From a virus: a DNA stretch of 33,664 nt. The notes below the pieces were generated by a model, which saw only the letters and a list, made by a program, of their open reading frames with translations, was not told the DNA's origin and did no database searches. How positions within the stretch are numbered: position 1 is the first letter of the stretch; each line of letters starts with the position of its first letter. Shown here piece after piece: positions 1 to 33,664 of this stretch. The stretch spans positions 1 to 33,664 of IMG/VR virus record IMGVR_UViG_3300043803_000901, one strand, 5' to 3'. The position numbers were made by a program, and so were the translations under genes.

Positions 1-2
1 AA

Positions 3-203
3 ACGCAAAGCGATTCGTTGCAGAACGCTTTCTTCGACTGGATTGAGTACAAGCATGGGCGTGGGGCCAAAGAGTTCTACACCCGAAAGGGCCTCGTGGC
101 GGAGGGCAAGCATTTCGTCCGAAGGCATTTTGAAGATTTCAACGTCGTTCGCGCTGTCGAACGAGCGATCGCATCGAACTGGCAAGGATGGGATCACAAG
201 TAA
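3..203 (+). CDS. C-terminal end of a phage protein, probably replication-related (start outside window)
   Basis: The reading frame is open from the first bases of the window to a TAA at 201-203, so only the last 66 residues are seen. A TTG at 18 is available, but nothing suggests it is a true start. The segment has an F-x-x-W-x-x-Y-K pattern near its beginning and ends in AIASNWQGWDHK. From memory, this layout (W-x-x-Y-K, a helical stretch, then an A-I-x-x-N-W-x-G ending) recurs at the C-terminus of phage replication-initiation or helicase-loader-like proteins. It sits 18 bp upstream of the primase-helicase gene, which fits a replication operon. The family link is an inference from a short tail of sequence; the coding call itself is stronger. 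Confidence 0.6.
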   Translation, partial: TQSDSLQNAFFDWIEYKHGRGAKEFYTRKGLVAEGKHFVRRHFEDFNVVRAVERAIASNWQGWDHK

Positions 204-221
204 CTCACATGGGGGAATGTT

Positions 222-2321
222 TTGAACCACTACCTTTTTGACACAAAGCGAACCAAGTGTTCGTACTGCGGTTCCTCTGACGGATTCGCGCATCTTCTGA
301 ACCCAACGACGAGACAGGTCGTCGCTGCTGGACTCGGAAAGTGTCACTCCTGCAACGTCTTTCGCACCCAGACGGAAGCTGGCTTTGTCTCTGACACCGG
401 AGACCTCGTAGCCGGCGCTGGCGTTGTCGAGGCGAAATACTACGATGTAGCGAAGGTTAAGGCATTTGGACTTACACTTGGTGTTAGTCCGATTGTCGAG
501 TTCGCTAAGACGCTGTTCGGCGACATCGCGCAGTCTACCGCCGAGCAAATGCTGGTCTGCGGTGACAAAGGTGGCAATAGCAGCTTCCTGTACGTCGATA
601 CGAAACAGCGTGGTATGTCTGTGAAGACCATAGCTTACGACGCTGAGACAGGTAGGCGCAGCAAAGATGGCTTGGCCTGGGGATCGCGTAGATTCGAGAC
701 TTCCCAGATTGCTGGGTACGTTACCCCCGAAGGATCAATCCGAACCGTGCGCGTAAGTGACGGTAGCTATCAGCTTCTGTATGGTCAGCACCGACTTGTT
801 TCTGACAATAGGCCGGTGATCATCGTTGAGTCCGAGAAGACCGCCTACATTGCAACAGCGGCAACGGATCAAGCCGTATTCCTCGCTGCTGGTGGTAGCA
901 AGGGCCTGAGCGCGAACAAGGTGCGTGGACTTCGTAAGGCTAACGCAGTGCCAGATGACTTTGCTGACAGGCTGCATGGTAGGCAGGTAACGGTGTGCTT
1001 TGACTACGACGAGTCCGGTGAGTCTGGTGCAGTGCTTGCATCGGAAGCTATGCGTGAACTTGGTGCAGATCATGTTGAGGTATGCAACTGTGAGGAGTTG
1101 CTCACAAACGTCAACATAGGCTTCCCTGCCCACTTGCGTGAGCACTGCGACCTAGCTGACATCTTCATCTGGTGCATGACACACGGCAAGATGTACGAGG
1201 ACATCAACAAGGTCATGCGCTACCTTTTGAAGAAGGGTAGTTCTGAGTCTGTCGTCGAGCGAGCGATTGAAGCGCAGGAGCTTCAGCGTATCACTAAGTA
1301 CGATCACGAGAAGGAGCCGCCGCGACCCAGCTTGTCATTCGTTGATCCGGCAAATGGTAGGTCATCGCAGCTTGCGATACCAGGCAATATCGTGATGCTT
1401 CTAGCAAGCCCTGGTGTTGGTAAGTCGAGTATCGTGTCGGCTATGGTAGCAAAGCATATCCATACTTCCGCTGACGCATTCGGCCTAGAGATTGACGCAC
1501 CGAACGGCATTGTGGTCGTGGATACCGAGCAGTCGCGTGATCAGGTCGTTGGGTTGCACCGGCGTTTGGCTAGGCGTGTTGGATACCATGCTGAGGATAT
1601 GCCGGAGGTATTCGAGCAGCGGAGCGTCAATTGGTTTGTTACGAACAAGCGGCTGCAAGTCGAGAAACAGGTAGACAACCTGTTTGCTGCTGTGGCCACC
1701 TACAACCCTAGCTTTGTCATCGTGGACCAAATCGGTAGCCTAGTCAAGAACGTCAACTCAATCGACGAGACCACGGCGCTGGTTAAGCGCATTGCCGATG
1801 ATGCCGAGACCAACATGCGTACATGGATTGTCGTGCTTCACACGAACCCAACCTCTGACAAGGGGCGTGGTGTACTGGGGTCAGACATCCACCGCTGGGC
1901 GGCTTCGGTACTGTTTGTCCGCAAGCCAGCGGAAGCCGGTGAGCCCTCACTGCTGACAACGAATAATGCAGACGGCACGATGGCTAAGATACGTGCCGGA
2001 GCCCCTGTGCGCGTGTTCTTTGCATGGGACAATGAGCGAGGTGACTTCTACCCGACGCAGAAGACACAGAAGGTACAGGTGGAGCTCCCGACAGTGCTTG
2101 CGGCGGTACATGAGATATTCAACGCTGGGCAAGTAAGTCAGCCTATGGGCTTCGTTGATCTGCGTAAGAAGATCAAAGACTTGTTCGGGGCAACGGACGG
2201 GGCCAAGATATTCAACTATCTCATCAATGGCGAGCTGCTGAAGCGTCAGCCCAATGGTAAGCTGTGGCCCGACTACGAAAAGCTCCAGGCTGCAAACTCT
2301 AGCAAAGCGATCGAACCGTGA
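222..2321 (+). CDS. DNA primase-helicase (zinc ribbon, TOPRIM, RecA-like ATPase)
   Basis: This 699-residue protein has the layout of a phage bifunctional primase-helicase. Four cysteines near the N-terminus (C13, C16, C41, C44) form a zinc ribbon. A TOPRIM-like region follows at about residues 197-270, with IIVESEKTAY supplying the acidic glutamate and VCFDYDESG the D-x-D pair. A RecA/DnaB-type ATPase follows, with Walker A SPGVGKSS near residues 396-404, an acidic VVVDTEQS strand near 427-435, and Walker B FVIVDQIGS near 497-505. The ATPase looks closer to RepA/AAA_25-type helicases than to T7 gp4. It would unwind the fork and lay down primers. The start is TTG at 222, chosen because GGGGGAA lies at 211-217 and the sequence before it is the preceding stop region. 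The C-terminal ~80 residues look like a winged-helix or helical tail of unknown role. Confidence 0.9.
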   Translation: MNHYLFDTKRTKCSYCGSSDGFAHLLNPTTRQVVAAGLGKCHSCNVFRTQTEAGFVSDTGDLVAGAGVVEAKYYDVAKVKAFGLTLGVSPIVEFAKTLFGDIAQSTAEQMLVCGDKGGNSSFLYVDTKQRGMSVKTIAYDAETGRRSKDGLAWGSRRFETSQIAGYVTPEGSIRTVRVSDGSYQLLYGQHRLVSDNRPVIIVESEKTAYIATAATDQAVFLAAGGSKGLSANKVRGLRKANAVPDDFADRLHGRQVTVCFDYDESGESGAVLASEAMRELGADHVEVCNCEELLTNVNIGFPAHLREHCDLADIFIWCMTHGKMYEDINKVMRYLLKKGSSESVVERAIEAQELQRITKYDHEKEPPRPSLSFVDPANGRSSQLAIPGNIVMLLASPGVGKSSIVSAMVAKHIHTSADAFGLEIDAPNGIVVVDTEQSRDQVVGLHRRLARRVGYHAEDMPEVFEQRSVNWFVTNKRLQVEKQVDNLFAAVATYNPSFVIVDQIGSLVKNVNSIDETTALVKRIADDAETNMRTWIVVLHTNPTSDKGRGVLGSDIHRWAASVLFVRKPAEAGEPSLLTTNNADGTMAKIRAGAPVRVFFAWDNERGDFYPTQKTQKVQVELPTVLAAVHEIFNAGQVSQPMGFVDLRKKIKDLFGATDGAKIFNYLINGELLKRQPNGKLWPDYEKLQAANSSKAIEP

Positions 2322-2323
2322 CG

Positions 2324-2331
2324 TATCTTTG
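2324..2331 (+). promoter_or_regulatory. TAnnTTTG motif, possible Bacteroidota-type -7 element
   Basis: The sequence TATCTTTG lies just after the primase stop and 23 bp before the ATG of the first lysis-cassette gene. It matches the -7 consensus TAnnTTTG known for the Bacteroidota primary sigma factor. I do not see the partner TTTG about 19-20 bp upstream, so this is a half-match. It would place lysis genes under their own promoter. Confidence 0.3.
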
Positions 2332-2354
2332 TGCCATCACATACGTTATGGCTC

Positions 2355-2558
2355 ATGATTGATCAAGTACAGCGCGAGACGCACACAGCGACAACTACAT
2401 TTGCTTTCTTTGGCGCAGGGCACTTCTTTTCGTTCTTGGCCGACCAAGTAGCAATGCACAATGTCAATACGCTTTTATCGACGCTCAGTTTTCTCGTTTC
2501 GATAACAGCGGGTATCTTTACCATTGTCAAACACTTACAGAAACGGAAGCAACAATGA
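2355..2558 (+). CDS. Small membrane protein, candidate holin
   Basis: A 67-residue protein from the ATG at 2355. An in-frame GTG at 2331 would overlap the promoter-like motif and is less likely. The N-terminal half contains an aromatic hydrophobic stretch (FAFFGAGHFFSFLADQ), and residues ~35-60 form a clear transmembrane helix ending in the basic tail KHLQKRKQQ. Size, one or two membrane helices, a charged C-terminus and position directly upstream of another membrane protein and an endolysin fit a holin. It overlaps the next gene by 4 bp (ATGA). Holins share little sequence identity, so this rests on topology and neighbours. Confidence 0.6.
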   Translation: MIDQVQRETHTATTTFAFFGAGHFFSFLADQVAMHNVNTLLSTLSFLVSITAGIFTIVKHLQKRKQQ

Positions 2559-2881
2559 GCTATATCAAGAGCATTTGGGCTTGGATCAGTAAGCCTACGA
2601 TGAACAAGCTGGCCGTAGCGTTGTGTGGCGTGTTCGGTGTTCTGTTCCTGTATTCGTTCTTCGAAACCACTGGCGAGCTCAGCTACTTTCCTGCCGCATG
2701 GCTTTGCTCCTCCGGCATTATTACGCTGTTGTACCTCGTTGATCGCTACGGATTCAGCAAACTTGACACGATTCTTTACTTACGGTCTGCCCCGCAACAC
2801 TACTATGGGAAAGTTCTTCCGATGTATTTCCTTGGTATCGTTATTGGTCATATCATCGCACTGCTGCTGGCCATCATCTGA
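2555..2881 (+). CDS. Multi-pass membrane protein of the lysis cassette (holin or antiholin candidate)
   Basis: A 108-residue protein with three predicted membrane helices: one around residues 20-38 (VALCGVFGVLFLYSFF), one around 48-64 (AAWLCSSGIITLLYLV), and one at the C-terminus (FLGIVIGHIIALLLAII). It is translationally coupled to the preceding small membrane gene through an ATGA overlap and precedes the endolysin. Two adjacent membrane proteins before an endolysin often form a holin/antiholin or holin/pinholin pair. I cannot tell which does what, and no family is recognised. Confidence 0.65.
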   Translation: MSYIKSIWAWISKPTMNKLAVALCGVFGVLFLYSFFETTGELSYFPAAWLCSSGIITLLYLVDRYGFSKLDTILYLRSAPQHYYGKVLPMYFLGIVIGHIIALLLAII

Positions 2882-3503
2882 TTACCGAGATTACGTCAAG
2901 CCCTACCATGGGATGAAGGAGACGGGCTACAACCGTGGTCCGTTTATCGACAGCGCCAACCGGAAGTACGCTTACCTTGGAGCACCGTACTGCGCATCGA
3001 GCGTGTCGTTGATACTCGATCGCTGTGGCGCGACGCTGCCAAAGACTAGGACGTCACGGGCCAAAGCATTCGTATCCTCTACGAGCGTTAGTGCTAGGCG
3101 TGTTTGGGAGGGTAAGGACACAATCCCCAAGAACAGCCTGGTTGTGTTCACGCGCAAGGGTGGGGGTCATATTGAGTTCCACGTGGAACAACGAGGCAAC
3201 CTTATGCGTTGCTTCGGCTTTAACACAACACCAGACGGCAAAGCCGGATCACAGTGGAACGGCGTGTGGTCAGGGTATAAGAACCGTGACATTAAAAAGT
3301 CGCTGTCACCATACAGCGTATTCCGCGTGACACACTTCACCCCAGTCGTTTATGCAGCAAAACCGACCAATCGAACTAGCGCTGATAGTGTGCGCCATAC
3401 TGTTAGTAGTTCTCGCACTCAGAATGTGCGATACGCCGTCAAAAAACAAAACCTCGGTAACGGAAAACATAACTATTCTGCCGCCCGAAACGCTGTACGT
3501 TGA
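2844..3503 (+). CDS. Endolysin, CHAP/NlpC-P60-like cysteine amidase or peptidase
   Basis: The core has the pattern seen in phage cysteine-type cell-wall hydrolases: a K-E-x-x-x-N-R-G-P segment (KETGYNRGPFID), then GAPYCASSVSLILDRC with the likely nucleophile cysteine, and GGGHIEFHVE with the likely catalytic histidine. No signal peptide is seen, so export would depend on the upstream holin. The start is uncertain. Residues just before the ATG at 2913 align with the conserved first helix of this family, so an upstream start is likelier; TTG 2844 (or TTG 2832) is the best available. It overlaps the membrane protein gene by 38 bp. The last ~50 residues are basic and low in structure, and they are read out of frame with the next gene. 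Confidence 0.75.
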   Translation: MVISSHCCWPSSDYRDYVKPYHGMKETGYNRGPFIDSANRKYAYLGAPYCASSVSLILDRCGATLPKTRTSRAKAFVSSTSVSARRVWEGKDTIPKNSLVVFTRKGGGHIEFHVEQRGNLMRCFGFNTTPDGKAGSQWNGVWSGYKNRDIKKSLSPYSVFRVTHFTPVVYAAKPTNRTSADSVRHTVSSSRTQNVRYAVKKQNLGNGKHNYSAARNAVR

Positions 3504-3816
3504 CAGGGTTCAGGCGCAAATTCGTTGGCGAACAACGACTAAGTACGATACGGTTACGAACACGTACTACGAAGTAGATACGGTGTTCGAGACTAGGCCA
3601 TTCACTGCGTGCATGGACACCGTAATTGGATGCAATAAATTCCAAGCCGAGTACAACTATCCAGAAAACACGTTCAACAACATCAGCGTTGCAACGTGCC
3701 CCGATACCGTGATTACTCACGATACGGTAACGACAATCGTTGCCGACGAAAAGCGCTGGGAGTATGTCGGTTACGGATTCCTTGGCGGGTTCATCCTTGG
3801 TGTTATAGCTAAGTGA
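3352..3816 (+). CDS. Spanin-like membrane protein with helices at both ends
   Basis: A 154-residue protein. The N-terminus holds a hydrophobic helix (ALIVCAILLVVLALRMC), the middle is a periplasmic-type segment rich in T, D, V and Y with repeated DTV steps, and the C-terminus holds a second helix (YVGYGFLGGFILGVIA). An N-terminal hydrophobic segment followed by a Cys and a C-terminal membrane helix is the topology of unimolecular spanins, which join the outer and inner membranes at the end of lysis. The Cys context (LRMC) is a poor lipobox, so a plain two-helix membrane protein is the alternative. The gene starts inside the endolysin gene and overlaps it by 152 bp in another frame, as Rz/Rz1-type genes often do. 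Confidence 0.6.
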   Translation: MQQNRPIELALIVCAILLVVLALRMCDTPSKNKTSVTENITILPPETLYVDRVQAQIRWRTTTKYDTVTNTYYEVDTVFETRPFTACMDTVIGCNKFQAEYNYPENTFNNISVATCPDTVITHDTVTTIVADEKRWEYVGYGFLGGFILGVIAK

Positions 3817-3821
3817 AAAAC

Positions 3822-3843
3822 ATATTTGCAGTGTCGCAAATAT
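3822..3843. promoter_or_regulatory. 8-bp perfect dyad between lysis and recombination genes
   Basis: ATATTTGC at 3822-3829 is mirrored exactly by GCAAATAT at 3836-3843, with a 6-bp spacer. It sits in the 42-bp gap after the spanin-like gene and 15 bp before the next ATG. It is AT-rich at its tips and lacks a following T-run, so it looks more like a protein-binding operator or promoter element than a terminator. Confidence 0.35.
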
Positions 3844-3858
3844 TTGTTACATTGCAGT

Positions 3859-4308
3859 ATGAATCACGACAAAGAAAGCATAGTCATCGGATTGCTGCTG
3901 CACCTTGGTGGTGTGGATATTGCCAGCGATGAATGCAAGCGACGTGTCGTTGAATCCGTGAGGCCAGTTGATGTTGATGCTACAATCTGGCAGGCACAGG
4001 ACGGTGTTCTTGGTGCTGCTTGGATTGTAGATTTACGTGGCCGTGGTATCATGCAGCTTGTGGCTGACCGTTTGGATGGTGCGAGATGGATGGTATATCG
4101 TCCAACATCGACTGCATCGGTAGTGCACGGTAACAGTGACTATAACACTGCTACGATTGCAGCGTTCCACGATACAAAGCACGACGTTGCTCCACCAGCT
4201 TTGCTTAAGATTGGCGAGACGTATGTGTACCGAAACATCAGCGGGAATGCTGTCGTTGTCAACAGTGATCTCATGGAAGAGATACTGGACACAAATCACA
4301 TCGTATGA
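3859..4308 (+). CDS. Hypothetical protein, first gene of the early/recombination run
   Basis: A 149-residue protein from ATG 3859. An upstream in-frame start at 3826 would read through the dyad and is less likely. The middle looks like mixed alpha/beta sequence (AAWIVDLRGRGIMQLVADRL, then WMVYRPT). No domain or catalytic motif is recognised. It overlaps the next gene by 4 bp (ATGA), so the two are probably co-translated. Its position in front of the annealing-protein gene suggests an early function, but that is context only. Confidence 0.65.
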   Translation: MNHDKESIVIGLLLHLGGVDIASDECKRRVVESVRPVDVDATIWQAQDGVLGAAWIVDLRGRGIMQLVADRLDGARWMVYRPTSTASVVHGNSDYNTATIAAFHDTKHDVAPPALLKIGETYVYRNISGNAVVVNSDLMEEILDTNHIV

Positions 4309-4787
4309 ACATCATCTACCCTGACGGCAGTGGAAAACTGCATGTTGGAACGCGGACACTTCACGTACCGCTTCGGATGGTAGTCGAATTGATACGAGTT
4401 GGAGTGGAGTTCTTTTACTTTGAAGGCGGCCCAGTACATGTGCAGGATGACGAAGACATACTGAAGATTGTCAGTAAACAGCTTGGTTTAGGAAAACCAA
4501 AGCGCCAGCGCATTGTAACGGCAAAGGATAGAGCGCCAACACGGGTGTCAAGAGTGTTGGTGACTGACCCTAACGGCAACGAGTTTGAAGTAAACAACCT
4601 ACTCGCGTGGATGAAGGCTCAGTTTCCTGAGCGCTATAAGTCGCTGTACTTTGCAGCTATACGTGGTCAGGACTGCGCTGGATACAAAGTAAGGCACTTG
4701 GGATGGGTGACAATGACGGTGGTTGGAAGCAAAGAGTTTACACGAAACACAAAGGAAAAGCATGGCAAACGAAATCGCAGAGCTTGA
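4305..4787 (+). CDS. Hypothetical protein with a NUMOD-like C-terminal segment
   Basis: A 160-residue protein. The N-terminal half (residues 1-75) is unrecognised, with a GVEFFYFEGGPVHVQDDED stretch. From about residue 83 the sequence reads as VTDPNGNEFEVNNLLAWMK, then a helix, then HLGWVTMTV. This resembles the 'gn-x-y-x-v-x-nl-x-x-f' plus 'GW' layout of NUMOD-type DNA-binding repeats found on phage homing endonucleases and on some phage DNA-binding proteins. There is no HNH or GIY-YIG catalytic part. A DNA-binding role beside the recombination genes is plausible but unproven. It overlaps the annealing protein gene by 26 bp. Confidence 0.65.
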   Translation: MNIIYPDGSGKLHVGTRTLHVPLRMVVELIRVGVEFFYFEGGPVHVQDDEDILKIVSKQLGLGKPKRQRIVTAKDRAPTRVSRVLVTDPNGNEFEVNNLLAWMKAQFPERYKSLYFAAIRGQDCAGYKVRHLGWVTMTVVGSKEFTRNTKEKHGKRNRRA

Positions 4788-5472
4788 TCAGGACCAAGTT
4801 CCTGAGCGCAAGGTAGTGTTCGACAAGGAATACTACATCACGCGCATCAAGGAAATGGGCTGGAGTCCAGAAGAACTTAAAATGATCTGGTCTAAGCTAC
4901 CGCAGGGCGTTCCTGTTGAGGAAGCGTTTGCATTCCTTGCTCGCGCTAAAGCGTTGAACTTGGACCCCATCTCTGGGCAGATCATCATGCAGTCGCACGC
5001 AGTCAAGAATACTGGCGAGGTTCGGTACACCATCATCGTTGGAATTGATGGCTATCGCAGCATGGCGATCCGTACCGGATTGTACGCCCCAGGCGATGAT
5101 ACCAAGTACGATTACAACGAATATGATGGATCGCTGCGAAGCGCCACGGTATTCGTGAAGCGCTACCACCCTGATTCAAATACATGGAATCAGTTTTCAG
5201 CAACAGCGTTCTTTGAAGAATACTGCGTGTACTACTTTGACCGGGATGCTCGCGAGCGCAAGCCTACGCAGATGTGGGCAAAGATGAGCCACGCAATGCT
5301 TGAGAAGTGCGCTGAGGCGAAGGCCCTGCGTCGTGGTTTCCCTGAAACGCTGGGCGGTCTTTACACGCCGGATGAACTTGCTCAGGCAAACAGTGCAACG
5401 CAGGATGCAGAAGACGCTGCCCGACGTGGCAGGAAGTTAAACGAACGAGCTGTAAAAGCTCTGGGGGAATAG
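4762..5472 (+). CDS. bet: Single-strand annealing protein, RecT/Red-beta (Bet) family
   Basis: A 236-residue protein that resembles the lambda Bet family. Family-like segments include AFAFLARAKALNLDPISGQI, VGIDGYRSMAIRTGLY, ATVFVKRY, and WAKMSHAMLEKCAEAKALRR followed by GFPETLGGLYTPDEL. It would bind ssDNA and anneal complementary strands in phage recombination. The start is ATG 4762 because AAAGGA lies just upstream (4751-4756); an earlier in-frame start at 4723 would lie deep in the previous gene. The next gene, a YqaJ-like exonuclease, starts 1 bp after its stop. That is the usual synaptase-exonuclease pair. Confidence 0.9.
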   Translation: MANEIAELDQDQVPERKVVFDKEYYITRIKEMGWSPEELKMIWSKLPQGVPVEEAFAFLARAKALNLDPISGQIIMQSHAVKNTGEVRYTIIVGIDGYRSMAIRTGLYAPGDDTKYDYNEYDGSLRSATVFVKRYHPDSNTWNQFSATAFFEEYCVYYFDRDARERKPTQMWAKMSHAMLEKCAEAKALRRGFPETLGGLYTPDELAQANSATQDAEDAARRGRKLNERAVKALGE

Positions 5473-5473
5473 C

Positions 5474-6496
5474 ATGAAGCCGTGGAATGGATTGATATTC
5501 TTGTCCTATCGAGGCCGAAATGAGTGGCTTGAAATTCGGAGAGACATTGGTGTGGGAGGTAGTGAGTCTGCTGCTATTCTCGGCCTGTCTCCTTACTCTT
5601 GCAGTGCTCAGGTGTTCTATGAAAAGCTGGGCTTTGCTGCGCCCAAGAAGACGAACCTTCCGATGATCATCGGCAACGAGGACGAGGACAAGATTGCTCG
5701 CCTGTGGTCGCACTATGATTCCAACGTCGGCGTGGATTCTATACCGGTCAACTACGAGGCGAAGCGCATCATTCGCAAGCCTGTCAAGCTCAGTCGCGTC
5801 CTGGTCAACCCAAAGCACCCGCATCTCTTTGCAAATCCCGATAGGTTGTTCTACGAAGGAAAGCGTCGTGGAATCTTGGAAATCAAGACGATCAATCACT
5901 GGGAGTCGCAGAAGTGGGAGTCCGGTGTACCGATTCACTACATCGTACAGATTCAGCACTACATGATGGTTGCGGAAGTCAAGTACGCAGAGCTTGCAAT
6001 ACTTGAGTCTAACAGCAAGATTGACGTTATCCCATTCGAGCCGAGCGTTGAGATTCAGGAACGCATTGCAGAGAAAACGCATCAGTTTTGGACTGACGTG
6101 CTCGAAGCAAGGAAAATTATTAAGGCTGGTGGGATGGAGCTCGACATCCAGCATCTCGTTCCTCCGCCTGACGGATCAGACGCATACACAGAGTTCCTCA
6201 AGGACAAATACAAGGATGGCGCTCAAGACAAGGAAGCTGTCGTTACGGCCACGATCTCTGACCTTGAGACATTGCAAGAGTTCTTTAGGCTGAAAGAGCA
6301 GCAGGAGGCGTTGCAGAAAGAGTTGTCTCTACAAGAGCAGCGCCTGCGGGAGCGCATTGCTGACAGTGCAGTGCTTGACTTCGGTGATCAGTATGGCAAG
6401 GTAACGTGGAGAGCGGACAAGAACGGCAAGCGAGCATTCAAAACCAACGGGGTGAAGAAGGAAGCTGTTTTATCCGCAGAAGAAGCACACCTCTAA
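5474..6496 (+). CDS. YqaJ-like (lambda-exo type) recombination exonuclease
   Basis: A 340-residue protein with YqaJ/lambda exonuclease signatures: EWLEIRRDIGVGGSESAAIL near residues 17-36 (the G-x-G-G-S-E-x-A step), the acidic aspartate in FANPDRLFY near 117-125, the E-x-K in ILEIKT near 134-139, and the IVQIQHYM glutamine helix near 157-164. It would chew 5' ends of dsDNA to expose ssDNA for the Bet-like partner encoded just upstream. The C-terminal ~90 residues contain a Q/E-rich coiled-coil-like helix (QEALQKELSLQEQRLRERI), a common extra in phage versions. The gene's end overlaps the nuclease gene that follows. Confidence 0.88.
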   Translation: MKPWNGLIFLSYRGRNEWLEIRRDIGVGGSESAAILGLSPYSCSAQVFYEKLGFAAPKKTNLPMIIGNEDEDKIARLWSHYDSNVGVDSIPVNYEAKRIIRKPVKLSRVLVNPKHPHLFANPDRLFYEGKRRGILEIKTINHWESQKWESGVPIHYIVQIQHYMMVAEVKYAELAILESNSKIDVIPFEPSVEIQERIAEKTHQFWTDVLEARKIIKAGGMELDIQHLVPPPDGSDAYTEFLKDKYKDGAQDKEAVVTATISDLETLQEFFRLKEQQEALQKELSLQEQRLRERIADSAVLDFGDQYGKVTWRADKNGKRAFKTNGVKKEAVLSAEEAHL

Positions 6497-6897
6497 AGCT
6501 AGACAAAGATGGCAAACCAGTCATACCTGAGTCGGCAGTTCAAAATGCCATAGTGGACTATTTCATCAAACTCGGCTATGAAGTCATCCGGTTCAACAGT
6601 GGTGGTGGTGACATGGGCGGGGGAAGGTGGATATGGTTTTACACTTGGTTTGGACGAGTTGGATGCAAGGAACACGCTGGTGTACCGGATGTATATGTCT
6701 TCGGTAAAGGGCTGTCGTTCTGGCTTGAAATCAAACGAAAATCAGGCGCAAAAAGAAAGAAACAGAAAGAGTTCATTGATGCAGTCAACAAAGCAGGATG
6801 CAGTGGAACCTTCGTTAGTAGCCTTGACGAAGCGATTGCCTACGAGCGCAGTCTACAAGGGTTACGAAATAAGGGTGATGAACAAGAGAAACTATGA
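6406..6897 (+). CDS. VRR-NUC domain nuclease
   Basis: A 163-residue protein. After an N-terminal extension of about 40 residues come PESAVQNAIVDYFIKLGYEV, then a FNSGGGDMGGG loop, HAGVPDVYV with the catalytic aspartate, and FWLEIKRKSG with the E-x-K pair, followed by a lysine-rich helix and GTFVSSLDEA. This is the order of VRR-NUC (PD-(D/E)xK) nucleases, which resolve or cut branched DNA and are frequent in phage early regions. The start is the GTG at 6406 with AAGGTAA before it; no other usual start keeps the first conserved glutamate. It therefore overlaps the exonuclease gene by 91 bp. Confidence 0.85.
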   Translation: MESGQERQASIQNQRGEEGSCFIRRRSTPLKLDKDGKPVIPESAVQNAIVDYFIKLGYEVIRFNSGGGDMGGGRWIWFYTWFGRVGCKEHAGVPDVYVFGKGLSFWLEIKRKSGAKRKKQKEFIDAVNKAGCSGTFVSSLDEAIAYERSLQGLRNKGDEQEKL

Positions 6898-7096
6898 GCC
6901 TGGTGGCGTGCGTGGATGGATTGCTGTCGCGAAAAAGGGTAACGTGTATGTCGTCGGCGCAGACAGCAGTGGTCGCCTTGTAACGAATGCAAGCGAGCAA
7001 GCAGCGATGTCATACATCTGTAGTCTGATAGACTTTGATACTGCCAACCAAAACCAGCTTAGCCCAGGTACAATAGAAAGGCTGTACAATGAATGA
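6878..7096 (+). CDS. Small hypothetical protein
   Basis: A 72-residue protein from ATG 6878 with GGG shortly before it; the open frame extends further upstream inside the nuclease gene but that part is not credible. It has a beta-type N-terminal half (GGVRGWIAVAKKGNVYVVGA) and a helical C-terminal half. No family is recognised. It overlaps the nuclease gene by 20 bp and the next gene by 8 bp. Confidence 0.6.
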   Translation: MNKRNYEPGGVRGWIAVAKKGNVYVVGADSSGRLVTNASEQAAMSYICSLIDFDTANQNQLSPGTIERLYNE

Positions 7097-7355
7097 TCAA
7101 GATAGAGCGGTAGCCGTTTTGACTGGGTTTAGCATTGATAAACTACTCAACACCGTAGACTTCATCGAGGAGATTGTCGGCAGAAGTGGCGTAAAGCACG
7201 GCGACAAAATGGCGCTTGACTTCTGCAAGGCCAACTATCTACCTCGCATGAATGTCATGGAGCTGGTACAGTGCTTGGGTAAGGCTGTCAATCGCAAGAT
7301 GCTCTTGATGAATCCCGACGAAGGCGAACAAGACAGACCATCCATCATTCACTAA
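7089..7355 (+). CDS. Small helical hypothetical protein
   Basis: An 88-residue, mostly helical protein with no recognised motif. It overlaps the previous gene by 8 bp and is followed after 12 bp by a small membrane protein gene. Its place between a nuclease and the SSB suggests an early gene; nothing in the sequence tells its function. Confidence 0.6.
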   Translation: MNDQDRAVAVLTGFSIDKLLNTVDFIEEIVGRSGVKHGDKMALDFCKANYLPRMNVMELVQCLGKAVNRKMLLMNPDEGEQDRPSIIH

Positions 7356-7367
7356 TAGGGCACTGCA

Positions 7368-7625
7368 ATGATATACATTGCTGTTTTTCTGGTTGTGGTA
7401 GCAGCGCTTGCTATCTCAACAGCATACTACCTCTACGAGATGTACGCATCTTTGCGCATCTTAGCTAATCGAGCAGAATGGCTCACGCATGAGCTTGCAT
7501 CGGTTCGTAATACAGTTAATATTGCCGTACGCGGTAGGGAGCTGCGTCAGAACGAGACGCCACGTCCGGCACGAAAGACAACACCACCCACCATCAACAA
7601 CCGTCGAAAGGGCAACGGTCAATGA
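7368..7625 (+). CDS. Small membrane protein with a basic tail
   Basis: An 85-residue protein beginning with a strong membrane helix (IAVFLVVVAALAISTAYYLY), followed by a helix (ILANRAEWLTHELASVRNTV) and a basic, proline-rich tail. The topology is a single N-terminal anchor. Membrane proteins in early phage regions may act in host takeover or exclusion, but no family is recognised here. It overlaps the next gene by 4 bp (ATGA). Confidence 0.6.
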   Translation: MIYIAVFLVVVAALAISTAYYLYEMYASLRILANRAEWLTHELASVRNTVNIAVRGRELRQNETPRPARKTTPPTINNRRKGNGQ

Positions 7626-7840
7626 GCGAAATTATCCTATCAGATTCGGTGGATGCACCGGAAGTTGAGCAGCAGGAGCAAGCGTTTCCTGGACGCCAAC
7701 TGAATGTCATGCTGACGTTTACCGAGGAAGGCGTCAAGATTGATGTCAAGAGCAACCTTAGCGCTCTTGAGCAGCTCGGAGCGATTGAGGTATTCAAAGC
7801 ACACCTTCTTAGTTCAGCACTCGGATCACCCAACGAGTGA
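7622..7840 (+). CDS. Small acidic hypothetical protein
   Basis: A 72-residue acidic protein with a beta-hairpin-like middle (LNVMLTFTEEGVKIDVKS) and a helical end. Unrecognised. It is coupled on both sides, overlapping the membrane protein gene by 4 bp and sharing the A of a TGATG with the next gene. Confidence 0.6.
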   Translation: MSEIILSDSVDAPEVEQQEQAFPGRQLNVMLTFTEEGVKIDVKSNLSALEQLGAIEVFKAHLLSSALGSPNE

Positions 7841-8517
7841 TGACTATTAAGCCTCTGTATGAGGACAGTCCGGGCATGGCTGTCTCCGAAGCCCTACGTT
7901 TAAGTAGACTGGGCCGGGAGTGTATCTCGGCCTTGGAGCTGGGGCTATCAGAGAGACAGCTATGCCTTATGACTGGTCTTAGTCTTTCAGCGTTGGAGGA
8001 GTGTAGGAAGGTGGCGGAGCTTTATGCCGACGACAACACCTTTCTCAAGGCATTTCAAAACCATGACCTGCCAGCAGGTAGTCCATACAGAACGTGGTCA
8101 ACATTTCTATTGTCGCTCGGCATCAACACGATTTCGCAGCGAGAGGCGGATGTAATCATGGCTGGTGTCAAGTCATCCGTTCATCGGATTGCTATGGTGG
8201 CACAGGGCACGGCTGATCCGGAGATTGCACACAAAACGCTTGGGTCGCTGCGGTCTTGGCTTATGGGAAGGATACCGCCAACAGTCTGGTCTACAGTTGA
8301 CAGGAATTTCTTTGCCTACCAACGATGCTGTTTTTGCACGAAGGATGCTGAGGAACCTGAGCTCCTTGAAGTTAGGGGCCTACTGGTAACTCGATGCGTA
8401 CACTGCAAAGGAGAGGGTGCAAATGAAAGTGCCGTCAACTGGGAGATTGTAGCAATGGCGTACGCTGCGTATGCTTTGGAATGTAATCATGCCGCTGAAA
8501 TCTACCGAACGGTATAA
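7840..8517 (+). CDS. Hypothetical protein with helix-turn-helix-like and zinc-ribbon segments
   Basis: A 225-residue protein. The ATG at 7840 is chosen over the GTG at 7837 because it forms TGATG with the previous stop. Residues ~38-60 (LGLSERQLCLMTGLSLSALE) read like a helix-turn-helix that recognises its target through the second helix. Residues ~167-193 hold two cysteine pairs (RCCFCTKD and TRCVHCKGEG) in the spacing of a zinc ribbon. Such a pairing suggests a nucleic-acid-binding regulator or a transcription-linked factor. From memory, FlhC-like transcription activators have a similar size, an N-terminal helical bundle and a C-terminal four-cysteine zinc site; that comparison is speculative. 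Confidence 0.65.
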   Translation: MTIKPLYEDSPGMAVSEALRLSRLGRECISALELGLSERQLCLMTGLSLSALEECRKVAELYADDNTFLKAFQNHDLPAGSPYRTWSTFLLSLGINTISQREADVIMAGVKSSVHRIAMVAQGTADPEIAHKTLGSLRSWLMGRIPPTVWSTVDRNFFAYQRCCFCTKDAEEPELLEVRGLLVTRCVHCKGEGANESAVNWEIVAMAYAAYALECNHAAEIYRTV

Positions 8518-9319
8518 ACTGACTATTGGCGCTACTTCTGTTATGGCAATTCACGCATGCGTTGAAATGTTGTCATCCAGACGGATGGTTAGTCATACGC
8601 CAAGCGACATTATTGCAATAGCAATAGAGTCTGTTACCAAGGCCGTTCCGTGGCAAGTTAAGATGATGGCACGCTTTGGCTTTGCTGAGCGACAGAAGAT
8701 AACCTTAAAGGTTCGCAAGGACGTTAAAGACCAGGTGCGTTCTCTTGCAAAGAAGCACAACGTGACATTCGCCGTCATAATGGATGTCGTTATGACGATT
8801 TACTTCAAAGCGGCTGTAGTTGCGCTGTGGAAAGAACGCAATCCTAAATACATTGACATTATTCAGCGAAACAAAGACATCATGGTTCGCAGCTCTACAA
8901 TGCCAATGAACATCAAGCGCACCAGGGAGGTACAGAATAAGAAACGGAAACTTACACCACAAAAGGATGGAAACGAGATGAGACATCACAAGTATCTTGA
9001 AGAGTTGAATCAGCACATGGAAGCGCATGGCGGTATCGACAAATTTGTCGGCAAGAAGGTTCATGCGAATATCCATGCAAGGCCAATCGCCGGTAGCTTT
9101 GGCTTGACAACAGAGCTTGACCTCCCTGAAGATCAGAACCCGTGTACGCTGTACACATTCAACCTTTGGAAGCGTGGCCGTGGATACAACATCACTATCA
9201 TTGGCGGCCCACACAACGACAACGAAGGAGCTCCTGTATTGGAAACCGGTACAGTGCTCCGGCTATATGAAATCTACCGCAACATAAATTGGCGCACAGC
9301 CAATCCATATCAACAGTAA
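8489..9319 (+). CDS. Hypothetical protein with a possible ribbon-helix-helix segment
   Basis: A 276-residue protein. The ATG at 8489 is preferred to the one at 8471 because GGAA lies at 8478-8481. Around residues 70-100 the sequence KITLKVRKDVKDQVRSLAKK followed by HNVTFAVIMDVVMTIYF has the strand-helix-helix rhythm of ribbon-helix-helix DNA binders. The C-terminal ~100 residues look like a separate beta-rich domain, with a basic linker (NKKRKLTPQKD) between. No enzyme motif is seen. It overlaps the zinc-ribbon gene by 29 bp and precedes SSB by 9 bp, so it may belong to replication control. Confidence 0.6.
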   Translation: MPLKSTERYKLTIGATSVMAIHACVEMLSSRRMVSHTPSDIIAIAIESVTKAVPWQVKMMARFGFAERQKITLKVRKDVKDQVRSLAKKHNVTFAVIMDVVMTIYFKAAVVALWKERNPKYIDIIQRNKDIMVRSSTMPMNIKRTREVQNKKRKLTPQKDGNEMRHHKYLEELNQHMEAHGGIDKFVGKKVHANIHARPIAGSFGLTTELDLPEDQNPCTLYTFNLWKRGRGYNITIIGGPHNDNEGAPVLETGTVLRLYEIYRNINWRTANPYQQ

Positions 9320-9328
9320 GGAGGACCT

Positions 9329-9730
9329 ATGTCCATGTTCAAAATCACAGGGGTCGTGACGTTTGTTGGCCCAATCGAAACCTTTGGCGAAGGCAAGGAG
9401 TCACAGCGGATTATCGTTGAGACCCAGGATAAGTACCCGAATCACTTCCCAATCTCATTTTACGGCGTACGCATCGACGCCATTAAGAGTGTCAAGGTTG
9501 GAGATTTTGTTGAGGTAGAGACTTATCCTGGTGGTCGCCTGAAGAAGGGTGATCCTACGGTGGCGTTCGGCTACTTCAACGGCAACAACATCTTGGTTAT
9601 GAATACGGGTCTTGCTGGTCATCAGCCAACAACTCCATCGGCTGACCCGCTTGCCAATGTAGCTCGCGTTGATCCAGCCTCACAGCGAGCAAAGCAGATG
9701 GCAGCTTCCTTTGACGACGTGCCATTCTAA
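9329..9730 (+). CDS. ssb: Single-stranded DNA-binding protein (DUF3127-like)
   Basis: A 133-residue protein. The first ~95 residues form an OB-fold-like series of strands (FKITGVVTFVGPIETFGEG, RIIVETQD, VKVGDFVEVETYPGG, NNILVMNT). The C-terminus is a flexible tail ending in SFDDVPF, the acidic-plus-PF tip by which SSB proteins recruit replication partners. The fold order resembles DUF3127, an SSB-like family that I know mainly from Bacteroidota and their phages. The strongest Shine-Dalgarno in the region, AAGGAGG at 9318-9324, precedes it, fitting high expression. ATG 9335 is an alternative start with better spacing. Confidence 0.85.
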   Translation: MSMFKITGVVTFVGPIETFGEGKESQRIIVETQDKYPNHFPISFYGVRIDAIKSVKVGDFVEVETYPGGRLKKGDPTVAFGYFNGNNILVMNTGLAGHQPTTPSADPLANVARVDPASQRAKQMAASFDDVPF

Positions 9731-9758
9731 GGCAAACCCTCGTAGCAGAAGGTCAATC

Positions 9759-9788
9759 ATGGGGTAATTTCGCAAGGAGTTACCCCAT
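9759..9788 (+). promoter_or_regulatory. Perfect 9-bp hairpin with AAGGAG in its loop
   Basis: ATGGGGTAA at 9759-9767 pairs exactly with TTACCCCAT at 9780-9788. The 12-base loop contains AAGGAG (9774-9779). The hairpin lies in the gap between SSB and the next small gene, and is followed by TGCGTTTTC. It could be a weak terminator after SSB, or a control hairpin for the gene starting at 9798, though the loop AAGGAG is 18 bases from that ATG and so is too far for ordinary ribosome binding. Confidence 0.45.
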
Positions 9789-9797
9789 TGCGTTTTC

Positions 9798-10049
9798 ATG
9801 AAGTACGACCTTCTCCATAGACCGCGAGCAACTGTCAGAATTGTTACTGGCAGCGAGAGCCTTATTGGTAAGACGAGGCAGGGTCGCGTCGGTCTGATTA
9901 GCAAGCGATACGCTGGCAGCGGTGTGAGCGAGGGCGAGGTATGGCTGGTTGACGTGGTACAGGACTACGCCAACTACTTCATTATGATACCGATAGAGAA
10001 ACTCAAAGATGCCGCCGAAACGTCCGAGAATAGTCCCGTCACAGACTAA
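9798..10049 (+). CDS. Small hypothetical protein, SH3-like beta pattern
   Basis: An 83-residue protein with short strands separated by turns (GRVGLISKRYAGSGV, EVWLVDVVQDY, YFIMIPIEKL), as in small SH3-like barrels that end in 'ip-x-x-x-L'. No family can be named. Its last 41 bp overlap the start of the following fibre-like gene, so the two may be co-translated. Confidence 0.55.
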   Translation: MKYDLLHRPRATVRIVTGSESLIGKTRQGRVGLISKRYAGSGVSEGEVWLVDVVQDYANYFIMIPIEKLKDAAETSENSPVTD

Positions 10050-11607
10050 CATATCCGTACAAGACGTACGGGATTACGCTACTCCTCAAGGCGCTGCTAT
10101 GGCCAACGAGGAGATGCGGCGCTTGAAGATGGGGCTGCAAGAGATTCAGGAGCAGCAGCAGGCAGCGGTGACGCAGCAGCAGGCGGCGATACAAGTCCCA
10201 GCATCCCCAGCAACGGATACGCCTGAGCCTCCTACCCCGCCAACGACTTCGTACTCATGGTTTATATCCTCGCATACGAATCCGAGCGTGAGGGTAAACA
10301 ATGGTGATACCGTACGAATCAGCGGCATAAACGGCATCAACGTCTTGCAGAACGGTAGGAACCTGACGATCATGCAGGCTCGCTACATCTGGAATGTGCA
10401 AGGGGATGCAGGGTCTAGCGGTATCCGTAGCGGTGGAACACTTCGCATTGTCGGTGCTAACGGAGTCCGCACAACCGTAGCTGCTGGCGATCCGGTGGGA
10501 ACACTCACGGTTGACAGGCCATTGCAGGTTTACCAACGCTCGATTGTTATTGGTGGTCCTGACACTACCGGCCTTGACTTCTTCAACGCAGGCAACCAGC
10601 GCCCCACAAACCACGAGCACCGAGTGTTCTTTGAGGTTCGAGACGTTGGCAACGGCATTCGTCGTATATCTGGTTGGACATTTAAGGACCAGGGCGGTGG
10701 CGGCGGTGGCGGTGGCGGTACAGACTGGAATGCCTCTGACGGCACAACGACGGTCAACGTCGGTGATGGTGACACGGTAAACTGGGTCGGTACGAACGGC
10801 GTAACCGTTACGCTGAATCCGGTTGGCAATCAGTTCGTCATCAACAGGCCGCTTCAGCTTAAGCAAGATGGAGTCAATGTTGGTGGCCAAGACACAACGA
10901 CCATCAACTTCGACAACGCTACTCCTACTAAGCCAGTTGGCTATACCGATCAGGCATGGCATGAAATCGCCGACAATGGAACTGGGCAACGTACAGTAAA
11001 GACGTGGATTCCTCCGGGCTCAGGTTCTTATACATGGAATATCGAGGCAAGTGAGACGGCTGGAACAGCGGCTGTCGCCAGTGGTGCTACGGTGAAGTTT
11101 ACTGGTCAAAACGGAATCGTTGCTACCAGGTCAAGCGACGACATTACTTTGACATTCAATGGCGAATATGCGCCTGGTGGTGATCCTACTTCAGGCGTCG
11201 TGATGTTTGGCGAACTGATTTTCAATAACAATGATGTCGATGTTGTAATGGGGGGACCAAAAATCCCTCGACATTATGGAGTTCGCAAGGCAGTAGATAT
11301 CGTTCACAATTGGAATCTTGCCGATCCTAACAACTTCGAGTTCCAGTTGCTTGATATCAATCTTAGTGAACCAATTGGCGTTCCTCCGACGCAGAACATT
11401 GTTTATTATAGGTCGCCTTTATATACAATGTCTGGAGAGGTTTACCAAGGCTTCAATCAAGGATATCCGAGTGATATTGCTAGAATTATCTTCCGCAATA
11501 TACCGCATGTATTCGCATTGGATTCCAATACAGTCCGTGTCCATGCTACGATGAGTAGAGGGAAGCCTACTGAAATGCGTTTTAGATATATGCTGAGGAA
11601 ACTGTAA
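10009..11607 (+). CDS. Fibre-like structural protein with four beta repeats and a poly-Gly linker
   Basis: A 532-residue protein. Residues 27-62 form a helical, Q-rich segment (EIQEQQQAAVTQQQAA), followed by a P/T linker at ~65-80. Four copies of a ~42-residue motif follow at about 83-123, 127-170, 240-291 and 353-395. Each begins with W, carries G-[DAG]-T-V/L and then G-x-N-G-I/V, and ends in a hydrophobic strand. Copies two and three are each followed by a related stretch (RPLQ, then GG-x-D-TT). Nine glycines at 229-237 join the halves. The last ~130 residues differ in base composition. Head-fibre or tail-fibre use is likely; no peptidase or sugar-cleaving motif is seen. ATG 10099 is an alternative start. 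Confidence 0.75.
   Translation: MPPKRPRIVPSQTNISVQDVRDYATPQGAAMANEEMRRLKMGLQEIQEQQQAAVTQQQAAIQVPASPATDTPEPPTPPTTSYSWFISSHTNPSVRVNNGDTVRISGINGINVLQNGRNLTIMQARYIWNVQGDAGSSGIRSGGTLRIVGANGVRTTVAAGDPVGTLTVDRPLQVYQRSIVIGGPDTTGLDFFNAGNQRPTNHEHRVFFEVRDVGNGIRRISGWTFKDQGGGGGGGGGTDWNASDGTTTVNVGDGDTVNWVGTNGVTVTLNPVGNQFVINRPLQLKQDGVNVGGQDTTTINFDNATPTKPVGYTDQAWHEIADNGTGQRTVKTWIPPGSGSYTWNIEASETAGTAAVASGATVKFTGQNGIVATRSSDDITLTFNGEYAPGGDPTSGVVMFGELIFNNNDVDVVMGGPKIPRHYGVRKAVDIVHNWNLADPNNFEFQLLDINLSEPIGVPPTQNIVYYRSPLYTMSGEVYQGFNQGYPSDIARIIFRNIPHVFALDSNTVRVHATMSRGKPTEMRFRYMLRKL
10693..10719 (+). repeat. GGN tract coding nine glycines
   Basis: Nine consecutive GGC/GGT codons form a short G-rich tandem repeat in the middle of the fibre-like gene. 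It is prone to slippage in units of three, which would lengthen or shorten the linker without breaking the frame. Confidence 0.8.
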
Positions 11608-13334
11608 TGCCATTTCCAGTTGGATCGCAGGGTTTAGTACCTTGGATGAATGGTCGAATTGATGCTGGGGCAGGTGGAAGTCTGCCTAACAGCACAATTG
11701 TTTCTTTTGCACCCAATACAGTTATCGTTTTCAAATGGATTGAAGATGGTACATTTAGCCCGACCAATTTGTTTGCAATCAATTGTCATGGCAAGTGGGG
11801 TTCTGGTTATATCAGACATGAGGTTATTGTTCTGGTTGCTACCACTTTGCCCGCTGTGACGGATTATGTCGTTGCAGACAGAGCCTCACTTCCAATACCA
11901 GTAATCAACACAACAACGCTAGTTACTTCCGATAATTCGTACTGGCAAGCAGTAGAGCGAGTTGGATGGGTTCGGATAATGGCGAAGGTCAATGTTGGTA
12001 CTGTCTTTGCCTATGCAGTAAATGCAACTATTTACACGGTCACAGTACCGCAGGCCGATATACCCAAAATCAACAATGTTGAAATTAAACCTGGTGGATA
12101 CTACGATTTATGTTGGAATGGTAACAGTCTGCATGCCCCACAATATGACGCATCGTTCAATATCAATCCGCCCGGTAAACTTATCTGGGACAAATACTTT
12201 GATCGCACTGAGCTTAACAGTCGCATAGCTGGCGAGAAAGGTCTGTTCGAGGATGAGTGCTTGACTGCTGGCCAGATTGAAGCCGGTCAGGGAGTGCAAA
12301 TCAAATGGCGGAAGATGGATGGGAGTCTGACTGGTTATACCGCTGACCCTGTGAAGGCAGGCAATCTTGTCATCGAAGGGAATGCACTTCAGGCTGCGTA
12401 TGCAAATGGGGGCATTTACTTCAACGAGTCTTCTGAGTTCATCCAGTACCGTGACTCGGCTACGGTGAAGTTCGATGTATTCAAGGAAGTCAACAAGACA
12501 ATCATTAAGGCAAATGTCCAAGACCCACCACCGAACAACCGAGTTTGGACAAAGCACTGGTGGCTAGCTGCTGATGCAGCGAATCAGCCAGCATTCTCAA
12601 CGCAGACGGCGCAGGTGATTGCTGGGTTCAATGTCTTTGCTGGAGCTATCAGCTTTTCTGGTCATGGATTCTGGGATGTTGTCACGGCTGCACCGCTCCC
12701 CGTATTTCTGGGCACTGGCGAAGTCGTTGCTGAACACAGCGGAATCATTGACGCAGCTTCCGATCCAACTGGTCCTGGGCAGATACCGCCAATCCTGCCG
12801 ACACTTCTAACGCCTCCCAACAACCCGTTCCCACAGATGCAGTATCTGTTTGAGGGTGTTGAGATTCTGAAAACAGGGTGCTATCTCGTACATACAATCA
12901 TCCAAGGAAGATCGTCTCCGGCATCCATCGTGAATGATCTCCCGACACATGAGCACGAGATGGCGCTGCATTACTTCGTGAAGCGCGGTGCGACGTACTA
13001 CAACACATACTGCCTCGATCACAAGAGCAAGTTCTTCAATGGATACCTTGGCGGCGAACTGCCGCATGCTCCGTATCCAGGGATGTATAGCAACAAGTGG
13101 TCGCTACAGGGTACTGCAATACTTGCTCTGGAGGAAGGTGACCTGCTATTCGGCCAGGCCGCAGCAATTAGCTATGTGCCTGCGCCCGGTGTGGGAGGCT
13201 TCGCACGCAACTACACCGTCAACTATATCACGCAACACATCGAGTTCATGTCAGAGCGAGCATTGACAACAAATCTTTATCCGCATAACAATCCGTGGAC
13301 TGTAATGCAATTCTTTGACTTTACAGCTCCATAA
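11607..13334 (+). CDS. Fibre or surface protein with a C1q/TNF-like C-terminal pattern
   Basis: A 575-residue beta-rich protein whose ATG shares the last A of the upstream TAA (TAATG). Residues ~410-560 read as FEGVEILKTGCYLVHTIIQG, LHYFVKRGATYY, SLQGTAILALEEGDLLFGQA and YITQHIEFMSE. The order (turn into 'G-x-Y-x-v', a chain ending in 'r-G', then 'L-x-x-GD') is that of C1q/TNF-like jelly rolls found at trimeric tips of phage fibres. The N-terminal ~200 residues are coded by AT-rich DNA that continues from the previous gene. A receptor-contact role is plausible. Without structural or homology data this is a pattern-based call. Confidence 0.65.
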   Translation: MPFPVGSQGLVPWMNGRIDAGAGGSLPNSTIVSFAPNTVIVFKWIEDGTFSPTNLFAINCHGKWGSGYIRHEVIVLVATTLPAVTDYVVADRASLPIPVINTTTLVTSDNSYWQAVERVGWVRIMAKVNVGTVFAYAVNATIYTVTVPQADIPKINNVEIKPGGYYDLCWNGNSLHAPQYDASFNINPPGKLIWDKYFDRTELNSRIAGEKGLFEDECLTAGQIEAGQGVQIKWRKMDGSLTGYTADPVKAGNLVIEGNALQAAYANGGIYFNESSEFIQYRDSATVKFDVFKEVNKTIIKANVQDPPPNNRVWTKHWWLAADAANQPAFSTQTAQVIAGFNVFAGAISFSGHGFWDVVTAAPLPVFLGTGEVVAEHSGIIDAASDPTGPGQIPPILPTLLTPPNNPFPQMQYLFEGVEILKTGCYLVHTIIQGRSSPASIVNDLPTHEHEMALHYFVKRGATYYNTYCLDHKSKFFNGYLGGELPHAPYPGMYSNKWSLQGTAILALEEGDLLFGQAAAISYVPAPGVGGFARNYTVNYITQHIEFMSERALTTNLYPHNNPWTVMQFFDFTAP

Positions 13335-13349
13335 CGAAAGGAACACACC

Positions 13350-13721
13350 ATGTCAATCCACATGTACAACTCAGCAACACTGAGCACCGCAAATACCGAC
13401 ATCAGTGGTCAAACTGGGACGCTGGTAACGCTCCTTACCGGGGGAAACCCTGGTACGATTGTAGATGAAATCCAGTTGTCTGCGGCTGGTGTGACAACGG
13501 CTGGGGCGATACGGATGTATGTCACAGGAACCGGCGTAACTACGCTTATAGCGGAGTATGAAGTTCAGGCTGTAACGCCAGTTGGCGTAGACCCATTCCG
13601 GCCTACATGGAAGCAAACGATACGTCCATTGAATTTGAAGCTGCATACCGGCCAGCAACTTAAGTTTACCACGCACAAGGCCGAAACATTTCACGTCACC
13701 GCATTCTGCACTATACTCTAA
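13350..13721 (+). CDS. Small beta-rich structural-type protein
   Basis: A 123-residue protein rich in T, G and V with a jelly-roll-like strand pattern (GTIVDEIQLSAAGVTTAG, IRMYVTGTG, LKFTTHKAETFHVTAFCTIL). A GAAAGGA ribosome site lies just upstream (13336-13342). Small proteins of this style, following fibre genes, often decorate the head or cap fibres. No family is named. The TAATG junction couples it to the metallophosphoesterase gene. Confidence 0.6.
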   Translation: MSIHMYNSATLSTANTDISGQTGTLVTLLTGGNPGTIVDEIQLSAAGVTTAGAIRMYVTGTGVTTLIAEYEVQAVTPVGVDPFRPTWKQTIRPLNLKLHTGQQLKFTTHKAETFHVTAFCTIL

Positions 13722-14833
13722 TGCCAAGAATCCGACTTAGCGAAGAGGAGTACGAAGTCATACGTGAGCAACGTGATGCTAGGATACTGTCTATAAGGCG
13801 GGAAGGCGGAAGGGCGAGTGGCGCAACGATTGCCAACGCTATGGCTATGGCCTCTAAGGATTCCGTCAAAAAAGCCAAACGTATAGCAAAGAAGCCGCGC
13901 ACAACCGTACCTCCGCAGGACCGCGATGTGAAGGTTGCTGGCGGAAAGGCTGCTGCTGAAAAGCGGTCCAAGATTCTAGCTGAGTACAATGCAGCTATCT
14001 CACCCGACGTTCCTCGTGGATATGTCTTCGGCATGGATGAAGAGCAGCAGCCGGTCATGGGCGATCTGCGCAGTGAACAACTGTGCATCATTGAGCCTGG
14101 CAAGGTAGGCATTATCTCTGACGCGCACTGGCCGTTCCACGACATGTATAAGGGTGACAACGGTGAGATTCGTGGTGCATACTATACAGCCATAGAGCAT
14201 CTGCGTGCATGGGGTGTCAATACGCTTGTCCTCAATGGGGACATGATGGACGTGTATCATCTTTCCCGTCATGAGAAGCTGGAAGCCAAGCGCAACTGGT
14301 CGTGGGAACTTGACGTAGCACGCGCTATGCTCAAACACCTTCGGCAGTTCTTTGGCGATGGCGTGCGGATCATCTACCGAGAAGGAAACCACGAAGAGCG
14401 CTTCGCTGCATACCTCGCTCGCAAGGCTCAGGAGTTACAGGGAACCATTCATCTCAACGAGATGCTTGGCCTGCATGCGTTGAATATCGAGTGGTACGAC
14501 CAGCGTGCGAAGATGAAGGCTGGCAATATGTACATCGACCACGGGCATGAATACTTCGGCAGCGGTGGCATCGTAAACCCGGCTCGAAGCTATATGCTGA
14601 AGGCTTTTGACAACCTGATTGTTGGTCATGTTCACAAGACATCCGGAGTTCCTGTGCGTAAGCCCCTTGACGGAAGCTACCTGCAAGTATTCACGACAGG
14701 ATGCCTTTGCGATCTCAGCCCGATGTATGCCAGCCGCAACAACTGGAACCATGGTTACGGCGAGTTGACGGTGCATGACGATGGCAGCTTTACATTCCAC
14801 AACCGATTCATCATGGATGGAAGGGTGGTATGA
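13721..14833 (+). CDS. Calcineurin-like metallophosphoesterase with a basic N-terminal extension
   Basis: A 370-residue protein carrying the metallophosphoesterase motifs in order: ISDAHWPFHD (~130-139), LNGDMMD (~169-175), EGNHEE (~221-226), IDHGHEY (~272-278) and GHVHKT (~302-307). These bind two metal ions and cleave phosphoesters. The first ~125 residues are unusual: a helical start followed by a lysine-rich segment (SVKKAKRIAKKPRTT), which may bind nucleic acid. Phage enzymes of this kind are often called DNA-repair or nuclease-like, but the substrate cannot be read from the sequence. It overlaps the peptidase gene by 4 bp. Confidence 0.88.
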   Translation: MPRIRLSEEEYEVIREQRDARILSIRREGGRASGATIANAMAMASKDSVKKAKRIAKKPRTTVPPQDRDVKVAGGKAAAEKRSKILAEYNAAISPDVPRGYVFGMDEEQQPVMGDLRSEQLCIIEPGKVGIISDAHWPFHDMYKGDNGEIRGAYYTAIEHLRAWGVNTLVLNGDMMDVYHLSRHEKLEAKRNWSWELDVARAMLKHLRQFFGDGVRIIYREGNHEERFAAYLARKAQELQGTIHLNEMLGLHALNIEWYDQRAKMKAGNMYIDHGHEYFGSGGIVNPARSYMLKAFDNLIVGHVHKTSGVPVRKPLDGSYLQVFTTGCLCDLSPMYASRNNWNHGYGELTVHDDGSFTFHNRFIMDGRVV

Positions 14834-15147
14834 AAACACCGACATCATTCAAGCTCGGCGCTCATACGTGGAGAGTAAAGATTGTCAATCAGCTAGTTGA
14901 CGGTAGTCAGCACTTGTACGGTATCTGCCACATGGACGAGAACCGCATCGAGATTGCGCGTACAGTAAAGGGCCGCGAGCTATCCGAAGATTCTATTTTC
15001 CAGACATTCCTACATGAGTTTGTTCATGCGGCGCTGTATATCTTAGGTCGCGACGACAACGAAGAGCTCGCCGCAGGATTTGAGCAGATGTTATACCAAC
15101 TGCACAAGACGGCTAAGTATCCTAAGACTAATCTTCCACCCGTTTAG
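14830..15147 (+). CDS. Small zinc metallopeptidase-like protein (HExxH)
   Basis: A 105-residue protein with FLHEFVHAALY at about residues 60-70, in which H62 and H66 would bind zinc and E63 would act in catalysis. A likely third ligand is a glutamate in DNEELAAGFEQML. N-terminal strands with FKLGAHTWRVKIV and GICHMDENRIEIA match small phage SprT/ImmA-type peptidases. The substrate is unknown. It is coupled to the phosphoesterase by an ATGA overlap and is the last rightward gene before the leftward island. Confidence 0.78.
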   Translation: MKTPTSFKLGAHTWRVKIVNQLVDGSQHLYGICHMDENRIEIARTVKGRELSEDSIFQTFLHEFVHAALYILGRDDNEELAAGFEQMLYQLHKTAKYPKTNLPPV

Positions 15148-15252
15148 TTGACAGTTAGACAGAAAACTGAGTATAGAGCTCGTAATTTTTTGCCTTTTGC
15201 GGTCGATAGATTGTTTGCCATTTACCTGTCTATCAAAGCGGGGAAGATCAGA
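15148..15252. other. Convergent gap between rightward and leftward genes
   Basis: This 105-bp gap receives transcription from both sides. It contains the sequence TAATTTTTTGCC and two short imperfect stem candidates (CAGTT/AACTG, and GATAGA/TCTATC), but no convincing GC-rich hairpin with a T-run. I see no gene in it. Termination here is expected from the layout but is not clearly encoded. Confidence 0.4.
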
Positions 15253-15405
15253 CTACTTCCCTTGGCCACGATAGGGCTTCGTAGCCTTGTTGCTCGGTGT
15301 GGAACTGTGCTTGGTGCGCTTTGATGCGCCTTGGCGTGTCTTCTTAGCCTTACCCGTAATGTGAACGGGGCCCGATCCAGGCCCCGATTTCTTTAGCTTG
15401 TTCAT
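15253..15405 (-). CDS. 50-residue strongly basic protein
   Basis: Read on the minus strand, the frame runs from ATG at 15405 to TAG at 15255-15253. The product starts MNKLKKSGPGSGPVHITGKA and ends SNKATKPYRGQGK. It has many Lys and Arg residues, few hydrophobics and almost no acids. The start overlaps the upstream stop as ATGA, so it is probably translated from the same message as the two larger leftward genes. Its charge suggests DNA or RNA binding or packaging with the genome, as small basic virion proteins do. No family is recognised. Confidence 0.55.
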   Translation of the reverse strand: MNKLKKSGPGSGPVHITGKAKKTRQGASKRTKHSSTPSNKATKPYRGQGK

Positions 15406-15866
15406 TCGTCGTCTTGAGGAACTGTAATTGTTTTCTTGGCAATCTTTTTCAGAGGTTCTAGCCCTCCAAATGTGGTGGCTGTTCCACCTATTTGCTGTTG
15501 TCCGGGTAAAACAAGCTGAGGTATTTCTGCTGACGGAACTTGTGGAGCTCCAATAATTTCACCCGCGGAGTTAATTCCAGCTCTCATATTTCGTCCAGCA
15601 TTTATGTAATCCATTATGTTTTTGAAGTATGGCATTGAGGAACCAAGAGCCTCGCCTGCTTTACCTCCCGGCACACCAACCCCAGCAGCAATCTCTGCCT
15701 GCCTACGCATTGTATCGTATGCTTGCTGGCGATCTTGCATTGCTGCTCTATTAAGATATTCGGCCCATAGGTTTACAGACTGCCTTTGCGCGTCTAGGCG
15801 CTGAGCGCTGCGCTGGTTTCCCATCTCCATTCCACGGAGAGCCGGATGTGGTATGTATGTCGCCAT
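15402..15866 (-). CDS. Q/A-rich helical protein of the leftward island, possible ejection protein
   Basis: A 154-residue protein. The first half is a helix rich in Q, R, A and M (GNQRSAQRLDAQRQSVNLWA, DRQQAYDTMRRQAEIAAG), and the second half is low in structure (P, G, Q) with an acidic C-terminus (PQDDE). It starts 3 bp after the stop of the larger leftward gene and overlaps the small basic gene by 4 bp. Composition and pairing with a glycine-zipper protein fit internal virion (ejection) proteins, but this is an inference from style and order, not from homology. Confidence 0.6.
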   Translation of the reverse strand: MATYIPHPALRGMEMGNQRSAQRLDAQRQSVNLWAEYLNRAAMQDRQQAYDTMRRQAEIAAGVGVPGGKAGEALGSSMPYFKNIMDYINAGRNMRAGINSAGEIIGAPQVPSAEIPQLVLPGQQQIGGTATTFGGLEPLKKIAKKTITVPQDDE

Positions 15867-15869
15867 TAC

Positions 15870-16745
15870 TTAGTCTCTCTTCATTACATAGTTCGGTGTA
15901 TTGTATCCTGTGCTCTTGCTGGGCTGGCGCTGTTGTCTTGCCAAAATTATGTCAATAGCAGATGCAAGGGTTTCTTCGTCGTAAGGCTTATTGTATGCCT
16001 GAATTGCACCTTGACCACCCATGGCCTTAAGAAGAGCAAGTGGGTCTTCTGCTGCACGCATCTGCTGTTCTGCCTGCTGATACCCAGTAATTTGTCCTAG
16101 GTTTGTCCCGCCAAACTTCTGTAATGCAAATGGTTGGAAGTTAGCGAGCTGTTGGGAAAGGTCTTGGTTGCGAATTTGTTCTGCCGCTCCGAATGCTTGT
16201 CCTGCTGTTTGGAATGCCTGCTGCTGCGCCTGTGCCCCCTGCTGCGCCAGCGCATTCATTGCTTGCAGGTTGGACTGTCCAGTGTTGCTTGCTATCCCAG
16301 CCAGTGCTGCCGGGCTTGCACCACCTGCCGCTGCTTGCTGCATGAGGTCTCGGTTCTGATTGCCGAGATTCATGAGTGCCGCGCTGCGTGCCAGGTCTGT
16401 TGTCTGCTGCGCCCCGCCGAGGGCTTGCGATCCTAGAGCTTGTTGTCTTTGCGCAGCAAGGCGTCCCTCCGCTGTCTGCTGTCCAATGAAGCGACGTGCG
16501 GCTTCTGCTGATTCGCGATTCGCTGCCGCACCTTCTGCACCGGTAGATGTAAATGATGCAGCCTCCTGCACCTGCTTGGCCATGTCGATCGGTGTAGTTC
16601 CTCCACCACCGCTAGACAAACCAAACGCATCGCCCATGCCTTGCAGCAATCCAGCACCAATGCCAGCAAAGGGACCTAAGCCTGTCATCGCGCCTAGTCC
16701 AGCGGCTCCACCTTGCAGTAGCAAGTTCTTGAAATCGAATGCCAT
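15870..16745 (-). CDS. Gly/Ala/Gln-rich protein with a hydrophobic N-terminus, candidate DNA-ejection protein
   Basis: A 291-residue protein. Residues 8-42 form a glycine-zipper hydrophobic stretch (GGAAGLGAMTGLGPFAGIGA) that could insert in a membrane. The rest is long Ala/Gln-rich helices (AAANRESAEAARRFIGQQ, ALAQQGAQAQQQAFQTAGQA). This combination, membrane-active glycine-rich start plus Q/A coiled-coil body, is typical of short-tailed phage internal proteins such as T7 gp14 and P22 gp7, which leave the head with the DNA. It starts 36 bp from the divergent terminase gene and leads a three-gene leftward operon. Homology is not shown. Confidence 0.65.
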   Translation of the reverse strand: MAFDFKNLLLQGGAAGLGAMTGLGPFAGIGAGLLQGMGDAFGLSSGGGGTTPIDMAKQVQEAASFTSTGAEGAAANRESAEAARRFIGQQTAEGRLAAQRQQALGSQALGGAQQTTDLARSAALMNLGNQNRDLMQQAAAGGASPAALAGIASNTGQSNLQAMNALAQQGAQAQQQAFQTAGQAFGAAEQIRNQDLSQQLANFQPFALQKFGGTNLGQITGYQQAEQQMRAAEDPLALLKAMGGQGAIQAYNKPYDEETLASAIDIILARQQRQPSKSTGYNTPNYVMKRD

Positions 16746-16781
16746 AGTTACGTTTCTCTTGTTATATGTGTAAATTAGTGC
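16746..16781. promoter_or_regulatory. 36-bp divergent start region
   Basis: The gap separates the start codons of a leftward operon and the rightward packaging operon, so promoters for both must lie here or inside the opposing genes. It is AT-rich (contains TTGTTATATGTGTAAATTAG). No exact TAnnTTTG or clear sigma-70 pair was found on either strand. The leader of each message would be extremely short. Confidence 0.4.
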
Positions 16782-17156
16782 ATGGCAAAAGCAAAACCTA
16801 AAAGGATCGAGGAAGACGACTTACTCGATTTGCACGATGGACCGGTGACGCTGACATCGAGAACAGATAATCAGATTGTTCTAGCTGTCAATCGAATCAT
16901 CGACGGTCTTGATATCGACATTGATGCTTTACAGAAGGGGGCTACGGCAGGAATGCTTCTTTCGATTGATAGGTTGACCGACATCATTGCTAACGCTGCC
17001 GACGACGACATCCGAATTAAGGCAGTGAACAGTATGACGTCGATTGCTAATCACATCATCAAGCGTCGTGAACTTCAGCTCGAAGAAGGGGGATCGATCA
17101 CTGTGAACGTATCGGCGGCTCACGTACCCCCTAGATTGAATGGCGACCAGAAGTAA
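16782..17156 (+). CDS. Putative small terminase subunit
   Basis: A 124-residue, mostly helical protein with a lysine-rich start (AKAKPKRIEEDD), central helices (MLLSIDRLTDIIANAADDD, then SIANHIIKRREL) and a short beta tail. It lies immediately before the large terminase gene, with a 17-bp overlap. Small terminases recognise the packaging site and are poorly conserved, so position and size carry this call. No helix-turn-helix is obvious. Confidence 0.55.
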   Translation: MAKAKPKRIEEDDLLDLHDGPVTLTSRTDNQIVLAVNRIIDGLDIDIDALQKGATAGMLLSIDRLTDIIANAADDDIRIKAVNSMTSIANHIIKRRELQLEEGGSITVNVSAAHVPPRLNGDQK

Positions 17157-18591
17157 AGTCCAAGAGATAAATATATCTGAGCTAATCAAGTTCTCAGGTA
17201 AACAGCAAGAAGTATTTGACTTCATTGGAAAGAAGTCGTACATCGTTGCCGGTGGTGCTCGTGGTGGCGGTAAAACATATCTAGTCGTAGCAATCGCTGT
17301 GCTTTGCGCTATCCTGTTCCCAGGGTTGCGCATTATGATTATCCGTAAGTCGCTCGACGAACTGCGTCAGCAGATTATTGAGAACGAACTACTTAAGCGA
17401 TACTTCCCAGGCAAGCTGTTTACTTGGCGTGAGACAAAGAAGTCTGCCTACTTTGCAAACAAGTCTGTTATCTACTTCAGGTCAATCGAAGAAGATACTG
17501 ACGTATCTAAGTTGCAAGGTATCGAAATCGGCTTGCTTATCCTTGACGAAGGCAATCAGCTTAGCGAGAATGCTATCCGTAGGCTACTCGGTTCTCTTCG
17601 TGACTTTGGAGATAGCGGCTTTAAGCCGACGATGATCATGACGTGTAACCCCGGTGGCGTCTGCGATGGCTTTCTCAAGCGGTACTGGGTTATGCCTGAC
17701 TATGCCAAGTGGGAACCAAAGGAGCTCATCAAGAAGGACGAGTATGCGTATGTACCGTTCGGCGTCTACGACAACCCGCACGCAACGCAGGACTACATAG
17801 ACTACCTGGAAACACTTCCCGACGATCTCCGTGCTCAATGGCTGCTCGGTGCTTGGGATGTCATGAGCGGTGCATTCTTTAGTGAGTGGGACCCACGAGT
17901 ACATATCGTCACTGAGCCCTTTGAGATACCGTCGGACTGGGTGCGTTGGCGTGCCGTTGACCTTGGCTACGGAGTTCACCCTTCGGTCTGCCTCTTTGCG
18001 GCACAGGACCCCGTAAACGGTGTGGTTTATATTTATGACGAGGTGTCTACAAAGGACACCACCGACATCTTCATTGACATGATTTTGGCAGCGAGCGGTG
18101 ACGCAGACTTTGCCGCTACCTACTTTGACCCGAACTCGATGAAGTCGCGTCGTGGTGAGACAGCGGATGCACTGTCCCCCGCTGTGATGTTTGAGCAATC
18201 CGGCATCTATGTGCAGCCAGCTATCAACGAGCGTGTTAACGGGTGGATCAACGTCAAGACGTATCTTTCCGACAATCCGCCGTCGAAGCCTGCAAAGCTC
18301 AAGATATTCCCACACTGCATGGGTCTTATTGAGACGATCCCGTTGCAGCGATACTCCAACAATAGGCCCGACTTGAACACCCGTGGTCAGGATGACTACG
18401 TTGACGCCTTGCGATACCTCCTTAGCCACATCCCCTATGGCTCTACAATCAACGCCGATGGCACGGTTGATAAGGAAGAAAAAAAATTAGGAGCTGACAA
18501 AGATAGGTACGCATTTTTGCAAGGGGCCCAGACTCAATCTAATTACGTTGAGTTCGAGGAACTTGTTGTTTCACGATATGCAATCTACTGA
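17140..18591 (+). CDS. terL: Large terminase subunit (packaging ATPase-nuclease)
   Basis: A 483-residue protein with the full terminase order. The ATPase shows Walker A GGARGGGKTY (~residues 38-47), Walker B LLILDEGNQ (~132-140) and a coupling motif MTCNPGG (~166-173). The RNase H-like nuclease shows WRAVDLGYGVHP (first aspartate ~272), TYFDPNSMKS (~327) and DDYVDALRYL (~417). It pumps and cuts concatemeric DNA at the portal. The length is ordinary for the family. The next gene follows after 6 bp. Confidence 0.95.
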   Translation: MATRSKVQEINISELIKFSGKQQEVFDFIGKKSYIVAGGARGGGKTYLVVAIAVLCAILFPGLRIMIIRKSLDELRQQIIENELLKRYFPGKLFTWRETKKSAYFANKSVIYFRSIEEDTDVSKLQGIEIGLLILDEGNQLSENAIRRLLGSLRDFGDSGFKPTMIMTCNPGGVCDGFLKRYWVMPDYAKWEPKELIKKDEYAYVPFGVYDNPHATQDYIDYLETLPDDLRAQWLLGAWDVMSGAFFSEWDPRVHIVTEPFEIPSDWVRWRAVDLGYGVHPSVCLFAAQDPVNGVVYIYDEVSTKDTTDIFIDMILAASGDADFAATYFDPNSMKSRRGETADALSPAVMFEQSGIYVQPAINERVNGWINVKTYLSDNPPSKPAKLKIFPHCMGLIETIPLQRYSNNRPDLNTRGQDDYVDALRYLLSHIPYGSTINADGTVDKEEKKLGADKDRYAFLQGAQTQSNYVEFEELVVSRYAIY

Positions 18592-18597
18592 GGCACT

Positions 18598-18855
18598 ATG
18601 GATAAGAAGTCTCTTGGCAGCGACATTACAAAGATTTACAAAATCAAGCCCAAGGGCATGTCGAAGCCTAGCAAGAAAGTCGAAGAGCCTGAGATGGAAG
18701 ACGAAGAAGAGGGCGGCGACCCCGCTGAGATGCTTCGCCAGGCTGCCGATATGATTGACGAAGGCAACATTTCAGAAGCGTATGGAGTCATCGACGAAGC
18801 CGTAGAGGTGTGCAAGGAGATGCACGGCGAAGGCGACGAAGAGGAATATGACTGA
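18598..18855 (+). CDS. Small acidic protein between terminase and portal
   Basis: An 85-residue protein with a lysine-rich first third (DITKIYKIKPKGMSKPSKK), then acidic runs (EMEDEEEGGD) and a helix (EMLRQAADMIDEGNISEAYG). Unrecognised. It overlaps the portal gene by 8 bp. A role as an assembly chaperone is possible from place and charge only. Confidence 0.6.
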   Translation: MDKKSLGSDITKIYKIKPKGMSKPSKKVEEPEMEDEEEGGDPAEMLRQAADMIDEGNISEAYGVIDEAVEVCKEMHGEGDEEEYD

Positions 18856-20839
18856 GTACACCCCGTTTAGAGTTTCGGAGATGCCGTCGAGCGTTATTGC
18901 TCGCGATGTGTTTGCCGAAGAAAACCTGAACGATGTTTATACCCGCATTTGGGAAGACATCGAAACGGCGCACCCGCTCTTTGCGCAGCAGTGGGAGGAG
19001 GCTCGTCGCAACTCTGCGTTTGTGCAGGGAGACCAGTGGGACCAGGATGAGATTGAGGCACACCACCGCCAGAATCGAATCCCGTATGTGTTCGACCAAA
19101 TCAGCCCCAAGGTAAACGCTGTGCTTGGTGTTCACTCGGCACGTCGTGTTGAGGCGCAAGCTATCCCGACGGAGCCTGGTGACGAACCTACTGCATACGT
19201 TGCTAACCGCCTTATCAAGTGGTGTGAGCAAGTCAACCGCATGGATGAGGTGGAGAATGAAGTCTTCTATGACATGATTGTCAAGAAGGCTGGTGCTACG
19301 GTTACCCGCTGGGCATTGACTGACGGTCTTTCGGGTCGTCCGGTAGTTGAGCGCATCCCTATCTACCAACTGATGTGGGACCCGAACTCGGTTGACGTTA
19401 GCCTTTCTGACTCCAAGTGGATGGCTCGCATTCTACCGATTTCAAAACAGGATGCTATTGAGCGTTGGCCTGAGTTTCAAGAAGCTATTCGTAATGCGGG
19501 TGGTCTTGGCAATGAGTCGGTTGTAGACCGATTTGAGGTGATGACGCCGCGTCAGCAATACGTTGCTGGTACTGGACGCTCGCTCAAAGACACCGACCTG
19601 CGCGGTGACATCATTGCTATTGAGCACTTCGAGAAGCTACGTCAGTACATCTACATCGTTGTTGATCAGGTCAGCAATGAGATTACTGAGTATGACGAAC
19701 AGTCATCGGCGCAGAATCACATCGAAGGCTTGCTTCAGCAGTACGCCGAAAACGATGTCAACCTTCTCGATCCTGATGGTAACGACTTGGTGTACATCGT
19801 TACGCTGTCAAAGGACATCGTAATTCAATCGCTCATCTTCGCTGACGAATGTGTAAGCCGAGAAGTAACAGAACTTCCTGACTTTCCATATCAAGTCAGC
19901 TTCTGCTATCATGACGATGGTGAGTATTGGTCGTTTGTAGATCAGCTCATTGACCCGCAGATGTTCCAGAACCGCATGATTTCCGAGCTGGACAACCAGA
20001 TTGGGCGCGGCAATAAGAACATTATGACGGTTATCGAAGCAAAGCTCAAGCGTGGCTTTACTATCGAGAAGCTATCGACAGAGGCATCTAAGGTATCGCC
20101 GAAGATACCTGTGCTTTCACACGACGCTATCAATGTTGTTCCGAATCAGCCAGCGCAGTCAGACTTGGTTCCTGCTATTACGATGGCTATTAGCCACATG
20201 ACGGATGTCGTCGGTGGCCGAAATGCACTGGGCTTGCAGGAAAATGCTGCTGAATCTGGTGCTGCCGTGCGTGCCCGTCAGGAAGCAGCAGGTATGGCGC
20301 GTATGCCGGTGTTTGCGCATATCAACTCGTGGCGTCGCAAGGTGACGGAAATGTGTCTGTGGTACATGCGTAAGTACCTTGCCGCCGACCAGCAGATGCG
20401 CATTATGGGTGAGGATGGCAAGCCTGAGTGGATTATCATTCCCAAGGATGCGTTGGATACGCTGGCAAACGCTCGTATGGATATTGTTATCAACGAAGCT
20501 GTTGATACGGTTACTTCAAAGGAGCGCCAGTTTGTCCAGGTTAAGGAGCTATTCCAGACGATTGGGCCTATGCTTCCCCCTGACATTGTGGTTACGACGC
20601 TTCTTGAATACTCCTCGCTGGAGCAGAATACTAAGGATAAGATTCTTGCTATGATTCCTGCTATCCAGCAGTATCAGCAGCAGCAGGCAGAGGAGCAACG
20701 CATGGCGAAGCTCCAGAAGTCTGTCGAGGATTCGATGCTAAAGAAAGACATGAAGGAGCAAGCTGAGCTCCAAAAGGCTGTCACCGCCGCGCAGCCGAAC
20801 GCAGCACCTACTTTGGGCGGAAATCCATCTACAATGTAG
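18848..20839 (+). CDS. Portal protein, P22-like
   Basis: A 663-residue protein with the profile of P22-type portals. The N-terminal part carries FVQGDQWDQDEIEAHHRQNR, then IPYVFDQISPKVNAVLGVHS and RRVEAQAIPTEPGDE. The wing and stem segments carry NEVFYDMIVKKAGATV, DVSLSDSKWMARI and SFVDQLIDPQMFQNRM. The C-terminal ~90 residues are helical and Q-rich (IQQYQQQQAEEQRMAKLQ), which could be the crown or barrel. It forms the twelve-fold ring through which DNA is packed. Long P22-like portals favour a short-tailed particle. Confidence 0.93.
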   Translation: MTEYTPFRVSEMPSSVIARDVFAEENLNDVYTRIWEDIETAHPLFAQQWEEARRNSAFVQGDQWDQDEIEAHHRQNRIPYVFDQISPKVNAVLGVHSARRVEAQAIPTEPGDEPTAYVANRLIKWCEQVNRMDEVENEVFYDMIVKKAGATVTRWALTDGLSGRPVVERIPIYQLMWDPNSVDVSLSDSKWMARILPISKQDAIERWPEFQEAIRNAGGLGNESVVDRFEVMTPRQQYVAGTGRSLKDTDLRGDIIAIEHFEKLRQYIYIVVDQVSNEITEYDEQSSAQNHIEGLLQQYAENDVNLLDPDGNDLVYIVTLSKDIVIQSLIFADECVSREVTELPDFPYQVSFCYHDDGEYWSFVDQLIDPQMFQNRMISELDNQIGRGNKNIMTVIEAKLKRGFTIEKLSTEASKVSPKIPVLSHDAINVVPNQPAQSDLVPAITMAISHMTDVVGGRNALGLQENAAESGAAVRARQEAAGMARMPVFAHINSWRRKVTEMCLWYMRKYLAADQQMRIMGEDGKPEWIIIPKDALDTLANARMDIVINEAVDTVTSKERQFVQVKELFQTIGPMLPPDIVVTTLLEYSSLEQNTKDKILAMIPAIQQYQQQQAEEQRMAKLQKSVEDSMLKKDMKEQAELQKAVTAAQPNAAPTLGGNPSTM

Positions 20840-20855
20840 ATTTCTTGAGGATTGT

Positions 20856-21785
20856 ATGAACTCCGAATACTTTGAGCAAGAGGAAGAACAAGAAGAGATT
20901 CTTTCCGATGAAGAAGTTGCTGAGGGCGAACTTGAAGAAGAGGAAGTCGTCGAAGATGAGAACTCTGAAAGCGAAGATGGCCCGGAGGTTATTGATGCCG
21001 ACGATGACTTTGCTATTGAAGTTCCTATTCAGCAGCTTGACGGGACATTCGTTGAACAGGTTCTTGATTCAGATACGCTGTCGCATCTCGTAACAAAGGG
21101 TGCGCATTACGATTCGTTGTTGAAACATGCTGAAGAATATCAGCGACAGGCGAGCCAATCCAAGGCGCTTGTAGACTTTGTAGCAGGAGACCCGTTGCTT
21201 GCACGTATGACGTATATGCGTGCAAACGGCTATTCACAGCAAGACATCCTTAATGACATCCAACAACTCATGACCAACATGAACCAGAACTCAAACACCG
21301 ATCCCTACCTTGACGAACTTGATGATACGCAGAAGCACATTTATCTCAAAGTCAAGGAAGAAGAGACAAAGCGTCTTCAGTTGGAACAGCAGCTTGCGAG
21401 CCTGCAAGCGGAACGCATGGTTGACACCGTAGCAAACCACAACTCCAAGGTGTTCGACGATGCCCTTGCTGAGTCAGGTCTGGACTATTCTGGCTCGGAA
21501 GATATTCCAAAGATTCAGAAAGCGATTGCAGAACTCTATCCGCACATTGACCCTCGTTCTACGAAGTTCACGAAGCAGCAAGCAAAGGCTATCCTTACAA
21601 ACGCAGGTCTGCGGCGTCGAGGTTCAAAGACAAGTGCAAAGATTGAACAAGTCAACAAGGCGAAAATGGCTCCCCGTGTTATTGGCGGCTCCAAGTCCAG
21701 TGGGACAAACAAGCGCCAAGTCCAGCCGAAGGCAGGTGTAGGTATTGAAGAACGGCGTAAGGCTTTGCAGGCTTTGGGGTTTTAA
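20856..21785 (+). CDS. Scaffolding protein
   Basis: A 309-residue protein lying between portal and coat genes. It has a very acidic start (residues 6-55, with E/D runs such as EQEEEQEEILSDEE), a helical coiled-coil centre (KVKEEETKRLQLEQQLASLQ), and a basic C-terminal region (GLRRRGSKTSAKIEQVNKAK, then EERRKALQALGF). The C-terminal basic helix is how P22 gp8-type scaffolds hold the coat protein. It directs procapsid assembly and then leaves. No protease motif is seen. Confidence 0.85.
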   Translation: MNSEYFEQEEEQEEILSDEEVAEGELEEEEVVEDENSESEDGPEVIDADDDFAIEVPIQQLDGTFVEQVLDSDTLSHLVTKGAHYDSLLKHAEEYQRQASQSKALVDFVAGDPLLARMTYMRANGYSQQDILNDIQQLMTNMNQNSNTDPYLDELDDTQKHIYLKVKEEETKRLQLEQQLASLQAERMVDTVANHNSKVFDDALAESGLDYSGSEDIPKIQKAIAELYPHIDPRSTKFTKQQAKAILTNAGLRRRGSKTSAKIEQVNKAKMAPRVIGGSKSSGTNKRQVQPKAGVGIEERRKALQALGF

Positions 21786-21828
21786 TTTCGATGCTATTGA
21801 TTTCAACATAATTTAAGGAGAACGCCAC

Positions 21829-23118
21829 ATGGCATATCTAAACAGTACACGGCGTGGTATTCGCACTACCCAAACCGTGAACCCGCAGAACATCAAGCCT
21901 GATGTAAGCGAGCAAATCCGTACGCTCTATCCGGAAGCCACGCCGATCATCACGCTGATGGAGAAGATTTCTTCGGCTGGTCGCCCGAAGACGAAGAAGG
22001 TCCAAGTTCGTAAGTATTACGCAACGGACTTCCTCGATCAGATCACAGCCGCAACAGCCGGTATTGCTGGTAACAACGAGACGCGCTTCGGTCGCCTGAC
22101 CGTTGCTCAGTCTTCGCGTCCTGGTATCTCTGGCATGCTGTATCAGCCGCAAGACAAAATCTACATTGTGGCCACCGGCCAGACGGTAGAAGTTGTTATG
22201 ACGCCCGACGCTGCTTACCGCGTCAATGGCACGGAGCTCCAGCTCACGACGGCGCTTGTCAACAACGGTGCATCGCAAACACGTACCGCTGCTGGCAACA
22301 TCATTGTTCGTGTTGTCGAACCTGTGCCGTTTGTCGTTGCAACGACGTCAGACATCTGGCATCTAGGCCGTACGATTTGGGAATCGCAGCCCATTGAGGC
22401 ATCCGGCTACCAGCGTGACGTCGTGTTCGACTACAACTTCGTTGAGCACAAGGAAGCCGTTCTGGAAGTCACGGAAGATGAGCTTGAGTATGTGCAAACG
22501 TACGGCTCGATGAAGGACTTCGACTTCCAAAAGCGCGAAGTCATTGAAGAGTTCAAGAAGCAAATCAACCTGACGTGCTGGTATTCGGAGCGTGCGGTCA
22601 ACTTTGACCAAACGGGTCGTCCGACGCACCACATGCGCGGTGTGCTCAACGCTATCCGCACGAACGTCACGGTCTACGATCCGGCTACGCCTGGTCTTGA
22701 CTTCGAGAACTTGGTCAGTGAGTTCATGTACAAGCAGGCGTTCCTCCACCAAGGCGCAAAGCGCAAGTGGGCATTCGTCGGCGCTGACTTCCTGAACAAC
22801 TTCAACAAGGCTTTCCGTGATTATCGTCGTTCGGACATCAACGTCGCTAAGCAGACGCCTGGCCTGAACATCACGACGTACGACTGGATGGGCTATCAGC
22901 TCGACCTCATTCGCAATGAGACGTTCCGTCTTGGCACGCCTCAATCGCACTGGTGCGCTGTTATTGATCCGGAGCAAATCGACTATCACGTCGCGAAGAA
23001 CTACGATGTTCGTGAATACTCGAACAACAACGAGCGCGACAAGAAGCTGATGATCGAATGGTCCGGCACGATGTCCTTCCACTTTGAGGAGCACCACGCT
23101 CTTCTCCGTACCGCCTAA
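21829..23118 (+). CDS. Major capsid protein
   Basis: A 429-residue protein directly after the scaffold and preceded by AAGGAG at 21815-21820, the strong site expected for a coat gene. The sequence starts with NSTRRGIRTTQTVNPQNIKP and runs through an N-arm, SSAGRPKTKKVQVRKYYATD, DIWHLGRTIWESQPIE, and a spine-helix-like stretch KEAVLEVTEDELEYVQTYGS. It looks like an HK97-fold coat protein of the SU10/P22-distant type. Coding sequence here is the most GC-biased at third positions of the region, fitting high expression. Confidence 0.9.
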   Translation: MAYLNSTRRGIRTTQTVNPQNIKPDVSEQIRTLYPEATPIITLMEKISSAGRPKTKKVQVRKYYATDFLDQITAATAGIAGNNETRFGRLTVAQSSRPGISGMLYQPQDKIYIVATGQTVEVVMTPDAAYRVNGTELQLTTALVNNGASQTRTAAGNIIVRVVEPVPFVVATTSDIWHLGRTIWESQPIEASGYQRDVVFDYNFVEHKEAVLEVTEDELEYVQTYGSMKDFDFQKREVIEEFKKQINLTCWYSERAVNFDQTGRPTHHMRGVLNAIRTNVTVYDPATPGLDFENLVSEFMYKQAFLHQGAKRKWAFVGADFLNNFNKAFRDYRRSDINVAKQTPGLNITTYDWMGYQLDLIRNETFRLGTPQSHWCAVIDPEQIDYHVAKNYDVREYSNNNERDKKLMIEWSGTMSFHFEEHHALLRTA

Positions 23119-23145
23119 TCATTCACGTAACTAAGGACAACAACA

Positions 23146-23745
23146 ATGCGATACATTGCGATTGATGATAGCTTGGCCCTACTTGCCGCCAGTGGCAAGG
23201 CCAAGTACACGTTCAAGAACGGCGTGCTGCAAATCGGTACGGCGACTGGAACGGGCGCTGGCAATGAGATTGTTCCCGATCTAGCAGGAACCGATCTCGA
23301 CTCGAAGATGCAGAACCTGTATCCTGCCGGAGCAAACGCCCTTGAGCAGGTTGGCCTCAACAGCCTGTTCTTCCAGGCTCCTCCGATTATTGCTGCTGGT
23401 ACGCTTGCATCGGGTAGCTACTACACGCTCCTTAGCGGTACGGCTGATCTGACAGGCGCAAACTATGTTGGCAAGTACACGCTCGTGCTTCCCTCGCAGG
23501 TTCCTTCGCTGGACCTCACGGACTTCCCGCTTGGCTTCGTTATCAAGGCTACGGCTGCGATCACGGTTCCGGCTGGCGATGCAACATGGGCTCTGGCACT
23601 GCAACCGCGCTGGTTGGACGATCAGGAGCACAACCTGCGTAGCGAGCACTTCATTGTCAACGAACTCACAACCTTCAAGGATGAGAGCTCGTGGAATGGC
23701 AAGACGTACTCGTCGCGCATCAAGGACCCGAAGTACGTTCGATAA
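23146..23745 (+). CDS. Probable capsid decoration protein
   Basis: A 199-residue protein 27 bp after the coat gene, with AAGGA at 23133-23137. The N-terminal ~75 residues are mixed, and residues ~84-150 form a beta domain (LASGSYYTLLSGTADLTGA, LGFVIKATAAITVPAG, DATWAL). The same domain pattern appears inside a connector-type protein encoded at 28487-29530. Position, size and fold style suggest a head decoration or cement protein. The operon ends straight after it with a strong hairpin. Confidence 0.65.
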   Translation: MRYIAIDDSLALLAASGKAKYTFKNGVLQIGTATGTGAGNEIVPDLAGTDLDSKMQNLYPAGANALEQVGLNSLFFQAPPIIAAGTLASGSYYTLLSGTADLTGANYVGKYTLVLPSQVPSLDLTDFPLGFVIKATAAITVPAGDATWALALQPRWLDDQEHNLRSEHFIVNELTTFKDESSWNGKTYSSRIKDPKYVR

Positions 23746-23750
23746 TATGA

Positions 23751-23788
23751 ATAGGGGCCTGGTGTAAGCTGGGCCCCTATCTTTGTTT
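23751..23788 (+). terminator. Rho-independent terminator-like hairpin after the capsid operon
   Basis: ATAGGGGCC (23751-23759) pairs perfectly with GGCCCCTAT (23772-23780) around a 12-base loop, followed by CTTTGTTT. The stem is GC-rich and lies just 6 bp after the decoration gene's stop. This is the clearest terminator in the window. Confidence 0.7.
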
Positions 23789-23792
23789 CATC

Positions 23793-23800
23793 TAACTTTG
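23793..23800 (+). promoter_or_regulatory. TAnnTTTG motif after the terminator
   Basis: TAACTTTG, an exact match to the Bacteroidota -7 consensus TAnnTTTG, lies just after the hairpin and 11 bp before the ATG at 23812. A promoter here would restart transcription for the next block of virion genes. The usual TTTG partner upstream would fall inside the hairpin and is absent, so this is a partial match. Confidence 0.35.
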
Positions 23801-23811
23801 AAAGAACACAA

Positions 23812-24276
23812 ATGGACCTGACAAAGAACGCAAAGGCAGTGAAGCCAATTCTGCATAAGGGTGAAGCCGAGGCGAAAGAATCCGTGCCGGTCAAGGCTGT
23901 GTATGACAAGGTGGAAGTCCCGCAGGCTGCGCTCGAAGAAGAAGCTGAGCTGTTTGTTACCCGCAACCGTGGACTGCGCTTGCTAGTGATGGTTGAGAAT
24001 GAAGATCATCCTGGCTATTACACGCAGGCGAACGTAGCATTCCGTGATGGCAAGTTCCGTACGTCCGACCAAAGCCTGATTACAGCGCTCAAGCGTCATT
24101 CAAGTTTTGGTGGTTCGCATGCGAAGTCGTTTTCCGATATGCCGCCGCAACCACGGGCTAGTCTATATTGGGCTGGCAATCTTCCTGAAGAGCTCCAGCG
24201 TCAGGATCGTCTTGAAGCTGAGCAGTTGACACGAGATCGAGAGCAATACGAAGACCCATTTAGGATTCGCAAATGA
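23812..24276 (+). CDS. Hypothetical virion-region protein
   Basis: A 154-residue protein. Its start is a flexible K/E/A-rich segment, and residues ~48-95 look like a small alpha/beta unit (LFVTRNRGLRLLVMVENEDH, FRDGKFRTSDQSLITALKRH). The C-terminus is charged and helical. From memory, a pattern like 'y-x-t-x-d-x-x-x-i-x-x-L-x-x-h' occurs in small phage head proteins, but no family can be named. It is coupled to the next gene by ATGA. Confidence 0.6.
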   Translation: MDLTKNAKAVKPILHKGEAEAKESVPVKAVYDKVEVPQAALEEEAELFVTRNRGLRLLVMVENEDHPGYYTQANVAFRDGKFRTSDQSLITALKRHSSFGGSHAKSFSDMPPQPRASLYWAGNLPEELQRQDRLEAEQLTRDREQYEDPFRIRK

Positions 24277-24722
24277 ACCCCCCATTCAACTTTGATGATT
24301 TCATGGGTGGCTTTCCTGTGAAAGCTGCTGACGCCACCAAGGATACGATGGATGGTAAAGCGTACCGACTTGGCTATCAATCAGCAAAGTTGGAGAACGA
24401 CCGTTCTAAGCTCAACGAAGAGAAGGTGTTGTTTGAGCAGCAGAAGGCTGCTGTTATTCAGCAGCTACTAAGCGCACAGGCTCAGATGGCTACGATGATG
24501 GGTGCAACGGCTGGTGCAACGGCTGGTATGTCTACTGGTCTTGGCATGGGCGGTGTTCCTGTTGGTCCCGGTGGTGAGATTGGCGCTCCGCCTATGGGTG
24601 GCGGTATGCCTCCTGATATGGGCATGGGTGGAGGTATGCCTTCTGACATGGGCATGGGTGGCGGTATGCCTCCTGCTCCTTCAGCACCACCGATGGGCGG
24701 TGGAATGCCACCAATGATGTAA
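24273..24722 (+). CDS. Coiled-coil protein with a Gly/Met/Pro repeat tail
   Basis: A 149-residue protein. Residues 1-45 are mixed, residues 40-75 are a helix (KLNEEKVLFEQQKAAVIQQL), and residues ~77-149 are a low-complexity tail built on GGGMPPDMGMGGGMPSDMGM-type repeats ending in GGGMPPMM. The repeat is visible in the DNA as a 30-bp tandem unit. Such flexible tails suggest a disordered or membrane-active virion part, perhaps an ejection protein. Function unknown. Confidence 0.65.
   Translation: MNPPFNFDDFMGGFPVKAADATKDTMDGKAYRLGYQSAKLENDRSKLNEEKVLFEQQKAAVIQQLLSAQAQMATMMGATAGATAGMSTGLGMGGVPVGPGGEIGAPPMGGGMPPDMGMGGGMPSDMGMGGGMPPAPSAPPMGGGMPPMM
24601..24670 (+). repeat. 30-bp tandem repeat (about 2.3 copies)
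   Basis: Units at 24601-24630 and 24631-24660 differ at a few bases, and a third unit begins at 24661. Each encodes ten residues of the GGMP(P/S)DMGMG type. Related shorter G/M/P codon runs flank it on both sides. Confidence 0.75.
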
Positions 24723-24732
24723 GGACGTATCT

Positions 24733-25185
24733 ATGCCTAACGACAAGAACAAGAGAGCAAAAAGTAAAAACCAGCAACCGATGCAGCAAGACGCTACGGC
24801 GATTGATTGGCGTTCCGTTGCTGGGGAGCGTTTAGCTCCACCGCCTCCACCGCCTCCACCGGCTCCACCGGCTCCACCGCTTTATTTAGGGCCCATCTAT
24901 GGCAGGCCAGTTCCTTATCCGCAACCTGAGCCGATGTCTCCCTATGTTGATCCTTTGAGTGCGCAGGTGGAAGACTTTTTAAGTCAAAATTCGCGGTATC
25001 CTCCCTACGTTACACCACCTGAGCTTGAGGACAAGCTCTATCGCTACTATTATCCAAACAAGCGTGGAGAGCAACCTTTTACTGCGCAGGACTCTAGTGA
25101 AGTTGAAGGATTCTTGTCTCGGCTTCTGCCTAAAGATCAAGTGAAAGCACGGACTGAAGCTATTCGATCAATCAGAATTAGATAA
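24733..25185 (+). CDS. Proline-rich hypothetical protein
   Basis: A 150-residue protein. The first 35 residues are basic then neutral, residues ~35-50 are nearly all proline and alanine (APPPPPPPPAPPAPPLYL), and further prolines and tyrosines follow (YGRPVPYPQPEPMSPYVDP). The C-terminal half contains two related short elements, S-x-x-V-E-x-F-L-S-x near 76-85 and near 121-130 (VEDFLSQNSRYPP and VEGFLSRLLPK), suggesting an internal duplication. The proline run rests on a 9-bp tandem repeat at 24841-24876. Unknown role in the virion block. Confidence 0.6.
   Translation: MPNDKNKRAKSKNQQPMQQDATAIDWRSVAGERLAPPPPPPPPAPPAPPLYLGPIYGRPVPYPQPEPMSPYVDPLSAQVEDFLSQNSRYPPYVTPPELEDKLYRYYYPNKRGEQPFTAQDSSEVEGFLSRLLPKDQVKARTEAIRSIRIR
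24841..24876 (+). repeat. 9-bp tandem repeat coding Pro/Ala
   Basis: Four 9-bp units run end to end: two copies of CCGCCTCCA, then two of CCGGCTCCA. One base change turns Pro-Pro-Pro into Pro-Ala-Pro. Copy number could change without a frameshift. Confidence 0.75.
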
Positions 25186-25211
25186 ATGCCAAGGTAAAAT
25201 GCTGTACCCTT

Positions 25212-25580
25212 ATGCCATCTGACCAAAAGAAAAATAAGCAACAGGCCGATACATCGAATCAAGCCGATGGTCGGCCTGCTGGCTTGTCGATGGATGATTG
25301 GATGAAAGTTGCGTCTATGTACGCAAAGAATGCTCAAGACGAAACAGCTCGCTTTGCACGATATGCGCAAGACGGGTATGACCGCTACGCAAACGAAGCG
25401 AGGAACATGTATGGGCGAGCTCAGCGTGTTTATGAAAGTCTTCCTGCGTACGGAGAAGCAGCGGGTCGCCTTGCGTTGGGGGCATCTGAATACTATCCTA
25501 GTCTGACCAACCGCCCATTCGTTGACAAAGCTGTATTTGGTGTGGCGAAGGTGCTTCCATATATGCTCGGCAGGCGTTAG
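25212..25580 (+). CDS. Helical hypothetical protein, Y/A-rich
   Basis: A 122-residue protein with a basic, Q-rich start (QKKNKQQADTSNQADG), a central helix with regularly spaced tyrosines, arginines and alanines (ASMYAKNAQDETARFARYAQ, then GYDRYANEARNMYGRAQRVY), and a hydrophobic C-terminus (AVFGVAKVLPYMLG). An amphipathic helix plus hydrophobic end could interact with membranes, as ejection proteins do. Not recognised. Confidence 0.6.
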   Translation: MPSDQKKNKQQADTSNQADGRPAGLSMDDWMKVASMYAKNAQDETARFARYAQDGYDRYANEARNMYGRAQRVYESLPAYGEAAGRLALGASEYYPSLTNRPFVDKAVFGVAKVLPYMLGRR

Positions 25581-25611
25581 GGGTTGCCTTTCCTGTTGAG
25601 TAATTTGCGGT

Positions 25612-26241
25612 ATGCCAACAGCCGCGCAAATGAGATCAAAGGTTCGCTCTATCCTTGACGACGAGCAGTCGTTATGGAAGCAGGGAGCCATGTGGAATGA
25701 TCAGCAGATTGACGCCGCTCTTGATGCCGCTCAGTTTGCATTCATACGCTATGCCTATCTAAAGAAGCAGTGGCATCTTATCTCGGTGTACTTTACGAGT
25801 ATCACCGGGACATCCCAGCTAGGCTTGCCAGCAAACTACATGTTCTATGCGTCTGCGGCAATTCAAGAAGAGCCTGGGCTCCCATTCTATCCAGCAGTGC
25901 TATACATCGGCTGGTCTGGGGCACTATTTACTCCTGACACTACGCGGTATGTAGCGTTCATCCGCAATAACACCGTAGAGTTTCGCGTTGGCAATAACAA
26001 TGCTACGGGTACGCTTTGGTACTACCAGACCCCGACGCGGATTAGCGCAGGAAGCAATCATGTGGAAATGATTGACCCGTGCTACGATGCCATCGTGTAC
26101 CACGCCTGTGCAATCCTGCAACAGAAGGACTGGGGTCAGTGTCAGCGTGCGTTGAAGAGCATGCAAGCTGTCATCATGCCGCTTATGTCTGAGCCTATGG
26201 AGATGTACCCTGTCAACCTCAATCAGAATACAGACGCATGA
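25612..26241 (+). CDS. Connector-type protein, paralogue 1 of 5
   Basis: A 209-residue protein. It begins with a helix pair (MRSKVRSILDDEQSLW, then NDQQIDAALDAAQFAFIRYA) in the layout of small head-tail adaptor proteins such as P22 gp4 and DUF6682-like proteins. A beta core follows (LGLPANYMFYASAAIQE, TGTLWYYQTPTRI), then a C-terminal helix pair (YDAIVYHACAILQQKD, ALKSMQAVIMPL). It would sit below the portal as a ring. It overlaps the next gene by 4 bp (ATGA) and is the first of five similar genes in a row. The fold call is from layout, not from a search. Confidence 0.72.
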   Translation: MPTAAQMRSKVRSILDDEQSLWKQGAMWNDQQIDAALDAAQFAFIRYAYLKKQWHLISVYFTSITGTSQLGLPANYMFYASAAIQEEPGLPFYPAVLYIGWSGALFTPDTTRYVAFIRNNTVEFRVGNNNATGTLWYYQTPTRISAGSNHVEMIDPCYDAIVYHACAILQQKDWGQCQRALKSMQAVIMPLMSEPMEMYPVNLNQNTDA

Positions 26242-26915
26242 CAGTACAGGAAGCCATAGACTTCGTACGCAATTTGCTTGACGAGCCCAAGTATGAATAC
26301 TTCGGAACGAGCACTGATCTCGTGACGGTGTTCAGAGATGCTCTGCGTGAAGCTGCTGCTATCGTTGCTCGCGAGTGCTGGCATCGTGGTGAGAAGGAAG
26401 CATTGCGTCCGCTGTGGGCTGAGGTCACACTGCCGCTCAATGGAAACCAAATGGCAACGATGCCGACACGATTCCTTTTTATTGAGTCTGTTCGGTCGAA
26501 CTACCAGGACAATGCCGATAAGACGTGGCCTCACAAGTACGTCTCACCGGCGGTGTTCTCACGACGTTTGCTTCGTACGCCGTTTGATGGTGCGTCTGGC
26601 AACCAGTTTCAAGGCCGCAACCTTTACATGACGAGGGCTGAGTACACGATTGTTGGAAACAACATCATGGCTACGACGAACCCATTCATGCCCACAGCCA
26701 ACAAGAATGTCCTTGTCAGCTACATTCAGGTTCCAGCAATCTCGGCTACACTGACGAACCAGTTGCCGATGGCGACGTACATTCACCCGTTCATTTGCGA
26801 TAAAGCTGCTGAGATTCTGTATCGCAAGGAGCATCCTGGTGATGACCGTCCGAGCATTGGTGGAATCCTAGATGTTGAGGGTGCGCTGTATCAGGCAATG
26901 CGAGGTCAGCAATGA
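26238..26915 (+). CDS. Connector-type protein, paralogue 2 of 5
   Basis: A 225-residue protein with the same order as its neighbour: helix pair (VQEAIDFVRNLLDEP, TVFRDALREAAAIVARECWH), then a beta core with LPLNGNQMATMPTRFLFIES, a strand NVLVSYIQVPA, and a closing helix pair (HPFICDKAAEILYRKEHPGD, VEGALYQAM). It keeps the 'Y-x-x-x-P' strand and then the helical 'L/A-x-E-I-L' seen in all five proteins. Both junctions are 4-bp overlaps. Confidence 0.72.
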   Translation: MTVQEAIDFVRNLLDEPKYEYFGTSTDLVTVFRDALREAAAIVARECWHRGEKEALRPLWAEVTLPLNGNQMATMPTRFLFIESVRSNYQDNADKTWPHKYVSPAVFSRRLLRTPFDGASGNQFQGRNLYMTRAEYTIVGNNIMATTNPFMPTANKNVLVSYIQVPAISATLTNQLPMATYIHPFICDKAAEILYRKEHPGDDRPSIGGILDVEGALYQAMRGQQ

Positions 26916-27673
26916 TAGCCATATCATCCCTGACCCTTGGCGATGTAATCACTGCGATTGAGATGCGTGCTGGCGACCTCATGACGCCGTACAACTCTGA
27001 CTTTCAAACGCTTGCACAGTACGTGCGCGATGCTCGCCGTGACCTGTTCAACCGCACAAATGCGTTTAAGGAGTGGTCGTATCAGCAAACGGTTCCCGTG
27101 ACGCACTTGGCGGCACTTCCACAGAACTTTATTCGCCCCGTCCGCCTGACAACAAATCTTCCCGGCGCTGACCCTACGCTTGGCGTCCGCTACGAAGCTC
27201 GCATGGCCGACCCTCGTGAGTGGCACAACCTCACCAATATCGTACGGCCTATTAGCTTTACGAAGGGCTGGGTAAAGACTGGTGTGTACATGATCTGGGC
27301 GAACAACACAGACAGTGTGAACTGGGCTGCGAATAACATGGCCATCTGGATATACCCGAACAACCTTCAGGGCCAGCTAGACTATGTTGCATCGTTTGCT
27401 GACGTTGACTTGCTGACGAATCAAAGCCGCGTCTGCGTTCCAATCGAGCTAGAGAACCTGCTTATTGAGCTGGCTCTTAGTAAGTTCTTGGATGACGTAG
27501 CTGATCCACAGCGTATCGTGACGGCAGCACAGGATGTGGCGCAGAAGGTTTATCAGTATCAATCTACGCAGGTGGCGGCGGCACAGGCTACGGCTGTGGC
27601 AGCGCAAGCTATCCCGAACCCAGAGCCAGCATCGGCACGCACTAAACCGATTACACCAGGAGGGCTTCTGTAA
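26912..27673 (+). CDS. Connector-type protein, paralogue 3 of 5
   Basis: A 253-residue protein. The N-terminal helix pair (LGDVITAIEMRAGDLM, TLAQYVRDARRDLFNRT) is followed by a beta core (VPVTHLAALPQNFIRPVRL, NMAIWIYPNNLQGQLDYVAS) and the helix pair IELENLLIELALSKFLDD and TAAQDVAQKVYQYQS. A flexible A/Q/P tail of ~35 residues ends the protein. It couples to its neighbours by ATGA before and TAATG after. It fits the same ring-adaptor family by layout. Confidence 0.72.
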   Translation: MIAISSLTLGDVITAIEMRAGDLMTPYNSDFQTLAQYVRDARRDLFNRTNAFKEWSYQQTVPVTHLAALPQNFIRPVRLTTNLPGADPTLGVRYEARMADPREWHNLTNIVRPISFTKGWVKTGVYMIWANNTDSVNWAANNMAIWIYPNNLQGQLDYVASFADVDLLTNQSRVCVPIELENLLIELALSKFLDDVADPQRIVTAAQDVAQKVYQYQSTQVAAAQATAVAAQAIPNPEPASARTKPITPGGLL

Positions 27674-28485
27674 TGCCATACACAATGGCTACATACGCCA
27701 CCGAAGTGATGCAGCGTCTGAATCGTTACGACGTAGCAAAGTCTGTTGACGTCGGTATGCTGGAGACGGTTATCAATGCCGCTCGTTTCGAGGTTCAGAT
27801 GTCTACGTTGCAAGCTGTGCCTGAGCGATATGCTCGTGTGCATAGGCCGACTGGCGCTCCAACCGTGTCGTGGGTTGACTCTGCTCGCATGTTTGAGTTT
27901 GACCAGACGACGGGCGGAGCTAGAACGATTATCAATCAAGTCTATGTCCATCCTTTGCCTGAAGACTTCATTACCGACGTGACGGTTCAGGTGTATGATG
28001 AGGAGGACTGGTGGCCTGCGCGTGGTGTATCGAAGCGAGACTTGTACACCGTGCTTACGAAGTCATTCTCAAAACCGACGCAGCGTAATCCAATCTACTG
28101 CATCGAGAAGTTTGTTGGCCAGCAGAATGCGCGATTGCTTGTAAGCATTGGTCCAACCGCAGTGCCTGAAAATGCTGTTGAGATATGGTATCTGGCCAAA
28201 CTACCGTGGCTGCAAATCGAGAATGCTACTGGTGCTCCTGACGCTGAGGTGCGCATAGGTTACGACTTAGAAGAACTCGTCGTGTTGATTTCTTGCTTGA
28301 AGATTCTTGAAACGCTTGGTGCTGGCGCTGCTATCCCGCTGATTCGGCAGGACATTGAAATGATGATTCTTGCTGTGCAGCGACAATACGAAGGTGAGAT
28401 TGACCGCAGTCGTTTGCTGGTCGAAGCTCGTGAGTCTGTGATTCCCAATGTACCGATTCCTGACGCTAGTGCCGTAAAGGTGTAA
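27673..28485 (+). CDS. Connector-type protein, paralogue 4 of 5
   Basis: A 270-residue protein with a longer beta core than paralogues 1-3. The helix pair is YATEVMQRLNRYDVAKSV and MLETVINAARFEVQMSTL. The core holds VHPLPEDFITDVTVQVYDEE, NPIYCIEKFVGQQNARLLVS and VEIWYLAKLPWLQ. The closing helix pair is YDLEELVVLISCLKILET and DIEMMILAVQRQYEGEIDR. The stop and start are shared as TAATG with paralogue 3, and the next gene begins 1 bp after its stop. Confidence 0.72.
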   Translation: MPYTMATYATEVMQRLNRYDVAKSVDVGMLETVINAARFEVQMSTLQAVPERYARVHRPTGAPTVSWVDSARMFEFDQTTGGARTIINQVYVHPLPEDFITDVTVQVYDEEDWWPARGVSKRDLYTVLTKSFSKPTQRNPIYCIEKFVGQQNARLLVSIGPTAVPENAVEIWYLAKLPWLQIENATGAPDAEVRIGYDLEELVVLISCLKILETLGAGAAIPLIRQDIEMMILAVQRQYEGEIDRSRLLVEARESVIPNVPIPDASAVKV

Positions 28486-28486
28486 G

Positions 28487-29530
28487 ATGACAACTTGGAA
28501 AGAACTATACGACGATCTCCTGCAAGAGCTTGCTCTGTACCAGGAAGAAATCAAGATGACGCCGCAACAAGGCATGCGCTACCTGACGCGAGCGTTGTCA
28601 GAGTTCCAGCGTCTTACGGCTATTGCTGAGGACACGAAGGTGATTATCACCGCTGGTAATCTTACGTCTATCGCGACAACGTATCCTGCTGGCAATGACA
28701 TCCTTGAAGTCGTAGAGCTGTTGGATGCCAATGGATACATCATGCTGAATGTTTCGTACCAGCAATTCACTGACATCATCGAGCGTGCTGACGGCGGTCA
28801 GATAGGTTTCAACGAGAACCCTGCTCACTACACGCGACTAAGGAAGAGGCCGACGTATAATCAGGAACGGTGGGAGCTAGGCCCCGATCGTGGCATGGCT
28901 CGCATCTACACGATCTTTGCTGACCAGCTCATGCGTGCTCCGCTTACCGGCGCATTGCTCTCTGCACCGCTTGCAGCAAACGGAACGAATCAACTGTTGG
29001 CGGGGAATATGTACCGCCTTGTCTCAGGAGCGGCGGCGCTGAATGCAGGAACATACGTCAACAACCATACAATCGTAGCACCTGTACCAGCTCCGCCTAA
29101 CCTGGGCGCTATACCCGTTGGTACGGTTATCCGTATAACGACGACATTCACTCCGCCGAACACGGCAGGCGTATCGTGGCAGCAAGTGACAGCAAGCAAC
29201 GATCCGTACTTCGTTATTCGCTACCGTCCGCACTACGACATCTTCTCGACGGTATCTCCGCAGTGGGCGAACTGGCAAACGGAAGCGAACTTCGAGACGA
29301 ACTTTGCCACGCAGACACCTCCGACACAGGTTGTGAAGTTTGCCCCTGCGTTCGTGTCGTACGCAGCAGGCCAGTACCTGCGTTCACAGAATGTACTCTC
29401 CGGTCAGCAACCGTTGTGGCAGCAGTATGACCAGGAGTTCCGCGCATACGTCGAGCAGGCGATCACGCTGAAGCCCGTCCAGTCTCACGAGCTTTCGTCC
29501 CCGTACAACATTAGTCCCTATAGCAACTGA
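28487..29530 (+). CDS. Connector-type protein, paralogue 5 of 5, with an inserted beta domain
   Basis: A 347-residue protein. The opening helices (WKELYDDLLQELALYQEE, QGMRYLTRALSEFQRLTAIA), the core strands, and the closing helices (VKFAPAFVSYAAGQYLRSQN, QYDQEFRAYVEQAI) match the series. Between core strands, residues ~165-237 hold an extra domain (LLAGNMYRLVSGAAALNAGT, VGTVIRITTTFTPPNT) that resembles a domain in the decoration-type protein encoded at 23146-23745. It ends in TGATG, coupling it to the giant nozzle-like gene. It is the largest of the five. Confidence 0.7.
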   Translation: MTTWKELYDDLLQELALYQEEIKMTPQQGMRYLTRALSEFQRLTAIAEDTKVIITAGNLTSIATTYPAGNDILEVVELLDANGYIMLNVSYQQFTDIIERADGGQIGFNENPAHYTRLRKRPTYNQERWELGPDRGMARIYTIFADQLMRAPLTGALLSAPLAANGTNQLLAGNMYRLVSGAAALNAGTYVNNHTIVAPVPAPPNLGAIPVGTVIRITTTFTPPNTAGVSWQQVTASNDPYFVIRYRPHYDIFSTVSPQWANWQTEANFETNFATQTPPTQVVKFAPAFVSYAAGQYLRSQNVLSGQQPLWQQYDQEFRAYVEQAITLKPVQSHELSSPYNISPYSN

Positions 29531-32500
29531 TGGAATACCAAAAGACTAACGTCAATGCCTTCTTGGGTCTGGATAACAACCAGCGCCCTGAACTCATTAA
29601 GGATCAAGAGGCATCGGATATTGAGAACCTTCGCTTTGACAAGCTAGGCTATCTCATCAACCGCAATGGAGTGCAGCTTCATTCTCTAAATTCCGATCGC
29701 TTTGTCAGTACCGTTGACGGCATAACGACGACTGGCATCCTTTGGTCTATTGGCACAATGGGTCTGACGGAGTACGTCATCGAGAAACCTTGGGGCATCG
29801 GTAGTGGCGAGGCGGCTGTGCATCCGTACGACGATGCTACGTTGAATGCGTTTTCGCCAACAGCACCCAATACGCCGAAGTTTACAGATCGGTTCATGGT
29901 GTACGCAGTTCGCATCCCTGCTACGAAGCCTATGTTGCCGTCTCCATACACATCTAGGAGAACCGACAACAGGAACAGCAGCAATGTAAACTCTAGTGGT
30001 ATAGCTACGGACATGGCTAACCAGTACACATGGCGCTACAAAGCTGCGTACATCTTGGTTCCGTTGACTGGTCCGACCGGCTTCCGTGATTCGTTTGCAT
30101 TTGCACCGAATGGCAACATGTTGAATGCCGCCGCAAGCTATCAGCCTGTTGACGGTACGCTTCCTACCCTGCTTGCAACGATGGGGTCGCGCAGCATTGT
30201 TCGCGCTGACGATAAACCAAAGAAGTTGCAGATATACGCACCTGCCCGGTGGCTTGGTGTTCACAACGAGTTTGCTGACTCCGGTATTCCAAAGGACCTA
30301 AACTGGATTGAGCACTACGTCTCGATGCAGCAGTACCGTGAGTCAGTTGTCATCTCTGACATGACTAACGGCGACATGTATCTCGTCGATGAGTACATGG
30401 AGTCGGAGTACCAGGATACGAAGAAGCATCGGTTTACCTTGCGTGAGAACTCGCTTGCGCACTTCGACATAGATGATGTTGTCGTTGACTTTGGTATTAC
30501 TGGGTTCAATAACGGTGTTAAAGCACCGATGGCTCTATACAAGTTCTACTTAAAGCGTTCTCGGTTTAATGCGACTGAGGATAATTACAAAGGATTCTAT
30601 TCTGTGGTAGACAAAAGTCCAGCATTCAATGACCTGGAAAATGGACTAGTCTACGATTGGCACATGAATCAAAGCATTCCTCTAGGGTCTGGATTTATAC
30701 GATCTGAGTATTGGCAAGGTGAAACTGATTTAGGAAAGCTACAGGGCTGTGGGATACTTGTTGATTGGACAGCGAATTATACATTCTCTTCCACCACAAA
30801 TGCCACGGAATATGATGATCTTTTCCTTCCTTTAACCTTGCAAAATCCAGACATAAATGAAGATGACCAGGTAGCTGCCGATGTTTACAGGTGGGATGAT
30901 TTTGAAATTGAATACTACCCGTGTAGTGGAAAATTAATTGGCAGTGTTTTCTTAACTGCATTCGACAGAACTTGGAATAAGTCTTCTTCATCAAGCACTA
31001 AACTAATAAAACTAAAAACTAAAACTGGTTTAGAACAGGATGTGCCGCTTGGGGTGTGGCGTTACCGCTTTGTTTGGTATATGGGTAACGGTGAGTACAG
31101 TGCCCCTTCAGCAGAACTTGTTGTTCCGGACATGATGTTTAGTGGTATGCCGGACAATGATATAACACTGTCATTCCCATCGTACAAGCGTCCTATTGGC
31201 ATAGCTAATAGCAAAGAGTCTACGCAAACAAACGTCGCACTTTCTTCGACAGGGTTTATAAATCAAGCCACTGGCATGCAAGGCGGTTTAATGTTCAAAG
31301 CTGACGGAACATTAAGCAAGTATGGAGAAAACTTCCTCAAGATTAAACGTGCCATATTCGATTCTTCGCACGTTTTTGCAGCAAGGTATTCAAGTACAAA
31401 TGGTACATCTTGGCCTGGAAACTGGACTACTGAATCTTTACTTGCCAAAGGTCAGCTTGGGGTTTGCTGTACACTTTTTTTTCAAAACGACTATGCTGTT
31501 TTGGAAGGAGTATTTGCAGAAACACTACATGCGCTTTTAGACCTCAATGATTCTGGTTCATATGGAAAGGCAAACTCATATTCTGCAAATACGATATCGT
31601 TGAGCATACCACTATTTGCTCCATCTTTTGTAACCAATGAAAATCAGGTATCGTACAACAGTTTGTTTACAGAATATGGTTGCCTAAGAACAGCTTACCA
31701 GAATGTTGCTGCAAATTCTAGTTCCTCTCTTTACGATATACAATACCCTGGCTACCAGATAGTATTTGAAGGTGCTCAAAGATACGGAGTGGATTCTGAC
31801 TACGATGAAAACGATGGTAAGGGTTGGGTTAAATCCGATGTCGTTAGCTCTGGGAAAAGTATATGGTTTAATATCGTCCCGTTTAAGGGTGGAATTGTTA
31901 ATAACGCCACTCATCCTCCAACGTCCCCTTTGACATATACCGTAGAACGCAATAATTACCCAGACGATGAACTTGTAGCTACTCCGGCTGGTCCTAGGTA
32001 TTACGAATTTAGGAACATGACTGTTGTTCGTGGCGTAAACTCCCAATCAGATAGGCTTCTTTATGTTAAACCTAACTTACCGTCTGAGGTGATTAGTAGG
32101 ATCGTCCTACCTGGTTCTGGTGAGATACAACTCTGCTCTATTGGCGACTCTGGGACATGGGTTACCGAACAAGAGTTTTACCCTAATTACGCAGAAAACC
32201 TCTTAGACTATAATGATGTTAGGGCGTTTACTGATGTAACAACAATAAATCCATCTTTATTTGTTCACGATTATCCCTTCTATAATAGTCGGAATAGTGT
32301 TGGCAACTACATAAGGGCTAACACTGTAAGCAATAAGATTGTGTTAAACAACCTCAATGTTTTTGTGTCATCTGTTGGTGAACGCCTAACAATCCCTGAG
32401 CAACTTTCGATGTATGTCCCAGCCTCGCTACTGTTCGAGGCTCCACATATCAAGCTGGTTATTCCGACAAACCGTATTCCACGTCGTGCTCGACAGCTCC

Positions 32501-33664
32501 TCATCTTCCGCACACGCGCATCGCATGACAACGCATGGCAACCACACGACTATGGTTTGGTAAAGACAATCGACATTAAGCGTGACGCGAATGGCAGCCC
32601 TGTCGATTATGCAAACAACCAACTGTCATTTCTCGATGACGTAAAAAGCTCTGAGCTTGATTACTCGTATGCACTGAATGACTACGATGGATTTACGGAG
32701 CCTATAAAATCTCGCTTTTGCCTACCATTGAACGAGCGCGTGTTCTACGCTAACATCAAAGAGTCGTATCGTCCACATACGCCTCGCACCGCTCTTGATG
32801 TTGTGAATACGCATGCACCGGACACCACGGTAACGGCTCATAGAAACATTGATTTCGGTTCTCAAACAGAGATGGCTCGACTATGGTCGTACAAACTGTT
32901 TACAGCGACGCAAACCGGTGACGCAACAATCACGAACATCACGAACCAGTACCTTTACTACTTTATTGCATACAATGACCAAGCCCGTTCATTTTCGCTG
33001 GCATCATGCTCCGGTGAAATAAACCGTGGGGCATCATTTGCTACCGACAAGAATAAGCCTGTGTTCTTCTGCATGCCTTCGGCGTATGATCCATCGGTAG
33101 AGCAGGCAAACATCTACCGTTTGCAGCTTAGCGCACCCATCGAGAAGATAACACTGACAACAAATCGTGCCTCTAATATCATCCAGGCTGGTCGAGTGTA
33201 CTACGTGGTCCAGGGTGTCGTCGAATACAATGGCACGGTGTACTATCCGAACGATGTGATTCAAACGTACTACGGAAATGATGTCGGATACGACGCAACG
33301 TACGTCAATAGGTTTGTCAATTACTTCGAGATTCTTAGCCCAGCAACAAATGACCGTGGAAACGCAGGTTCATACTGCCAGCCAGTCTTATACAATGTTA
33401 CGAGCTGCTTTGATGGAGCTGCTGGGCCTAGCTACATTGAGAAGATTGGAACAATCAAGCCCGAAGACGAAGGCATCTTCTACGACAACGACCTGCCGTC
33501 ACTTGGCCGTCTGCCGCTGAAACAGATATTCCAGAACGAAGATGTCATGCCTGCTGGTCTTCGCTGGTCTGAGCCATATCAGTCCAATAAGATCAAGCTC
33601 GCATCGCTTATGGAGGTGCGCTCTGGTGATGGCGACCAGGTTACTGGCCTAGCCATGCTATATG
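29530..33664 (+). CDS. Giant tail nozzle-like protein, 5' part (runs off the window)
   Basis: From ATG 29530, the frame is open to the window end (at least 1378 residues). I translated the frame without finding a stop. The start, NVNAFLGLDNNQRPELIKDQ followed by EASDIENLRFDKLGYLINRN, matches the opening of tail nozzle or stabilising proteins of short-tailed phages (P22 gp10-like), where a 'G-x-x-x-x-x-p-x-x-l-x-x-x-e-a-x-d-x-x-N' pattern is common. Those proteins are usually 450-800 residues, so this one is far longer. It is beta-rich and carries repeated 'W/Y-R-Y-x-F-V-W-Y-x-G-N-G-E-Y-S-A-P-S' type strands near residue 510. Residues ~330-935 are coded by AT-rich DNA unlike both ends. Confidence 0.75.
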   Translation, partial: MEYQKTNVNAFLGLDNNQRPELIKDQEASDIENLRFDKLGYLINRNGVQLHSLNSDRFVSTVDGITTTGILWSIGTMGLTEYVIEKPWGIGSGEAAVHPYDDATLNAFSPTAPNTPKFTDRFMVYAVRIPATKPMLPSPYTSRRTDNRNSSNVNSSGIATDMANQYTWRYKAAYILVPLTGPTGFRDSFAFAPNGNMLNAAASYQPVDGTLPTLLATMGSRSIVRADDKPKKLQIYAPARWLGVHNEFADSGIPKDLNWIEHYVSMQQYRESVVISDMTNGDMYLVDEYMESEYQDTKKHRFTLRENSLAHFDIDDVVVDFGITGFNNGVKAPMALYKFYLKRSRFNATEDNYKGFYSVVDKSPAFNDLENGLVYDWHMNQSIPLGSGFIRSEYWQGETDLGKLQGCGILVDWTANYTFSSTTNATEYDDLFLPLTLQNPDINEDDQVAADVYRWDDFEIEYYPCSGKLIGSVFLTAFDRTWNKSSSSSTKLIKLKTKTGLEQDVPLGVWRYRFVWYMGNGEYSAPSAELVVPDMMFSGMPDNDITLSFPSYKRPIGIANSKESTQTNVALSSTGFINQATGMQGGLMFKADGTLSKYGENFLKIKRAIFDSSHVFAARYSSTNGTSWPGNWTTESLLAKGQLGVCCTLFFQNDYAVLEGVFAETLHALLDLNDSGSYGKANSYSANTISLSIPLFAPSFVTNENQVSYNSLFTEYGCLRTAYQNVAANSSSSLYDIQYPGYQIVFEGAQRYGVDSDYDENDGKGWVKSDVVSSGKSIWFNIVPFKGGIVNNATHPPTSPLTYTVERNNYPDDELVATPAGPRYYEFRNMTVVRGVNSQSDRLLYVKPNLPSEVISRIVLPGSGEIQLCSIGDSGTWVTEQEFYPNYAENLLDYNDVRAFTDVTTINPSLFVHDYPFYNSRNSVGNYIRANTVSNKIVLNNLNVFVSSVGERLTIPEQLSMYVPASLLFEAPHIKLVIPTNRIPRRARQLLIFRTRASHDNAWQPHDYGLVKTIDIKRDANGSPVDYANNQLSFLDDVKSSELDYSYALNDYDGFTEPIKSRFCLPLNERVFYANIKESYRPHTPRTALDVVNTHAPDTTVTAHRNIDFGSQTEMARLWSYKLFTATQTGDATITNITNQYLYYFIAYNDQARSFSLASCSGEINRGASFATDKNKPVFFCMPSAYDPSVEQANIYRLQLSAPIEKITLTTNRASNIIQAGRVYYVVQGVVEYNGTVYYPNDVIQTYYGNDVGYDATYVNRFVNYFEILSPATNDRGNAGSYCQPVLYNVTSCFDGAAGPSYIEKIGTIKPEDEGIFYDNDLPSLGRLPLKQIFQNEDVMPAGLRWSEPYQSNKIKLASLMEVRSGDGDQVTGLAMLY

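Follow-up and report, generated by a model that had tools for sequence, protein, structure and literature searches.

The tail barrel of phage crAss001 is 23 nm long. It stacks five dodecameric rings, and the four paralogues that supply them, of 15–31% identity, build separate homomeric rings (PMC10172136). Podoviruses other than crAss001 are said to have one ring, and phage 13:2, a crassvirus outgroup, has a single ring gene (PMC10172136). In SU10, a single adaptor protein forms one dodecamer (PMC9509320).

Here we analyze a 33.7-kb piece of DNA from an uncultured virus, called the window throughout, in which five consecutive genes (g1 to g5) precede a large nozzle gene. An earlier note, made from the letters alone, had read these genes as the outcome of repeated adaptor duplication. 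That interpretation is supported by profile links among g1–g4, by folds, and by the presence of the row in 13 other contigs. The note did not name the crassvirus tail barrel, which is the main precedent, so the idea is less novel than it implied.

The crassvirus rings R1–R4 (crAss001 gp43, gp40, gp35, and gp34) resemble this locus in that several ring paralogues of low identity lie between capsid and muzzle genes, have the same fold as our g4 model, and are followed after the last ring gene by a very large nozzle/muzzle gene. In crAss001, however, there are four ring genes, partly separated, whereas the five of the window are contiguous and, in most lineages, closely coupled. The SU10 adaptor gp11 (Kuravirus; PF24175) is the closest sequence family to g1–g3 and, weakly, to one g4 homologue; the window capsid also belongs to the SU10_MCP family, but SU10 has a single adaptor protein. 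Paracoccus phage vB_PmaP_KLEP18-1, Rhizobium phage RHph_Y1_10, and Microcystis phage Mae-JY35, three cultured phages that share the P22-type portal, carry one adaptor-sized gene followed by a nozzle-sized one of ~490 aa, whose PHROG family is the same where compared, in contrast to five genes and a nozzle of >1600 aa.

Results

The five genes and their surroundings

The structural genes all lie on the plus strand, in the order terminase, portal, scaffold-like ORF, capsid, five small genes, g1 to g5, and the large ORF (Table 1). Read from the window DNA, the five ORFs (209, 225, 253, 270, and 347 residues) and their junctions are as the earlier note described them: ATGA at 26238 and at 26912, TAATG at 27671, TAA-G-ATG with its 1-bp gap at 28483, and TGATG at 29528. 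Such coupled junctions suggest linked synthesis of the five proteins. All five genes are under purifying selection, with pN of 0.15–0.30 and pS of 0.75–0.85 against two relatives.

Table 1. Positions of the structural features discussed (window coordinates)
Feature	Position	Strand	Evidence or remark
Terminase	17140-18591	+	Terminase_3 7.4e-14
Portal protein	18848..20839	+	Pfam P22_portal 9.8e-66; phrog_156 3.3e-68
Major capsid protein (MCP)	21829..23118	+	Pfam SU10_MCP 6.4e-20
p199, directly after capsid gene	23146..23745	+	residues 80-142 are the domain also inserted in g5
g1, putative ring/adaptor paralogue 1, 209 aa	25612..26241	+	Pfam SU10_adaptor 2.9e-7; hhalign to g2 96.6%
g2, putative ring/adaptor paralogue 2, 225 aa	26238..26915	+	hhalign to g1 96.6%, g3 94.8%; 1/5 homologues SU10_adaptor 1.1e-7
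g3, putative ring/adaptor paralogue 3, 253 aa	26912..27673	+	Pfam SU10_adaptor 1.2e-8; hhalign to g4 99.5%
g4, putative ring/adaptor paralogue 4, 270 aa	27673..28485	+	AlphaFold2 model pLDDT 80; crAss001 tail-barrel chains best by Foldseek
g5, probable ring/adaptor paralogue 5, 347 aa, with inserted domain	28487..29530	+	low-confidence model; hhalign to g3 31% only
Inserted domain of g5, ~residues 153-236 (~84 aa)	28943..29194	+	absent from g5 of other lineages; homologous to p199
Nozzle/muzzle-like gene, leaves window (1378 aa here)	29530..33663	+	full-length homologues match phrog_3287

Outside the row, two small genes (150 and 122 aa; 24733–25580) lie between p149 and g1. They are also present in L001/L003 (relatives are denoted by L numbers), and no homologues of them were found in L004, L005, L007, or L008. 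The ORF at 25212–25580 gave a Pertussis_S1 match of 0.0014, under the curated Pfam cut-off; we take it as chance and make no toxin claim. Farther upstream, the ORF at 222–2321 (699 aa) has DUF6371 (1.2e-17) and an AAA_25 ATPase domain, with RecT and YqaJ recombination genes downstream at 4723–6496. The virus is one of bacteria, and one relative, L107 (CAKZLY010000032.1), falls in the same bin as an uncultured Ignavibacteria genome, which hints weakly at the host group.

The row in relatives

Each of the 13 other contigs spanning this locus contains the same genes, g1 to g5, in the same order. One of these, contig 3300044641_003209, was read from L008 and L021, its two overlapping ends. The ends of this 66456-base contig share 131 bases within g3 at 99.2% (blastn), with no exact terminal overlap, so the genome of this relative is probably complete and assembled as a circle of ~66.3 kb. 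Close relatives have 58–81% of each protein in common, and across the contigs most junctions overlap or touch. Each of g1–g5 has its own orthologues in all lineages, which are best matches of one another, and in most lineages the C-terminus of g5 is a conserved aromatic-proline tail. The five profiles have no match in any of the other P22-portal loci compared, and the cultured phages of INPHARED gave no match for the capsids of three lineages, for g3, or for the nozzle.

Two lineages contain additional genes: L107 has one between g1 and g2 (236 aa, 13432–14142), and L025 has two between g5 and the nozzle (368 and 105 aa; 14661–16114), none with a Pfam match. These could be hub or fiber-docking proteins.

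Relationship of the five proteins to one another

The low pairwise identity of which the earlier note warned is real: taken alone, the window proteins align no better than shuffled sequence (z -1.6 to 2.4), and hhalign with close relatives only gave no signal among the five. The profiles were enlarged with homologues of seven divergent lineages (L024, L025, L026/L027, L106, L107, L109, and L110), gathered by wider portal, capsid, g4, and g5 searches, and the signal grew as they came in, as real homology would give. The enlarged profiles link g1 to g2 (96.6%), g2 to g3 (94.8%), and g3 to g4 (99.5%, over 216 columns at 18% identity), with weaker links of g1 to g3 (45%), g2 to g4 (41%), and g3 to g5 (31% over 182 columns). 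The control families MCP, p199, and p154 have no link of >5% to any of the five. Moreover, the g3 HMM recovers g4 from every lineage (4e-7 to 6e-18), and in most lineages the g4 model recovers g3. These comparisons show shared ancestry for g1–g4, visible only with profiles and not from the window alone.

The paralogy that had been claimed for all five proteins is thus borne out by profile–profile comparison for g1–g4; g5 has no firm sequence link and is probably related to the others by fold, as judged from a low-confidence model. We regard this as weak counter-evidence because most crAss001 ring pairs, which are structural paralogues, were missed as well in our positive control; that control used single sequences and detected R3–R4 only. 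Because orthologues are mutual best matches across lineages, the duplications, dated in this way, are older than the split of the lineages. As a whole, the observation of five coupled, related genes is confirmed.

Adaptor family and fold

The 27-bit cut-off of SU10_adaptor (PF24175) is passed by g1 (31.6 bits) and g3 (36 bits). The window g2 has no match to this family, which one of five g2 homologues matches at 1.1e-7 (bit score not listed). For g4, one of four homologues matches weakly, at 0.0015, and neither g5 nor any of its homologues matches. The window g2, g4, and g5 have no Pfam match of their own; in the ring row, a PHROG scan of the window proteins returned only weak phrog_399 matches, for g2 (0.031) and g3 (0.0058); and a profile search of PDB sequences with each of g1–g5 gave no meaningful match to any solved ring protein.

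Structure predictions were made for g4 and g5, and g1–g3 were judged from sequence. For the g4 model (AlphaFold2, pLDDT 80), the best Foldseek matches are crAss001 tail-barrel chains (6e-7), then the SU10 and cyanophage A4 adaptors. In VIA alignments its Z score is 13.3 to cyanophage A4 (rmsd 3.9, 202 residues aligned), 12.4 to crAss001, and 12.1 to the SU10 adaptor, and phage adaptors or connectors fill the 27 best places (Z 13.3 to 8.3). In a viral library, the g4 model matches, among others, proteins from uncultured crass-like phages and from ProJPt-Bp1, a crassvirus of the termite gut. The g5 model has a pLDDT of 52 overall, low in the middle and ~66–85 across most of the helix pairs at the two termini. 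Phage connectors make up all of its best 30 structural matches (Z 11.8 to 4.2; 10.2 to the SU10 adaptor), and unrelated folds appear only lower. For both models, solved phage adaptors, crAss001 ring chains among them, score clearly ahead of unrelated folds.

The layout that the earlier note had read from the letters, an N-terminal helix pair, a beta core, and a C-terminal helix pair, is visible in both models. This fold, together with a position between capsid and nozzle genes, is what marks podophage adaptors. A match of all five to the adaptor family or fold was reached in unequal degree: it stands for g1 and g3 by Pfam and for g4 by a confident model, through one of five homologues for g2, and for g5 through a low-confidence model whose best matches are all connectors. 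Taken together, these results place g1–g4 among adaptors by family or by fold, and g5 probably so. The LP step ascribed to all five proteins is present in the window g1–g4 (LP-x-[ND]-[FY]-type; MPTRF in g2) but absent from the window g5; a similar step occurs in g5 of the relatives L106 and L026 (LPTDVLRIIE and IPVDYLRIIQ).

Nozzle gene and placement of the lineage

By its family, the large ORF after g5 is a nozzle gene, because its full-length homologues match phrog_3287 (2.6e-14, 1.5e-10, and 5.9e-7). In KLEP18-1 and RHph_Y1_10, the gene that follows the adaptor and is assigned to the nozzle by annotation or by position belongs to this family. Its product is 1607–1819 aa in relatives (1801 aa in L021) versus the much shorter form of the cultured phages. 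The nozzle loci of L021 and L106 lie at 2361–7766 and 11591–17050. The phrog_3287 match is confined towards the C-terminal part of the protein, and the enlargement is comparable to that of the crassvirus muzzle.

Membership in the order Crassvirales was considered and rejected on capsid, portal, ring, and nozzle families. The window MCP matches SU10_MCP only, whereas crAss001 matches Crass_capsid; the portal and nozzle belong to phrog_156 and phrog_3287, whereas the best families for crAss001 are phrog_6547 and phrog_28748. The window g1–g5 have no match to Pfam CrAss_Ring_1, CrAss_Ring_2, or CrAss_Ring_3_4 at E up to 10, and homologues of g2, g4, and g5 have none to these families at E up to 1; crAss001 proteins match them strongly.

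A domain common to g5 and p199

The window g5 contains an insert homologous to residues 80–142 of p199 (blastp 3e-9 in the window, 9e-13 in L004). It is present in g5 of the window, L004, L005, and L021 and absent from g5 of L007, L024, L025, L026, and L106. The common domain, of ~60–85 residues, occupies 23383–23571 in the p199 gene. The N-terminal MRYI start of p199 is kept in L025, L026, and L106. Because L007 has the domain in p199 and lacks it in g5, the simplest reading of these sequences is that g5 acquired it within the window's clade. As a guess, it might be a common docking surface for a decoration or fiber protein.

Discussion

With good confidence, we interpret the row as five anciently duplicated adaptors, each most likely forming its own dodecameric ring, stacked as an extended barrel between portal and nozzle. 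Several paralogous ring genes in one virus, one mark of a multi-ring barrel, are present here. An ancient head-to-tail adaptor gene would have been duplicated to give five ring genes; each of the five proteins would then form a dodecameric ring of its own, one ring per gene; and the five rings would stack between the P22-type portal and the very large nozzle to extend the tail barrel, to ~23 nm if the length of the five-ring crAss001 barrel is a guide. Conservation alone does not establish that the product of a gene is built into the virion as a ring, and other arrangements need to be weighed.

The alternative that fares best, although we think it unlikely, is that all five proteins derive from adaptors and only some form rings, the others serving as neck, stopper, or fiber-docking collar, in a barrel of fewer than five rings. 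It draws on g5, which stands apart in sequence, carries the extra domain common to p199, and has structural matches that include T4 gp13-type and phage 812 neck proteins. Nevertheless, g5 has the connector layout, its counterparts in other lineages are without the extra domain, and podophage ring adaptors match it best. It is considerably less probable that the paralogues form mixed, hetero-oligomeric rings or act as alternative adaptors. Mixed rings, too, would need the linked synthesis that the coupled junctions suggest, but the crAss001 paralogues build separate rings (PMC10172136), and the separate orthologues of each gene in all lineages suggest distinct positions. That no more than one or two are adaptors, the others being unrelated tail proteins, as the missing pairwise similarity within the window and the missing Pfam matches of its g2, g4, and g5 might imply, is highly improbable given the profile and fold results for g2, g4, and g5, and is largely refuted for g1–g4.

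If there are indeed five stacked rings, their order may be suggested by analogy. In crAss001, the first ring genes encode the rings nearest the muzzle and the last those nearest the portal, with the muzzle gene next, and because of this order we place g5 at the portal and g1 at the nozzle, an assignment that we favor only slightly over others. In this position g5, with its aromatic-proline tail, may bind the portal.

The architecture itself is already known from crAss001; what is new is a multi-ring gene set outside the crassviruses, in a lineage that combines a P22-type portal with an SU10-type capsid. Because phage 13:2, the crassvirus outgroup, has one ring gene, there are hints that the ring expansions in crassviruses and in the window lineage were separate. 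More tentatively, and less likely than not, these phages could have a gene-counted tail with an origin independent of crassviruses. Five different rings would form a fixed stack, the number of ring genes rather than a tape measure would set its length, and in the window's clade the fifth ring would have taken the p199 domain to serve as one more docking site. Five ring genes are kept in order over wide divergence in a lineage whose capsid, portal, and nozzle families are different. Within the open-access literature (multi-ring podophages could be published elsewhere), this lineage would be a second, larger natural case of short-tail lengthening by gene duplication, and it bears on how each ring recognizes its neighbors and on whether such barrels arose more than once.
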